Part shown: positions 1 to 57,411 of the stretch, piece by piece
Layout: each line of letters begins with the position of its first letter
How positions within the stretch are numbered: the stretch's first letter is position 1
Virus record (IMG/VR): IMGVR_UViG_3300042465_005697
Span: 92,280-149,690 of that record
Length of the DNA stretch: 57,411 bases
DNA from: a virus
Direction: 5' to 3' (one strand)
Program-made: the position numbers and the translations under genes
Notes under the pieces: model-generated
Database searches by the model: none
The model's input: the letters and a program-made list of their open reading frames with translations, nothing else
What the model was told of the DNA's origin: nothing

Positions 1-1542
1 TATAATGGTGGTACTGAACAAACACCAGTAAATGATTATGTTGGTAATGGTACTCACTACAAACCAGTTGGAGCACCTGATGGTCCTAGTGTTGATGGTA
101 CAGGTAACACAGGTATTGGAGCTGGTTACTCACCAAACGCAGGTGCATATACAAAAAACCTTTATGATTTATTCTATGAAGGTTCTGAAGGTCAATTAGA
201 TCCTCCAGGATTGTTTGATTACTCAAAAGGTAAATGGTCGGCAATCACTACTGATGCAACTATGTTACAATGGGTTAACGGAACTATTGATAACGGACTT
301 AATATTACTGAAACAACTAACGTTAGAAAAGTAATTGTTAAAATGTGTGGTTTCAGAGATCTTGGTGTTGGTAAATTAATCGGACCTGATGGAAATGAGA
401 TTGATACTGAAAGTTTCTTATCTGACTTAAGAGTATTCCAAAAAACAGGTGATGGATTATCGGCTTCAACAACACCTTGTAATGTATTGAGAGATACAAA
501 TGGTGATCCTAATTCTTTATTATTTAGAGTTGTAACTCAACAATATGGTAAAGGTATTGTTGCTCCAACATCTAACCAACAAGGTACTAGTTTCCCAAGT
601 ACGGGTAATGGTGGATCTTACAATAATATCTGTTCTCAAGATGGTTGTATCTATCTTGAAGTAGATTTATCTTGTCCAGCATGTGTTACTTGTGGTGAGA
701 CTATGGATGGTTACACAGGAACTACAATTTTTTCTGCGGCATCTGCAACATCATTCTCAACTGTTTATAGATCATACGCTAATATGGAATTTGAAGACCA
801 AATTGGTGAGGTTTCTTTTGACTTAGAGTCTGTAACAGTTTCTGTAACTGAAAGAAAATTAAGAGCACAATGGTCTCCAGAAATGGCACAAGACGTTGCG
901 GCATTCCACAACATTGATGCTGAAGCTGAATTAACGGCTTTATTATCAGAACAAGTTGCGGCTGAAATTGACCGTGAGATCCTTCGTGACTTACGTAAAG
1001 GTGCGGCTTGGAACTTACGTTGGGATTATAATGGATGGAGAAGATTGTCTTTAACAACTTCTTACACTCAAAAAGATTGGAATCAAACTTTGATTACTGC
1101 GATCAACCAATTGTCAGCACAAATCCACAAATCTACATTGAGAGGTGGAGCTAACTGGATCGTTGTTTCTTCTGAGATTTCTGCAATCTTTGATGATTTA
1201 GAATACTTCCACGTATCTAATGCGTCTCCTGAACAAGACCAATACAATATGGGTATTGAAAGAGTTGGGACATTAGCAGGACGTTACCAAGTTTTCCGTG
1301 ACCCTTACTTCCCACCAAACACAGTTTTGTTAGGACATAAAGGAACGTCATTGTTAGACACAGGTTACATCTACGCACCGTATGTACCATTACAATTAAC
1401 ACCTACAATGTACAATCCGTTCAACTTTACTCCGATTAAAGGAATAATGACGAGATATGCGAAGAAAATGGTCAACAACAGGTTTTATGGCCGCATTACC
1501 GTTGATGGTGTTCGTACATTCGATTTAAGAGAATTGAGATAA
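1..1542 (+). CDS. 23: Major capsid protein, T4 gp23-like (5' partial)
   Basis: Forms the hexamers of the phage head. The frame is open from base 1, so the gene starts upstream of the window; the TTG at 211 is only an internal codon. The visible part is 513 residues. The stretch at about bases 840-1010 (RKLRAQWSPEMAQDVAAFHN, then DAEAELTALLSEQ and EIDREILRDL) matches the conserved core of T4 gp23-type capsid proteins, in which a basic segment is followed by 'aqDl.a.h..dAE.EL...l..Ei..EinReil'. The gene ends in TAA and is followed at once by a strong terminator. Family call is confident; the N-terminal prohead-protease site cannot be seen. Confidence 0.93.
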   Translation, partial: YNGGTEQTPVNDYVGNGTHYKPVGAPDGPSVDGTGNTGIGAGYSPNAGAYTKNLYDLFYEGSEGQLDPPGLFDYSKGKWSAITTDATMLQWVNGTIDNGLNITETTNVRKVIVKMCGFRDLGVGKLIGPDGNEIDTESFLSDLRVFQKTGDGLSASTTPCNVLRDTNGDPNSLLFRVVTQQYGKGIVAPTSNQQGTSFPSTGNGGSYNNICSQDGCIYLEVDLSCPACVTCGETMDGYTGTTIFSAASATSFSTVYRSYANMEFEDQIGEVSFDLESVTVSVTERKLRAQWSPEMAQDVAAFHNIDAEAELTALLSEQVAAEIDREILRDLRKGAAWNLRWDYNGWRRLSLTTSYTQKDWNQTLITAINQLSAQIHKSTLRGGANWIVVSSEISAIFDDLEYFHVSNASPEQDQYNMGIERVGTLAGRYQVFRDPYFPPNTVLLGHKGTSLLDTGYIYAPYVPLQLTPTMYNPFNFTPIKGIMTRYAKKMVNNRFYGRITVDGVRTFDLRELR

Positions 1543-1566
1543 TCAAAACCTTAATAAATTACCCTC

Positions 1567-1597
1567 AAAGGAGACAAGAAATTGTCTCCTTTTTTTA
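1567..1597 (+). terminator. Rho-independent terminator after the capsid gene
   Basis: Perfect 11-bp stem (1567-1577 with 1582-1592) closed by a GAAA tetraloop and running into a T tract. It ends transcription of the capsid gene before the homing endonuclease. Confidence 0.9.
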
Positions 1598-1638
1598 TTT
1601 AAATTAAATAACAATTGATTTTTTGGTTGAATGTTGTA

Positions 1639-1646
1639 TATTTATA
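1639..1646 (+). promoter_or_regulatory. Putative late promoter TATTTATA
   Basis: TATTTATA ends 3 nt before the ATG of the HNH endonuclease gene. If it acts as a -10 element, the transcript would be nearly leaderless. Confidence 0.45.
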
Positions 1647-1649
1647 ATT

Positions 1650-2336
1650 ATGAAGAAATATATTCCATCACAAAAAGAAATAGATGTTATTCTTAAGATG
1701 TACAATGAGGATTTAATTGGGAGTCAAACAATATCTGAAAAATTAGGATTAAACAAACAACAAATATTAAGAATACTTAAAGAAAATGGTGTTATTCTTG
1801 GACCATCCGGTAGGAGAAATATTGGAGGTAGAAAAGTTTCTATAAAAAAATACGAATCAAAACCTGAAACAAAAAAAAGAAAAAGTGAAAATCACAAAAA
1901 ATGGGCAGAACAAAATAAAGAACATTTAAATAAATACATTAAAGAATACCGAGAAAAAAATATTGATAAAATTAGAAAGACAAAACGTGATTATCAACAA
2001 CATCTTAGAGATACTGACCCCACCTATAAATTAATCTCTTATTTCAGAACCGCAATATATCAGGTATTAAAGGAGAGTAATGTGGAGAAGAACAAACATT
2101 ATTTTGATGTATTACAATACACACCTAAACAATTAATAGAGCATTTAGAATTACAATTCACAGATGGTATGACATGGGATAATTATGGTGAGTGGCACGT
2201 TGACCACATTAAACCAATTTCGTCTTTTAACATAATAGAAATGGGTGACAATGAATTTATGAAATGTTGGTGTTTGAATAATCTCCAACCAATGTGGGGT
2301 GAGGAAAATATTCGTAAATCTAATAAAGTAGTATAA
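1650..2336 (+). CDS. HNH homing endonuclease with N-terminal HTH
   Basis: 228 residues from the ATG at 1650 (MKKYIPSQKE); an upstream in-frame ATG at 1623 would run through the promoter octamer, so I reject it. Residues 1-50 look like a helix-turn-helix (ISEKLGLNKQQILRILKENG). A Lys-rich helical linker follows, then a C-terminal HNH domain: WHVDHIKPISSF, then LNNLQPMWGEENIRKSNK. It is a freestanding mobile endonuclease between the capsid gene and a cargo gene, with its own promoter. The C-terminal half resembles that of the HNH gene at 52123-52785, so the two probably share origin. Target site unknown. Confidence 0.85.
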   Translation: MKKYIPSQKEIDVILKMYNEDLIGSQTISEKLGLNKQQILRILKENGVILGPSGRRNIGGRKVSIKKYESKPETKKRKSENHKKWAEQNKEHLNKYIKEYREKNIDKIRKTKRDYQQHLRDTDPTYKLISYFRTAIYQVLKESNVEKNKHYFDVLQYTPKQLIEHLELQFTDGMTWDNYGEWHVDHIKPISSFNIIEMGDNEFMKCWCLNNLQPMWGEENIRKSNKVV

Positions 2337-2405
2337 ATGATAATTAAATGTGATAATTTATTCATCTATTATGGTAATTTATTGTTTATCTTATTTAACA
2401 TCATA

Positions 2406-2413
2406 TATTTATT
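2406..2413 (+). promoter_or_regulatory. Putative late promoter TATTTATT
   Basis: Octamer variant 14 nt before the ATG at 2428, followed by an A-rich leader. Confidence 0.5.
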
Positions 2414-2427
2414 TAAAAACACATATT

Positions 2428-3549
2428 ATGAAAAAACACATTTTAACTTTAATTTTAGGTCTTTTTACTTTTATGGGTATTGGTCAAACAATATTATATA
2501 ATGATAATTGTGAGACCATAGGATATAATTGGTATGGATATCCAACAAATCCACAATTCCCTAGTGTTTATTCCACGTATTTTGGTGGAACCACTACGAT
2601 AGATGATAGACCTCAAAATAAACCTCTATATGTTAGTAACTCAACTTCATTTGGGTTATATGGTCTTGGGGATAATACTTCAGGGTCAGAATTTGAAAGA
2701 TATCAGTTACCTAACATCACAGGGTTAAGTCTGTCAAAAGTTTATAGGTTTAGTTTTAAATTGATGGCATATGCTGAGAACTTTTCAGGATTTAATGGTA
2801 GTGGTTTAGATGTATCAGATTCCGTTACTGTGAGAGTTTCAGTAAATAATGGACCCTATGTTATTGAATCTATAATCAAAGGATGGTCTAATTCTTATTG
2901 GAGTTTTGATGCCACTGGTGTAATTAACGAATCCGCAAATGGGTTACCAAATATATATAGACCTATAACAGGTGGTAATCAAGAAACAACAGGTTTTGGA
3001 TTTTCAACTTATAATCTAACAATCACAAATATCACTCAGATTCGAGTTAGAATTGATATGAGATCTAATTATGGTGGACTTAACTATGGTGAGTGGTGGG
3101 TCATTGATGATATGAAATTAATTGAAGAGTCGGCACTCCCAATTGAACTACTATCATTTGAAGGTTCCAAAAAAGAAGAATATAACGTATTAAAGTGGCA
3201 AACGGCATCTGAACATAACAATAGTCATTTTATTTTGGAGAGATCAGTTACGGGTGATTACACAGAGAAGGATGTTATAAATGTTGTTAATGGTGCTGGT
3301 AATAGTACTCAATTACTTGATTATGATTTTGTGGATACGGATGCTCCTGAATCAATTAATTATTATAGATTAACTCAAGTTGATTATGATGGTAATTTTA
3401 AACAGTATGGTCCAATATCAATTGATAATAGGGTAACAAGAAACATTGTTAAGTATTTTAATATAATGGGACAAGAAGTTAATGAATATGATAGGGGATT
3501 AATTATCCTACAATATGAGGATGGGACAGTAGAAAAGGTGATTAGATAA
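2428..3549 (+). CDS. Secreted protein with type IX secretion C-terminal sorting domain
   Basis: 373 residues from the ATG at 2428, chosen because it gives a clean Sec signal peptide (MKKHILTLILGLFTFMGIGQ, cut near residue 20) and lies 14 nt after a promoter octamer. Residues 21-230 look like a beta-sandwich/carbohydrate-binding-like region. From about residue 235 it has the segment common in Bacteroidota secreted proteins (LPIELLSFEG, LKWQTASEHNNSHFILERS, NYYRLTQVDYDGNFKQYG). The end, from about residue 336, resembles a type A sorting domain (NIMGQEV, then GLIILQYEDGTVEKVIR). In bacteria this tail directs outer-membrane export by T9SS. It is unusual in a phage and probably host-derived; sole neighbours are a homing endonuclease and small genes. 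Function of the N-terminal domain unknown. Confidence 0.8.
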   Translation: MKKHILTLILGLFTFMGIGQTILYNDNCETIGYNWYGYPTNPQFPSVYSTYFGGTTTIDDRPQNKPLYVSNSTSFGLYGLGDNTSGSEFERYQLPNITGLSLSKVYRFSFKLMAYAENFSGFNGSGLDVSDSVTVRVSVNNGPYVIESIIKGWSNSYWSFDATGVINESANGLPNIYRPITGGNQETTGFGFSTYNLTITNITQIRVRIDMRSNYGGLNYGEWWVIDDMKLIEESALPIELLSFEGSKKEEYNVLKWQTASEHNNSHFILERSVTGDYTEKDVINVVNGAGNSTQLLDYDFVDTDAPESINYYRLTQVDYDGNFKQYGPISIDNRVTRNIVKYFNIMGQEVNEYDRGLIILQYEDGTVEKVIR

Positions 3550-3561
3550 TTACCTTTTTTT
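3533..3561. terminator. Bidirectional terminator between convergent genes
   Basis: AAAAGGT (3533-3539) pairs with ACCTTTT (3552-3558), extended by ATTA/TAAT inside, with T runs on both strands. It covers the last codons of the secreted-protein gene and serves the convergent small gene at 3560. Confidence 0.7.
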
Positions 3562-3781
3562 ATTTAGATAAAACTCTAATTGATTTTGATATAATTTCTG
3601 ATTCACCTATACTAAAGGCACCTCTTTTATGTGCCGATTTTACTGCTTCAACCAAATAATATATTGAGTGTTCTTTATCCATAGTTGATAATAGTAGATC
3701 TAAATGATCTTCAGTTAATAAATTAATTGTTCCGAATAGGTTACCGAATAACTCTTCTTTTTTTTCTTCTTCCATTTCCAA
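3560..3781 (-). CDS. Small acidic protein of unknown function
   Basis: 73 residues, predicted mostly helical, starting MEMEEEKKEELFGNLFG. No recognised family. It converges on the secreted-protein gene across a shared terminator and is divergent from the gene at 3820. The 38-nt divergent region holds TATTTATA on the plus strand, which reads TATAAATA on this strand, so one palindrome-like element could serve both directions. Confidence 0.6.
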   Translation of the reverse strand: MEMEEEKKEELFGNLFGTINLLTEDHLDLLLSTMDKEHSIYYLVEAVKSAHKRGAFSIGESEIISKSIRVLSK

Positions 3782-3790
3782 AATATTTGA

Positions 3791-3798
3791 TATTTATA
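3791..3798 (+). promoter_or_regulatory. Putative late promoter TATTTATA
   Basis: Lies 21 nt before the ATG at 3820. The opposite strand reads TATAAATA, the T4 late-promoter octamer, facing the gene at 3560-3781. Confidence 0.5.
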
Positions 3799-3819
3799 AT
3801 AGTAAGTAATTATTTGATA

Positions 3820-4509
3820 ATGTTAAAGGATATCATAAAAAAAGTATTAAGGGAAGCAACTTCTGAATCGGGAAGTAGGGGGTCATATGTTGCACCACTA
3901 CAACCGGGTATTAGAATCTTCAAGAAGAACGAAATGGGACCGTTTACAATACCCGTTTCCAAATATGATAGTCCTATGTTAGAATTTGATAGTTATGACG
4001 GGAAAATGGACGAAACGAAGAAACAAATCAAGAAGATAGAATCTAAGGCTAAGAAAGTTTCCAATTATATTAAAAATCATCCAGAATCAACTAATAGTGA
4101 TGATGATGGTAACAGTATTAATCAAACTCCTGGTAAAAATTTAAAGATAGTTCCAATCAAAGAAGATTTGGGGGTTTGGTTTGGTACAAAGAAAAAACCA
4201 AAAGGATCTACACAACCAAAAGGACCGTGGGTTAATATTTGTCGTAAAAAAGAGGGTGGTGGTCATCCCCCTTGTGGTAGACCTGATGCTGATCCAAAAG
4301 GATATCCTAAATGTAGAGCAAAGAGTGTTGCCTCTAAAATGACTGATAATCAAAAAAGAAATGCGTGTTCTCAAAAGAGGAGGGAAGAAAAGAAGGATAA
4401 TCAAACGGGTAAGGGACAAAAACCTGTTATGACATCATATAAAACAAAAAAGGAATCAATTGACTCCTTGGTTGGTAAGATTATATCAGAGATTAGAAAT
4501 TTTATCTAA
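3820..4509 (+). CDS. DUF5872-like probable internal head protein
   Basis: 229 residues from the ATG at 3820; a longer frame from 3727 would cross the promoter. The N-terminus is a basic amphipathic helix (MLKDIIKKVLREATSE) ending in L-R-E-A, which fits the T4 prohead-protease rule [LI]-x-E. The middle is charged and disordered. Residues ~115-190 form a Cys/Gly/Lys-rich module (WFGTKKKPKGSTQPKGPWVN, then CRKKEGGGHPPCGRPDADPK and KCRAKSVASKMTDNQKRNAC) like DUF5872, a domain I recall from phage proteins. The role is inferred: packaged inside the capsid. The last 24 bases overlap the convergent gene at 4486. Confidence 0.6.
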   Translation: MLKDIIKKVLREATSESGSRGSYVAPLQPGIRIFKKNEMGPFTIPVSKYDSPMLEFDSYDGKMDETKKQIKKIESKAKKVSNYIKNHPESTNSDDDGNSINQTPGKNLKIVPIKEDLGVWFGTKKKPKGSTQPKGPWVNICRKKEGGGHPPCGRPDADPKGYPKCRAKSVASKMTDNQKRNACSQKRREEKKDNQTGKGQKPVMTSYKTKKESIDSLVGKIISEIRNFI

Positions 4510-4908
4510 TACATCGGTCAAAGAGTTTTTTATCTGAGAATTTACCTGAGTTTCCATATCAATTCTACGTTTATCGGTTTCTTTATCAAATATAAAATTT
4601 AATCTTGTCCAATCTCTATCGCTTAATTTTACGTTATAGTGGTATACGTGGTTTGTGATATCAACTCTACGATCAGAAAATGTAATGAAAATATCTAATT
4701 CATCATTTTTTAAATATTTTTTATCTGATAGGGGGGCAATCATAAAATCTGTGGATTTATGATTAATAATTTTTAAACAAATTTTAAAACAAGTTTTCTC
4801 ATAAGAAGAAACATCTTCTTTATATGTTGGTATTATTTTGGATCTTTGTGACCACAAAAAAAACTTCATTTTTAATCTTTTAAAAAATCTTATAATTCGT
4901 ATTCTCAT
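4486..4908 (-). CDS. Phage protein of unknown function
   Basis: 140 residues. It begins with a basic, hydrophobic segment (MRIRIIRFFKRLKMKFFLW) that could be a membrane anchor or amphipathic helix, followed by an alpha/beta region without a motif I recognise. It overlaps the convergent DUF5872-like gene tail to tail by 24 bases, so both strands code there. Confidence 0.6.
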   Translation of the reverse strand: MRIRIIRFFKRLKMKFFLWSQRSKIIPTYKEDVSSYEKTCFKICLKIINHKSTDFMIAPLSDKKYLKNDELDIFITFSDRRVDITNHVYHYNVKLSDRDWTRLNFIFDKETDKRRIDMETQVNSQIKNSLTDVLDKISNL

Positions 4909-4961
4909 TTTTACTATTTTTATGTAAAGATAAGTAAGTTTTTTTAATAAGACAAATTATT

Positions 4962-5486
4962 TTAACAATAAGCACCTGAACAATGTCTTTTACCGTCAAG
5001 ACCTTTAATTTTTCCTTTACATACTTGAACCGCATGACCATTACTATATGCACTTGGAAATACGTCATATTTAGCCTTAGCTGATGCTAATCCTCTTGCA
5101 CAAAGTTTTGTTCCTGTTTTTTTTCTACCCTCATTCATTTGGTACATTGCCAATGCCTTATCAGGGTCTTTTTCAGTCATTGCCAAATCATCAATTATAT
5201 TATCATCATCTTCCATCATTTCACCACTTTCGGTTTCATTCATTAAGAAATCAAATACTTGATCCATATTGTTCTTTGCTTCAGAGATATGATCTTGAGC
5301 CCAATCGTGACCGTTCTCCAATATAGATTCCACCTTAGATTGGTCCATATCTAACAACATTTCACATTGTCTTTTCATTTGTTCAAGATTTGAGAAGAAC
5401 ATATATCTACTAGACTCTTGTTCATTAATAACTCGTTTAATGATTCTACTTAAATCTGATTCGTTTAATTTAATTATTCTTTCCAT
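4962..5486 (-). CDS. Probable virion/internal head protein with Cys-rich C-terminus
   Basis: 174 residues. The N-terminal helix (IKLNESDLSRIIKRVINEQ) resembles leaders on other phage structural proteins and holds I-N-E, a possible prohead-protease site. The middle is acidic (about residues 40-110). The end (TKLCARGLASAKAKYDVFPS, then AVQVCKGKIKGLDGKRHCSG) is a basic Cys-containing module. The start lies 4 nt after the stop of the gene at 5490, so it is the distal gene of that transcription unit. Function not known. Confidence 0.6.
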   Translation of the reverse strand: MERIIKLNESDLSRIIKRVINEQESSRYMFFSNLEQMKRQCEMLLDMDQSKVESILENGHDWAQDHISEAKNNMDQVFDFLMNETESGEMMEDDDNIIDDLAMTEKDPDKALAMYQMNEGRKKTGTKLCARGLASAKAKYDVFPSAYSNGHAVQVCKGKIKGLDGKRHCSGAYC

Positions 5487-5489
5487 CTT

Positions 5490-5879
5490 TTAGTTATTTA
5501 ATCCGTTAGGACCACCTAATGCGATCATATTTAATTCTGTTACTTGTGTTCCATAACCATCTGTCCATTCAGGGTGTGGTGGTATAAAGGTTGTTACTGT
5601 TGTTCCTGAAACATCACACGTTTCTTGACAAATAGTTACTTCTGTTCCCGCACTTCTTGGTGGTTCAACACAACTCGTACAACCTGTGTATTCTACACTC
5701 AAAGAATCTATTGTGTCGATTGTAGATTCTTCACTTTCAGAATCAACTAAAAAACATCCAGGATTTGTTGTTCCGGTGAATGTTATATAATATGTTGAAC
5801 CTGTGTTAGCAGTAAATGATCCCGAATCAACAACAATTTGTCCCGTACCATCACAAGGTGTTAATGATATAATTGCCAT
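5490..5879 (-). CDS. Virion protein sharing a C-terminal module with its neighbour
   Basis: 129 residues, rich in Thr/Ser/Gly with Cys pairs (YTGCTSC), predicted all-beta. The last 50 residues (from EVTICQETCDVSGTTVTTFI to the end, with PPHPEWTDGYGTQVTELNMI and ALGGPNGLNN) are nearly the same as the end of the 676-residue protein encoded just upstream. It looks like a single-repeat paralogue. It has its own promoter octamer 17 nt before the ATG. Role unknown; probably a tail or capsid decoration protein. Confidence 0.7.
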   Translation of the reverse strand: MAIISLTPCDGTGQIVVDSGSFTANTGSTYYITFTGTTNPGCFLVDSESEESTIDTIDSLSVEYTGCTSCVEPPRSAGTEVTICQETCDVSGTTVTTFIPPHPEWTDGYGTQVTELNMIALGGPNGLNN

Positions 5880-5896
5880 AATAATTTTTTTTTATT

Positions 5897-5904
5897 TATA
5901 AATA
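5897..5904 (-). promoter_or_regulatory. Putative late promoter TATTTATA (minus strand)
   Basis: Reads TATTTATA on the minus strand, 17 nt before the ATG at 5879, followed by an A-rich leader. Confidence 0.55.
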
Positions 5905-5910
5905 TCTCGT

Positions 5911-7941
5911 TTAATTATTTAATCCGTCTGGACCACCCAAAGTTATCATATTTAATTGTGTAACTGCGGTTCCGTATGCGTCCGTCCATACTGGATGGGG
6001 TGGGGATACTTGTGTTACCGTTGTTCCACTTGGACCACAAACTTCAATACATAATAATGTTTCAGGTCCGGCATTTCTTGGGAATCTAGTATTAGCAAAA
6101 GTGCAAGTATCACAATTTAAATAAAATGAATAAGGGGTAATAGTTGGGTAATCACCCGGTAAAGGACAAGTATTTAATATAGTACTACACTTATCGTATT
6201 GGTACAAGGTATATGTGTTTAAACCCAAATTATATACGTATTCGTACCAAATATTGAAAGGAAGTGATACATACGAATTAATTGATGAATTACATTCTTT
6301 AACGCTTAAATTGATTGTAGTTGTTGAATCACAAGTTTCACAATCAGAATATGATATTGTATCGTCAGTTTTATAAATATTACCGATATAATAATGTTGT
6401 AATGGGTCATAAACATCCGTTAATGTTGCGCAAGCAAAATCTGATGTCCCATATTTTAATTTAACTATATCGCCCTGACCAAACCCAACTGGAGTTATTA
6501 CCACAATTGTCTCCCGTGTTAAACAAGTCTCGGCAACCCAAACAAAATAACCGTTTTCACATTCAGCACATCCGTTATATGTGTTAAAACTATAATAATA
6601 TTGATTTGGGGTACCACCACCAATACCTTTTATTTTGCAACAAATGTTTAATGTTGGATTGTAAAATGTTGTATTAATAATACCATCATAATAGTAGTAA
6701 CTATAAATATATCCTGTTGATCCAACTTCGGTAACTGTTATTTCTATAATATCTTCTGCAGTACCACCAAAGTCTGTACCATATAATGTTATTGTGTCAC
6801 CAACATTATATCCGTAACCTCCTGATTGGGTACTCACAATGGATACTAATCCACCGCTTACATTAATGTAGAATAACACATATTCGCCATTACCATCAGT
6901 TGTCCCTGTTATAGAATAATAATCACCATCAGTTAATGTACCTGTTGTTGCAGTATACGTAAAAATAGTGACAGGACCTGTAGCATCACAGGTGGCATAT
7001 TCATAAACTATACCATTACATTGTATACAGGATTCGCAATCAGGTGTAACATCGTAATTTAAAAATTCTGTGGTTACCGTAACTCCGGATTCTGTTAAAT
7101 CCCCTATTAAATAACAAGAACCATCAATTGATAAATTTGATGCGTCTCCGTAATCAAAAAATAACGAAGCCCATGCAACCTCAACATCCCCTGTTGAACA
7201 ATTTGTAATTATTCTTTTATCAGAAACAATGTCTTGACAATCCTGACATTGTTGATCACTTTCAAAAACCCCTAAATCAGCAACAAATGTTGAGTTATAT
7301 TCGAAAGGTAACACTGACCCCACGACCCCACAAAATTGATCACCAATATCATTGACAAAGGTAATTATATGACCTTCTAATATTGCGGGTAAACTCACAT
7401 AATATACACCTGAAGTTAAACACTCAACAACCTCATAAACCAAATTATTTGATTGATAACACTCGGAACAACCCGTATATGTTGTTAATGAAATACTGTT
7501 AATAACCGATAAATCGTCAACCGTAATTTGATCATTAAAAACACCAAAACTTCTAATTGTAAAACAATCTGTAAATGTTCTTTCACTTCCAGATGGTATC
7601 AGTGAAATATAAATAGAGTCACCTATGTTTGAACCCACAGGTAAATCAGAAACACTAATTGCGTATGTAGATGCACGACTATAACATGATTCAACAATAA
7701 CATAATCATTATTATCTATTAAACATTCCGAACAATCAAAATACTCAACAAATGTATGAGTTGGGGTACTACCCGGACGAATTGATCCCACAACCACACA
7801 AAACTTTTTTATTGGTGACGATATGTCGGTAATATATACTGTGTCCCCCGAGGTTATTGCCGATAATGTATCATCCACATTTACAGTTAATGATAATTGA
7901 CCATCACATTGTTTACCACTAAAGCTTATTAAATTTGCCAT
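5911..7941 (-). CDS. Repetitive Cys-rich virion protein
   Basis: 676 residues. At least seven beta units of about 80-100 residues recur, each opening with a Cys-x2-Cys knot (FDCSEC, YTGCSECYQSNN, QQCQDCQD, PDCESCIQC, YNGCAEC, YSDCETC, YLNCDTC) and a second Cys some 15 residues on. Residues ~325-410 carry a Gly-rich unit (GGYGYNVGDTITLYGTDFGG) also present in the large fibre at 31796-35554. The C-terminal ~50 residues match the 129-residue neighbour. Probably a tail or baseplate appendage; the initiating ATG overlaps the stop of the gene at 7941 by one base. Confidence 0.7.
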   Translation of the reverse strand: MANLISFSGKQCDGQLSLTVNVDDTLSAITSGDTVYITDISSPIKKFCVVVGSIRPGSTPTHTFVEYFDCSECLIDNNDYVIVESCYSRASTYAISVSDLPVGSNIGDSIYISLIPSGSERTFTDCFTIRSFGVFNDQITVDDLSVINSISLTTYTGCSECYQSNNLVYEVVECLTSGVYYVSLPAILEGHIITFVNDIGDQFCGVVGSVLPFEYNSTFVADLGVFESDQQCQDCQDIVSDKRIITNCSTGDVEVAWASLFFDYGDASNLSIDGSCYLIGDLTESGVTVTTEFLNYDVTPDCESCIQCNGIVYEYATCDATGPVTIFTYTATTGTLTDGDYYSITGTTDGNGEYVLFYINVSGGLVSIVSTQSGGYGYNVGDTITLYGTDFGGTAEDIIEITVTEVGSTGYIYSYYYYDGIINTTFYNPTLNICCKIKGIGGGTPNQYYYSFNTYNGCAECENGYFVWVAETCLTRETIVVITPVGFGQGDIVKLKYGTSDFACATLTDVYDPLQHYYIGNIYKTDDTISYSDCETCDSTTTINLSVKECNSSINSYVSLPFNIWYEYVYNLGLNTYTLYQYDKCSTILNTCPLPGDYPTITPYSFYLNCDTCTFANTRFPRNAGPETLLCIEVCGPSGTTVTQVSPPHPVWTDAYGTAVTQLNMITLGGPDGLNN

Positions 7942-9407
7942 TATTTCTTATTTACAATTTGGAATTTTATTTGTCTCTTATAAGTATTTATTTCTCCGGA
8001 AGAAACCACCTTTAAATCAATATAATATTCGTTAGGTATTTTATCTCTAGTATCAAATATGAAATAATACTCATTAGATGAACGGTTAATCTTAGTCCAG
8101 TCTTGAACTTGAACTTCCGTTTGTCCTTCTCGTACATACACTCTATAGAATGCGTCCACATTAGGTTGTAATTGATTTGCGGTGTAAGCCTTTTTAATAA
8201 CAACACCAATTTTTCTAACATCCGTATTTAAAATTTTCTCATCTTGTTTTACACCATAAAAATCAAAACCATAGATTGATGGTTCTTGAGATGTAATACC
8301 AATTTGGATTGATTTTTTTAATGGATAAACAACAAATTCATTCTCAACGTCAGGTAATGTAAAACCATTCAACACAATACCACTCCAAGTATCGGTAAAC
8401 ATACACGGAGTATGATATCCCCCAGGAGGAAATGCGGGTATGGTAATTTCATAGACACCTTTAGTTCTTCTACAAGAAGTTAAACCCGTTAATCCCGGTA
8501 TTGGATCCCCGTTTTGATCGCTAATTGTTACCGTTGGGTTATTGTCTAAATTTTGGAAGTCACCATCTTCATAGATGTATAAATACAATTTATTAACTTT
8601 ACCTAAAGAGAAACTATTTCTATCGTCCTCAATTAAGTCATTATAATTTGTTTCTAAAAATGGTTCATAAAATGTTTGTGTATGACGAGTAAAGAACCCA
8701 ACTTCATATGTTCCAATTGTTCCCGTTAAGTTTTCAACTTGAGGTAAATACGCAATTCCCCAACCAGAAACATCTAAACCAAATTGTAATATATTATTAA
8801 TTTCTGAGGTCATATCAAATTCAACATTTTCATCACCAAATTCAAAATGTTGTGTTGCAACAATTGTTAATGCGGAAAACGGATATAACCCTAAATTGTT
8901 ATTATTATATATCCCTGGTTCTCCCCAATTTTGAATAGTTGTTGTTGCCGACCAATTTGATGGTCTATCAGAATAATTCTTATCCGTTGGGATTTGTGTT
9001 GCAAGATCAGCGAAATCATACCCAACACCTTCATCCCAATATTGTTTGGTATAAGGATTCACTTCTAAATTTGGTATTCTAAATAATATAAGATCAAAAG
9101 ATGTTGCCCTCAATCTACCCGATGAGGTTGATGTATTTAACAAATCTCTATCAAAGAAAGATGTGTTGGTCATCCTTAAGGTATGGGTCATCCCATTATT
9201 ACAAGTGATTTCGGCAATGGTACCGCCAGTATATTTTTCTCGTAATAAATTAAGATCTAAGTCAAAGATAAAACGACTAAACCCAATCGGGTTTGCAATA
9301 CCTCCATTACCATAAAATAGTTCAGTCACAGGGTTTTGTCCTGTGTTTGTAAAACTATTGGATATGATAGTATTATTCTTACTAAAATATGAATTGTTGA
9401 TTGACAT
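7941..9407 (-). CDS. Probable tail/baseplate structural protein
   Basis: 488 residues. The first ~220 residues form a beta-rich region with the pattern of a DNRLRE/carbohydrate-binding-like jelly roll (FSRFIFDLDLNLLREKY, then SFDLILFRIPNLEVN). The later part has Ig-like beta stretches. No signal peptide. It is the first gene of the unit behind a promoter octamer 13 nt upstream. The exact role in the tail is not certain. Confidence 0.55.
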   Translation of the reverse strand: MSINNSYFSKNNTIISNSFTNTGQNPVTELFYGNGGIANPIGFSRFIFDLDLNLLREKYTGGTIAEITCNNGMTHTLRMTNTSFFDRDLLNTSTSSGRLRATSFDLILFRIPNLEVNPYTKQYWDEGVGYDFADLATQIPTDKNYSDRPSNWSATTTIQNWGEPGIYNNNNLGLYPFSALTIVATQHFEFGDENVEFDMTSEINNILQFGLDVSGWGIAYLPQVENLTGTIGTYEVGFFTRHTQTFYEPFLETNYNDLIEDDRNSFSLGKVNKLYLYIYEDGDFQNLDNNPTVTISDQNGDPIPGLTGLTSCRRTKGVYEITIPAFPPGGYHTPCMFTDTWSGIVLNGFTLPDVENEFVVYPLKKSIQIGITSQEPSIYGFDFYGVKQDEKILNTDVRKIGVVIKKAYTANQLQPNVDAFYRVYVREGQTEVQVQDWTKINRSSNEYYFIFDTRDKIPNEYYIDLKVVSSGEINTYKRQIKFQIVNKK

Positions 9408-9420
9408 TTACAGTTTTTAC

Positions 9421-9428
9421 TATAAATA
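9421..9428 (-). promoter_or_regulatory. Putative late promoter TATTTATA (minus strand)
   Basis: 13 nt before the ATG at 9407, with a downstream A-rich leader. Confidence 0.55.
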
Positions 9429-10967
9429 TCAATTGATTCTAATATTTTTATTTAAAATTGTATTATCTGCATTATTCAGTACTGACTCTATTTCCGGAAC
9501 CGATGTTCCATCAGTTGCAATAGGAACTGGAGTGGTTCCAGCAAATCCGTGAACGTGAGACACTAAAAATTTAGTTATTAACTTTAAAAACTTCATTAAC
9601 TCCTCACCCCTAACCATAGAGTTTGTACTTGTTCCCTCACCTATTGATACTAACTTATCTTGGGGGATACCATATAATGTTTCTTTTAAATCTACAGTAA
9701 ATCCCCCTGAAGATCGGTGACTCAATAAAAATAATTTATCTGCTCCCATTACAGAATATGTTATTGGGTTAACAATGTAATCTCTTTTATTAACTTCCTC
9801 AATATTTACGTTAGGTAAAATACCCAATCTTGGGGGACTTACCGCCCAAACCAAACCATACCCCTTTTCTTTATATCCATTACTTAATGTGATTCTATTA
9901 TATAGAATAGATGCCTTTGCAGTTCCACCTAAATGATTAATTAAATCAAATACATCACTAATAATATAACTATAAGTATTTGAATCTGGACCATAAAAGA
10001 ATGGAAATTGTTCTTCAATAAAATAAGTGGGATATCCATCAATATTAATATTACCGTTATTAACACCTTTAATAAATGAGTTAATTAATTCTGAAGTTTC
10101 AAATAAAGTTTTTCCGGTAAAATCTATTTTATAGTTAGGTACAAATGGTTGACCCAATAATATATCAGTATTAACTGTTATATTTGATACTTTTATCAAA
10201 TCACTATTTGTATTTGATAAGTTATAAAATTTAATAACCCCATCATATGTAAATCCAGTCGCATCTAAATTATTGATTGTCCATTGGACATATGATTTTG
10301 TGTTTATATCTTTATATGTTTCTGTGGTTATAGTTTCGGTACCCGTTGAAACATTTTCTAATTCATAACTTGATAATTGTAAAAACGATCTTCCATCATT
10401 TCTAACAACAGGAACATTATCATTACCTGAACTTAAATATTTCCCCGATCTAATCAGTGCCGTTGAATTATTATCACCTTCACTATCTACCAACACAAAA
10501 TCACTACTACCTCTTCCTAAAAATGCGTTATCACCAGGTTTTGGATATACACCTTCTAACCCTATTTTTATTTTTCCTGTTGTTGGATCAACAGTTGATT
10601 CGGCTTGTTTAAAATTTTCCCCACTTGCTAAAACAGATTGAGAACTATTATAAGATTCAAATTTATTATTCCAAGGTCTTGATATTGGTCCTTGAGTATA
10701 AAATTTATTAGCGTCTTTTCTTTCATCTTTATTTACATAAATAATAAATACCGACTCACCTGTTTTAGGTATTTGTGAAATATAGTAAGGTAAAAGAGGT
10801 AAAAATATTAAAGGGTCTTTTGGCCCCCATTTATCTGCATCAGTCCAACCTGTAGGGTAAACAAATGCCATTTGTTCATCCTTAGGCATAATTCTAATTC
10901 TACCAATATGTAATGGATCATTAACATCCATTACCGTCCCAAGAAACAACATCTTATTATTTTCCAT
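9429..10967 (-). CDS. Baseplate hub protein, gp5/VgrG OB-fold type
   Basis: 512 residues. The start (FLGTVMDVNDPLHIGRIRI) is the OB-fold signature of T4 gp5-like and VgrG spike proteins, where 'G.V....DP...GR.rv' opens the barrel. It continues with WTDADKWGPKDPLIFLPLLP and a possible second half of the fold. I see no lysozyme domain, unlike T4 gp5. The C-terminal third is helical then a His-containing segment (FLVSHVHGFAG). It overlaps the preceding gene's end by 11 bases, so translation is probably coupled. Confidence 0.75.
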   Translation of the reverse strand: MENNKMLFLGTVMDVNDPLHIGRIRIMPKDEQMAFVYPTGWTDADKWGPKDPLIFLPLLPYYISQIPKTGESVFIIYVNKDERKDANKFYTQGPISRPWNNKFESYNSSQSVLASGENFKQAESTVDPTTGKIKIGLEGVYPKPGDNAFLGRGSSDFVLVDSEGDNNSTALIRSGKYLSSGNDNVPVVRNDGRSFLQLSSYELENVSTGTETITTETYKDINTKSYVQWTINNLDATGFTYDGVIKFYNLSNTNSDLIKVSNITVNTDILLGQPFVPNYKIDFTGKTLFETSELINSFIKGVNNGNINIDGYPTYFIEEQFPFFYGPDSNTYSYIISDVFDLINHLGGTAKASILYNRITLSNGYKEKGYGLVWAVSPPRLGILPNVNIEEVNKRDYIVNPITYSVMGADKLFLLSHRSSGGFTVDLKETLYGIPQDKLVSIGEGTSTNSMVRGEELMKFLKLITKFLVSHVHGFAGTTPVPIATDGTSVPEIESVLNNADNTILNKNIRIN

Positions 10968-11169
10968 TTCGTGATTGATACTCTTTTAATAGAGTGTCAT
11001 AACTTAATTCTAATTTATCAATATGATTAGTCAACTTAATAAGGGTTTCTTTTGTTAAGTCAAAATCTTTTTGTATGAAATCCATTGCCAATTTCAAGTC
11101 TTTATTGGGACTTGTTTTATAATTTTTAATGATCTCAACTATTTCGGTTGAATGTATTTTATTTTCCAT
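10957..11169 (-). CDS. Small helical protein of unknown function
   Basis: 70 residues, predicted entirely helical with a heptad-like second half (LIKLTNHIDKLELSYDTLLK). It overlaps the hub gene and follows the 641-residue gene by 2 nt, so it is part of the baseplate unit. It could be a small tail chaperone; this is an inference from position only. Confidence 0.55.
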   Translation of the reverse strand: MENKIHSTEIVEIIKNYKTSPNKDLKLAMDFIQKDFDLTKETLIKLTNHIDKLELSYDTLLKEYQSRNGK

Positions 11170-11171
11170 AA

Positions 11172-13097
11172 TTATATAAATAAACCTGAGGCACTTTTTG
11201 GTATTGTTTGAAACAACGGTGTCACACTTAATGGACCAATTCCAATATCAACTCTACCATTTTCTGTAGTTTCTTTATCAATACCATCAATAATTGCCTT
11301 AATAGAAATTAACGTTAAATTTGGACTTCCATCTGGCATTGGGCCTGTTGGTAACCCAAGTTTTTCAAATTCACTAATAACATTTAAAAATGCCCCTGTT
11401 TTAGAATAACCCTTCCTTAGTTTAGTCGCCAATAATAATGGTAATGGTAATTGTTCTGTTGTTGATTGTATTTGAGCTAACAACGCTTGTAAATCATTAA
11501 TAATTGACTTACATTCTCTAAAATCTTTAATAAGTTTGGCAATTGACATAATAAGTGCAACTAACGACAAAATCATAGCCGTTCGTTTTTTTGTTTTTTC
11601 ATTGGCAATATCAGAAATAATTCCAGCAATTAATAATTTAATGTCTTTCTTAATAATATCAAATATAATTTTTACAAATAATGCGGTAATTTTTGAAACA
11701 AGTTCTGAAAAATATGTTTTTAATTTTTCAGCAAAATCCATAAATGAATTAATATCATCAACAAATGTTTGACCTATTGATTTTGCCATTATCATTATTG
11801 GTAAAATTACTTTTGGTGATAATATTGCCATTACCAATGCTTTTGGAAATTCCTTAAGAAAATCTAAATCAATATTAATTTTAAGAGGGAAAAACCCATT
11901 AGTTATTGTGTCCGTAATATTAGCCGCATCATTTATTGTGTTGTTATTATTTTTACCATCCACATAATTTAATTCGTCAACAGAACTAATTATTGAGTCA
12001 ACATCAACAGGTAATTTAACAGTTCCACATTCCTCAAATTCAACAATACCCAATTTAATATCGGACACTTTTTGGTCTATTATTCTTAAATCAATTTCTG
12101 TAAATTCAAAAAACGATTTATCAATATTATCAAATTCAGATACTTTTGAAACACCACTTACATCAATTTCGGTTGTTGCATCAAAACATAACCCCAATAT
12201 TCGTTTAAGTATTAATAGAACTTTATTTAAATCCCCAAGATTTACATCCCCATCACCTTTTTTAATTGATAATGATCCGGTAAGTTGATTGATTAAATTT
12301 GCAAAAATGTTTTTAAAATCAACAACTTCAATTGTATTATAGTAGTCTTCAAGAAATTCAACAATTTTATTTGACTCCCTATTTTTTAAATCTATTTTAT
12401 AAAAGTTTCCTTGAACAAGACCACCAAAAGGATCAACATATGACTCAACATAAGTAATATCAAAAAGTTGTTGTCCTGAAGTCCCTATATAATTTAATGT
12501 TGCTGGAACAGAATATGGTTGGTTGATATTCTGCATTCTATCGTATAACGACTTATTAAATGAAAATGGAAATGTTCCATATTGAATGCTCTCTTTTTCA
12601 TATGTGATTTTACCAACACTACTTTCAGGTTCCTCCTTTAAGAAATTGGTTAAATCAAATGATTTTACTTTTAAATAGATTGATTGATTACCAACATATG
12701 TTTGATCTTGAGCACAACCAATTGCACTTGTACCCAAACTATTAAGTATATCTTTAATTTGTGGTTTAAGTTCGGCTATTGCGGTAACAAAAACTTTCTT
12801 TAAATATTTTACGGTTTTTGTTTGACCACTTTTCTCACCACCTTTTGATAATATCTTAGTTAAATCTAAGAGTTGGTCAAATTGGTTTTTTTTTGCGTCT
12901 TTACGATCTTGTTCAAATTTATCTCTTTTCTTTTTTAAACTTGAAAGTTGTTCTGATGAGTATTTTTTTGCCGTCTCTAATGACTCACCTTTTCTTTTTT
13001 TAAGGTCATCGGCATCCTTTTTAATGTCCTTATACTTTTGTGTTGTAGATACCTTCTCCTTAACCGTCTTATATCCATCATTTATATCTAATGCCAT
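11172..13097 (-). CDS. Large tail/baseplate-associated protein
   Basis: 641 residues. The first 90 residues are a highly charged coiled coil (KKDADDLKKRKGESLETAKK). Residues ~130-300 are mixed and contain FGGLVQGNFYKIDL. Two strongly hydrophobic stretches follow at about 418-445 (ALVMAILSPKVILPIMIMAK) and 495-535 (LLIAGIISDIA, then MILSLVALIMSIAKLI), which could be membrane-active. Not assigned to a family; position between hub and sigma genes suggests a tail protein. Confidence 0.55.
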   Translation of the reverse strand: MALDINDGYKTVKEKVSTTQKYKDIKKDADDLKKRKGESLETAKKYSSEQLSSLKKKRDKFEQDRKDAKKNQFDQLLDLTKILSKGGEKSGQTKTVKYLKKVFVTAIAELKPQIKDILNSLGTSAIGCAQDQTYVGNQSIYLKVKSFDLTNFLKEEPESSVGKITYEKESIQYGTFPFSFNKSLYDRMQNINQPYSVPATLNYIGTSGQQLFDITYVESYVDPFGGLVQGNFYKIDLKNRESNKIVEFLEDYYNTIEVVDFKNIFANLINQLTGSLSIKKGDGDVNLGDLNKVLLILKRILGLCFDATTEIDVSGVSKVSEFDNIDKSFFEFTEIDLRIIDQKVSDIKLGIVEFEECGTVKLPVDVDSIISSVDELNYVDGKNNNNTINDAANITDTITNGFFPLKINIDLDFLKEFPKALVMAILSPKVILPIMIMAKSIGQTFVDDINSFMDFAEKLKTYFSELVSKITALFVKIIFDIIKKDIKLLIAGIISDIANEKTKKRTAMILSLVALIMSIAKLIKDFRECKSIINDLQALLAQIQSTTEQLPLPLLLATKLRKGYSKTGAFLNVISEFEKLGLPTGPMPDGSPNLTLISIKAIIDGIDKETTENGRVDIGIGPLSVTPLFQTIPKSASGLFI

Positions 13098-13102
13098 AAT
13101 TA

Positions 13103-13468
13103 TTATAATTTATAATTTTTATCTTCAGATATATCCTTCTCAATTAAATTTTTAATTATATCATCATCTAAATCAATATCCGAAAGGGTAAAGTCATCCT
13201 GTTTCTCAGTTGACTTTTGCCACATTTGGGATTGTAATTTTGAAAGGGTTAATTTTTTCTCAACACAATCGTTTATAATCTTTTGTTGTTTTTCAATAAC
13301 AGGACCAATAAGTTGCATATCTTCTGGTTCCTTCATCATTGTAAGCATTTTATTTTGAATCCTAATAGCGGTATTTCTTTGTTCCACAAGTTCATTGTAG
13401 ATCTCTTGCATCAATGATAACATTGATTCTTTGGTTAAATTAATTTGTTTTTTTTGTGGTCTTGCCAT
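13103..13468 (-). CDS. Helical phage protein of unknown function
   Basis: 121 residues starting MARPQKKQINLTKESMLSLM, with long coiled-coil helices and an acidic tail (SDIDLDDDIIKNLIEKDISE). It lies between the late sigma gene and the large tail gene. An acidic tail next to a gp55-like gene recalls the T4 co-activator gp33, but I see no sequence match, so function is left open. A TATTTATT octamer stands 3 nt before the ATG. Confidence 0.6.
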   Translation of the reverse strand: MARPQKKQINLTKESMLSLMQEIYNELVEQRNTAIRIQNKMLTMMKEPEDMQLIGPVIEKQQKIINDCVEKKLTLSKLQSQMWQKSTEKQDDFTLSDIDLDDDIIKNLIEKDISEDKNYKL

Positions 13469-13471
13469 AAC

Positions 13472-13479
13472 AATAAATA
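13472..13479 (-). promoter_or_regulatory. Putative late promoter TATTTATT (minus strand)
   Basis: 3 nt before the ATG at 13468, just past the stop of the sigma-factor gene. Confidence 0.35.
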
Positions 13480-13488
13480 GTGAAAACT

Positions 13489-14235
13489 TTATTTTAACAT
13501 ATCTTGAATTAGTTGAAAATACATTTTCTTATATCTTTTAATAGAACTTCTAATTTCCTTCGTTGATAAATTTGTCATTTCCCTCAATTCAAAAAGGATA
13601 ACATTTTTATTAAATTTATTATTGGTTGTATCTAAAAATATGTTTTTATAATTTTCAAACATATCATAAAGGGCTTGACCTAACTTAATTTCCTGTTCAG
13701 TGATTTGTTTATCACCCATAGTGTCAGTTAACTTTTTAAGGAAATTTTTAATTATTTCCTCAGTTGTTATACCATCATTCTCTATATAATAGATCATATC
13801 GGGACTATGTTGTAAGTCCGAAGATATGTCCTCATATGAGATTTTTCTATTTGTTTCTTTTTGGTCTTTCATTATTTGACCCATCAAATAGTTTTTACAA
13901 ATTGTCCCAAAATATGAATAAGCCTTTTTTTCTTTTGCCGGCTTAAACTTGTCTATTTTAGTCATTAAGAATGAGTGTGTATCTACATGAACTTCTTCAA
14001 AGTTCATATCTTTTCTATACAATTTGTATCTTCGTATTATTGATGATATCATTTTGTCTAAAGGATGTTTTAAAAACTCGTTGTAAATTTTATTCTTCTC
14101 TTCAAAAGTCTCTGCGGTTAGATACATTCTAACCGCATTTTCCTCTCTTTCGTCAAAATAATTATTAGGTTTTGGTTTTCTTCCTTTCTTTTTTACATCA
14201 TTTGTGTCGTTTAAAATGGTTTCATTTTCGGTCAT
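13489..14235 (-). CDS. 55: Late-transcription sigma factor, T4 gp55-like
   Basis: 248 residues. The central part has sigma-70 region 2 features: FEEVHVDTHSFLMTKIDKFK followed by AYSYFGTICKNYLMGQIMKD, like the 'f.y...a...yl...i' core helix of T4 gp55 and small sigma factors. The C-terminal helices (NLSTKEIRSSIKRYKKMYFQ) could be a reduced region 4. It would redirect host RNA polymerase to late promoters; candidates are the TATTTATA octamers in this window. A typical gp55 clamp-binding tail is not obvious. The first base overlaps the preceding gene's stop. Confidence 0.75.
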   Translation of the reverse strand: MTENETILNDTNDVKKKGRKPKPNNYFDEREENAVRMYLTAETFEEKNKIYNEFLKHPLDKMISSIIRRYKLYRKDMNFEEVHVDTHSFLMTKIDKFKPAKEKKAYSYFGTICKNYLMGQIMKDQKETNRKISYEDISSDLQHSPDMIYYIENDGITTEEIIKNFLKKLTDTMGDKQITEQEIKLGQALYDMFENYKNIFLDTTNNKFNKNVILFELREMTNLSTKEIRSSIKRYKKMYFQLIQDMLK

Positions 14236-15038
14236 TAAACTTCTTGAGGTTCATACTTTATCTCTCTTTGATTAATAAACAAATATTCTTTCTTTGCCAA
14301 ATCAATCCAAAATCTTACCTCATCCTCACTTAATCTGTTATCACCATTTTTATAATTCCAGAATATAGATCCTTCTCTTAGATTGGTGTGTTTATAACCG
14401 ATCTTAGGTATAGTCATAAAATTAACAGAGTTTTGTGTCATTCTTAATAAGAACTCATAACCAAATGTTAATTTAAACGATGTCTTCATCATACCATAAT
14501 CAATAAACGATTCTTTTTTAATCATCATACCTGATATTTGGAAATTCTGATAAGACAATAATGTCTCATTAGTTAAGACACCCATCTCTTCTGAGAAGTT
14601 TGCTGCGAATGTTGCCTCATTTGTGAATCCAACAAATACACCTTTCTCATCAACATCAACTACGATAGGTAGAAACGCATCAACTTTAGGGTAGATATCA
14701 GCATAACTCTTAAAGTTCTTTACCCAAATGTTTGAAAATTCATCATCAAATTCAAGGATTGATACCCATTTAGATGTTGCAACTTTAACTCCGTGATTTA
14801 CTTGACCACAGAAGTTAGGTTCCTTTGCCCAATTTTCAAACTTTACGTTCATACCCTCAAAGTCATAAGACTCTAAATGGTTTTTTAAAAATGTCTCATC
14901 AGTATGAACAATAATTAATTCATCTATTGCGACTTTTTGAGTTTTTATTGACGTGATCGCTTTGTTGAAATAATCTTCAAAGAATCCGTTATTTCCTGAT
15001 TTAATTGGTAGGATTACCGAAACTGTATTATTTTCCAT
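14235..15038 (-). CDS. Family 2-like glycosyltransferase
   Basis: 267 residues from the ATG at 15038, one base after the preceding stop; an alternative ATG at 15056 would overlap that gene. GT-A fold features: VSVILPIKSG at the start, DELIIVHTD, then WVSILEFDDEF as the DxD-like site. The C-terminal half has SGMMIKKESF and FGYEFLLRM, as in GT2 enzymes. Part of the first glycan locus; donor and acceptor unknown. Confidence 0.75.
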   Translation of the reverse strand: MENNTVSVILPIKSGNNGFFEDYFNKAITSIKTQKVAIDELIIVHTDETFLKNHLESYDFEGMNVKFENWAKEPNFCGQVNHGVKVATSKWVSILEFDDEFSNIWVKNFKSYADIYPKVDAFLPIVVDVDEKGVFVGFTNEATFAANFSEEMGVLTNETLLSYQNFQISGMMIKKESFIDYGMMKTSFKLTFGYEFLLRMTQNSVNFMTIPKIGYKHTNLREGSIFWNYKNGDNRLSEDEVRFWIDLAKKEYLFINQREIKYEPQEV

Positions 15039-15039
15039 A

Positions 15040-16101
15040 TTATTCAATTGTTTCAAATTTTATTAGTTGATCTTCAAAAGAAGTTAATCTTGTTTTAATC
15101 ATTTTTTCAAATAACGAGATTACGTTGTTATCAAATTCTTCCTTATTGGAATAATTTAAAATAGTTTTTTCCATTTCTTCAAAAATGACTGGGTTAATAT
15201 TATCTTCCAACCAATTTTGGATATAATCTGCAACAACATCAACCATCATATTTGGGTTATTGATCCAAATACCGTTATCCTCTGTCATCCATTCAGGTTG
15301 TAAGTTAGGAACTAAACCAATGACAGGTATTCCCATCTTAAATGACTCCAACGGGAACGTCCCAAATGCACTTGTAGGATCAATCCATACTGAACAGAAA
15401 CTTTCTTTCATTGCTTCAGCAAATTCAACTTCAGATAAACCTCTTAGATCTCTAAATGTGATCCAACGATATTGTGGGAATTTAGAATAAAAAGATTTAA
15501 TCATATTAACCGTATCTCTATGGTCTCTTGTGTGTACTGAAATTACTGTTTTAGGTGGAAACACTTGTTTTTCAAAAACTTCAGATATTACAGGTGAAAT
15601 AACTTCACTTGAAATTCCTCTCATTACTGACTCAACATATTCCTTTTGTCTATCTGATGTCGTAATACATTTATAGAAACCTAATTTTGTCCAAGTATCA
15701 CCAGGGTTTAAAGTTTCAAAGATGTGATCATATGATTGACATAAAACAATTTTACCACAAGGTAATTTTGTAATTTGATCCATAACGAAACCATAAATTT
15801 CAGGGATGATGATAAGATCTTCAGGTGATATTGCCAAATTTGTTCCCTCAATTGCACTATGTGGTAAATGAGTCATATAGTCTTCAGACAACCAACTACC
15901 AACACCGAAATAATCAGGTTTTTCATGCAAGATCATTGCATTATAACCATTCTTTTTTAATGTCATTGCCATTTGATAAATGTATCTAACTGAAGCTTTT
16001 GCGTTACCTTTTGTGTCTTGCACCAAAAAGTAGATTCTTGATGATTTGTCCTTCATATTTTGAACGGACTTTTCAAGTTTTGATATTTGTTCTTGATTCA
16101 T
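15040..16101 (-). CDS. GT-B glycosyltransferase
   Basis: 353 residues. The N-terminal helix is a short coiled coil. The Rossmann-like start is RIYFLVQDTKGNAKASVRYI. The C-terminal domain has VISVHTRDHRDTVNMIKSFY, then WIDPTSAFGTFPLESFKMGI and PVIGLVPNLQPEWM, the E-x-x-x-x-G-x-P pattern of GT-B donor sites (family 1/4). It runs 1 nt ahead of the next GT gene. Cytoplasmic. Substrate unknown. Confidence 0.75.
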   Translation of the reverse strand: MNQEQISKLEKSVQNMKDKSSRIYFLVQDTKGNAKASVRYIYQMAMTLKKNGYNAMILHEKPDYFGVGSWLSEDYMTHLPHSAIEGTNLAISPEDLIIIPEIYGFVMDQITKLPCGKIVLCQSYDHIFETLNPGDTWTKLGFYKCITTSDRQKEYVESVMRGISSEVISPVISEVFEKQVFPPKTVISVHTRDHRDTVNMIKSFYSKFPQYRWITFRDLRGLSEVEFAEAMKESFCSVWIDPTSAFGTFPLESFKMGIPVIGLVPNLQPEWMTEDNGIWINNPNMMVDVVADYIQNWLEDNINPVIFEEMEKTILNYSNKEEFDNNVISLFEKMIKTRLTSFEDQLIKFETIE

Positions 16102-16105
16102 ATTG

Positions 16106-16366
16106 TTATAGTTTATTTATTATTTTCTTAATTAATAGTGTATTAAATGCAAATTTAAAGGGTAAAGGTAATTCACTTGAATTCATTCCCAATTTTTCAT
16201 CAATCTCGTCTGTTTGTTCCATTACGATTTCTAACATAAATTTAACAGTTTCGTACTTTACCAAATGTATTTGGTTATCCGTTTCACCCGATACTGGATC
16301 AATTGTTGTATAATCCTCAATAGCGTCTAAGTCAATATAATAATGTTCGCCTAAAATTTTAAACAT
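16106..16366 (-). CDS. Small conserved-looking phage protein
   Basis: 86 residues: a beta N-terminus (HYYIDLDAIEDYTTID) and two C-terminal helices. It overlaps the HAD-like gene by 8 bases. No family recognised. Confidence 0.6.
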   Translation of the reverse strand: MFKILGEHYYIDLDAIEDYTTIDPVSGETDNQIHLVKYETVKFMLEIVMEQTDEIDEKLGMNSSELPLPFKFAFNTLLIKKIINKL

Positions 16367-17045
16367 ATTCTTTAATTTTTTTAATCAATTCCTCAAATTC
16401 AGATAACGATGAAATTTGATATTCGGAATTTATTTGTTTATTGTAGTCAGTGTTAAATTTTATTACCATTTTATCTGACGGATGGTTTAATAATAAGTCA
16501 GGGTTTGCCGTAAGTAAAATGTCTACATTATCCCACATTGAATTTTTTGTTTGATTACTGTAAAAAAATACTTGTTCAACCAAACACCCAAATTTAGATA
16601 AGAAAAATAGTGATGAAGGTTTTGACCTACCAATCTCATCAGAAAAAATTATGATATCATTTTCTTCTCTTAAGTTGTGATATAATTCATTTAAATAATT
16701 GAAGGTTGATGTTTCGGTGGATGAGGCATGACCAAATAATTCCATTGTATATTCCTCAAACATAAATGAATATAATTCTTCTTTTGATTGGAAAGAAAAA
16801 TGTTTTTCCAAATCCAACGAATCAACATCACTTAACACTTCATATTTAAAATAATTAACATCCACATTTTCAGTTAGACCCAAAACCTCTTCAGTATCTC
16901 CCGAAAACGTTAATTCATATGTTTTATCTTCAGAAATATACGCAAGAGAGTCCAATAAATGTTTTTCGTATAATTGTTTGAATTTACCAATGGTGTCCCT
17001 TAAAACACCATTAATCTCAATCCCTATTCTCTTTGTCATATTCAA
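16359..17045 (-). CDS. HAD-superfamily-like protein lacking the catalytic Asp pair
   Basis: 228 residues. The opening RIGIEINGVLRDTIGKFKQL has the shape of HAD motif I (DxDGTLxD), but Glu-Ile-Asn replaces Asp-x-Asp, so the usual nucleophile is missing. DIIIFSDEIGRSKPSSLFFL looks like motif II/III territory and WDNVDILLTANPDLL a motif IV-like end. Probably a non-catalytic or re-purposed nucleotidase relative. It overlaps the PhoH gene end by 29 bases; a start at 17039 is also possible. Confidence 0.55.
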   Translation of the reverse strand: MNMTKRIGIEINGVLRDTIGKFKQLYEKHLLDSLAYISEDKTYELTFSGDTEEVLGLTENVDVNYFKYEVLSDVDSLDLEKHFSFQSKEELYSFMFEEYTMELFGHASSTETSTFNYLNELYHNLREENDIIIFSDEIGRSKPSSLFFLSKFGCLVEQVFFYSNQTKNSMWDNVDILLTANPDLLLNHPSDKMVIKFNTDYNKQINSEYQISSLSEFEELIKKIKEYV

Positions 17046-17760
17046 ACAATATTTTAGTGATTAATGGGTTTCTAACGTTCTTAGCGTCTCTAAAATCGTA
17101 AACACCGATATCAGAAACATTCTTGAATTTTTGTATTGCGTCGTATAGTCCCGATTGTTTTTTATCTTTATATCTGTCCGTTTGTTCAAGATCTCCCGAA
17201 ATAAAGAATTTACTGTTATACCCAATTCTTGTTAGTAACAATTTCATTTGGTTAGGTGTTGAATTTTGTGCTTCCTCAAAAATAAGAATTGAGTTATCAA
17301 TATTCATTCCCCTCATATATGCCAAAGCAAATACCTCAATAATTTCAGCCTTCTTTAATTCTTCCCTTGCTTCTTTACCAATAATTTTATTTAATAAATA
17401 ATAAGAGGGGAAGATATAAGGATCCAATTTTTCCTCAAGGTTTCCTGGTAATGATCCCAACTTTTCTTCAGCCTCAACTGCCGGTCTAACAATGATAATT
17501 TTTTCATATGAATTGTTTGGATCCATTAATAAATCCACCGCCGCTTTCATTGCAATAAAACTTTTACCAACACCCGCAGGACCTGAAGCAACCGTAATTT
17601 GATTATTCTTTAAAATGTTATAATAATCTTCTTGGTGTTCAGATAAAAATTTGTTTTTTTGTTTTCGTTTAATTACCGAGTTAATGAAGTCCTTTCTTGA
17701 AAAGGGTTTAGAGTCTATGGACTCTGGTTTAATTGACGGGTCTAATTTTTTTCTTGTCAT
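17017..17760 (-). CDS. phoH: PhoH-family ATPase
   Basis: 247 residues. Walker A is GPAGVGKSFIAMKAA near residue 60. The PhoH signature is RPAVEAEEKLGSLPGNLEEK, Walker B is ILIFEEAQNSTPNQMKLLLT, and sensor-like ISGDLEQTDR follows. The family is a superfamily-1-type P-loop NTPase with RNA helicase-like features, common in T4-like phages; its biological role is not settled. The first gene after a 67-nt gap, where I see no TATTTATA, so it may be early or middle expressed. Confidence 0.92.
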   Translation of the reverse strand: MTRKKLDPSIKPESIDSKPFSRKDFINSVIKRKQKNKFLSEHQEDYYNILKNNQITVASGPAGVGKSFIAMKAAVDLLMDPNNSYEKIIIVRPAVEAEEKLGSLPGNLEEKLDPYIFPSYYLLNKIIGKEAREELKKAEIIEVFALAYMRGMNIDNSILIFEEAQNSTPNQMKLLLTRIGYNSKFFISGDLEQTDRYKDKKQSGLYDAIQKFKNVSDIGVYDFRDAKNVRNPLITKILFEYDKENRD

Positions 17761-17827
17761 TTAAATTTAATTGATTGTTTATTACTATAATAATAAATTG
17801 AATTTACAAAAAGAAAATCGTTATGGT

Positions 17828-18532
17828 TTAAGATCTCTCAAACCCCTCCTCAATGTGAGAACAAGTTATTTTATTAATTAAGGTACTTTTTAAATTATTT
17901 TCTAAAATGTATTTTCCACATCTATACCATAATTCAGCATCTGCGGGTAAACCAACAACACCAGTTTCATCAAATAAATCTCTATATTTTAGAGGTATTG
18001 TTTTAAAATTCATACACACCGATGAATGAATTAAAGTTTCAGGTTTAGGAATGAAATCAACATACAACTCATCAGTGTTAATTTTAGGGAAAACTAAATT
18101 ATGTACGTATCTTGATTTCGTACAAATCCAATCAGAATTGTTTAACTCAATACATTGCTTAATTGTCTCTAAATGTGATGAATCCCACTCATCGTCATGA
18201 TCTAAATGACAAATATAGTAGTTACCTTCAGACATAGAGAGATCAACACCATAATTTGTTGCGTTAACACCACCATAAGACCATATTGCAAATTTATTAC
18301 TATAAAAATCTCGTTCTTTAGCGACATCTAAATTAACAAACGTTATTTTACTTTGATCGTAATTAGATATTAATGACTCAACCTCATTAGGGTGTTCATA
18401 CCTATCCCCAATTAAGTAAATTTTAAAATCCTGATGGGTTTGATTAAATACAGAATCTAAAGCTCTTTTTAGGTAGGTCAGTGTTGATCCATCCCATCTA
18501 TAATATGTTGGAATTACAATTGATAATTTCAT
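17828..18532 (-). CDS. Family 2 glycosyltransferase
   Basis: 234 residues. Classic GT-A/GT2: MKLSIVIPTYYRWDGSTLTY, then LKRALDSVFNQTHQDFKIYL, and the metal-binding site as YYICHLDHDDEWDSSHLE. Cytoplasmic enzyme of the first glycan locus, 5 nt after the PglD-like gene. Sugar donor unknown. Confidence 0.9.
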   Translation of the reverse strand: MKLSIVIPTYYRWDGSTLTYLKRALDSVFNQTHQDFKIYLIGDRYEHPNEVESLISNYDQSKITFVNLDVAKERDFYSNKFAIWSYGGVNATNYGVDLSMSEGNYYICHLDHDDEWDSSHLETIKQCIELNNSDWICTKSRYVHNLVFPKINTDELYVDFIPKPETLIHSSVCMNFKTIPLKYRDLFDETGVVGLPADAELWYRCGKYILENNLKSTLINKITCSHIEEGFERS

Positions 18533-18537
18533 TTTTT

Positions 18538-19128
18538 TTATTTTATTTTTTTTGCCGGTGTTCCAACATATGTTCCAGACTCATTTATGTTTTTAACAAC
18601 ACCTGTGTTTAAACCGATTGTAGACAAACTATGAATATTTATATTTTGTTTTACACATGAATTTGTCCCAATATATACACAATCATATATTGTACAGTTA
18701 CCGGATATTTTAGCTCCAGGTGCCGTTGTAAAGTAGTCACCAATTTTACAATCATGACCAATTGTGGTTTGTAAATTTAAATGTGCGTGTTTACCTATTG
18801 TGATATTTGTAGTTAAAATACATCCGGCACATATGATACTACCTTCTCCAATAAAAGTATCGTTTCCTAATATTTGAGCACTTGGGTGAATAAATTTAAA
18901 ATATTTAGTATCTTTAGGAAGTCTTTGGGTCATATCAAACCTATCTTTTGGGTCTCCAATTGCAACTATAACTTCATATTTTTTTGAATCAAATTTTGAT
19001 AACGGAAATATATAATCGTCATTTTCTTTCCAATATTCGTCATCAACAAAACATTTTATTTTTGGATCTCCAATATGTGATTTTATTTCTCTTGCGAAAC
19101 CACCACCACCTATTAACGCTTTTTTCAT
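18538..19128 (-). CDS. PglD/NeuD-like sugar O/N-acyltransferase
   Basis: 196 residues, the normal length for this family. N-terminal Rossmann segment MKKALIGGGGFAREIKSHIG binds the nucleotide-sugar part. From about residue 80 the hexapeptide repeats of a left-handed beta-helix appear (GNDTFIGEGSIICAGCILTT, IGKHAHLNLQTTIGHDCKIG, ISGNCTIYDCVYIGTNSCVK), with the catalytic His in IGHDCKIG. PglD relatives acetylate UDP-4-amino sugars with acetyl-CoA. The nearby aminotransferase-like gene at 20480 would make a matching amino-sugar substrate. Confidence 0.88.
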   Translation of the reverse strand: MKKALIGGGGFAREIKSHIGDPKIKCFVDDEYWKENDDYIFPLSKFDSKKYEVIVAIGDPKDRFDMTQRLPKDTKYFKFIHPSAQILGNDTFIGEGSIICAGCILTTNITIGKHAHLNLQTTIGHDCKIGDYFTTAPGAKISGNCTIYDCVYIGTNSCVKQNINIHSLSTIGLNTGVVKNINESGTYVGTPAKKIK

Positions 19129-19138
19129 ATTATAGATT

Positions 19139-19870
19139 TTAAGTTAACCAAAATTCAACATTTTGCCAAACTTCGTTTAAAGTGTAATTATTTATTGGGT
19201 CCTGTATAGTCCCTATTTTTTTAGATTCATTTTCAATGAGATATGGGACTTCATCAAGAGTATTATATTTTAATAAACTACGCAAATCAACTTGAGTATT
19301 CATAATGGTTTTAATTCCCATGAGACCTAAATCACAAACAGTTGTTAAACCACTATCTGTTGTAAAATTTATAGAAACAAAACTTTTTTTATAATATTCT
19401 TCCACAACATTTTGAAATGGTATTGGGGGGTCTTGGGATAGTGTGATAATTTCGTAATTAATTTTTTTTTGTAACTCCACAATAATTTTACTTCCCATCT
19501 GTATATTATCTTGAGGTCTTCTAAGATATACAAATACTTTATCATTTAAAATAGTGGGGGTTATAATCTCATTATTTCTAGTCTCAATCCATCCATGCTT
19601 AACTGATATGTCAGATGGTATTTTAGCAAATGGACTATAAAACGAAATAACATTTTTTTTATCTATTGATGATAAAAAAGTATCTGTTTTATCCGCAAAA
19701 TAAAGTAATTTATAACCTTTATGGTTATTAATTAAATCCACTTGTTGTGATACCCCAAAAAACAAGCAAGGAGCATATGGGTCAATATAATCATTTAAAC
19801 CCCATTTTTGTTTAATTCCTTCTTTAAAATAGATAACATTTTTTGCTACCGATACTTGCTCAAACTTCAC
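19139..19870 (-). CDS. Probable GT-B-like glycosyltransferase
   Basis: 243 residues. Weak match to the GT-B fold: KVFVYLRRPQDNIQMGSKII and IITLSQDPPIPFQNVVEEYY in a Rossmann-like C-terminal part, then SINFTTDSGLTTVCDLGLMG and IKTIMNTQVDLRSLL. Located inside the glycan locus with 5-nt spacing. It could instead be an unrelated sugar-nucleotide protein. Confidence 0.5.
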   Translation of the reverse strand: MKFEQVSVAKNVIYFKEGIKQKWGLNDYIDPYAPCLFFGVSQQVDLINNHKGYKLLYFADKTDTFLSSIDKKNVISFYSPFAKIPSDISVKHGWIETRNNEIITPTILNDKVFVYLRRPQDNIQMGSKIIVELQKKINYEIITLSQDPPIPFQNVVEEYYKKSFVSINFTTDSGLTTVCDLGLMGIKTIMNTQVDLRSLLKYNTLDEVPYLIENESKKIGTIQDPINNYTLNEVWQNVEFWLT

Positions 19871-19875
19871 TTATT

Positions 19876-20496
19876 TTAATTTTTTTTATGAACAGAAAAA
19901 TCACCATACGATTTAATTAATGTTGATTCTTTATTTAAATGGTTGTTAATTGAGTTGATAACACCAGGCCATGTTATGTCGTCCATTATTATATACCCAC
20001 CTTTTTTAATTAAGGGTAAATATAATTGAATATCTTTGGTAACATATTCCTCATCATGATTCCCATCAATATGGATAATATCAATAGACTCCATTTTTAA
20101 GTTATTATAATAATCTTCCGACTTACTTTTTACTAAAGATACGGTATTTTTTAAGTCATTTTCATTTATGACTTTTAATAACCCATCATAAAGTTTATCT
20201 AAAACAATTTGATCTTTAAATAAAACACCATAAATATGGTCATTTAACGATTTATTTGGGATTTCATTTTTTAATGTATCCATTGAATATGGGTCAATAC
20301 CAATTACCAAACCTTTAGTAATTTCTAAAGCTTCGGCAAAATACATTAATGACGCTCCTTTGAAAACCCCAATCTCAACACATAATTGAGCTTTAATTTC
20401 CATAATAAGGTTTTTAATGACATTTCCTTTAGTTTCGTCACATCGACCACCACTATCGTATTGGTCTTTAATAATTAAATCATGTAAGTTTCTCAT
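19876..20496 (-). CDS. Class I SAM-dependent methyltransferase
   Basis: 206 residues. SAM-binding motif I is AQLCVEIGVFKGASLMYFAE; motif II is VIGIDPYSMDT; IDIIHIDGNHDEEYVTKDIQ and GGYIIMDDITWPGV follow. This pattern belongs to the CmcI/Methyltransf_24 group, which often methylates sugars. It overlaps the aminotransferase gene by 17 bases, so the two are co-translated. Confidence 0.85.
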   Translation of the reverse strand: MRNLHDLIIKDQYDSGGRCDETKGNVIKNLIMEIKAQLCVEIGVFKGASLMYFAEALEITKGLVIGIDPYSMDTLKNEIPNKSLNDHIYGVLFKDQIVLDKLYDGLLKVINENDLKNTVSLVKSKSEDYYNNLKMESIDIIHIDGNHDEEYVTKDIQLYLPLIKKGGYIIMDDITWPGVINSINNHLNKESTLIKSYGDFSVHKKN

Positions 20497-21127
20497 TATT
20501 ATTAGTATAAATTTTAAATTTAGATAAATCAGGGTAGGGTAATTCTAAATCTTGATTATGTTTAGGTGTTCCATCAAGATTATAGAATTGATTCATTAAT
20601 AAAAGGCCTCTAGCCGCCAACTCTGGCATCATGTAAAAATTCCACCCAATCATATCAAAATGATCGTCATGGTATGAACATTCACGTCTACCACTATATC
20701 TCGCTCTTTTAAACCAAAGATACGCATCGTGATCGTCAGTTAAAATTGCGCCTCCTTTAGATAATTTAAAATGTTTATATGGTCCTGTAAATGAAATACA
20801 CATATGAGTATTTTGAATATACATATTGTTAGTAAATCTTAATGCCGAATCCCAAATCTTAGTTGGGTATAACTGGTAGGCACCTTTTAATGTTTTACCT
20901 TCAGTATGTTTAAATTTAACTTTTCCTCCCGCATGAATAATTTCACAAGGTACTGAAGGGTATGTTCTTGACGGTATTTCAATTTCCATATTTTTTACAT
21001 TTTCATACATTAAACATAAAAATAATGCATTACTTTGATTATCTACCGTGATCACATATGGTGATCCAGTGTAATCGGACAACGATTTCTCAAAGTCCTC
21101 AGTTATTTTATAAATACCATTTGCCAT
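20480..21127 (-). CDS. Short DegT/DnrJ/EryC1-like aminotransferase
   Basis: 215 residues, against 370-400 for normal family members. It keeps the fold-type I pattern: SPYVITVDNQSNALFLCL, MEIEIPSRTYPSVPCEIIHA and the PLP-lysine region CISFTGPYKHFKLSKGGAIL. The end (MIGWNFYMMPELAARGLLLM) matches the substrate-binding loop. The C-terminal small domain is largely absent, so it may be a reduced enzyme or work with a partner. DegT enzymes turn keto sugars into amino sugars. Confidence 0.7.
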   Translation of the reverse strand: MANGIYKITEDFEKSLSDYTGSPYVITVDNQSNALFLCLMYENVKNMEIEIPSRTYPSVPCEIIHAGGKVKFKHTEGKTLKGAYQLYPTKIWDSALRFTNNMYIQNTHMCISFTGPYKHFKLSKGGAILTDDHDAYLWFKRARYSGRRECSYHDDHFDMIGWNFYMMPELAARGLLLMNQFYNLDGTPKHNQDLELPYPDLSKFKIYTNNNEKLT

Positions 21128-21129
21128 AA

Positions 21130-22641
21130 TTAAACAATTACTATATTGTGTTTTATTTTTTCAAAACTATTTTTTATTTTAGGAAATAAAATGTTATTAT
21201 AATCATAAGTTAATTTTTTTAAATTATCTTCATCTTCATTTCTTGTTGATGATTCATAATGATATGCAACGCAATTACTATTAATATAATTAATATAGCC
21301 ATTATTTATATTTTCAATATTTAATTCTACATCTTCAAAACAAGACGTATATTGCTCATTAAACATTCCTAATTTATTAAATATTTTATTTCTTATCATT
21401 AATAATCCCCCTGTGTTACCAAACACACTTCTAATATTGGTATTGAAATTATAATAATTGTGTAAATTATAATGACCTACTTGGATAGTTTTAGTGTTTT
21501 GGTTAAATCCAATCAACACACCGTCGTGTTGTATCGTATTATCTCCAAAGTGTAATCTACACCCAACAGTACCAACCCCATGATGCGTGTTAAAAACATC
21601 TAACATACCTGTAATAACATTATTAAGGATTTTAATATCATTGTTACAAAACAGTAAAAATTCATAATCATCCAATACGTGATTTTTAACTACGTCGTTA
21701 TTAATTTTAGCAAAATTATAATAATCGTATTCAATTAATTTTATATTTGTATAAACACCAATATCCAATTTTAGTTGTTCTTTTTCTTCGTCGGTTGATC
21801 CTGTATCCGCAATAAATATGTCAAATAAATTAGAGTTACAATTATCATAGAATGAATGAATACAATCCATTAACATATTAATTTTACCTTTTGTTGGTAT
21901 TATAATGGCAACTTTACCAAATTTTTTAAATGTTTTTTCTTTAATCTCCGGAACATAAACAGATTCGGGTTTAAGGTCTAATGGTAATTCACTTCCCCAC
22001 TTCTCAACGAACTTATCTTTGCTTTCCCAAAATTCTTGGTTTGGTCTTCCAACAGATTGATGTGTTATCTCAAATGATGAGGTTACACCAATCTTAACTC
22101 CCGATAAGTAATTTGGTACACAGAATAGGTGATCGTAGAAGTGGAACTTACCAATGGTTGTATCAAACATATGGTTGCACTTTGTTTTATCAAATGACAT
22201 AAACAAACCATCAATCGTTACTACAGGAATTAAAAATGGTAATTTTGGTGAATATTTACTTAAGAATTTTTTTTGACCATCAGGATGATGATAAACTTGT
22301 CCTACCATAGTTTGATTCATTCTATCCCAATAAACTCCTGATTCGGGAAAATAACAAGAACCTGCTTTTCCAATAATACCATAGTCGGGATTATCTTCAA
22401 AATCTTTTAATAATTTTTTACCCCAATTTTTTTCAAGTTTAATGTCGTTATGACAACAAACTACAATATCATATATTGATTCGGTAACACCTGAATTATA
22501 TACATTAGATAATGAATGTTCATTATGATTTTCATATTCTAATATTTGAACATCCTTTAACCCAACAGTTTGTAACAAATGTTGTCTAAATTTGTTATTA
22601 TATTCTTGATCTTTATGTGTTGAATATATTATTGTTATCAT
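21130..22641 (-). CDS. Two-domain glycosyltransferase (tandem GT2)
   Basis: 503 residues. Domain 1 (about 1-235) is a GT-A-like module with IVVCCHNDIKLEKNWGKKLL and VVTIDGLFMSFDK. Domain 2 (about 240-503) is a canonical GT2: VAIIIPTKGKINMLMDCIHS, FIADTGSTDEE, LLFCNNDIKILNN and NTGGLLMIRNKIF. Such pairs can add two sugars in succession. The stop overlaps the dUTPase-side gene spacing closely (4 bases shared with the gene at 22638). Confidence 0.85.
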   Translation of the reverse strand: MITIIYSTHKDQEYNNKFRQHLLQTVGLKDVQILEYENHNEHSLSNVYNSGVTESIYDIVVCCHNDIKLEKNWGKKLLKDFEDNPDYGIIGKAGSCYFPESGVYWDRMNQTMVGQVYHHPDGQKKFLSKYSPKLPFLIPVVTIDGLFMSFDKTKCNHMFDTTIGKFHFYDHLFCVPNYLSGVKIGVTSSFEITHQSVGRPNQEFWESKDKFVEKWGSELPLDLKPESVYVPEIKEKTFKKFGKVAIIIPTKGKINMLMDCIHSFYDNCNSNLFDIFIADTGSTDEEKEQLKLDIGVYTNIKLIEYDYYNFAKINNDVVKNHVLDDYEFLLFCNNDIKILNNVITGMLDVFNTHHGVGTVGCRLHFGDNTIQHDGVLIGFNQNTKTIQVGHYNLHNYYNFNTNIRSVFGNTGGLLMIRNKIFNKLGMFNEQYTSCFEDVELNIENINNGYINYINSNCVAYHYESSTRNEDEDNLKKLTYDYNNILFPKIKNSFEKIKHNIVIV

Positions 22642-23246
22642 ATTCCAGTACTTCCGAATCCTTTTTCTCCTCGGTCTTTATTATTTATGTTATCAACCTT
22701 TGTTAATTTGATCCATTTACCTGAAACCACAGGACTAATAACTGCTTGGGCAATTTTTTGTCCTTTGTTAATTGTAATATTATTTTTTGTCGTATTAAAT
22801 AATATAACTTGAATTTCTCCTGTATATCCTTGATCCACCGTCCCTGGAGAATTTAATACCATAAGACCTTGTTTTAACGCCAAACCACTCTTAGACCTCA
22901 CCTGTACCTCATACCCGTCAGGAATATCAATATGTAACCCCGTTGGAATTAATGATCTACCAAACGATTCTATTTCAATTTCTTCAGTTGAAAACAAATC
23001 AAACCCATAATCTGTTGGGTAAGCATATGACGGATCAATAGAATCAACGTTGGATTGAGAATACTCAACCTTCATTTTTTGTTCAAAGTTTGCCATATCT
23101 CGTTCAAGTTCGGCAACATCAACACCAAAGATATCCATTATGTTTTGGTAGTCAGGTTCTTCATCACCAAACATATCCTCAAGTTCTTGGAGATTTTCTA
23201 GTTGATTAAGTAAGTCTCCAAGATTTTCTTCTTCTTCGTTAATCAT
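22638..23246 (-). CDS. dut: dUTPase with N-terminal acidic extension
   Basis: Hydrolyses dUTP to dUMP, keeping uracil out of phage DNA and feeding dTMP synthesis. 202 residues. The five trimeric-dUTPase motifs are present in order: DYGFDLFS, VRSKSGLALKQG, VLNSPGTVDQGYTGEIQVI, KGQKIAQAVI and RGEKGFGSTG. The first ~65 residues (EEEENLGDLLNQLENLQELE and on) are an acidic, coiled extension not found in the usual ~150-residue enzyme. It overlaps the exonuclease gene by 4 bases. Confidence 0.93.
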   Translation of the reverse strand: MINEEEENLGDLLNQLENLQELEDMFGDEEPDYQNIMDIFGVDVAELERDMANFEQKMKVEYSQSNVDSIDPSYAYPTDYGFDLFSTEEIEIESFGRSLIPTGLHIDIPDGYEVQVRSKSGLALKQGLMVLNSPGTVDQGYTGEIQVILFNTTKNNITINKGQKIAQAVISPVVSGKWIKLTKVDNINNKDRGEKGFGSTGI

Positions 23247-23962
23247 TTTAATTCCTTTAATTTTTTAATAGTATCAACCAGTACCACAACATCTTTTTCG
23301 CAGTAATCTGAAATCTCTTTTAACATATTTTTATTCCAATAGTAGTCGTGAACTTTATCTCCCGTCACTTCACCATCTTTTGGTGTTGGTATATCCAAAC
23401 AAGTACACATAAGATCCAACGATCCGATAGATGTGTAAGAACCATATTGCCAAATCTCTTTGGTGTCAATTGCCTTAACTTCCCAAGGTTTTGTATCATA
23501 CGATGGTAAAAGTTTTGACGGCATAATCCCATTTATAATCATTCGTTTTGCCATCATCGGAATATCAAAATTCTTTAGGTTATGACCGCAAAGATAAAAA
23601 TCCAATTTATGGCAACGATTTAACAAATCCCTAACTTGGATTAACACTTCCTTTTCGTCATCCCCAGAGAATGTTTGTTTTTTAACATCTCCATTGTCCA
23701 TAACAAAAGCCATAGATACACAAACAATCTTTGCAAATTCAGGAACAAGAGCTGCTCTTTTAACAAAAACTTTGTTTTTCAATTCAACCTCAGATTCATC
23801 ACCAGTGTTATCCTCTGGAAATCTTTTTAAGAACCAATCAAAATACTTATCAAACTGATCGGCAATGTTTGGATTGTTTTCTTTACAGGTGTCATAATCT
23901 TTACAACCACCCACAGTTTCTACATCAAGAAACAAAATTTTTGTTATTGGTATGTTAATCAT
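23243..23962 (-). CDS. DEDD-type 3'-5' exonuclease
   Basis: 239 residues. Exo I is ILFLDVETVGG, Exo II is FYLCGHNLKNFDIPMM and Exo III is ISDYCEKDVVVLVDTI (DEDDy type, Tyr four residues before the last Asp). It resembles the stand-alone PolB-like exonuclease family. It may degrade host DNA for nucleotides or proofread. Next to dUTPase, so a nucleotide or DNA metabolism pair inside the glycan locus. Confidence 0.85.
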   Translation of the reverse strand: MINIPITKILFLDVETVGGCKDYDTCKENNPNIADQFDKYFDWFLKRFPEDNTGDESEVELKNKVFVKRAALVPEFAKIVCVSMAFVMDNGDVKKQTFSGDDEKEVLIQVRDLLNRCHKLDFYLCGHNLKNFDIPMMAKRMIINGIMPSKLLPSYDTKPWEVKAIDTKEIWQYGSYTSIGSLDLMCTCLDIPTPKDGEVTGDKVHDYYWNKNMLKEISDYCEKDVVVLVDTIKKLKELK

Positions 23963-23965
23963 TTT

Positions 23966-25102
23966 TTATTTAATTATTGATAAGTAAAATTCTTTTCTAT
24001 CTATTGTTACCTTATTAAGGTCGTAACGGTCTTTAACCGTTTCGTATAATCTTTCACCCATATCGGTAATCATATTTGGGTTATCAACCAACTTCTTAAT
24101 ATATTTTGCCCAATCACTATGGTTATTATTTTTATTAACCAATAAAGCATTACCATCAGTAAAATTACCATTATTAAGTGAATGTTTCAAATCAATCGTG
24201 TATGGTCCAACATTAGATGCAATCAATGCCTTTTTATAAAATCCTGCCTCAATAACTTTAAGTTGTGATTTCATTCTGTTAAATACGTGATCAACAATTG
24301 GTGATAAAGAAATATCAAACTTAGAGTAGTTCTTAGCATATGTTGTTGTTGGTTTTGTCCATACTCTAACATAATTTTCATTTTGCCATCCAGGATATTC
24401 ACCATCCTCAAACTTATCCAAATACTCCTTATATTTTGGTGTAACAATTTTATATTTGTCGGTAAAAATTTCTTCATACTTAACCCAAACAGTTTCTTCA
24501 GGTTTAATTGCCCGTTTTGTTTCTTGGTTTGTTTGTTTGTTAATTTCTGTTACCGTCCCTCTTGTGTCAAAACCACAAACATAATATTGTATTTTATCTT
24601 TGATTGGTGATAATTTTGAAACCATACCATCTAACAATTTTAAATCGTGTAAATGTGATGATCCACCCAACCAACCAACTCTTACTTTATCAGATGGTAA
24701 TGTTGGTTCATTAAATTGAGATTCCTTTGGGTTAATTGCGTTTGGAAATACAAAAACGTTTTTATTAAATTTTTTAATTTCAAATGCAAAAATCTCAGTT
24801 GTTGTTGTAACGTAAGATGAAACCTTAAGATTTGCAATAATTTTTTCGTGAATCTTATTATTTAAAATTAATTGTTGAATTGGGTGTTCCTTTGTTGGTA
24901 ACCAATAATCATCAATATCTGCAATAACAATTATTCCCATAGATTTAAGTTTCTCAATCAATGCGGGACATTTATCATAATCGGTTCCGATAGTTCTATG
25001 GTAATGAACAATATGGTATTGCAACCAATAATTCATATCGTCAATTCTTGGTTGATAATCTATTTCAACATGAAAATCATCAGGATATAAATTTTGTAAC
25101 AT
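23966..25102 (-). CDS. GT-B glycosyltransferase with disrupted 5' end
   Basis: 378 residues from the ATG at 25102. The Rossmann half starts abruptly (MLQNLYPDDFHVEIDYQPRI, then YHIVHYHRTIG) and the C-terminal GT-B half has VRVGWLGGSSHLHDLKLL and IEAGFYKKALIASNVGPY. A natural N-terminus is encoded just upstream in the same frame (see 25103-25195) but broken by a TGA. Translation might restart at 25102, giving an enzyme without its first beta-strand and Gly-rich loop, which may be inactive. Family call firm; activity doubtful. Confidence 0.75.
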   Translation of the reverse strand: MLQNLYPDDFHVEIDYQPRIDDMNYWLQYHIVHYHRTIGTDYDKCPALIEKLKSMGIIVIADIDDYWLPTKEHPIQQLILNNKIHEKIIANLKVSSYVTTTTEIFAFEIKKFNKNVFVFPNAINPKESQFNEPTLPSDKVRVGWLGGSSHLHDLKLLDGMVSKLSPIKDKIQYYVCGFDTRGTVTEINKQTNQETKRAIKPEETVWVKYEEIFTDKYKIVTPKYKEYLDKFEDGEYPGWQNENYVRVWTKPTTTYAKNYSKFDISLSPIVDHVFNRMKSQLKVIEAGFYKKALIASNVGPYTIDLKHSLNNGNFTDGNALLVNKNNNHSDWAKYIKKLVDNPNMITDMGERLYETVKDRYDLNKVTIDRKEFYLSIIK

Positions 25103-25195
25103 TACATGGGGGTCGACAGAGCGAAATTTACCTCAGCCAACCCCAGAAGTGTCACTTGGGAGAACCAATACTCTGATTCTCTCACGACCATTCAT
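25103..25195 (-). other. Displaced 5' end of the glycosyltransferase gene, with in-frame TGA
   Basis: In frame with the gene above, from an ATG at 25195: MNGRERIRVLVLPSDTSGVG, then TGA (25135-25133), then GKFRSVDPHV leading into MLQNL. The sequence is a proper GT-B N-terminus (beta strand plus Gly-rich loop), and removal of six bases around the stop would give GVGKFRS. This stretch is about half G+C with CTC, CCC, GTC, GAC and CGC codons, unlike the AT-rich codons on both sides. It begins 4 nt after the stop of the homing endonuclease. Confidence 0.75.
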
Positions 25196-25199
25196 GGGG

Positions 25200-26108
25200 T
25201 TATTTTGCGTCATATTTTTTAATTAGTTTATTTATTATTGTGTGATCCTCCTTTAAATCAGATTCCCACACTATTTCTAAATTATAACCCTTTTCTCTTA
25301 TTAAGTCAATCTTGTTTTTATCATACTCCCACAATTCTTTCGCAGTCTTTTGTTTTTTTTGGTTAAAATAATCGGGACCATATTTTTTTGGATTACAATG
25401 CCAATAATCACCATTATATTCAATAACCAAATTTAATGATGGGATAAAAATATCACATATTTTAGTTTCAACCCTTAATGAGTGTTGAACAACATATCCC
25501 ATTTTTCTAATTTCAACAACTATTTCTTTTTCCTTTTTAGATCTTATAACGGATTTAAGTTTCCCTAACCTCCTCGTTTCCTTCATCGTATCAGACATAA
25601 TTTTTCTTGCGTGTTCCATTTCACCATTATCCCATTTTTTCTTTAGATTAATTGATGATTTTTTCCTCCACATTAAATTTGCCATACTATTTTTATTACC
25701 GGTTGCCTTACCCTTACGATTTTTAGAAATTTTTTCCTTTGATTCTTTAGAATGTGTTTTACCAAAAAATGGGTTGCCCTCACCAATTTGGCGAATAAGA
25801 CTACATTTTTTACATAACGAATTTTTTAAATTAAAATAATTTCTACAAGCAATAGTCCTATCTTTTGATGTTGTCTTAACATCAAAACCACAATCAGGAC
25901 ATTTCCTCAAAATAACATATTTGTTATCATTTTTGATTATTTTTAAAGAATTACATCTATCTCTTTTTCTGGTTACGTTATGTTTTTTAAGTATTTTTAA
26001 AATTGTTGGTTTTGACACGAATAATTCTTTTGCCAACACTAACGAACTTTTACCCCCCAAGTATTCTTTAATAATAAATTGTTCGTTTAATTCTATTTTT
26101 TTTGCCAT
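25200..26108 (-). CDS. Vsr/EDxHD-type homing endonuclease with NUMOD3
   Basis: 302 residues. HTH at 1-50 (SSLVLAKELFVSKPTILKIL). A Cys cluster at about 68-105 (RKCPDCGF, then NSLCKKCSLI). A NUMOD3-like DNA-binding motif is GEGNPFFGKTHSKESKEKIS. The C-terminal nuclease is Vsr/DUF559-like: ICDIFIPSLNLVIEYNGDYW, then KELWEYDKNKIDLIREKGYN and EIVWESD, as in the I-Bth0305I group. Own promoter 17 nt upstream; previous transcription ends in a terminator. Its stop lies 4 nt before the old glycosyltransferase start, so that gene is the likely homing site. Confidence 0.85.
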   Translation of the reverse strand: MAKKIELNEQFIIKEYLGGKSSLVLAKELFVSKPTILKILKKHNVTRKRDRCNSLKIIKNDNKYVILRKCPDCGFDVKTTSKDRTIACRNYFNLKNSLCKKCSLIRQIGEGNPFFGKTHSKESKEKISKNRKGKATGNKNSMANLMWRKKSSINLKKKWDNGEMEHARKIMSDTMKETRRLGKLKSVIRSKKEKEIVVEIRKMGYVVQHSLRVETKICDIFIPSLNLVIEYNGDYWHCNPKKYGPDYFNQKKQKTAKELWEYDKNKIDLIREKGYNLEIVWESDLKEDHTIINKLIKKYDAK

Positions 26109-26125
26109 AATTAATGTGTATATAT

Positions 26126-26133
26126 TATAAATA
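26126..26133 (-). promoter_or_regulatory. Putative late promoter TATTTATA (minus strand)
   Basis: 17 nt before the homing-endonuclease ATG at 26108. Confidence 0.5.
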
Positions 26134-26165
26134 GTCCCGTTCTATCAAAAGGTAAAATACTAATA

Positions 26166-26197
26166 ACAAAAAACCCCCAATCTTAAGAATGGAGGTT
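26166..26197 (-). terminator. Rho-independent terminator (minus strand)
   Basis: AACCTCCA (26197-26190) pairs with TGGGGGTT (26179-26172), eight pairs with one G-U, followed by a T tract. It ends the 29447-26230 transcription unit ahead of the homing endonuclease. Confidence 0.85.
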
Positions 26198-26229
26198 AGC
26201 CGATGTAATAAAATACAAAGGGGTGCGTA

Positions 26230-26841
26230 TTATTCTGAAACTTTACGAACTCTTAATAGTTTTCCTTCAAATATATGTTGGCCAACTCTGAATTTAAAAA
26301 CTTCATTTGATTTTTTTGTGGATTCAACTAACAGACCATTTTCTTTAAGAACGTCTTGTACTGTTTCCCTAACGATACTTCTAATATCATCTGAGGATAT
26401 TGAGACTGATGGTTGTGTTTGTTGTGGTTGTTGTGTTCTTTTTGGGACATTCTCATTAATTAAATCACCATTTGCTTTTGTATTCATTAGACGAGATGCT
26501 TTCTCAATTAGATCACTTGATAACACTGAATTATTTACCGATGAATTTGGTTGTTGTATTGGGTGTTCCATCATTAACCTTTTAATTTCATCTGGTAGTT
26601 TTGAATTTGCTATTCTATCTGCTGATGGAACTTCTGTATTCATTTTTTGTATTGGAGCCTCTGTTAGGTATTCCTGTGGTAAATTATAATTTGCCGATAC
26701 TGGTGAGAAGTCCTCAACCATTGGTGATGACATTGATTGTGATGGAATTGATTGTGATCCACCTCTACCCATTGTATCATGCTTTTGCATGATTTGTTTG
26801 GATATAATTAACTTATTTATTAAATCTTGTTCTGCTGACAT
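26230..26841 (-). CDS. Probable virion-associated protein, low complexity
   Basis: 203 residues. Rich in Gln/Pro/Ser, largely disordered, with a helix at the C-terminal third (SISSDDIRSIVRETVQDVLK) and a beta end (FKFRVGQHIFEGKLLRVRKV). The last gene of a five-gene unit before the terminator. No family recognised; a linker or scaffold-like role is possible. Confidence 0.5.
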   Translation of the reverse strand: MSAEQDLINKLIISKQIMQKHDTMGRGGSQSIPSQSMSSPMVEDFSPVSANYNLPQEYLTEAPIQKMNTEVPSADRIANSKLPDEIKRLMMEHPIQQPNSSVNNSVLSSDLIEKASRLMNTKANGDLINENVPKRTQQPQQTQPSVSISSDDIRSIVRETVQDVLKENGLLVESTKKSNEVFKFRVGQHIFEGKLLRVRKVSE

Positions 26842-26842
26842 A

Positions 26843-27250
26843 TTAAACTATATTTTGTTCTTCATTATTATCAAAGACTGCATTAACGATAACGCTATTC
26901 ATACTTTTATCCCCATTTGGGTTATACCCTTGTCTTGGTTCATTAAATGTATCTGCGGTTGGTCTAAAGGAAACAATTTTATCTACTCTAAAAAATCTCC
27001 AACTTGGTAGAGGTTTCTTACCTAAATACGCTTTATGTGAAGCTCCTTCTAAATCCCACGCTCTTAATACAGGATTACCCGCTTTACTATAACCAAAACA
27101 CACAGGTTCTATGGTTCTTAACCCATTTCCCCCAGGTTCATCACCTTGGTAATATATTACAACTTTTTGTCTTTTCTTAATTGCATCAACGATTGAGTCT
27201 ATTGATGCTACCTCAAGAATAAGTTTTTTTAAAGAGTTGTAAAGTTTCAT
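26843..27250 (-). CDS. WYL-domain-like protein with possible capsid-targeting leader
   Basis: 135 residues. The body matches the phage WYL-like family: KRQKVVIYYQGDEPGGNGLR, EPVCFGYSKAGNPVLRAWDL and WRFFRVDKIVSFRP. WYL domains bind small ligands or nucleic acid ends in bacteria; the phage role is unknown. The leader MKLYNSLKKLILEVAS is a basic amphipathic helix with I-L-E, a possible prohead-protease site, so it may be packaged in the head. It overlaps the gene at 27250 by one base. Confidence 0.65.
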   Translation of the reverse strand: MKLYNSLKKLILEVASIDSIVDAIKKRQKVVIYYQGDEPGGNGLRTIEPVCFGYSKAGNPVLRAWDLEGASHKAYLGKKPLPSWRFFRVDKIVSFRPTADTFNEPRQGYNPNGDKSMNSVIVNAVFDNNEEQNIV

Positions 27251-27537
27251 TATACTGAAGGTGTGGTATAAGGTTTATCTATTTGGAATTCATTAATTTT
27301 AATTTCATTTTTTCTTTCCAAAGTATCTACTGATGATCCACCTTTACTTGTATCCAAGAAAGATCCTGTTCCTTTACCGAACTCATCACCATCTGACATT
27401 GCATCTTTGTTTGTTGATGAATATTGGTTAACGGTTTTATAATCATTCTTTGGGATTAATTTTTGTCTTTGTTGTTCTGCGATTTGAGATAATTCATTAT
27501 CTGGTTGTGCAAAATCTAATCTTTCTGTTTGTGCCAT
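27250..27537 (-). CDS. Small hydrophilic protein of unknown function
   Basis: 95 residues, polar and predicted disordered (AQTERLDFAQPDNELSQIAE, then GTGSFLDTSKGGSSVDTLER). One nt from the next gene. No family recognised. Confidence 0.5.
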   Translation of the reverse strand: MAQTERLDFAQPDNELSQIAEQQRQKLIPKNDYKTVNQYSSTNKDAMSDGDEFGKGTGSFLDTSKGGSSVDTLERKNEIKINEFQIDKPYTTPSV

Positions 27538-27538
27538 A

Positions 27539-28006
27539 TTAAATTAATTTTTTCATTATTTCGTTTATTCTTTTAAGGCTTTCCGTGATTTTAATATCAT
27601 CATTATAACCTGAATGACTTTTGGCGTCTCTATTCATATTTGATAACCACCCCATATCATCAACCAATTGGTCGTTAATATCATCTGGCATTACATCTTT
27701 AACTTCTTGGTTTGTGTGGGTATTGTTTCTCATATGGTCAATTGTTGTTGTGATCCAATTGCTCATATAATCACCACCATTTAATATAAATGGGGCATCT
27801 TCCTTTTCTCCCTCATAATGTTTAAACCAATTCTGTATTCTTTCTAACTGTTGGAAGGTCACTTTCCCATTATCTCTTAAGAAATTATTTCTTTTGTGTC
27901 CTTCAATTGTTGCATCAGAATTTGGAACTTGATCAAAGCAATGATGTAAATGTTTAATTACTTCTTCTGGTAATTCAACAACTTGTCCGTATAATTCTTT
28001 ATTCAC
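27539..28006 (-). CDS. Phage protein of unknown function
   Basis: 155 residues, mostly helical, with His/Glu/Gln-rich N-terminus (ELPEEVIKHLHHCFDQ) and a C-terminal helix (KITESLKRINEIMKKLI). It overlaps the next upstream gene by 8 bases. No motif I know. Confidence 0.55.
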   Translation of the reverse strand: MNKELYGQVVELPEEVIKHLHHCFDQVPNSDATIEGHKRNNFLRDNGKVTFQQLERIQNWFKHYEGEKEDAPFILNGGDYMSNWITTTIDHMRNNTHTNQEVKDVMPDDINDQLVDDMGWLSNMNRDAKSHSGYNDDIKITESLKRINEIMKKLI

Positions 28007-29447
28007 CTACTTTAAGTATTTTAATTAATTGATTTATATTGATTCCTTCTTTTTCTGCAATTCTTTTAATTGATTGTAGGTTTCTTTTCAATATTTTTGT
28101 TACGGGTGTTTCATCATCACCATCTTTATTTATAACGTCTTCAGAATTTTTCTTTTTCTTTAAAAGAATTTCATCAATCATTTTTATCATTTTTTCTTTT
28201 TCAACTTCGGATAACTTTCTTTTTGTTTTGTTATTCTCATTTAAAAAATCTTCCATTTCGGTTTCTTTAAATATTTTGGTATCTATGTGTTTAATGATTG
28301 GTAAACTTTCAAATAAAAAACTTGGTCGATCAAATGAGTCAACAGAATTTGTATCAACCTTATCAAGATCTTTTTTAAAGAAAATTGGGTTACCTCTTAA
28401 CATAAATATGAAATAATCAAAATCCATATTTAATTTATTTTTAAAATGTGGTATGCCGGCAACTTTAAATGTTTGTGTTAAATAATCTTTTTTGCTAACT
28501 AAGATTTCAAGAACTTTACCCATTAAAAATTTTTTGGTAATACCATCATATGTAATTTCTAAATAATTAACCGAACCCATTTTATTAATAATGTTTATTC
28601 TGTATTCATCACTTAATTTTAATTCTTTTCGTATTTTAGATTCCTCATCACTTTCATCATTTAGTTGGTCATCAATTTCGGACAATCTTCTTTTTGTAAA
28701 ACAATTTTTACATATTCCTCGTTTCTTTTCTCTTTTCAATTGATCGTCAAGTTTTGGATCAAATCCCATCGTTTCCAATCTATCGTTTCTTTCAAACGGA
28801 TCTTCAATTCCCATTTGTTGTAATACCTCATCAGCGTCATCATATGTTTCCAAATCTTCTGTTTCTTCATAACCAAATGCGTCGGACATATTAATTTCAT
28901 CAAGTAATTTTTCATCATCACTATCAACTGATTCACCATAAAAAACTCTATAACCACGAACAAAAGGATTGTTTGTTTGTCTTGTTGCAATAACGGTTTG
29001 ATCTTGAGTTTTTCTTGGGTGTAACCCTAATTGTAAAATAGGAATTGCTGAACCACCAAAGGTACCATCTGAATCAACAAGTTCGGTCATTTCACCATCC
29101 GTTGTCTCTTCTTCCTTATTTTTATATTTTTCAGGTATTTTTGTGTTTAATTTCATTCCCAACTTCTCACCTAACTTCACAATAAATGGTGTTGCAATTG
29201 TTGAACCTGGTATGATTTGAAATGCAATAAGTGGTATTAATTTTAAAAGGTCGGATGATTGATCTTTAATAAATTCTTTATCCTCCTTATCTATTCTAAA
29301 ATCTTTATTTTTTAAATATTCTTTCGCTGAAGACATTAATATTCTAATTAACAGTCTTGTTTGTTTTGCCTCACTAACGGCAACATCTTTATACTTCTTA
29401 ATGTCAGAAGTAACCTTATCTATTGTTTTATTTTTTGTTTCGTCCAA
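27999..29447 (-). CDS. LETM1-like protein
   Basis: 482 residues from a TTG at 29447; no ATG exists in frame after the preceding stop codon, and ATT at 29450 is the only other choice. Residues 45-110 resemble the LETM1 core (KEYLKNKDFRIDKEDKEFIK, then LLKLIPLIAFQIIPGSTIAT, PFIVKLGEKLGMKLNTKIPE), with one hydrophobic segment that could enter a membrane. The rest is acidic and helical. LETM1 proteins link to K+/H+ or Ca2+ exchange in mitochondria; the phage role is unknown and the match is by pattern only. Confidence 0.5.
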   Translation of the reverse strand: MDETKNKTIDKVTSDIKKYKDVAVSEAKQTRLLIRILMSSAKEYLKNKDFRIDKEDKEFIKDQSSDLLKLIPLIAFQIIPGSTIATPFIVKLGEKLGMKLNTKIPEKYKNKEEETTDGEMTELVDSDGTFGGSAIPILQLGLHPRKTQDQTVIATRQTNNPFVRGYRVFYGESVDSDDEKLLDEINMSDAFGYEETEDLETYDDADEVLQQMGIEDPFERNDRLETMGFDPKLDDQLKREKKRGICKNCFTKRRLSEIDDQLNDESDEESKIRKELKLSDEYRINIINKMGSVNYLEITYDGITKKFLMGKVLEILVSKKDYLTQTFKVAGIPHFKNKLNMDFDYFIFMLRGNPIFFKKDLDKVDTNSVDSFDRPSFLFESLPIIKHIDTKIFKETEMEDFLNENNKTKRKLSEVEKEKMIKMIDEILLKKKKNSEDVINKDGDDETPVTKILKRNLQSIKRIAEKEGININQLIKILKVGE

Positions 29448-29502
29448 AATGTCGTAGGTTTTATTGCATTTTTAATTATGAATAATCATAAGTTATTTTT
29501 AC

Positions 29503-29510
29503 AATAAATA
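29503..29510 (-). promoter_or_regulatory. Putative late promoter TATTTATT (minus strand)
   Basis: Faces the LETM1-like gene, 55 nt before its TTG, back to back with the plus-strand octamer at 29524. Confidence 0.4.
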
Positions 29511-29523
29511 CTTTGTTTTGTTG

Positions 29524-29531
29524 TATTTATT
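29524..29531 (+). promoter_or_regulatory. Putative late promoter TATTTATT
   Basis: 9 nt before the ATG at 29541; with the minus-strand octamer it forms a divergent promoter pair. Confidence 0.45.
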
Positions 29532-29540
29532 TAAAAAAAG

Positions 29541-31760
29541 ATGGCTCAACAGAATATTAATCAATACGTGTATCCGAAATTACGATTAAATGTCGTAAAT
29601 GAGTGTATGGATATGTCCTTGGCGTCCGATGAGGTGAATTATAATCAAGAGGTAGTTTTCTCACCATATTTGATTGCCGAAACTTTTGGGGATAGATTAC
29701 CAATAAATATAGATATTAATAACCCATTAACGGTTCAACCTTTGGATCTATTTTATAAACAATATAATTATAATAATATTTTTGTTTCTCAAAACTATTA
29801 TAACCCAGATAATTTGGATTTAACTTGTTTTTCTTCATCAACGGCTTGCGATATTGGTTTAACGGGTATTGATAATGGTTTGGTTACTTCTATGACGGGA
29901 GAGACAATTAATTTTACAAATGGATTATATTCAGATTTTTTAAAGTTTGAAAGATTATATTTTGATAGAAGATTTAAAATGTTCCAAGTAACGGGATATA
30001 CATCTCAAAATGAAAGATTTTCGGCAATACCTGACACAACATTATATGAAGTGGTTAGTACAGGAACAACTGTTGGTAGATATCACGAATTATATGGTGG
30101 GTTCTACCAAGGGTTTTATAAATTATTTGGATATGACTACAATATTTTTCCTGAACGGATGAATAAAGGTTGGGCGGTTGAGATGTTATTAAAACCAAGA
30201 TTGACTGATTATTTTTTCCCTTCATCGGGTGAAACAACTTTAAATGAAATATATCCACAAAATAAGGACATCTTCTTTTATTTTGGGGCAAGGGCTGAGA
30301 ATAAGTTTTATCATCACGCTGACGGAAATCCAAATTGTTTTACGGGATATACAAGGGTTACAAGTGGATTACAAGAATGTATTTCAACTTGTGCTTGTTG
30401 TAATAGGACTGTAACAAATAGTAGGTGTATATATGTTTATCCACCAAGATCTGTAAATAATCAACACGATCCTCATTTAAATTATGGTTGTGATATCTGT
30501 GGTGGAACTACGGGTAAGACAATGACTTGTGGGTGTGATTGTAATGAACAACCTTGTGAGACTTGTGGGTGGGAATGTTTTACACATACTTGTGGATCAA
30601 TAATAGAACCAACACCAACACCGGTTCCAACACCTGAACCAACACCAACTTGTGATACTTTAACTCCTGTTTGTACTCCAACCGTTTGTGTTACTTGTAC
30701 GGGGTGTACTGAATGTATTGATTGCCCATCAACAGGGTTTACATCGGTTGAGAATACTTGTGAGACGGATCCATTACTTGATTCAATGTCAAATGCTTTG
30801 GCAATAAAATTATGTGGGGATCATAACAATCCACAGATTGGTGTTAAAGTTTTAAGATGGACTGGTGAATGTAAAACAACGGGATCTTGTGTAACGGGTC
30901 AAACTTATGTTACCGGATATACTATTGATGAATATTGTTCTCCTCCGATATACCCTTATTGCTTATTAAAAAATCCTCCGTATTTGGATTTGGAACATTG
31001 GTTTCAAGTTGATGTGGTATGGGAAAGATATACTTGGTTGGATATTTGTGATTTATGGTGGAGAGGTGGTCTTGGAGATATTACCAAAACGGAATATTTG
31101 GATTCTCTTGCAAACAATACAATGGCGTTAATTAAACCTCCGATCACTAATGGTAAGGAAGTTGCCGAAACGATTGATTTAGTTAATTTGGATCAGTCTT
31201 GGTTGGATGATGTTAATTTTAGAATGGGTAGATTAAAAATTTATGTTAATGGAAAGATACATTATACAATAGAAAATTTTGAGGAGATTATACCTAGAGC
31301 GTTAAGTACGGATAAGGAAAAACAATTGGGTGTTCCATTTAATATATCTTGGGGTGGTGGAACTCAGGGTCTTCGTGAGAATTTAACATTCTCTGCTTGT
31401 TCTGCAACCACGGGTCAATATATCCAAGATCCTGAATCATTTCCAAATAATGTGTTAAGTGGATCATCATTATCGGGACTTAGTACCAACATTTTAATAG
31501 AACAGAATTTTGCCGGAACATTTGAAGGTGGTATATCACAATTTAGAATGTATATAACTCCGTTATCGGCACCTGAAGTTAAACATAATTTTCTTTTATT
31601 AAAAGAAAAATTTAATATGTTTAACCCTGATTGTCCTGATTGTAGTACGACAATATGTCTTCCTAACGACTTCACGTATGTTTTGGTTGATCTTAATTTT
31701 TTAATAACTCAACAAAATTTCTACATAATGACACAAAATTATGTGAATTTAGTTGCATAA
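29541..31760 (+). CDS. Large Cys-rich virion protein
   Basis: 739 residues. Residues ~265-410 hold over 25 Cys in CxxC-like pairs (CISTCACCNRTVTNSRC, CGCDCNEQPCETCGWEC) that may bind metal or form disulfides, followed by a PTPTPVPTPEPTPT linker at about residue 360. A LamG/concanavalin-like region is suggested by WFQVDVVWERY, RMGRLKIYVNGKIHYTIENF and GGISQFRMYITPLSAPEV. Predicted as a tail or head decoration protein; located just ahead of the large fibre. Exact role unknown. Confidence 0.65.
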   Translation: MAQQNINQYVYPKLRLNVVNECMDMSLASDEVNYNQEVVFSPYLIAETFGDRLPINIDINNPLTVQPLDLFYKQYNYNNIFVSQNYYNPDNLDLTCFSSSTACDIGLTGIDNGLVTSMTGETINFTNGLYSDFLKFERLYFDRRFKMFQVTGYTSQNERFSAIPDTTLYEVVSTGTTVGRYHELYGGFYQGFYKLFGYDYNIFPERMNKGWAVEMLLKPRLTDYFFPSSGETTLNEIYPQNKDIFFYFGARAENKFYHHADGNPNCFTGYTRVTSGLQECISTCACCNRTVTNSRCIYVYPPRSVNNQHDPHLNYGCDICGGTTGKTMTCGCDCNEQPCETCGWECFTHTCGSIIEPTPTPVPTPEPTPTCDTLTPVCTPTVCVTCTGCTECIDCPSTGFTSVENTCETDPLLDSMSNALAIKLCGDHNNPQIGVKVLRWTGECKTTGSCVTGQTYVTGYTIDEYCSPPIYPYCLLKNPPYLDLEHWFQVDVVWERYTWLDICDLWWRGGLGDITKTEYLDSLANNTMALIKPPITNGKEVAETIDLVNLDQSWLDDVNFRMGRLKIYVNGKIHYTIENFEEIIPRALSTDKEKQLGVPFNISWGGGTQGLRENLTFSACSATTGQYIQDPESFPNNVLSGSSLSGLSTNILIEQNFAGTFEGGISQFRMYITPLSAPEVKHNFLLLKEKFNMFNPDCPDCSTTICLPNDFTYVLVDLNFLITQQNFYIMTQNYVNLVA

Positions 31761-31773
31761 CTAAAAATGTAAA

Positions 31774-31781
31774 TATTTATA
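31774..31781 (+). promoter_or_regulatory. Putative late promoter TATTTATA
   Basis: 14 nt before the ATG of the large fibre gene (31796), with an A-rich leader and no Shine-Dalgarno sequence. Confidence 0.6.
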
Positions 31782-31795
31782 AAAAAAACAAAATT

Positions 31796-34700
31796 ATGTC
31801 AGACGTTAGAATAACCGACTTACCATTAATTTTATCAGGAGATATTAGATCAAATAATGTTCTACCAATTGTAGATGTTGATAATGATATCACAGATAGA
31901 ATTACATTAGACCAACTTAGAACTTATGTTAATAGTGGTGAAACATTTTTATATGAAGTGGGTTCAGGAACTAGCTCAACTCAAAGAGTTGGAGTTAGTG
32001 GATCCGCAATTGGTGATTATTCTATAGTTGCTGGAGGTTCAGGAAACACCGCTTTATCGTCAGGATCAACAATTGGTGGTGGATTTTTTAATACGATTTC
32101 ATCGTGTAGTGGTTATTATGGTAATGGTGGAGGATCGTCAGTCATAGGTGGTGGATTTTGTAATACCGCAGATTCTAACATAACAACAATTGGTGGTGGT
32201 TGGTGCAATACCATTACATCATCAGGTTATGACTCAACAATTTCTGGAGGTAGATGTAATACTGCCAATTGTGGTACATCAACAATTGGTGGGGGATATT
32301 GTAACACATCAACTTGTTATGATACATTTATCGGTGGTGGTGGAGATAACGTTGCTGGTGGTAATGGGTCTGTTGTTACAGGTGGCGAACAGAATACTTC
32401 GTTATCTGATAGTTCAACAGTAAGTGGTGGTCGTTATAATACGATTGGAACTTTATCGGGCGATTATGATATTCTAGGACAAACTATTGGTGGGGGTTCT
32501 TGTAACACAATATCATCTTATAGTGGATATTACACACTTGGTGGTAGCACAATTAGTGGTGGATATTGTAATACAACGGTTTCATCATATAGGGGAGGTC
32601 AAACAATTGCTGGGGGATGGTGTAATGTAACGTCAAGTGATTATGCAACTGTAAGTGGTGGTTATAGAAATACAAATTCATCTGACTACGGATCAATAGG
32701 TGGTGGTGCAAACAACACAATATTAACAAATTCTGACTATTCTACAATTGGTGGTGGTGACGACAACACAATACTTCCAAATAGTGAGGTAGGAACAATA
32801 TCAGGTGGCGAAAATAATACACTTAGTGGTGATTACTCAACTATTAGTGGGGGATATTATAACAAAATATTTGGAGATTATTCAACCGTAAGTGGTGGAT
32901 ATTGTAACACATCAAATAGTAATTGTTCAACTATAAGTGGTGGTTATTGTAATATGGCGGGTGTTAGAGGAACGATAAGTGGGAATTATAACCAAACATA
33001 TTCTGGTGGAACGTTTAATGGTAATTATGGTTCATATTCTCCAACCTCAACATCATCAGGTTATGGTAATGGAGGAACATTCTCCTTTAATTTTAATACT
33101 GGAACATTGTCTAACGTTTATGTTACCTCAATTGGTCAAGGTTATGTTCAAGGAGATACCTTATTATTTGATGGTACTTTATTTGGTGGAACAAGTGGTA
33201 CTGATAATGTAACAATTCAAATTAACGTTACATCAATTGGTAATAATTCTAGTATAGGTGGTGGATATCGTAACACGTCAAGTGGGTGTAGTTCAACCGT
33301 AAGTGGTGGTAGAAATAACACATCAAGTGGTGGAAGGTCAACTGTAAGTGGTGGATATCTTAACACATCAAGTTGTTATGATTCAACCGTAAGTGGAGGT
33401 TATAGAAATAAATCAATTGGTGGTAGTTCAACCATAAGTGGGGGTTATAGTAACACATCAATTGGTGGTAGTTCAACCATAAGTGGAGGTTATAGAAATA
33501 CATCATTTGGTAATATTTCAACCGTAAGTGGAGGTTATAGAAACGTGTCAGGATTAATCGGAATGATAGATTCAATTTATGACCAAACATATTCTGGAGG
33601 AACGTTTAATGGTAATTATGGTTCATATTCTCCAACCTCAACATCGTCAGGTTATGGTAATGGAGGAACATTCTCTTTTTATTTTAACTCGGGAACATTA
33701 TCTAACATCTATCTAAATTCAAAGGGTCAAAATTATGTTCAAGGGGATACCTTATTATTTGATGGGACTTTATTTGGTGGAACAAGTGGTACTGATAATG
33801 TGACAATTCAAATTAATGTAGAGTTAGGTGGTAATTATTCAACGGTAAGTGGGGGATATCGTAATACATCAAGTGGTTATGCATCAACCGTAAGTGGCGG
33901 ATATTGTAACACATCAAGTTCTTACCAATCAACGGTAGGTGGAGGTTATAGAAACACAATTAACCAATTCTCAACTTGTTCTGGAAAATATATTATTGCC
34001 GGTAACACAGTTGGTGGTGGAAATAATAACTTAATTAATTCAAATAGCGCATATTATGGAGATGCTGGTGGTGTAACAATTAATGGTGGTTACCTTAATA
34101 GAACAAACTCAGGTTATTACGGATTTAACACAATCGGTGGTGGTGTAGGTCATGACGCAAACCTTGAATACTCAACAGTAAATGGTGGGGCTTTTAACTC
34201 ATCAACACAATCATTTACAACAGTAGGTGGTGGAGTTTTTAATACTAACTCATCATATGTTTCCACAATTAGTGGTGGTTATAATAATACCATTGGAACT
34301 TTATCTTCTTACTATGATCTTATTGGTCAAACTATTGGTGGGGGTTCTTGTAATACAATGTCATCTTATAGTGGAAAATACGCAAATGGTGGATCAACAA
34401 TAAGTGGTGGGTATTGTAACACAACACTTTCTTCTTATTATGGTGGATCAACAATTGGTGGGGGATGGAATAATTTAACATCAAGTAATTATTCAACCGT
34501 AAGTGGTGGTGTGTTTAACACATCAAGTGGGTGTCATTCAACCGTAGGAGGTGGGGCATCTAATACATCAAGTTGTTATAATTCAACAATAAGTGGTGGT
34601 AGAAGTAACACATCAAGTGGTGGAAGTTCAACTGTAAGTGGTGGATATGGTAACTCATCAAATAGTGATTATTCAACTATAGGTGGAGGATATCGTAACA

Positions 34701-35554
34701 CATCAAGTGGTCATTCTTCTTTAATTGGTGGAGGATGTTATAACATCACTGAAAACCAATTAGACACAATTGGTGGTGGTGGAAAAAATACAACAATACT
34801 AAGTGGTGGTGTTGTAGGTGCGGCAACCATAAGTGGTGGATATAAAAACACATCCGGAAACTATTATACATTTAATGGTAGTGGATGTAATAATATTGTA
34901 TTAGGTGAGTATTCGTCAATAGTTGGTGGTCAAAACAACCTAAACATTTCAGGTTTAGTACAACAAGTTTCGTTTAATTCGGGTGATGCTTCTGCAATAT
35001 CAGATAACACATATTCGGTTTATCCAACAAATGTTGGTGGTTATGGTTCTGGTTTACAAATTACATTTGATGTAAATACTGGAGTTGTAAGTAATGTTAA
35101 TGTTGTAAATGTTGGTATAAGATATGAACAAGGACAACAAGTTTTAGTTTCTGGAAACACTATTGGTGGTTTATCTCCGGCAAATGATTTATATTTTGAT
35201 CTAAACTCTGTAATTGACGGTAATTATTCTTTTATTGGTGGTGGTTTAAATAATACAACAAGTGGTTGTTATTCTTTTATTGGAGGTGGTAGAAATAACA
35301 CATCAAGTGGTTATCTTTCAACGGTAAGTGGTGGTAGATTTAACACATCAATTGGAATTTATTCAAGTGTTTTAGGTGGATCTGGAAATACGTTAACAAA
35401 CGATTCTTCCTTTATTGTTGGTGATAGTATAATATCAAATAGAGTTTGTTCAACGTTTGTTAATAATTTATCAATTATGAATATACCAACAAGTTCCGCA
35501 GGATTACCAACAGGTTCAGTTTATAGTGACTCTTGTGTTTTGAAGATTGTTTAA
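31796..35554 (+). CDS. Giant beta-roll tail fibre with trimeric-autotransporter-like repeats
   Basis: 1252 residues. The N-terminus (MSDVRITDLPLI, RSNNVLPIVDVDNDITDRIT) is a phage fibre attachment module. From about residue 65 to 1215 it is a run of ~14-16-residue units of the form STVSGG-YxNTSSG, as in YadA/Hep_Hag trimeric autotransporter heads, which fold as a left-handed beta-roll. Two nearly identical ~80-residue inserts interrupt it (from residue ~400 and ~597), plus a decayed third near 1065. The end (IPTSSAGLPTGSVYSDSCVL) matches tail-fibre tips. Very rich in Ser/Thr/Asn, hence a good glycan or sulfate acceptor. The adjacent glycosyltransferases fit that role. Confidence 0.85.
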   Translation: MSDVRITDLPLILSGDIRSNNVLPIVDVDNDITDRITLDQLRTYVNSGETFLYEVGSGTSSTQRVGVSGSAIGDYSIVAGGSGNTALSSGSTIGGGFFNTISSCSGYYGNGGGSSVIGGGFCNTADSNITTIGGGWCNTITSSGYDSTISGGRCNTANCGTSTIGGGYCNTSTCYDTFIGGGGDNVAGGNGSVVTGGEQNTSLSDSSTVSGGRYNTIGTLSGDYDILGQTIGGGSCNTISSYSGYYTLGGSTISGGYCNTTVSSYRGGQTIAGGWCNVTSSDYATVSGGYRNTNSSDYGSIGGGANNTILTNSDYSTIGGGDDNTILPNSEVGTISGGENNTLSGDYSTISGGYYNKIFGDYSTVSGGYCNTSNSNCSTISGGYCNMAGVRGTISGNYNQTYSGGTFNGNYGSYSPTSTSSGYGNGGTFSFNFNTGTLSNVYVTSIGQGYVQGDTLLFDGTLFGGTSGTDNVTIQINVTSIGNNSSIGGGYRNTSSGCSSTVSGGRNNTSSGGRSTVSGGYLNTSSCYDSTVSGGYRNKSIGGSSTISGGYSNTSIGGSSTISGGYRNTSFGNISTVSGGYRNVSGLIGMIDSIYDQTYSGGTFNGNYGSYSPTSTSSGYGNGGTFSFYFNSGTLSNIYLNSKGQNYVQGDTLLFDGTLFGGTSGTDNVTIQINVELGGNYSTVSGGYRNTSSGYASTVSGGYCNTSSSYQSTVGGGYRNTINQFSTCSGKYIIAGNTVGGGNNNLINSNSAYYGDAGGVTINGGYLNRTNSGYYGFNTIGGGVGHDANLEYSTVNGGAFNSSTQSFTTVGGGVFNTNSSYVSTISGGYNNTIGTLSSYYDLIGQTIGGGSCNTMSSYSGKYANGGSTISGGYCNTTLSSYYGGSTIGGGWNNLTSSNYSTVSGGVFNTSSGCHSTVGGGASNTSSCYNSTISGGRSNTSSGGSSTVSGGYGNSSNSDYSTIGGGYRNTSSGHSSLIGGGCYNITENQLDTIGGGGKNTTILSGGVVGAATISGGYKNTSGNYYTFNGSGCNNIVLGEYSSIVGGQNNLNISGLVQQVSFNSGDASAISDNTYSVYPTNVGGYGSGLQITFDVNTGVVSNVNVVNVGIRYEQGQQVLVSGNTIGGLSPANDLYFDLNSVIDGNYSFIGGGLNNTTSGCYSFIGGGRNNTSSGYLSTVSGGRFNTSIGIYSSVLGGSGNTLTNDSSFIVGDSIISNRVCSTFVNNLSIMNIPTSSAGLPTGSVYSDSCVLKIV
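32991..33229 (+). repeat. Direct repeat, copy A, inside the fibre gene
   Basis: About 240-bp direct repeat, matched at 33582-33820 with a constant offset of 591 bases. It encodes the YSGGTFNGNYGSYSPTSTSS module up to GTLFGGTSGTDNVTIQINV; ends are nearly identical and the middle differs. Confidence 0.85.
33582..33820 (+). repeat. Direct repeat, copy B, inside the fibre gene
   Basis: Second copy of the 240-bp module. Recombination with copy A would delete or duplicate 591 bases (197 codons) in frame, changing fibre length. Confidence 0.85.
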
Positions 35555-35566
35555 TATATTCTTATC

Positions 35567-36028
35567 ATGAGAAGAAATGTAAAATACGACGGTAATAATG
35601 AATTACGTAAAAAAATAATTGAGTTTTGGGTTAGTGAGAACGCAATTAACTTAGAAGAATCTGAACGTAGAGTTGATGATGTAATCTTTGTTGAGTTTTA
35701 TAATGATGAGATTATTGGTTTATGTTCTGGAATCCAAATGAATGTTCCTGAGTTATCCGGCAATTTTTTATATTACCGAACATACACCTCCACAAAATGG
35801 AGAAATCTTAAAATAGCACAAGGATTATTTAACGAGACGTATAATTTATTAAACAATTCTGAAACAAATTTATCGGGAATATATGTGGTATTTGAAAGTC
35901 CGATCTTGAATGAGTTCAATAAAAAATATGTTCTTAAGGATTATTCTAACTTAACATTAATTAAAATTAACGAACAAGGTCAACAAGTTAGAGTGTCGTA
36001 TTTTGATAATAAAACCATCACACAATAA
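35567..36028 (+). CDS. GNAT-like protein
   Basis: 153 residues. Pattern of an N-acetyltransferase fold: VIFVEFYNDEIIGLCSG as strands with the conserved Gly, then NFLYYRTYTSTKWRNLKIAQ as the acetyl-CoA loop (R-x-x-x-I-A), then GLFNETYNLL. It follows the fibre gene by 12 nt, so a fibre-modifying or fibre-assembly role is possible. Moderate confidence. Confidence 0.45.
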   Translation: MRRNVKYDGNNELRKKIIEFWVSENAINLEESERRVDDVIFVEFYNDEIIGLCSGIQMNVPELSGNFLYYRTYTSTKWRNLKIAQGLFNETYNLLNNSETNLSGIYVVFESPILNEFNKKYVLKDYSNLTLIKINEQGQQVRVSYFDNKTITQ

Positions 36029-36073
36029 GTTCGTCTTAATTCACTTTAATAAATATCTTAATATATTTCAAAT

Positions 36074-36820
36074 ATGTTTGTAACTGTTTGTAATAAAGAA
36101 TATCTTATTGGGTTTGAGGTGATGTTAAAATCATTAATTGATAATAACCCAAGGGTTGTAAATGAAAATATACCATTCATAATTATAAGTAATGATATTA
36201 GTGAGGACGATTTGTTTGTTAGCAAACAAATCCATAACAATATTGACATTAAAAATTTCAATCAAACAAAATATTATGAGATTGATGAGTTAAAGAAGAT
36301 TAAAATGGCATTTGGGGATTACACCAAATATGAAATATTCTCAATTCAAGACACAAATAAAATCATATTTTTAGATTCCGACACTTTAATTTTAGGGAAT
36401 ATTGATTACCTCATAGACTTTAAAGAAGACTTTGGTGCGGTAAGAGAATTATATATTGACCAACATAATACGGGTGTTATGGTTATTGGGAAAAAATATC
36501 TAAACAAACAAATTACAAATGATTTAATAAATCTTACGCAAAGATACGGAATTACAGAACATTTAGATCAAGATATAATTAATAATTATTTTACAGATGT
36601 TATTACAGATATCCCAATCTCATACAATTATTTAAAAATATATTCAAAACAAATATTCCAAAACACCGGATTACCAAACCATATTAAGATTTTACATTTT
36701 ATTGTTAAAAAACCTTGGCAAAACAAACCATTAGTTTTATTGGAAGAAGGGACATTATGGCAAGAAAGATATTGGTTTGAATACCATTCAAAAATATTAA
36801 AATTAAATTATAATGGTTAA
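36074..36820 (+). CDS. GT8-like glycosyltransferase
   Basis: 248 residues. GT-A of the glycogenin/GT8 sort: VCNKEYLIGFEVMLKSLI, KIIFLDSDTLILGNIDYLI (D-x-D), HNTGVMVIGKKYL, HLDQDIINNYF and a His-containing end (IKILHFIVKKPWQNK). It overlaps the next gene by 8 bases, so the two enzymes are co-produced. Predicted to start or extend a glycan, likely on fibre proteins. Confidence 0.8.
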   Translation: MFVTVCNKEYLIGFEVMLKSLIDNNPRVVNENIPFIIISNDISEDDLFVSKQIHNNIDIKNFNQTKYYEIDELKKIKMAFGDYTKYEIFSIQDTNKIIFLDSDTLILGNIDYLIDFKEDFGAVRELYIDQHNTGVMVIGKKYLNKQITNDLINLTQRYGITEHLDQDIINNYFTDVITDIPISYNYLKIYSKQIFQNTGLPNHIKILHFIVKKPWQNKPLVLLEEGTLWQERYWFEYHSKILKLNYNG

Positions 36821-37730
36821 ACGTCATTACGATCAAAGTGAGTTGTTGGATTATGTTGAGTTGGATCCAAAGACAAAAACATTAGTTGATAAAACAATAT
36901 TACTTCATTTTGATTCTTTTTGTTTGGGTGATACAATTTGTTTTGCATCATTAATAGACCCATTTATTAATTTCCACAAACCAAAAAAAGTTTTAATCTC
37001 AACATTTTTTCCCCATCTTTTAGTATCAACAAATTTAAGTTATGAATTTATTAATGCAAACCAAAAGAAAAGGATTGTTGTGGATAAACTTATTAATGTT
37101 GGTTATGATAAGGGTAGTTTATCTCATACGTTAGGTGGAATGTTTTATGCTGCAAAGGAAAAGTTAATGATACCCCAGGACACAAAACCTGTTAAACCAC
37201 CAATGATATTAAAATTTAGGAACCCAAAACCTAATAAAATAACAATTGGTCCTGAATCATTAAAAGATATTGCCAAATGGACAAAGGATGGTTGGCAATC
37301 GGTTGTTAATAAATTGGTTGAACATAAATACGATGTTTATAATGTATCCTATGAAAATACGATGAACTTACAAAATGTAACACCAATTCACGGAAATGAT
37401 GATATTAATATTTCAATAGACCATATTTTAGATTCAAAATTTTTTATTGGATTATCTTCAGGTCTTGCTTGGGTTGCATGGGCATATGGTGTTCCCGTTG
37501 TTATGATCTCAGGATTTACAAAAGACCATAACGAATTTGATTGTTTTAGGGTTAGAAACCATAATGTTTGTAATGGATGTTTTAATGTGGTGCAAAACAT
37601 AAAAACAAAATGCCCAATATTCTTGGGAACAAATCGTGAGAACGAATGTCATAAGACAATAACACCTGATATGGTTATTGACCAAATTAATAATGTAATC
37701 AAGTTTACAAACAACGAATATAAACTATAA
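36813..37730 (+). CDS. TibC/BAHT-like autotransporter heptosyltransferase homologue
   Basis: 305 residues. The C-terminal half follows the autotransporter O-heptosyltransferase pattern: FFIGLSSGLAWVAWAYGVPV, VVMISGFTKDHNEFDCFRVR, NHNVCNGCFNVVQNI and NECHKTITPDMVIDQINN. Four Cys (C-x2-C, C-x10-C, C-x11-C) sit where TibC binds iron. N-terminal Rossmann region: ILLHFDSFCLGDTICFAS. In bacteria this family adds heptose to Ser residues of autotransporter beta-rolls. Here it is three genes after a beta-roll fibre. Family call strong; target inferred. Confidence 0.85.
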   Translation: MVKRHYDQSELLDYVELDPKTKTLVDKTILLHFDSFCLGDTICFASLIDPFINFHKPKKVLISTFFPHLLVSTNLSYEFINANQKKRIVVDKLINVGYDKGSLSHTLGGMFYAAKEKLMIPQDTKPVKPPMILKFRNPKPNKITIGPESLKDIAKWTKDGWQSVVNKLVEHKYDVYNVSYENTMNLQNVTPIHGNDDINISIDHILDSKFFIGLSSGLAWVAWAYGVPVVMISGFTKDHNEFDCFRVRNHNVCNGCFNVVQNIKTKCPIFLGTNRENECHKTITPDMVIDQINNVIKFTNNEYKL

Positions 37731-37738
37731 TTTTTTAT

Positions 37739-38626
37739 ATGGAAAAAAAATACTCATTATTTCATATTGAGGGTGGTTTAGGTAAACACGTTTGTGCAAC
37801 GGCAGTTGCTAAATGTATTAAAAATAATCACCCCGATAGAGAATTGATTGTTGTATGTGCATATCCCGAAGTTTTTTTAAATCTACCATTTGTAGATAGA
37901 GTTTATCGGATTGGTATTACCCCTTATTTTTATGAAGATTATGTTGAGGGTAAGGATACTTTAATTTTTAAACACGAACCTTATTTCACGGACGAACATA
38001 TACACAAAACATTACCACTTATTGAGAGTTGGTCAAAATTGTTTAATTTAAACTACCAAGGAGAAACTCCTGAACTTGTTTTTAATGTAAGACAAAAACA
38101 AATTGGATACAATAAATGGAAGAGGGAGAGACCAATTATGGTTATCCAAACCAATGGTGGTCCGTTAAATGAACAACCATATCCATATTCTTGGACTAGA
38201 GACATCCCTTATGAAGTTGCCGAACAACTTGTTAAAACTTTTGAGAATGATTACCATATCATCCAAATTTGTAGAGACAAGTCAAATGGAATACCAGGAA
38301 CTGAAGTAATAACAGAACAAATGTCCAATATGGAATTGTTTTGGTTATTGGCAATGTCAGATAAAAGAATTTTAATTGACTCTTGTTTGCAACACGCATC
38401 AATGGCAATGGGATTACCATCAACGGTATTGTGGGTTGGAACATCACCAAAAACATTTGGATATAACATCCATAAAAATATCATTGCAAATATCCCTAAA
38501 ACTGTTAAGTCACCAGATAGTTATCTGTTTGATTTTAATTTTAATGGACTGACTCACGAATGTCCTTTATTAGATTTTAATATATTTGATATTAATGAAA
38601 TAATTTACGAAACAAAAACAACTTAA
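37739..38626 (+). CDS. GT9-like heptosyltransferase-family protein
   Basis: 295 residues. GT-B shape: SLFHIEGGLGKHVCATAVAK at the start (GG-G-K loop as in ADP-heptose LPS transferases), PIMVIQTNGGPLNE, then LLAMSDKRILIDSCLQHASM and AMGLPSTVLWVGTSP, which match the donor site of GT9 (H-A-x-x-A-x-G-x-P). Starts 8 nt after the TibC-like gene. Could extend the sugar added by that enzyme. Confidence 0.7.
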   Translation: MEKKYSLFHIEGGLGKHVCATAVAKCIKNNHPDRELIVVCAYPEVFLNLPFVDRVYRIGITPYFYEDYVEGKDTLIFKHEPYFTDEHIHKTLPLIESWSKLFNLNYQGETPELVFNVRQKQIGYNKWKRERPIMVIQTNGGPLNEQPYPYSWTRDIPYEVAEQLVKTFENDYHIIQICRDKSNGIPGTEVITEQMSNMELFWLLAMSDKRILIDSCLQHASMAMGLPSTVLWVGTSPKTFGYNIHKNIIANIPKTVKSPDSYLFDFNFNGLTHECPLLDFNIFDINEIIYETKTT

Positions 38627-38627
38627 T

Positions 38628-39446
38628 ATGGTACAAAAGATATTCTTTCAAAGTTCCCTACCAAGAGCGGGATCAACATTACTACAAAATGTTATGGGGC
38701 AAAATCCTGACTTCTATGTAACCCCAACATCGGGTGTTTTAGAGTTGGTGTATGCCGCAAGAAACAATTATACAAATTCACCCGAATTTAAAGCCCAAGA
38801 CACAGAGTTAATGAAAGACGGGTTCCTTTCTTTTTGTAAGAATGGGATGGAAGGGTTTTTTAATGGTGTAACAGATAAACCTTATGTTATAGACAAAAGT
38901 AGAGGTTGGGGTGTTCATTATGGGTTTTTAAATTCATTCTACCCAAACCCTAAGATCATTTGTATGGTTAGAGATTTAAGAGGTGTTTTTGCTTCAATGG
39001 AAAAAAACTTCAGAAAAAATCAACATATGGATTCAGGTTTGGTAAATCACGCAACTATGGTTGGTACCACAACAGAAAAGAGAATTGATACTTGGGCTCA
39101 AAGTCAGCCCGTTGGTATGGCAATTGAGAGATTACAACAAATGTTTAAGGAGGGTGTTGATAAAAAAGTGTTGTTTGTTAAGTTTGAAGATTTTACTTCC
39201 AACCCGGCAAGTGAGATGAGAAGAATTTATGAATATTTGGAACTTCCTTATTTTGAACACGACTTTAATAATGTTGAACAGATGACTAAAGAAGATGATA
39301 GTGTTTATGGTATCTATGGTGATCACAAGATAAAAAACAAAATAGAACCATTAAGAAATGATTTTAACGATGTTTTGGGTGTTAATGCTAGTAACTGGAT
39401 TAAAACAAACTATAAATGGTATTACGATCAATTTTTATATTTTTAA
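38628..39446 (+). CDS. Sulfotransferase
   Basis: 272 residues. Transfers sulfate from PAPS. The 5'-phosphosulfate loop is SSLPRAGSTLLQNVMG (residues 9-24) and the 3'-phosphate site is CMVRDLRGVFASMEK (about residues 112-126). The general shape is that of the Sulfotransfer family (PF13469/PF00685). It follows the heptosyltransferase by one nt and precedes APS kinase by 3 nt, so donor synthesis and use are in one unit. Acceptor unknown; fibre glycans or host sugars are candidates. Confidence 0.88.
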   Translation: MVQKIFFQSSLPRAGSTLLQNVMGQNPDFYVTPTSGVLELVYAARNNYTNSPEFKAQDTELMKDGFLSFCKNGMEGFFNGVTDKPYVIDKSRGWGVHYGFLNSFYPNPKIICMVRDLRGVFASMEKNFRKNQHMDSGLVNHATMVGTTTEKRIDTWAQSQPVGMAIERLQQMFKEGVDKKVLFVKFEDFTSNPASEMRRIYEYLELPYFEHDFNNVEQMTKEDDSVYGIYGDHKIKNKIEPLRNDFNDVLGVNASNWIKTNYKWYYDQFLYF

Positions 39447-39449
39447 TTT

Positions 39450-39890
39450 ATGATTTATTGGCTTACGGGACAACCGTCCCACGGAAAAACAGTTTTAGGT
39501 GAAATGATGAAAAATCATCTTGAGAAAACACAAGAACAACCATACAGAATTGATGGTGATGATCTTAGAGATTTATTTACAAACAAAGATTATTCTATGA
39601 AAGGTAGGGTAACAAATGTGGATGCCGCTCAGAAGATTGCACATTATTTACATAACCAAGGATATACTGTAATCGTAACTTTGGTTTCACCTTATTTAGA
39701 TCAACGAGAAGAGTTTAAACAAATGCTCGGTGAAGGTATTAAGGAAATTTATATTCATTGCAATGAACCAAGAGAGAGAGATGATTTTGCGGTTGCAGGT
39801 TATCAACCACCACAAAAAAACTTTATTGATATTGATACAACAAACGATACTCCAGAAGAATCATTAAAACTAATATTAAAAAATATATGA
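39450..39890 (+). CDS. cysC: Adenylylsulfate (APS) kinase
   Basis: 146 residues, shorter than the ~190-200 of bacterial CysC. Walker A is LTGQPSHGKTVLGEMM (residues 5-20), the nucleotide/APS-site RIDGDDLRDLFTN (33-45), and VTLVSPYLDQREEFKQML the family motif; a typical SPY...R pattern. It phosphorylates APS to PAPS, the donor for the sulfotransferase just upstream. It ends in TGA overlapping the next ATG (ATGA), so translation is coupled. Confidence 0.9.
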   Translation: MIYWLTGQPSHGKTVLGEMMKNHLEKTQEQPYRIDGDDLRDLFTNKDYSMKGRVTNVDAAQKIAHYLHNQGYTVIVTLVSPYLDQREEFKQMLGEGIKEIYIHCNEPRERDDFAVAGYQPPQKNFIDIDTTNDTPEESLKLILKNI

Positions 39891-40351
39891 ATTGGGAAGT
39901 AAAAAATCACGGTGGAGAACCAACAAATAATTCGGATAAAAAATATGCAATCTTTATTGGGAGATATCAACCACCACATTTTGGGCATTTAAATCTTATA
40001 GATCAAAAATTAAATGAAGGTATACCGGCACTTATTATGGTTAGAGATATTGCTCCTGACGATAAAAATCCTTTTACCACAGAACAAACAGTTTCTATGT
40101 TAGAGAAATATTATCATTCAAAGAATAAAGATGTTAAGGTTATGGTTATTCCTGATATTGAGTCCGTTAATTATGGTAGAGGTGTTGGTTATGAAATAAA
40201 TGAATTTACTCCACCAGACAATATCGGGTTTATTTCTGCAACAAAGGTTAGAGAATCAATAAAAAATGGTGAAGATGGGTGGAGAACTATGATTGATGAT
40301 TCCATTCAAGACGATGTAATTAAATATTTATCATATGAAATCACAAAGTAA
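39887..40351 (+). CDS. HxGH-type nucleotidylyltransferase, possible APS-forming enzyme
   Basis: 154 residues. Nucleotidyltransferase motifs: FIGRYQPPHFGHLNLI (HFGH at residues 31-34) and ISATKVRESIKNGEDGW (about 116-132), which parallels the ISGTxLR...G..W segment of ATP sulfurylase as well as cytidylyl/adenylyltransferases. It lies directly after APS kinase and shares ATGA overlap. The most economical reading is that it makes APS from ATP and sulfate, but it could activate another small molecule; no direct proof here. Confidence 0.7.
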   Translation: MNWEVKNHGGEPTNNSDKKYAIFIGRYQPPHFGHLNLIDQKLNEGIPALIMVRDIAPDDKNPFTTEQTVSMLEKYYHSKNKDVKVMVIPDIESVNYGRGVGYEINEFTPPDNIGFISATKVRESIKNGEDGWRTMIDDSIQDDVIKYLSYEITK

Positions 40352-40775
40352 AACTTATCAAATAAGATTCAATACTGTATCTACAGGTGAAAACGATAGA
40401 TGGAGATTAATTGAGAACGGAAATGAAACATTAGTTTCCGACATTTATATTGATGGACACACTTATACAACGAAAGATTGGATAGAGGATATCCAAGATT
40501 ATAAATGGCACATCAGTTGTGTTGGGCATTGTAAAGTTAAAAGTAATTGTGCTTACATCACAACAATTAAAGAAGAATCGGTATTATTAAGACATATTCT
40601 AAAAACAATTAGTTATAGATTGTTAGGAACATTAACTACCGTTATTGTTGCTTTAAGTTTGGGTGCAACTACAGAAGTGTCCGCATTATTAGGTGTGGGT
40701 GAATTGTTAATCAAACCTGTTATTTATTTCTTTCACGAAAGACTATGGTATAAGTTTATTAAGATTAAAAAATGA
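40335..40775 (+). CDS. Small membrane protein with DUF2061
   Basis: 146 residues. Residues 1-85 form a soluble domain (RWRLIENGNETLVSDIYIDG, KWHISCVGHCKVKSNCAYIT) I recall from other phages. The end is DUF2061: RHILKTISYRLLGTLTTVIV, ALSLGATTEVSALLGVGELL, IKPVIYFFHERLWYK, with two transmembrane helices. In bacteria DUF2061 proteins are found near sulfate-activation genes, which fits the position. It may help sulfate entry or anchor the complex; not shown. Overlaps the preceding gene by 17 bases. Confidence 0.75.
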   Translation: MKSQSKTYQIRFNTVSTGENDRWRLIENGNETLVSDIYIDGHTYTTKDWIEDIQDYKWHISCVGHCKVKSNCAYITTIKEESVLLRHILKTISYRLLGTLTTVIVALSLGATTEVSALLGVGELLIKPVIYFFHERLWYKFIKIKK

Positions 40776-40785
40776 TTTGAGGTTG

Positions 40786-40793
40786 TATTTATA
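40786..40793 (+). promoter_or_regulatory. Putative late promoter TATTTATA
   Basis: 11 nt before the ATG at 40805, after the sulfation set. Confidence 0.55.
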
Positions 40794-40804
40794 GTCTAAG
40801 AACT

Positions 40805-41614
40805 ATGGATCAAACAATTACAATTCAAAGCATAAATTATTCTGGTGAAAGTGCCGAAATAATTTTTAATCCTGATAATGACCCAATTGTCATTAATTTA
40901 AGTGCTCATACGTTACCTTATTTTTTTGATTCTTCATTATTAACTCCACCGAGAGAAATTTATGGGACTTATAGTATTTTGGTTGATAATTGCACATACT
41001 TTCTTAACGTCCCAAGGTTAACACCAACACCTACACCGACGAGAACTCCAACGAGAACTCCAACACCAACTCCAACGCCAACAGTCACACCGACACCAAC
41101 GTTTGATCCGTGTAAGGTTCCGACACCAACACCAACGGTAACAAATACGCCAACAGTTACGCCAACACCAACATCTACGCCAGCACCAAGTTGTACTGAC
41201 CCTTGTTTCTGTGTAACAAAAACGCCAACACCGACACCAACACTTACACCAACAAATACTCCAACACCAACAACTTTCCCGGATAGTCCTGGGATTTATT
41301 ATGGTAAGTTTAATAATACCACAATAACAAGTGCGGACACAGGATCTTTGACGTTTATTTATACTAATAACCCACAAGATAGTTATGTAACATTTAATGT
41401 AGGTTTAGGGTATGGTTACATTCTTATCCCAACATATATACCACAACCAACAGGTTTTAGAAATAGTACCTTTGGTTGTTCAGGGTTTGTGATACCAACA
41501 AATAATATTGGGACGGTAGTTATAGTAGATGCGAATGGTATATTAATAACATATAACATATATAGAACATTTAATACTTTCGGAGGTCAAACCGATAGTT
41601 GGATGTGTAGTTAA
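40805..41614 (+). CDS. Virion protein with long Pro-Thr linkers
   Basis: 269 residues. Beta N-terminus (residues 1-75), then three Pro-Thr tracts ([19 protein letters not shown] and similar) broken by Cys-containing spacers ([23 protein letters not shown]), and a beta C-terminal domain of ~100 residues. PT linkers act as extended, rigid spacers in fibres and adhesins. Probably displays the end domain from the virion. The PT coding strand makes an antisense frame that is not real. Confidence 0.65.
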
Positions 41615-41628
41615 AAAAATAAAGAATT

Positions 41629-43743
41629 ATGATGAGTTTTAGTCTTTCAGGGGGAGTTGAAGTTTTCGGGTTTATATCACCATCGGAACCAACAGATACA
41701 TATCCAGTTATAGATCCAATTTATGGTATTGACGGTTTAAGAAACGTGGATACGATTTTAGATTTAGATAATATACCTGATTTACGAAGACGTGCGGGTA
41801 TGGTTGTGGGGGTTAGTGGTGGAACCGAATATTACAAATTAAATCCTTCTCCGTGGAATTTTGATTTTACCGATTGGTCTGTGTTTAACTCTAGTAGTGA
41901 TTACTTACCGTTATCGGGAGGTACAGTTACGGGTTCAACAATTTTTACCCAAGGACTAACCGCAAATACAATATCGGCAACAACATATGATAATTTACCC
42001 ATTACAGGGGCAACAAGTGTAGGAACGGGACTTACAATCTTTGATAGTGTTGTTGATAGAACAATACAAATAAATACCATTACCGGTGATGATTTAGGTA
42101 AAATACTTGCAACCACAACAAACAATACCATACAAGTAGGTATTAATGAAGAAAATTTAGATTTATGGCCATTAGTCGTTCAAGGAAATAGATTGTTAAG
42201 TGGTGGTGTATCATATGTTAGTGGGTTAACATTTAGTGTTAGTCCAGTCCAATATATTATTGATGGATCAATTTATACCATACAATCACCTACAACAGTT
42301 GTATTAAATTCTGGTGACACTCTATACGATAGAATTGACGTTATTGTTGCTGACATTAGTGGTAATACGATAGTCGTCCAAGGAATCCCTTCAACAAACC
42401 CTGAAAAACCAGACATAGATGAATCTATTGAGGTTGAGGTTACTTTTGTAATTGTAAGGGCAAATAGTGTGACCGCAGATATTGATGGGTTTATAATTTA
42501 TAATGAAAATTTGGGGTCTCCAGCTGAATGGAATTTTGGTGTTGGGGGAACCCAATCGGCAAGAATAATTGGATCATCAACAGGAAATACATATAGTGGA
42601 ACAACATCAATTAGGGTTAGTGGAGTAACTGCATCAAACTATAATACATATTTTAGATTGACGGGAAATACGTCTGTAGATACCAATAACTATGCAACCT
42701 TACAATTCGCACTTAAAAATTTATCAGTAAACACTATTCAAAATAGGATTAGAATAAGATTTTTAACAACAGGTGGAACACAAAACGGTAGTGTGGTTTA
42801 TATGAATGCCGCAGGAACTTCAGGGTATGTACAATATAGTAGTACTAACACATCAACTTGGCAACTTATATCAATACCATTATGGAGATTTTATTTAACA
42901 AACACTAATGTTCAAGTTGTTGAAATAGCGTTTTACCCATTAAATGGAAGTGTTACCTCAAATTATTATTTTGACCTTATTGAGTTTGTTGAAGGTACCT
43001 CATCATCACCACCATCAAATTCGTGGACAAAAATTAAGGGGGATAGTGCCACAACAATAATTGCACCCAACCCAAATGCGACGTTAACAATTTCAGGTGG
43101 AACAAATATTAGTTCATCAATATCTGGATCATCTACCGTTGTATTAAATTTGGATAATAACATTTTACTTAATAGTGTTAGTGCAACAACAATAAGTGGG
43201 GGAACATTTTATGGAAACGGAGCATTATTAACAGGATCAGGACAAAATATTGTAACCATAATTGGTTCGGGTTCGACCTTACCATTATTTACAATACAAG
43301 GATCTAGTGGTGAATTATTTAGCGTTACCGATAGTTTAACGGGATCTTTATTTAGTGTTAATGATATTTCAGGACTCCCAATACTTGAGGTGTTTTCAGA
43401 TAATACAACATTAATGGGTGATTATTTATCACCGTCTTTAAACACAACAAAAAGAGTTAGTGCGGGAATAGGAACAACCGCAATCTATTCTATACCTATT
43501 AGTGCCTACACAGGTGCGTTTTTTGACTATACGGTTAGTGACGGGACAAATTTAAGGTCTGGAAACATTATGTCCATATTTAATAACTTAACAATAAATT
43601 ATAAAGAGGACTCAACAACAGATATTGGTAACACAAGTGGTATAACATTTAATATGATAATAAGTGGTGGGACATCGGCAGTATTGCAAACATCAGGAAC
43701 AACTGCTGGGTGGACAGTAAAAACAATAGTAAGAAGTATATAA
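41629..43743 (+). CDS. Tail fibre/adhesin with TSG-rich beta repeats
   Basis: 704 residues (second codon also ATG). Residues 85-140 have DYLPLSGGTVTGSTIFTQGL and YDNLPITGATSVGTGLTIFD, the fibre repeat also seen in other tail fibres. Residues ~300-470 look like a carbohydrate-binding jelly roll (IRVSGVTASNYNTYFRLTGN, YYFDLIEFVEG). The end is beta-rich. One of a row of adhesins on the plus strand; stop spaced 1 nt from the LamG gene. Confidence 0.7.
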   Translation: MMSFSLSGGVEVFGFISPSEPTDTYPVIDPIYGIDGLRNVDTILDLDNIPDLRRRAGMVVGVSGGTEYYKLNPSPWNFDFTDWSVFNSSSDYLPLSGGTVTGSTIFTQGLTANTISATTYDNLPITGATSVGTGLTIFDSVVDRTIQINTITGDDLGKILATTTNNTIQVGINEENLDLWPLVVQGNRLLSGGVSYVSGLTFSVSPVQYIIDGSIYTIQSPTTVVLNSGDTLYDRIDVIVADISGNTIVVQGIPSTNPEKPDIDESIEVEVTFVIVRANSVTADIDGFIIYNENLGSPAEWNFGVGGTQSARIIGSSTGNTYSGTTSIRVSGVTASNYNTYFRLTGNTSVDTNNYATLQFALKNLSVNTIQNRIRIRFLTTGGTQNGSVVYMNAAGTSGYVQYSSTNTSTWQLISIPLWRFYLTNTNVQVVEIAFYPLNGSVTSNYYFDLIEFVEGTSSSPPSNSWTKIKGDSATTIIAPNPNATLTISGGTNISSSISGSSTVVLNLDNNILLNSVSATTISGGTFYGNGALLTGSGQNIVTIIGSGSTLPLFTIQGSSGELFSVTDSLTGSLFSVNDISGLPILEVFSDNTTLMGDYLSPSLNTTKRVSAGIGTTAIYSIPISAYTGAFFDYTVSDGTNLRSGNIMSIFNNLTINYKEDSTTDIGNTSGITFNMIISGGTSAVLQTSGTTAGWTVKTIVRSI

Positions 43744-43744
43744 T

Positions 43745-44476
43745 ATGAGTTTTAATTTTTCACCAAAAATTTCGTCATTAGATAGTTTAATTTACTATCT
43801 TGATGCATCTAACCCGAGATCATATATTTCAGGGTCTACGACTTGGTATGATATAAGTAGAACCGGAGTGAATGGGACATTAGTTAATGGACCTACATTT
43901 AGTAGTGAAAATGGTGGGAGTATTGTTTTTGATGGTATAGATGATTATATTGGGTTATCTCAAATAACCGCAAACCAAACCATTGGTAATTATACAATAT
44001 CATTATGGATAAGTTTTACAAACACAATAACCCCATCAAACGTAATTAATTTTATGTTAATGGAAGCTCAAAACACTTTGCTTGGTGGTGTTGATAATTA
44101 CATTTCTTTACTAGGTAATACCACCGTTCCTGGAACAAATGGTCGCATACTATTTCAAACCTTTAATCCATTAAGTGTTCTATATAGTACTACTAATACA
44201 TGGATTGGGGGTCAATGGTATAATATTGTAGGTACTTATGATATATCAACATCTAGACAATCTATTTATGTAAATGGAATTTTAGAGGGGTCAACAACAA
44301 TTGCAAATTGTTACTTTAATACAAACACTTATTTTAATTTGGGTACATACACCGTACCTCCTAAACAATGGTTTTTTAATGGAAAAATGGCAAACTTTAT
44401 GGTTTATAAAAAAACATTAAGTTCTGATGAGATACTACAAAACTATAACACAATAAAACCTAAAATAACTAAATAA
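43745..44476 (+). CDS. LamG/concanavalin-like lectin-domain protein (1)
   Basis: 243 residues, no signal peptide. Laminin-G-like sandwich: LIYYLDASNPRSYISGSTTW, then GSIVFDGIDDYIGLS, NYTISLWISF, NIVGTYDISTSRQSIYVNGI and ANFMVYKKTLSSDEILQNYN. Likely binds a glycan on the host surface. First of three related genes in tandem; stop and next start share one base. Confidence 0.8.
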   Translation: MSFNFSPKISSLDSLIYYLDASNPRSYISGSTTWYDISRTGVNGTLVNGPTFSSENGGSIVFDGIDDYIGLSQITANQTIGNYTISLWISFTNTITPSNVINFMLMEAQNTLLGGVDNYISLLGNTTVPGTNGRILFQTFNPLSVLYSTTNTWIGGQWYNIVGTYDISTSRQSIYVNGILEGSTTIANCYFNTNTYFNLGTYTVPPKQWFFNGKMANFMVYKKTLSSDEILQNYNTIKPKITK

Positions 44477-45165
44477 TGTCTGGAAGAGTATCATATTATG
44501 GTGGGATAGTTAAAGATGGTTTAATTATAGATGTTGATGTTGCAAAATTAGATTCATACCCAAAAAGTGGTATTATATGGAATGATGTTTCAGGTCAAGG
44601 TAATAATTTAACTTTATCAGGACCTGTAAATTATCAACAGGATAATAATCTTTTTTTCCTTAATGGTTCAACAACCTATATGTACAGTAATAATTTTTTT
44701 CCAATTGAGGGTCCTGCAACAATATGTCTTCTTTGTAAACCAACGGCAACTGGGGGTAGAACATTTGTGTCAATATCAAATGTTACAGGAACTGTTGGAC
44801 CTTTTTCCGCATTCCAATTTGGGTATAGATCTGGTTTAGGGAATGCGTTAAGTGTTTGGAAATATGGTGGGGCGGTATTATCATCGTCAGGTGTGTTAAC
44901 TACTGGTGTATGGGCCTATATCTGTGTATCATATTCAACAACATCAATTAAAACATATATTAATGGGGTTTTAAGTAATACTGTTTTATCGCCCGTTTTA
45001 CAAACAGGATTGGGCAGATTTTTAATTGGGACATATAGACACTTACCAACACCATTAGAAGTTATGTTTGGAGATATTGTAATGTCTCAATATTATAATA
45101 GAATATTGAGTGATAGTGAAATCACTCAAAACTTTAACGCAATAAAGGCAAGAAAGGGATTATAA
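44476..45165 (+). CDS. LamG/concanavalin-like lectin-domain protein (2)
   Basis: 229 residues. Same plan as its neighbours but diverged: GLIIDVDVAKLDSYPKSGII, WNDVSGQGNNLTLSGPVN, VWAYICVSYSTTSIKTYING and SQYYNRILSDSEITQNFNAI. Paralogue of the genes on both sides. Confidence 0.75.
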   Translation: MSGRVSYYGGIVKDGLIIDVDVAKLDSYPKSGIIWNDVSGQGNNLTLSGPVNYQQDNNLFFLNGSTTYMYSNNFFPIEGPATICLLCKPTATGGRTFVSISNVTGTVGPFSAFQFGYRSGLGNALSVWKYGGAVLSSSGVLTTGVWAYICVSYSTTSIKTYINGVLSNTVLSPVLQTGLGRFLIGTYRHLPTPLEVMFGDIVMSQYYNRILSDSEITQNFNAIKARKGL

Positions 45166-45168
45166 ATT

Positions 45169-45441
45169 ATGGAAACACAAGATTATGAAAATAGACAATT
45201 TATGATATTCAATATGTCTGAATTAACTCAAATTGATTTTACCCAAGTTGTTGAAACTTCTGAGGAAACTGTTAGGCAATCAATTGATAATACAAAAACA
45301 TTTGTAAAGTGGGATGGTATAACTCCTGAATGTGTAGAAGGTTTATCCACAAAGGAAGGACCATATAACTACGATGAGATTTTATTAATCTTATCAACCC
45401 CTGAATGGACATCTAACAATCGGATAATATGGGAACAATAG
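45169..45441 (+). CDS. Small protein between lectin genes
   Basis: 90 residues, mixed alpha/beta: FMIFNMSELTQIDFTQVVET, then KTFVKWDGITPECVEGLSTK and ILLILSTPEW. It overlaps the next LamG gene by 13 bases. Similar small proteins often act as fibre assembly chaperones or tail completion proteins; this is only a guess from position. Confidence 0.55.
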   Translation: METQDYENRQFMIFNMSELTQIDFTQVVETSEETVRQSIDNTKTFVKWDGITPECVEGLSTKEGPYNYDEILLILSTPEWTSNNRIIWEQ

Positions 45442-46133
45442 AAGGTGGTGGAAATATTATAACTGATGGTTTAGTCCTATATTTAGATGCCGCAAATCCA
45501 AAATCATATATTTCAGGCTCAACAAATTGGAATGATTTAAGTAAATCATCTAATAATGGAACATTAGTTAATGGTCCAACATTTAATCCCACCAATAAAG
45601 GTAGTATTGTTTTTGATGGAACAAACGATACAACAACGTTTAATTCATCATCAAGTCTTCAATTTTTAAATACCTCACCATATACACTCAGTATATTTGT
45701 GAAAATATTAAGTTCCGATGCGACTTTTTCCGGATTTTTAAATAGGGAAAGTGGATCATCAAGAAATGGTTATAATCTTTGGTTTTATAGAGATAGTATT
45801 AATCAAGTGGCTATCGCTTCCGAAAGATTTGGTGGGACAGGTCAAAAAGTGACTTACATACTTTTAGATAATAATCAATGTATTAATGTTTGGAATCAAT
45901 ACACAATAACTTATGATGGAACAACTTTAAGTTTTTATTTAAATGGTGTGTTTAAACATAGTGTGTTAGCTGATGGGAATATAACAAACACATCTAAAAC
46001 TTTAGAGATTGGTAGTCGGTTAACAGATTACGCAAATTGTGAAATTTCTAACGTAACAATACATAGTAGATCACTATCGTCTTCAGAAATAATTCAAAAT
46101 TATAACTTAACAAAATCACGTTTTGGTTTATAA
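45429..46133 (+). CDS. LamG/concanavalin-like lectin-domain protein (3)
   Basis: 234 residues. Nearest to the first copy: GLVLYLDAANPKSYISGSTN, WNDLSKSSNNGTLVNGPTF, GSIVFDGTNDTTTF, QYTITYDGTTLSFYLNGVFK and IHSRSLSSSEIIQNYNLTKS. Start overlaps the small gene before it. Confidence 0.8.
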   Translation: MGTIEGGGNIITDGLVLYLDAANPKSYISGSTNWNDLSKSSNNGTLVNGPTFNPTNKGSIVFDGTNDTTTFNSSSSLQFLNTSPYTLSIFVKILSSDATFSGFLNRESGSSRNGYNLWFYRDSINQVAIASERFGGTGQKVTYILLDNNQCINVWNQYTITYDGTTLSFYLNGVFKHSVLADGNITNTSKTLEIGSRLTDYANCEISNVTIHSRSLSSSEIIQNYNLTKSRFGL

Positions 46134-46135
46134 AG

Positions 46136-46143
46136 TATTTATA
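46136..46143 (+). promoter_or_regulatory. Putative late promoter TATTTATA
   Basis: 10 nt before the ATG at 46154. Confidence 0.55.
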
Positions 46144-46153
46144 ATAAACAAAA

Positions 46154-47542
46154 ATGCCACACACAATAGAAATAACAGGAGCAACCGGAACACCACCATA
46201 TTCAGTTTATGTATGTGATTCAACATTCACGTATTGTTATCTTATTACAGGATCAACGATAATACCCCCAACATTTATCTTTGATGTTCCATCACCGTTA
46301 GATGTTGCTTCTTCAGTTATTGTTAAGATTGTTGATGCAAATGGTTGTGAAACGTTTGAACCATATTCTTGTCCTCCGACACCAACACCAACACCAACAA
46401 TTACACCCACGCCATCATCAACACCAACGGATCTGTGTTATTGTTTAATGGCGGTTAATTCGTCTATGGTTGCAGGTTCGTTTGATTATATTGATTGTGA
46501 TGGGGCATCACAAAAAAACATACCAGTACCAATTGGTGTGACGTATTATGCTTGTGGTTGGGCACCAACTAATTTAGTAAATGTAAATGTGGGTATTGGG
46601 GACTTATGTTCTTTAAGTAGTTGTGTCCCACCATTACCAAGTATGTCGGCAACACCGACACAAACACCAACTCCAACGGTTACACCTACAATTACCCCAA
46701 CACCTACACAAACACCTTTACCAATTGCCTTTGTAGGTTTTTGGAGAACACTAAACACATCTGGAGGTTCAAGTGGTAGTAATCAAGTTACATTACCATT
46801 AAATTCTTCAGGAACATATAACTTTGTTGTTGATTGGGGTGATGGTGGTCCGACTGACACAATAACCCTTTGGAATGACCCTTTAACGACACACACATAT
46901 GGAGTGTCAGGTGGCTATACAATAACAATTACAGGAGTAATAAATGGTTTTAGATTTAATAACACTGGTGATAGATTAAAACTATTAAATGTAACGCAAT
47001 GGGGACCACTTAATGTTGGTAATTTTGGTAATTATTTTAGAGGTTGTTCAAATTTAGATTTAAGTGGTGTTTCGGATGTTTTAGATATGGTTGGGACAAC
47101 TAATTGCGTTGAGTTCTTTAGAGGTTGTAGTTCATTAACATCTATAAATAATTTAGAGTTTTGGGATGTATCGTCAGTAACACTTATGAACGGTATGTTT
47201 AGTCAATGTACTACGTTTAATCATAATATATCAACTTGGGATGTATCTTCAGTAACAAATATGAATAGTATGTTTGTTGTAAGCACATCATTTGATCAAG
47301 ATCTAGGTTCGTGGGATGTTTCATTAGTAACCACTATGTTATTAATGTTTGGTTCAGTAACATTATCAACACCAAATTACGATTCACTTTTAAATGGTTG
47401 GGCATCACTTGGTGGATCATTACAAAGTGGTGTATCGTTTAACGGAGGAAATTCTGTTTATACGATTGCAACATCCGGTGTTAGTAGAGCATACCTTACT
47501 GGTACCAAATTATGGACAATAAGTGATGGTGGAGGAATTTAA
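46154..47542 (+). CDS. BspA-like repeat adhesin with Pro-Thr linkers
   Basis: 462 residues. Two PT tracts ([38 protein letters not shown]) flank a Cys-rich middle. A PKD-like segment follows (YNFVVDWGDGGPTDTITLWN). Then BspA/DUF285 repeats with the signature WDVSSVTLMNGMF, WDVSSVTNMNSMF and WDVSLVTTMLLMF (about residues 330-400). These are surface repeats of bacteria and gut organisms that bind proteins or glycans. Likely a host-binding virion protein. Confidence 0.8.
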   Translation: MPHTIEITGATGTPPYSVYVCDSTFTYCYLITGSTIIPPTFIFDVPSPLDVASSVIVKIVDANGCETFEPYSCPPTPTPTPTITPTPSSTPTDLCYCLMAVNSSMVAGSFDYIDCDGASQKNIPVPIGVTYYACGWAPTNLVNVNVGIGDLCSLSSCVPPLPSMSATPTQTPTPTVTPTITPTPTQTPLPIAFVGFWRTLNTSGGSSGSNQVTLPLNSSGTYNFVVDWGDGGPTDTITLWNDPLTTHTYGVSGGYTITITGVINGFRFNNTGDRLKLLNVTQWGPLNVGNFGNYFRGCSNLDLSGVSDVLDMVGTTNCVEFFRGCSSLTSINNLEFWDVSSVTLMNGMFSQCTTFNHNISTWDVSSVTNMNSMFVVSTSFDQDLGSWDVSLVTTMLLMFGSVTLSTPNYDSLLNGWASLGGSLQSGVSFNGGNSVYTIATSGVSRAYLTGTKLWTISDGGGI

Positions 47543-47560
47543 ATTTCTTATTTAGTTTTT

Positions 47561-47594
47561 TAATTAGTTTTTTATTCTTATCTAAAACTAATTA
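47561..47594 (+). promoter_or_regulatory. Inverted repeat touching the start codon at 47595
   Basis: TAATTAGTTTT (47561-47571) pairs perfectly with AAAACTAATTA (47584-47594), 12-nt loop, ending on the base before the ATG. As RNA it would hide the start; no T tract follows, so it is more a translational switch than a terminator. Confidence 0.5.
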
Positions 47595-48842
47595 ATGAAG
47601 ATTTTTATTCAAATTGCGTCCTATCGTGATCCCCAACTTATACCAACAATTAAAGATTGTATTGAGAAATCAAAAAACCCTGAAAATTTAAGGTTTGGGA
47701 TTTGTAGACAATATCACCCTGAAGATGGTTTTGATAATTTATCCGAGTATGAAAACGATAAACGTTTCCGAATAATTAATATTCCGTATGAAGAATCTAC
47801 GGGAGTATGTTGGGCAAGAAACCAAGTACAACAACTATATAAGGGAGAAAAATATACCCTCCAATTAGATTCTCATATGAGGTTTGATCAGGATTGGGAT
47901 AAGACCTTAATTAAGATGATTAAGGACTTACAAAAGAAAGGACATAAGAAACCATTATTAACGGGTTATGTGTCGTCGTTTGATCCTGAAAATGACCCAC
48001 AGGGAAGAGTTACAGATCCTTGGAGGATGTCCTTTGATAGATTCACACCTGAAGGTGTTGTTTTCTTCTTACCCGAAGTAATTCCAAATTGGAGAGACCT
48101 ATCAGGACCGATCCCGTCAAGATTTTATTCTGCACACTTTGCATTCACATTAGGTGAGTTTTCAAAAGAAGTTCAACACGATCCCGAATATTATTTTCAC
48201 GGAGAAGAAATATCAATTGCGGTAAGAGCATATACTCACGGGTATGATTTATTTCATCCACATAAAGTTGTTATTTGGCATGAATATACTCGTAAAGGTA
48301 GAACCAAACAATGGGACGATGATAAGGAGTGGTATAAGAGAAATGAATCTTGTCATAAAAAGAATAGACAAATATTGGGTATTGATGGTGAAACATATGA
48401 TGGAGATCTTGGTAAATATGGTTTTGGAACTGAACGAACATTAAAAGATTATGAACAATATTCTGGGGTTTTATTCTCAAAACGAGCAGTTCAACAATAC
48501 ACAATTGATAAACAATACCCACCAAATCCACACACATACAAAACAGAAGAAGAATGGTTAGATAGTTTTACATCGGTATTCAAACATTGTATTGATGTGT
48601 CATTTAATAGTGTTCCTGAAACTGATTATGATTTTTGGGTTGTAGCATTTCACAACGAAAAGGATGAAACATTACATAGACAAGATGCCGATGTGAATGA
48701 AATAAACAGAATGAAACAAGACCCTGATGGATATTGTAAAGTATGGAGAGAGTTTAATACAACAGAAAAACCAAAGTATTGGGTTGTTTGGCCACATAGT
48801 TTATCAAAGGGGTGGTGTGATAGAATAACAGGAAATTTATGA
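47595..48842 (+). CDS. GlcNAc-transferase-like enzyme (Skp1-GnT1 type)
   Basis: 415 residues. GT-A of the PF11397 type: KIFIQIASYRDPQLIPTIKD, LRFGICRQYHPEDGF, WARNQVQQLYKGEKYTLQLD, SHMRFDQDWDKTLIKMIKD and YFHGEEISIAVRAYTHGYDL. In eukaryotes such enzymes add GlcNAc to hydroxyproline or mucin-like peptide. A mucin-like acceptor is available here in the Pro-Thr linkers of the genes just before it. Overlaps the next gene by 4 bases (ATGA). First gene of the second glycan locus. Confidence 0.85.
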   Translation: MKIFIQIASYRDPQLIPTIKDCIEKSKNPENLRFGICRQYHPEDGFDNLSEYENDKRFRIINIPYEESTGVCWARNQVQQLYKGEKYTLQLDSHMRFDQDWDKTLIKMIKDLQKKGHKKPLLTGYVSSFDPENDPQGRVTDPWRMSFDRFTPEGVVFFLPEVIPNWRDLSGPIPSRFYSAHFAFTLGEFSKEVQHDPEYYFHGEEISIAVRAYTHGYDLFHPHKVVIWHEYTRKGRTKQWDDDKEWYKRNESCHKKNRQILGIDGETYDGDLGKYGFGTERTLKDYEQYSGVLFSKRAVQQYTIDKQYPPNPHTYKTEEEWLDSFTSVFKHCIDVSFNSVPETDYDFWVVAFHNEKDETLHRQDADVNEINRMKQDPDGYCKVWREFNTTEKPKYWVVWPHSLSKGWCDRITGNL

Positions 48843-49576
48843 AGATAGAGGATATACCAAAATTCATAATAAATTTAAAAAGAAGACCCGATAGACTAGA
48901 ATCCATAAAAAAACAAATGGATTATGTTGGTTGGGAATTTGAGGTCTTTGATGCCGTTGATACAAATTCTTATATGGGGTGTGCATTGTCCCATTTAGGG
49001 ATTTTAAGAATTGCTAAAGAAAGAGGGTATAAAAAAGTTATGATTATTGAAGATGATTGTTTTTTTATGCCATACGCTAAAGAATTAATTGATGATTTAA
49101 ATAATGTATTACCAACCTTAGAATATTTTTATTTTAATTTATCCCCAACTTTAAATAGACATATCAATCTATCTGAAATTTCCAACTATATTCTTGATAT
49201 GAAAAATTTACCTGAAAAACAAAATCCAATTTTTAGAGAAATATACGCAACAAATATGGTTATTTATGATTCATTAATATATGATGAAGTTTTTAAAATA
49301 GAAAAAACTAAAGTTGGGAATGGTGATTTTTATTACGCTATTGATGTTTTTATTTTTGATAATATCATAAATAAGTATCCGTCTTATTGCCCGCATATCC
49401 CTTTATGTTGTCAAGGAAATGATCATTCAGATGTTGGTAATGTTATTTATGATACATTTTACACGCAAACTTATAATTGGAACTCATATAGCCCTTGTAA
49501 AATACCTACAAAATTTTTAAACCTAACTGAAAATAAACAAAAAATTAATAACAAAATCTATGAAACCATCTGTTAA
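48839..49576 (+). CDS. GT25-family glycosyltransferase
   Basis: 245 residues. Signature of GT25: KFIINLKRRPDRLESIKKQM, GCALSHLGILRIAKERGYKK and VMIIEDDCFFMP (D-x-D like). Bacterial relatives add sugars to LPS; others glycosylate hydroxylysine. The overlap with the next gene is 17 bases. Confidence 0.85.
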   Translation: MKIEDIPKFIINLKRRPDRLESIKKQMDYVGWEFEVFDAVDTNSYMGCALSHLGILRIAKERGYKKVMIIEDDCFFMPYAKELIDDLNNVLPTLEYFYFNLSPTLNRHINLSEISNYILDMKNLPEKQNPIFREIYATNMVIYDSLIYDEVFKIEKTKVGNGDFYYAIDVFIFDNIINKYPSYCPHIPLCCQGNDHSDVGNVIYDTFYTQTYNWNSYSPCKIPTKFLNLTENKQKINNKIYETIC

Positions 49577-50444
49577 ATTTATTACCGCAATTTATAGTGA
49601 TTTATTTGGAACAGAACTAGGTGGTAGACCTAATCGGTTTAATCATTATAGATGGAGTTTATTATCACTTTTAAAAATGAGTGATGCTGATTTTGTATGT
49701 TACACTTCCGATAGGGAATATGATAGTTTAATTAAATTTTTCTACGATGAATTTAGTATCCCAAAAAACAAATTGGAGATTAAAATATTTGATATAGCAA
49801 AAACGAGGTATACAAATATTATAAATAAATTTAAAGATGTTGAATTTACAAAAAATGGTGATAGGTGTGTTGAAATACAATTTATGAAATTTGATTGGAT
49901 TTCATTGGAAGATATGACGTATGATTATTATTTTTGGATTGACTCAGGACTTTCACATTGTGGGTTAATTCCAAATAGATATTTGTCTTTAACTGGTAAC
50001 AATAATAGAGGTTATTATGAATCAAAATTATTTAACAATAAATTTTTAGAAAATTTAATTAAAAACACTGGTGATGAATTTACAATAATTGCAAAAGAAA
50101 ACGAAAGAAATTATTGGTCAGCAACTGTAGATAAAACACATTACACAAATTATGATAGAAGTTACCACGTTATTGGTGGGTTATTTGGTGGTAAAAAAGA
50201 ATTGTGGGGTATTATACCTGAAAAATTTAATAACTATGTTAATGTGGTTTTAGAAAATGATAAAAAAATATATCACGAAGAACATATAATGTCATTAATG
50301 TATAGAAATGATGAAGATTTGTTTTATGTGTATGATTTTGATACTTGGTGGCATGATGATGAAAAAATTCAAGGGTTAGATATTATTGAACACACAAAAA
50401 TTAATAAAAGTTTTTATAAAATTTTAGAAGAATTAAACAAATAA
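49560..50444 (+). CDS. HtrL/YibB-like glycosyltransferase
   Basis: 294 residues. KFITAIYSDLFGTELGGRPN, RFNHYRWSLLSLLKM, YYFWIDSGLSHCGLIPNRYL and YHVIGGLFGGKKELWGIIPE match the HtrL/YibB family (PF09612), a GT-A-like group. Same motif set as the N-terminal half of the next gene. Probable sugar transferase acting in the same pathway. Confidence 0.7.
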   Translation: MKPSVKFITAIYSDLFGTELGGRPNRFNHYRWSLLSLLKMSDADFVCYTSDREYDSLIKFFYDEFSIPKNKLEIKIFDIAKTRYTNIINKFKDVEFTKNGDRCVEIQFMKFDWISLEDMTYDYYFWIDSGLSHCGLIPNRYLSLTGNNNRGYYESKLFNNKFLENLIKNTGDEFTIIAKENERNYWSATVDKTHYTNYDRSYHVIGGLFGGKKELWGIIPEKFNNYVNVVLENDKKIYHEEHIMSLMYRNDEDLFYVYDFDTWWHDDEKIQGLDIIEHTKINKSFYKILEELNK

Positions 50445-50446
50445 GT

Positions 50447-52126
50447 ATGATAACATTAGTAACAGGTTTATGGGATATAGGTAGAGGAGACCTTGATGAA
50501 GGTTGGTCAAGATCATACCAACATTATTTGGATAAATTCAAAGAGTTGTTAAGTGTAAACAATAACCTCATCATTTTTGGTGATCAAGAGTTAAAAACTT
50601 TTGTGTCTCAACACAGAGATGATAGTAATACCCAATTTATTTTGAGGGATTTAAGTTGGTTTAAAAATAACGAATACTACCCCATCATACAATCAATACG
50701 AACAAACCCAGAATGGTTTAACCAAGTTGGTTGGTTAGGTGGATCAACACAATCAAAATTGGAAATGTATAATCCTTTAGTTATGTCTAAAGTGTTTTTA
50801 CTTAACGATGCAAAGATATTGGATAAGTTTAATTCGGATAAATTGTTTTGGGTTGATGCTGGTTTAACAAATACCGTTCATTCAGGGTATTTTACCCACG
50901 ATAAAGTATTGGATAAAATTGATAAGTTATCTGATAAATTTTTATTTGTTTCTTTCCCATATGATGCGGAAACTGAAGTTCACGGGTTTAACTATAATGA
51001 AATGAAACGACTAACAAATGCAACACCTAATATTGTTTGTCGTGGGGGGTTTTTCGGTGGAGATAAGGATACCATATCACAAATGAATAGTTTGTATTAT
51101 GGTATATTAATGGATACCCTTAAACGGGGATTTATGGGAACAGAAGAAAGTTTATTTACAATCCTTACTTATCAATATCCAAGTTTAATTGATTATTGTG
51201 AAATCAATTCAGATGGTTTAGTATATAAATTTTTTGAGGATGTTAAAGATAATACAACAAATGTTAAAAATTTTAATGTAGAGTTAAAACAAGTTCAAAG
51301 TAATAATGGTTTAGATATTTCAAAAGTTGGTCTTTACGTTATCACATTTAATTCCCCAAAACAGTTTGAAACCTTAATTCAAAGTATGTTAGGTTATGAT
51401 CCTAATTTTATCACACGAACCAAAAAGTTTTTGCTTGATAATTCAACGGACTTAACTACAACACCACGTTATCTTGAACTATGTGAAGAGTATGGTTTTG
51501 AACATATTAAGAAAGTTAATTTAGGTATTTGTGGGGGGAGACAGTTTGTTTCAGACCATTTTAACGATTCTGATTTAGAAGTTGGAATTTTCAGTGAAGA
51601 CGATATGTTTTTTCAAAATAATCCAAATGAAACTTGTAGAAATGGTTTTAATCGTTACACCCCTAACTTATATCAAAAATGTTTGGAGATATTACAAAAA
51701 GAAAACTTTGATATGTTGAAGTTGAATTTTAGTGAATATTTTGGTGATAACTCCACTTGTTGGCCGTGGTATAATACTCCTCAAGATTTCAGACAAAAAC
51801 ATTGGACGAGCAACCCTAAATTACCGGTACAAGGGTTAGACCCTAATGCTCCTTTAACGGAATTTAAAAATATCAAATCACATAAAGGGTTACCTTATGC
51901 GACAGGTGAAATTTACTACTGTAATTGGACTCATTTTTTTACAAAAGAAGGTAATCGTAAAATGTTTCAAGAAACAAAATGGGATAGGCCGTACGAACAA
52001 ACGTGGATGAGCCACATTTATCAAGAAACAATAAAAGGAAAAATTAAATCTGGTTTATTGTTATTAACACCAATAGAACACAATCGCTTCCATCATTACG
52101 CAGCGGAATTAAGAAAAGAAAGTTAA
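50447..52126 (+). CDS. Fusion: HtrL/YibB-like plus GT2-like domain
   Basis: 559 residues. Residues 1-240 are HtrL/YibB-like (MITLVTGLWDIGRGDLDEGW, KLFWVDAGLTNTVHSGYF, CRGGFFGGDKDTISQMNSLY). Residues ~289-559 are a GT-A/GT2 domain (GLYVITFNSPKQFETLIQSM, GICGGRQFVSDHFNDSD, VGIFSEDDMFFQNNP). A two-step enzyme is likely. Its stop overlaps the convergent HNH gene by 4 bases. Confidence 0.75.
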   Translation: MITLVTGLWDIGRGDLDEGWSRSYQHYLDKFKELLSVNNNLIIFGDQELKTFVSQHRDDSNTQFILRDLSWFKNNEYYPIIQSIRTNPEWFNQVGWLGGSTQSKLEMYNPLVMSKVFLLNDAKILDKFNSDKLFWVDAGLTNTVHSGYFTHDKVLDKIDKLSDKFLFVSFPYDAETEVHGFNYNEMKRLTNATPNIVCRGGFFGGDKDTISQMNSLYYGILMDTLKRGFMGTEESLFTILTYQYPSLIDYCEINSDGLVYKFFEDVKDNTTNVKNFNVELKQVQSNNGLDISKVGLYVITFNSPKQFETLIQSMLGYDPNFITRTKKFLLDNSTDLTTTPRYLELCEEYGFEHIKKVNLGICGGRQFVSDHFNDSDLEVGIFSEDDMFFQNNPNETCRNGFNRYTPNLYQKCLEILQKENFDMLKLNFSEYFGDNSTCWPWYNTPQDFRQKHWTSNPKLPVQGLDPNAPLTEFKNIKSHKGLPYATGEIYYCNWTHFFTKEGNRKMFQETKWDRPYEQTWMSHIYQETIKGKIKSGLLLLTPIEHNRFHHYAAELRKES

Positions 52127-52785
52127 ATTAATTTACCACCTTTTTTTAAATTATCAATTGCCCATAGTGGTTGGAGATTTGTATAGTGGCACAAATTATA
52201 AACCTCATCTTCAGTTTTTGCGGAAGATAAAGGTATTATATGGTCTATGTGAATATGCCGACCCATTAAATCCCAAGACATACCTTCAGTAAATTTTTGT
52301 TCTAAATACTCTTTAAGTTGTATCGGAGAACAACCGACAATTTCAAAAGAAGTTTTTGTTTTGTTTTTTAATACTGAATAAATTCTTGTTCGGACATTAA
52401 AAATTAATTTTTTTAATGGATCGGTTTTTCTAAGAGTCTTATTTCTATTGTTGTAGTATTCATTCATTTTTTCTTTATTACGTTCCGACCATTTTTTTGA
52501 AGTTTCTCTATATTTTTCAGCATTTAATAGATACCGTTCTTTAGTTTTTCTATTTAGATCTTCAAAATTTTTTAAATGGTATTCTTTATTATAGTTAGGA
52601 TTTTTATTATACCAATTTTTTATGGTTATTTTTCTTTTTTCAATATTATTTTTTCGATAAACTTTACCTTCAATTTTACGGCATTGTTTACAAGAAGATC
52701 TCAAATTATCTTTAGATGAGTTATTTACACCAAATTCGCAAATCTCTTTTTCTTCCTTACACTTACTACATATCTTTGTTTGCAT
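52123..52785 (-). CDS. HNH homing endonuclease with zinc-ribbon N-terminus
   Basis: 220 residues. N-terminal double CxxC (ICSKCKEEKEICEFGV, then SSCKQCRKIEG) as a zinc ribbon. A basic coiled middle. HNH at the end: FTEGMSWDLMGRHIHIDHII, then PLSSAKTEDEVYNLCHYTNL and QPLWAIDNLKKGGK. The C-terminal half parallels the endonuclease at 1650-2336, so the two are paralogues with different DNA-binding fronts. It overlaps a ribbon-helix-helix gene at its start. Confidence 0.85.
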   Translation of the reverse strand: MQTKICSKCKEEKEICEFGVNNSSKDNLRSSCKQCRKIEGKVYRKNNIEKRKITIKNWYNKNPNYNKEYHLKNFEDLNRKTKERYLLNAEKYRETSKKWSERNKEKMNEYYNNRNKTLRKTDPLKKLIFNVRTRIYSVLKNKTKTSFEIVGCSPIQLKEYLEQKFTEGMSWDLMGRHIHIDHIIPLSSAKTEDEVYNLCHYTNLQPLWAIDNLKKGGKLI

Positions 52786-52921
52786 AATACTCTTTTAATA
52801 ATTTATTAAGTAATGTTGATTTTTTAACTTTTTCTTTAACCATTCGGTCAAATAAATCACGGTCTAAACTTATCCCAAATTTAACTTTTCTATCTTCTTC
52901 TAATTTTGTTGGTCTTGCCAT
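52766..52921 (-). CDS. Small ribbon-helix-helix-type regulator
   Basis: 51 residues, from ATG at 52921 to TAG at 52766: MARPTKLEEDRKVKFGISLD, then RDLFDRMVKEKVKKSTLLNK and LLKEYYANKDM. The beta strand (KVKFGISL) followed by two helices is the pattern of CopG/Arc-type DNA-binding dimers. Its end overlaps the start of the HNH endonuclease by 20 bases, so the two are made together. It may repress its own promoter or the divergent gene at 53021. Too short for ordinary size cutoffs. Confidence 0.75.
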   Translation of the reverse strand: MARPTKLEEDRKVKFGISLDRDLFDRMVKEKVKKSTLLNKLLKEYYANKDM

Positions 52922-52925
52922 ATTA

Positions 52926-52933
52926 TATAAATA
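52926..52933 (-). promoter_or_regulatory. Putative late promoter TATTTATA (minus strand)
   Basis: 4 nt before the ATG at 52921; back to back with the octamer at 52999. Confidence 0.45.
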
Positions 52934-52998
52934 TCTCGTTTATTGTTAAAGTTTCACCATAACTAATAATAAATAAAAAATATTTTCCTTTTATCAAG

Positions 52999-53006
52999 TA
53001 TTTATA
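52999..53006 (+). promoter_or_regulatory. Putative late promoter TATTTATA
   Basis: 14 nt before the ATG at 53021. Confidence 0.55.
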
Positions 53007-53020
53007 GTAAAAACAATTAA

Positions 53021-53437
53021 ATGGAGTGGTACATAAAGAAAAATGCGACCTTACCGGTTTTAAAAATCCAACCAGTTAAGGATGGTCGTAGTGACTATAA
53101 TAAATTTATGGATATGATCGAAACATCGGCGATTTTCTTTTCTATGGTAAATACTGAAACGGGAATACCCAAGATCACAACAAGGGCGGCAGGGTTTGTT
53201 GAAAAAATACAACTTGAACCAAATGCAACACCCGAATATTATATCTATTATAAATTTACATCAAGGGATACAAATAAGGTTGGTAGATACGAAGGTCAAT
53301 TCTTATTAAGAAATGATGAAGGAACATTAATTTTACCGATCAGAGAACAATTATTTATCAACATTCAAGAAAGTTTTATTGCTGATGACTTACCATATGA
53401 AAGTTGTTATGTTATTGAATTTCCTTGTTGTAATTAA
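53021..53437 (+). CDS. Conserved-looking phage virion protein
   Basis: 138 residues, mostly beta: EWYIKKNATLPVLKIQPVKD, YYIYYKFTSRDTNKVGRYEG, QFLLRNDEGTLILPIREQLF. This shape recalls phage proteins with a small baseplate/upper-domain fold (BppU-like), but I cannot confirm it. Divergent from the RHH gene; own late-type promoter. Confidence 0.6.
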   Translation: MEWYIKKNATLPVLKIQPVKDGRSDYNKFMDMIETSAIFFSMVNTETGIPKITTRAAGFVEKIQLEPNATPEYYIYYKFTSRDTNKVGRYEGQFLLRNDEGTLILPIREQLFINIQESFIADDLPYESCYVIEFPCCN

Positions 53438-53459
53438 AAACATTTACTAAAATCGGTAT

Positions 53460-53467
53460 ATTTATAT
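53460..53467 (+). promoter_or_regulatory. Putative late promoter TATTTATA
   Basis: 29 nt before the ATG at 53497, followed by an almost purely A/C leader typical of Bacteroidota mRNAs. Confidence 0.55.
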
Positions 53468-53496
53468 AAAAACATAAAACAAACAAAACAAAAAAA

Positions 53497-53733
53497 ATGA
53501 AAGTAGAAATTGCAAACCCAAAAACTATGGTTGTTGTTGCTGAACAAACAAAAACATTTAACTCATTAACAATTAGACGTATGGTTGATTTCCCAGGACA
53601 AAAAAAGGTTATCGTTCATATTGAGGAAGCAAACGAACCTGTTGTATTATGGGAAGGTGCAGCATATGACGCTATTGGTGAATGGACAAATGCTGATGTT
53701 ATTGCAAAATTAAACACACTTTACACGGCATAA
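53497..53733 (+). CDS. Small phage protein
   Basis: 78 residues: VEIANPKTMVVVAEQTKTFN, then KKVIVHIEEANEPVVLWEGA and WTNADVIAKLNTLYTA. Compact beta-plus-helix fold, unknown function, probably abundant given its long A-rich leader and clean terminator hairpin. A virion or head-decoration role is possible. Confidence 0.6.
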   Translation: MKVEIANPKTMVVVAEQTKTFNSLTIRRMVDFPGQKKVIVHIEEANEPVVLWEGAAYDAIGEWTNADVIAKLNTLYTA

Positions 53734-53742
53734 GAAATATTT

Positions 53743-53779
53743 AATATCCCCCGATGTTATTTAATGTTGGGGGGATATT
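53743..53779 (+). terminator. Strong hairpin after the small gene
   Basis: AATATCCCCC (53743-53752) pairs with GGGGGATATT (53770-53779), 17-nt loop. A T-rich run follows only after about 15 nt, so it may be a terminator or an mRNA-end stabiliser. Confidence 0.6.
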
Positions 53780-53823
53780 GATAACTAACCTTTTTTAGAA
53801 TATATTTAAGTGTATAAGGTAAA

Positions 53824-53840
53824 TGTCGGCAAGTACGACA
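53824..53840 (+). promoter_or_regulatory. Hairpin just before the DNA polymerase start: possible gp43-type translational operator
   Basis: TGTCG (53824-53828) and CGACA (53836-53840) form a 5-bp stem with a 7-nt loop, 4 nt before the polymerase ATG at 53845. T4 and RB69 polymerases repress their own mRNA by binding a 5-bp, about 8-nt-loop hairpin at this position; loop sequence here is different. Confidence 0.5.
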
Positions 53841-53844
53841 GATA

Positions 53845-56799
53845 ATGAACCAACTTAAATATATTAAAATGATATCAGCAGAAGAAATTAAGGCCTTTCT
53901 TGAGGGGTCTGATCCTGAACAACACATTGTTTCAGTGGAATTTGATTACGCATCCAATTGTGTATATAAAATCAAAGAAGTTCCCGGTCAAGGGAAAACA
54001 ATACAAAAAGAAAGTTTTATTGCGTTTGCTTGGGTAGGAGATCTACGTGGGTTAAATTTTTATGGTTCATCAAAAGATAACCAAAAAGAGGCGATGACCA
54101 AATATGGTATTGTGATTGAGAAATTACGAACCGATGGTAATGAACGATTAGAGAATGGTTTAACATTTTTGGTTAAGTCATTAAAAGGATATAGAGAACT
54201 TATACAATTCTTTAAGGATGGTGGTTTAGATCCTTGGGGTGAGAAATGTAAGGATAAGATAACGGTTTTATCACCGGTGGAACAATACCTTGTTTCAAAA
54301 GAAAAACGATTATTTAAGGGGTTTGAGGAATACAACGATATTACCAGATTTGGATTTGACCTTGAAACGACCTCTTTGGAACCAAAGGATGGTCGTATCT
54401 TTATGATTGGGATGAAAACCAATAAAGGGTTCAAAAAAGTAATAGAATGTTCAAATGAAGATGAGGAGAGACGAGGTCTTGTGGAATTCTTCAGAACAAT
54501 AGATGAACTTAAACCATCAATTATTGCGGGATATAACTCAGCAAACTTTGACTGGTTTTGGATATTTGAGAGATGTAAGGCTCTGAATTTAGATATTAAG
54601 AAAATTGCAATATCATTAAACCCAAAGAAAACAATATCCCAAAAGGAATCAATGTTAAAACTTGCAAATGAGGTTGAAAGATTTAATCAGGTTCAATTGT
54701 GGGGTTATAATGTAATTGATATTATTCACTCAGTTCGTAGATCACAGGCAATCAATTCAAACATTAAAGAAGCGGGTTTGAAATACATCACAAAGTTTAT
54801 TGATGCCGAAGCCAAAGATCGTATATATATTGACCACACAAAGATTGGTCCTATGTATGCCGACAAAGATGATTATTGGCTAAACATAGAAAATGGTAAT
54901 TACCGTAAATGTGGTGTTGATTCCAAGATTGATGAGGTTTGTTTTAGACGAGGAGACACTTACATAAAAACAACGGGGGATGATATTGTTGAGAGATATC
55001 TTGACGATGACCTTGAGGAGACATTGATTGTTGATGACGAATTTAACCAAGCAACGTTTCTATTGGCATCATTGGTTCCAACAACTTATGAACGAGTTTC
55101 AACCATTGGAACTGCATCTCTTTGGAAGATGGTTATGTTAGCATGGTCATATAAACATGGGTTGGCAATTCCAAAGAAAGAAGAGAAAAGAAACTTTGTT
55201 GGTGGTTTATCACGTTTATTAAAGGTGGGATATTCTAAAGATGTATTAAAACTTGACTACTCTTCACTATATCCATCAATTCAGTTAGTACACGATATAT
55301 TTCCTGAATGTGATATTACAGGGGCAATGAAAGGATTTTTAACATACTTCCGTAATTCTCGTATTATGTTTAAGAATTTGGCGGCAGAATATAAAAACAC
55401 CGATAAAAAGAAATCAACGTCTTATGACCGTAAACAATTACCTATTAAGATTTTCATCAACGCATTCTTTGGATCGTTATCGGCACCTCACGTATTTCCT
55501 TGGGGGGATATTAATATGGGTGAACAAATAACTTGTACGGGAAGACAATACTTAAGACAGATGTTAAAGTTCTTTAGTAAAAGAGGATATAGTCCGCTAG
55601 TTTGTGACACCGATGGGATGAACTTCTCACTACCTGAAGGTGGTGTTGATGGTAGATATTATGTTGGAAAAGGTTTAAATTGGTTAGTTAAGGAGGGGAA
55701 AGAATATTCTGGTTATGATGCAGATGTTGCAGAATTTAACGATTTATTTATGAAAGGTGAGATGGGTCTTGATTGTGATGGTACTTGGGATTCTTGTATT
55801 AACTTGGCTCGTAAGAACTATGCAACGATGGAACATAATGGTAAAATTAAATTAACAGGTAATAGTATTAAGTCCAAAAAGATGCCAAAATATATTGAGA
55901 AGTTTTTGGATAAGGGAGTTAAACAATTACTTAAAGGTGAGGGTAAGGAATTTATTGAGTGGTATTATGAGTATATCCAAAAGATTTTTGATCTAAGAGT
56001 TCCATTGGCAGAAATTGCATCAAAGGCAAGAGTTAAAACAAGTGTTGATGATTACATTAAACGTAGTAAGCAAACAACAAAGTCGGGTAGTTTGATGTCC
56101 CGACAAGCACATATGGAACTTGTGATTAGAGATCAAATACAATCAAATCTTGGGGACACAATTTTTTATGTGAATAACGGAAGTAAAGCGTCTCACGGAG
56201 ATGTTCAGAAAGTTAATAAACCAAAGAAAGGTTGGAGTAAAGAACATTTAGATTTATATTTCCAAACTAATGAAAATCATAAGGAAAAGGTAAAATTCTT
56301 ACTTAAAAATGGGTGGGAACAATCTTGGGGTGACGATAACTGGGTAAGAAGTGATTCACCAAATAAAGAGGCAAACACAGGTATACCAACAGAGGGGGCA
56401 TATCAAGTGGCTTTTTCAGACATTGTTGGTTCGGTAGTTCAATTAAATTGTTATCGTATTGAACCATCTGATTTAGAAAACAACCCTGAGATGTTAGGTG
56501 AATATAATATCCAAAGAGCAATTGCAACTTTTAATAAACGAGTTGAACCATTACTTATTGTTTTTAGTAATGAGGTTAGAGATTCGTTATTAGTAAAAAA
56601 TCCAGAAGATAGAAGTTTTTATACTTCAGGTCAATGCGTATTAACAAATGGTAATCCATTTAAACCTGAAGACCAAGATGACATATATGAAAACTTAATC
56701 AAAATGGAACAAGGTGAAGTTGATTTTTGGGGATCTGTGGGTATTGACTCTAACTACATTTACGAATTGGCAGAAGAGGGTTGGGAAGAATATCTATAA
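53845..56799 (+). CDS. 43: Family B DNA polymerase, T4 gp43-like
   Basis: 984 residues; replicative polymerase with proofreading. Exonuclease motifs: FGFDLETTSLEP, IAGYNSANFDWFW and YRKCGVDSKIDEV. Polymerase motif A is LDYSSLYPSIQ (near residue 470), motif B KIFINAFFGSLSA (near 540), motif C VCDTDGMNF (near 588), where most relatives have YGDTDS. Longer than T4 gp43 (898). Alternative start at 53869 (MISAEEIK). It converges with the gene at 56801. A short leader frame at 53823-53858 overlaps its start. Confidence 0.93.
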   Translation: MNQLKYIKMISAEEIKAFLEGSDPEQHIVSVEFDYASNCVYKIKEVPGQGKTIQKESFIAFAWVGDLRGLNFYGSSKDNQKEAMTKYGIVIEKLRTDGNERLENGLTFLVKSLKGYRELIQFFKDGGLDPWGEKCKDKITVLSPVEQYLVSKEKRLFKGFEEYNDITRFGFDLETTSLEPKDGRIFMIGMKTNKGFKKVIECSNEDEERRGLVEFFRTIDELKPSIIAGYNSANFDWFWIFERCKALNLDIKKIAISLNPKKTISQKESMLKLANEVERFNQVQLWGYNVIDIIHSVRRSQAINSNIKEAGLKYITKFIDAEAKDRIYIDHTKIGPMYADKDDYWLNIENGNYRKCGVDSKIDEVCFRRGDTYIKTTGDDIVERYLDDDLEETLIVDDEFNQATFLLASLVPTTYERVSTIGTASLWKMVMLAWSYKHGLAIPKKEEKRNFVGGLSRLLKVGYSKDVLKLDYSSLYPSIQLVHDIFPECDITGAMKGFLTYFRNSRIMFKNLAAEYKNTDKKKSTSYDRKQLPIKIFINAFFGSLSAPHVFPWGDINMGEQITCTGRQYLRQMLKFFSKRGYSPLVCDTDGMNFSLPEGGVDGRYYVGKGLNWLVKEGKEYSGYDADVAEFNDLFMKGEMGLDCDGTWDSCINLARKNYATMEHNGKIKLTGNSIKSKKMPKYIEKFLDKGVKQLLKGEGKEFIEWYYEYIQKIFDLRVPLAEIASKARVKTSVDDYIKRSKQTTKSGSLMSRQAHMELVIRDQIQSNLGDTIFYVNNGSKASHGDVQKVNKPKKGWSKEHLDLYFQTNENHKEKVKFLLKNGWEQSWGDDNWVRSDSPNKEANTGIPTEGAYQVAFSDIVGSVVQLNCYRIEPSDLENNPEMLGEYNIQRAIATFNKRVEPLLIVFSNEVRDSLLVKNPEDRSFYTSGQCVLTNGNPFKPEDQDDIYENLIKMEQGEVDFWGSVGIDSNYIYELAEEGWEEYL

Positions 56800-56800
56800 G

Positions 56801-57151
56801 TTAATTTAACTTTAGACCATCAGAACTGATAATGTACCAGTTGCCCTCAACAAAACTTAGATGAACACACGCACCTTTATCTAATTGTAGTTCGTCCCAC
56901 TCTTCATCAATTAAACCAACATCAGGTTTTATTAAAACGGTAGTCAAAGATTTTATGGTTACCGTTTTATTTTTTTCAGAATTTAAAGTTACTTCCGAAC
57001 TTTCAATATCTTTAATAATGACTAAAAGTTCTTCATCAATTTTATAAGTTTCTTCGGTTACTATTTTATCTATAATAACATTGGGTGGAGTATAATGTGT
57101 TTGATACCTAACTACATTTTTTCTTTGTGATATATTTTCTATTTTTATCAT
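56801..57151 (-). CDS. Phage protein of unknown function
   Basis: 116 residues, beta-rich: NVVRYQTHYTPPNVIIDKIV, then EELLVIIKDIESSEVTLNSE and GACVHLSFVEGNWYIISSDG. One nt from the polymerase stop on the other strand. It overlaps the upstream gene by 4 bases. No family recognised. Confidence 0.6.
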   Translation of the reverse strand: MIKIENISQRKNVVRYQTHYTPPNVIIDKIVTEETYKIDEELLVIIKDIESSEVTLNSEKNKTVTIKSLTTVLIKPDVGLIDEEWDELQLDKGACVHLSFVEGNWYIISSDGLKLN

Positions 57152-57411
57152 ATTACATAAATTTGTCTTGGCATTGCTCGGAACTTTAATGATTTATTTA
57201 AATTCTCAGCAATTAACGCTTCTCGTTCCATTACTTTGTCAGGTCTTAACCTTGTTAATTTACCTTCAGCACCGATTAGTTCCTCAATTAATTTTGTTTT
57301 TTCATCTTTTCCTTCAGTTGCTAGTGATGCATAATCCATAGTTAATTCAGAGTCAGGTGTTTTTAAATTACCACTATACTTACCTCTAACTTTAGCAAGT
57401 GTTTCTTTGCA
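57148..57411 (-). CDS. Phage protein of unknown function (5' partial)
   Basis: The frame stays open to the right edge of the window, so the gene starts outside; 87 residues are visible, ending AENLNKSLKFRAMPRQIYVI. Helical, charged (EGKDEKTKLIEELIGAEGKL, then RPDKVMEREALIAEN). An internal ATG at 57339 is probably not the true start. Confidence 0.6.
   Translation of the reverse strand, partial: CKETLAKVRGKYSGNLKTPDSELTMDYASLATEGKDEKTKLIEELIGAEGKLTRLRPDKVMEREALIAENLNKSLKFRAMPRQIYVI

Follow-up and report, generated by a model that had tools for sequence, protein, structure and literature searches.

The window analysed here, a stretch of 57,411 nucleotides, is part of a 149,690-base IMG/VR virus record whose genes for portal, terminase and head maturation protease are of the T4 type; the window itself encodes a major head protein. 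On its + strand lie, in this order, genes for a beta-roll tail fibre, a GNAT-like protein, a GT8 glycosyltransferase, a 305-aa ORF, a possible GT9-like protein, a sulfotransferase, an APS kinase and a nucleotidyltransferase (Table). The 305-aa ORF is thus the third gene downstream of the fibre gene, as the first-pass annotation of this DNA had noted.

Table. Features of the fibre locus, with positions in the window and the matches on which each assignment is based.
Feature	Position	Strand	Basis
Tail fibre, 1252 aa	31796..35554	+	ORF, repeat layout, UspA1 profile match
GNAT-like acetyltransferase (weak)	35567..36028	+	Pfam Acetyltransf_1 E=0.095
GT8 glycosyltransferase	36074..36820	+	Pfam Glyco_transf_8 E=1e-18; PDB matches Skp1 galactosyltransferase, glycogenin
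Barrel-less TibC/BAHT-like glycosyltransferase, 305 aa	36813..37730	+	TIGR04414, 4rap, AF2/Foldseek, tree
Asp40, equivalent of TibC catalytic base Asp-110	36930..36932	+	invariant in short, fused and bacterial sequences
Iron-finger Cys253, Cys256, Cys267, Cys279	37569..37649	+	aligned to TibC Cys-339/342/358/370
Possible GT9-like protein, 295 aa	37739..38626	+	TIGR02193 E=0.039; phrog_8954 (PHROG of unknown function) E=2.2e-7
Sulfotransferase	38628..39446	+	Pfam Sulfotransfer_3 E=9.8e-23
APS kinase-like protein (would supply PAPS)	39450..39890	+	Pfam APS_kinase E=2.8e-18
NMNAT-like nucleotidyltransferase, paired with APS kinase	39887..40351	+	Pfam CTP_transf_like E=2.8e-7

The fibre begins with a phage anchor (about residues 1-75) and ends with a C-terminal cap. 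Between them, a beta-roll repeat of 15 residues recurs about 50 times (residues ~77-1205), interrupted by three insert domains of ~80 residues each (~405-484, 602-681 and 1055-1143). The repeat follows the pattern xT[VI]xGGxxNTxSGxx, with 23 of 53 spacings equal to 15; the autocorrelation at lag 15 is 0.26, as compared with 0.11 on average. The fibre family profile matched the UspA1 head of Moraxella catarrhalis (PDB 3PR7, UspA1_rep) in register with E=1.8e-42, a match that carries a strong composition bias (44 bits for the best stretch). Fibre homologues matched Pfam UspA1_rep / LbR_Ice_bind, and that of locus L029 the PHROG tail fibre phrog_5073 (E=9.5e-48). With UspA1 and other trimeric-autotransporter beta-rolls the fibre shares the repeat pattern STIGGGxxN, but it has a phage anchor and cap and lacks a secretion or membrane domain. 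An AlphaFold2 model of a fibre fragment, computed as a single chain, was all-beta at medium confidence (pLDDT 69) and had no significant structural match, so that the proposed likeness to a trimeric-autotransporter head was borne out by sequence and not by the model. At another locus, two beta-roll fibre genes flank an ORF (L021:5595-7040) that contains a GDSGS-like serine protease motif.

The 305-aa protein matched the NCBIfam model TIGR04414 (hepto_Aah_TibC) with E=1e-31, from profile position 80 onwards only, and as a single sequence it matched the structure of TibC (PDB 4rap) with E=1.2e-14; a profile of 43 relatives matched 4rap over nearly its whole length with E=7e-113. In a Foldseek search with the AlphaFold2 model of the enzyme (pLDDT 90.1), TibC was the best match (E=6.8e-19, TM 0.77), and WaaF/WaaC followed with E ~1e-8 and TM ~0.55. 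Residues were compared in 42 sequences, comprising 21 short phage enzymes of the type found in the window, 12 fused phage forms and 9 bacterial enzymes. The four iron-finger Cys proved invariant in all three groups (21/21, 12/12 and 9/9), the finger loop being ~5 residues shorter in the short clade, and so did the equivalent of Asp-110, the catalytic base of TibC (PMC4358343). In common with TibC/AAH (BAHT; PDB 4RAP, 4RB4), the phage enzyme further has the GT-B core, the equivalent of Trp-305, kept in 21/21 short enzymes, and a Ser at the position of AAH Ser-294. The protein had been annotated as a homologue of the enzymes that glycosylate autotransporters, including their four-Cys site, and this was confirmed: judged by profile, predicted fold and tree, it is a true relative of TibC/AAH.

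The differences are equally consistent. The N-terminal beta-barrel (TibC residues 1-97) is missing from all 21 short enzymes, which have only 27 residues before the core, and the loop that in TibC forms the beta-hairpin thumb, used in assembly of the dodecamer, is ~8-10 residues shorter, with no equivalent of Phe-265/Val-266 in the alignments. The position of TibC Lys-230 is occupied by Ala/Ser and that of Arg-286 by Ser/Ala/Val in 21/21 short enzymes, that of Thr-226 by Leu/Ile in 20/21, and a new invariant Lys151 is present. In TibC itself, deletion of the barrel abolishes activity, and mutations in the thumb or replacement of Lys-230 or Arg-286 by Ala abolish or strongly reduce it (PMC4358343). 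Moreover, the enzyme of the window scored 108 bits with TIGR04414, below the family cut-off of 200 bits, as compared with 108-127 bits for the other short enzymes, 244-305 for the fused phage forms and 317-650 for the bacterial enzymes. Because the barrel and thumb are missing, the donor contacts are replaced and the score falls below the cut-off, the enzyme is kin to the BAHTs but not a BAHT as the family is defined.

A pattern scan found relatives of the enzyme encoded at 534 viral loci, and the best 79 of these were retrieved for comparison. Two forms occur. At 28 loci the enzyme is a free-standing protein of ~300 residues; in the other form it makes up the C-terminus of a larger protein whose barrel region is intact and which, in the examples analysed, also carries GT4 and sometimes methyltransferase parts. 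Loci L033-L083 encode such fusions of ~700-1500 aa (GT4, with or without methyltransferase, then barrel and TibC-like domain), usually adjoining long SGTSGSSG-repeat fibres. The fusions, exemplified by L035, L040, Microcystis phage Mel-JY01 (WWT39291.1) and the huge phage LR756501, share with the short enzyme the clade, the iron finger and the adjoining repetitive phage fibres; they differ from it in keeping the barrel and Lys-230, in exceeding the TIGR04414 cut-off where scored, and in lying mostly beside SGT-repeat fibres. One record (L010, G086:C1) holds both a fused and a short enzyme, at 11965-12975 and 26832-27653, ~14 kb apart.

In a tree of 61 rows, GT9 rows included, the short form is a single clade (100/100), sister to most fused phage forms (98/92), and both forms sit inside a clade of phages plus Bacteroidota (99/90); bacterial BAHTs encoded near true targets fall outside it. 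All TibC-like rows split from the GT9 rows at 100/100. The first outcome that the first-pass annotation had named as refuting its proposal, a grouping with LPS heptosyltransferases without the Cys motif, therefore did not arise: by Foldseek and tree the protein belongs to the TibC lineage and does not group with LPS heptosyltransferases, and it keeps the Cys motif. Since the short form is nested among phage forms, it probably arose inside phages through domain loss.

Neighbourhoods were then compared between loci. A beta-roll fibre was detected beside the short enzyme at 23 of its 28 loci, most of which belong to related phages and are not independent, versus 0 of 33 random viral loci, which had a smaller mean length and were taken without matching for phage type (Fisher p=3e-12). 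Contig ends truncate two of the five exceptions (L019 and L020); the others (L006/L007/L032) are copies of one phage with a different, Asn/Gly-repeat fibre at the equivalent place. The linkage is kept in the diverged loci L028, L029 and L030, where enzyme identity is 43-54% and most other neighbours differ; in L029, which is GC-rich and whose fibre has different ends, a beta-roll fibre still lies near the enzyme. At 40 of 45 loci with a fused enzyme, the adjoining fibre is either a beta-roll or built of Ser/Gly/Thr (SGT) repeats; neither kind was found at the 33 random loci. The two enzyme forms differ in their partners (p=1e-9): beta-roll fibres accompany the short form, and SGT-repeat fibres most of the fused forms. 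A query with the whole fibre found one locus, since its search patterns avoid repeats, and a DNA pattern for the repeat was used instead. In the reverse test, the enzyme was found in 10 of 50 beta-roll records versus 0 of 34 random records (p=0.005), in all ten within 7.4 kb of the beta-roll although the records are 70-318 kb long. As no enzyme was detected in the other 40 beta-roll records, the fibre does not need the enzyme, with the caveat that these records are fragments, and the linkage is one-directional. The partnership of enzyme and fibre is real as synteny and conserved across diverged phages. Of the earlier proposal that a phage adopted an autotransporter partnership, this conserved linkage stands; the idea that an autotransporter and its enzyme were taken over together straight from a bacterium was abandoned, because the short enzymes group within phage sequences (98/92 with the fused phage forms).

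Other genes of the cluster recur to different extents. The GT8-like gene, which had been listed as flanking the enzyme, is solidly assigned; a homologue lies near the short enzyme in 25 of 28 loci, and in the window its ORF overlaps the 305-aa ORF by 8 bp, so that the two are likely to be translationally coupled. A gene at the place of the listed GT9-like flank is indeed present; it likewise occurs at 25 of the 28 loci with a short enzyme, and some phages with fused enzymes have it too, but its identity as GT9 is weak, with no PDB match even for a 17-sequence profile. The GNAT-like gene was seen, among the surveyed loci, only in the phage of the window and its sister phage L005. The sulfotransferase is found in 18 of 28 short-enzyme loci, the diverged L029 among them. 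Together with the APS kinase and the NMNAT-like protein it forms a trio (38628-40351 in the window) that recurs across many phage loci, with 31, 22 and 23 homologues found, respectively. The NMNAT-like protein matched a PDB NMNAT structure with its family profile (E=1.3e-10) and, because it and the APS kinase match separate parts of phrog_10255, it might be a compact ATP sulfurylase.

UspA1-type heads are not known to be substrates of BAHTs. The known substrates are beta-helices of the AIDA-I/TibA type (PMC4358343), and the earlier description of BAHTs as glycosylating autotransporter beta-rolls, which would be of the UspA1/YadA type, had to be corrected. The strand-loop-strand repeat that marks BAHT targets (TIGR04415) was found in 5/5 bacterial BAHT genomes and in 0/13 phage records; the phage enzyme has a tail fibre as its partner instead. 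With that repeat absent from the phage records and the known targets being beta-helices, the phage pair appears to be an analogue of the autotransporter partnership and not a copy of it. Within the fibre repeats, Ser was more frequent at one position in short-enzyme phages (p=0.003), but the deep members L029 and L030 have Ala where other fibres have Ser; this difference reads as lineage, and no Ser acceptor signature in the repeats consistently tracks the enzyme.

The replacement of Lys-230 and Arg-286 in 21/21 short enzymes and of Thr-226 in 20/21 suggests that the donor may be other than ADP-heptose. One phage record, G087 (L417:5432-6952), encodes a full-length homologue of the ADP-heptose synthase HldE (E=1.9e-65) and holds one of the most diverged short enzymes. 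HldE in this record favours ADP-heptose, and the altered donor pocket speaks against it. In the record of the window and most relatives, no match to rfaE domain II or SIS_2 was found, HldE being confined to G087. Short nucleotidyltransferases of G090 and G041 were rejected as ADP-heptose genes, since glycerol-3-phosphate and heptose-phosphate transferase models match them about equally.

From its sequence, the 305-aa enzyme is best read as belonging, in shortened form, to a branch of iron-finger (TibC/AAH-like) protein O-glycosyltransferases that is specific to phages. In the cytoplasm, TibC-type enzymes modify Ser of a repetitive protein; the iron finger of TibC helps to bind the protein substrate (PMC4358343). 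Because the constant partner of the phage enzyme is a repetitive fibre, O-glycosylation of that fibre is the most economical explanation and, on these sequence comparisons, the enzyme likely glycosylates it. We lean moderately towards the fuller reading of the locus as a fibre-decoration module of a T4-like aquatic phage, in which the 305-aa enzyme decorates the adjoining fibre. For such a module we infer which protein and residue accept the sugar, what that sugar is, how the steps follow one another and what the phage gains, along the following lines. The enzyme would place a first sugar on Ser of the beta-roll fibre encoded upstream, in the cytoplasm and ahead of virion assembly; the GT8 protein, and perhaps the GT9-like protein too, would extend this sugar, and the sulfotransferase, fed by the APS kinase, would sulfate the glycan. 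The decoration could serve for shielding, stability or tuning of adhesion. It is also conceivable, if rather doubtful, that a viral iron-finger branch has shed the barrel along with the dodecamer contacts and heptose-binding residues, has changed to another donor and, together with GT8 and sulfotransferase, builds a sulfated glycan on beta-roll fibres, which would then be glycoproteins.

An unlikely alternative is that the glycosyltransferases, including the TibC-like one, alter the LPS or O-chain of the host, for superinfection exclusion or receptor masking, and that the fibre is adjacent only because both belong to a host-recognition island. Glycosyltransferases near tail fibres of aquatic T4-like phages have been inferred to modify the host O-chain, and the GT8-rich host-recognition clusters of pelagimyophages, which combine tail fibres with YadA-/collagen-type proteins and rfaE, are read in this way (excerpts of PMC7029224). 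These clusters share tail fibres and GT8-type glycosyltransferases with the present locus, but in the same excerpts no iron-finger enzyme was found described. LPS is also a common target of the GT8 and GT9 families, and the window has further glycosyltransferase genes outside the cluster, e.g. at 23966-25102. Against this, the enzyme belongs to a protein-modifying lineage far from the LPS heptosyltransferases, the iron finger is always retained, and the linkage is specific, the short form going with one type of repetitive fibre and the fused forms mostly with another. It is less probable still that the enzyme acts on another phage protein, such as another fibre, capsid or neck protein, and that the beta-roll fibre is a mere neighbour. 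Structural-looking repetitive genes do lie within 10 kb (29541-31760, 40805-41614 and 41629-43743), and many fused enzymes pair with SGT-repeat fibres instead; in the diverged L029 and L030, however, the beta-roll fibre is a shared neighbour while most others change. Glycosylation of phage DNA or nucleotides, a known role for phage glycosyltransferases (cited in PMC12619734), is highly improbable for this module, as we found nothing to relate the 305-aa enzyme to DNA glycosyltransferases and its best matches among solved structures are TibC and then LPS heptosyltransferases.

Among open-licence papers, we found none that links the TibC enzyme family with phages. Glycans are carried by virion proteins of mycobacteriophages (Freeman et al. 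2023, cited in PMC12619734), where they reside on the C-termini of capsid and tail-tube proteins and not on repetitive fibres. What the present locus adds is a partnership of genes that is conserved between phages, together with a shortened branch that is new within a known enzyme family. If fibre glycosylation holds true, many large aquatic phages would glycosylate their own adhesion fibres with dedicated enzymes, in parallel to glycosylated bacterial adhesins, and the binding of fibres to receptors, their stability and the host range of these phages would have to be read differently. It would also offer a natural minimal enzyme of the TibC family that does its work in the absence of the barrel and probably also of the dodecamer. 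Furthermore, it would help to assign functions to some of the glycosyltransferases, sulfotransferases and APS kinases whose presence near phage fibres is otherwise unexplained.

Two further features of this phage were observed. At least 28 different ORFs, in L405-L409 (G000:C1:1-92400) and at 3820-4506 of the window, have an N-terminal leader peptide of one of three shared types (MK.LIR.IL.EE, MKIIITE.Q and D..EK.RILEMH), most of them with [I/L]-x-E. Because a head maturation protease of the T4 type is also encoded (L409:9409-10134), the leaders may serve to target numerous internal or injected proteins to the capsid. Furthermore, ORFs that resemble glycosyltransferases by sequence lie at 14235-25102 (- strand) and 47595-52126 (+ strand) of the window, and the one at 23966-25102 was confirmed as a glycosyltransferase (PHROG phrog_7162, E=2e-44); the phage is thus rich in sugar-transfer genes.
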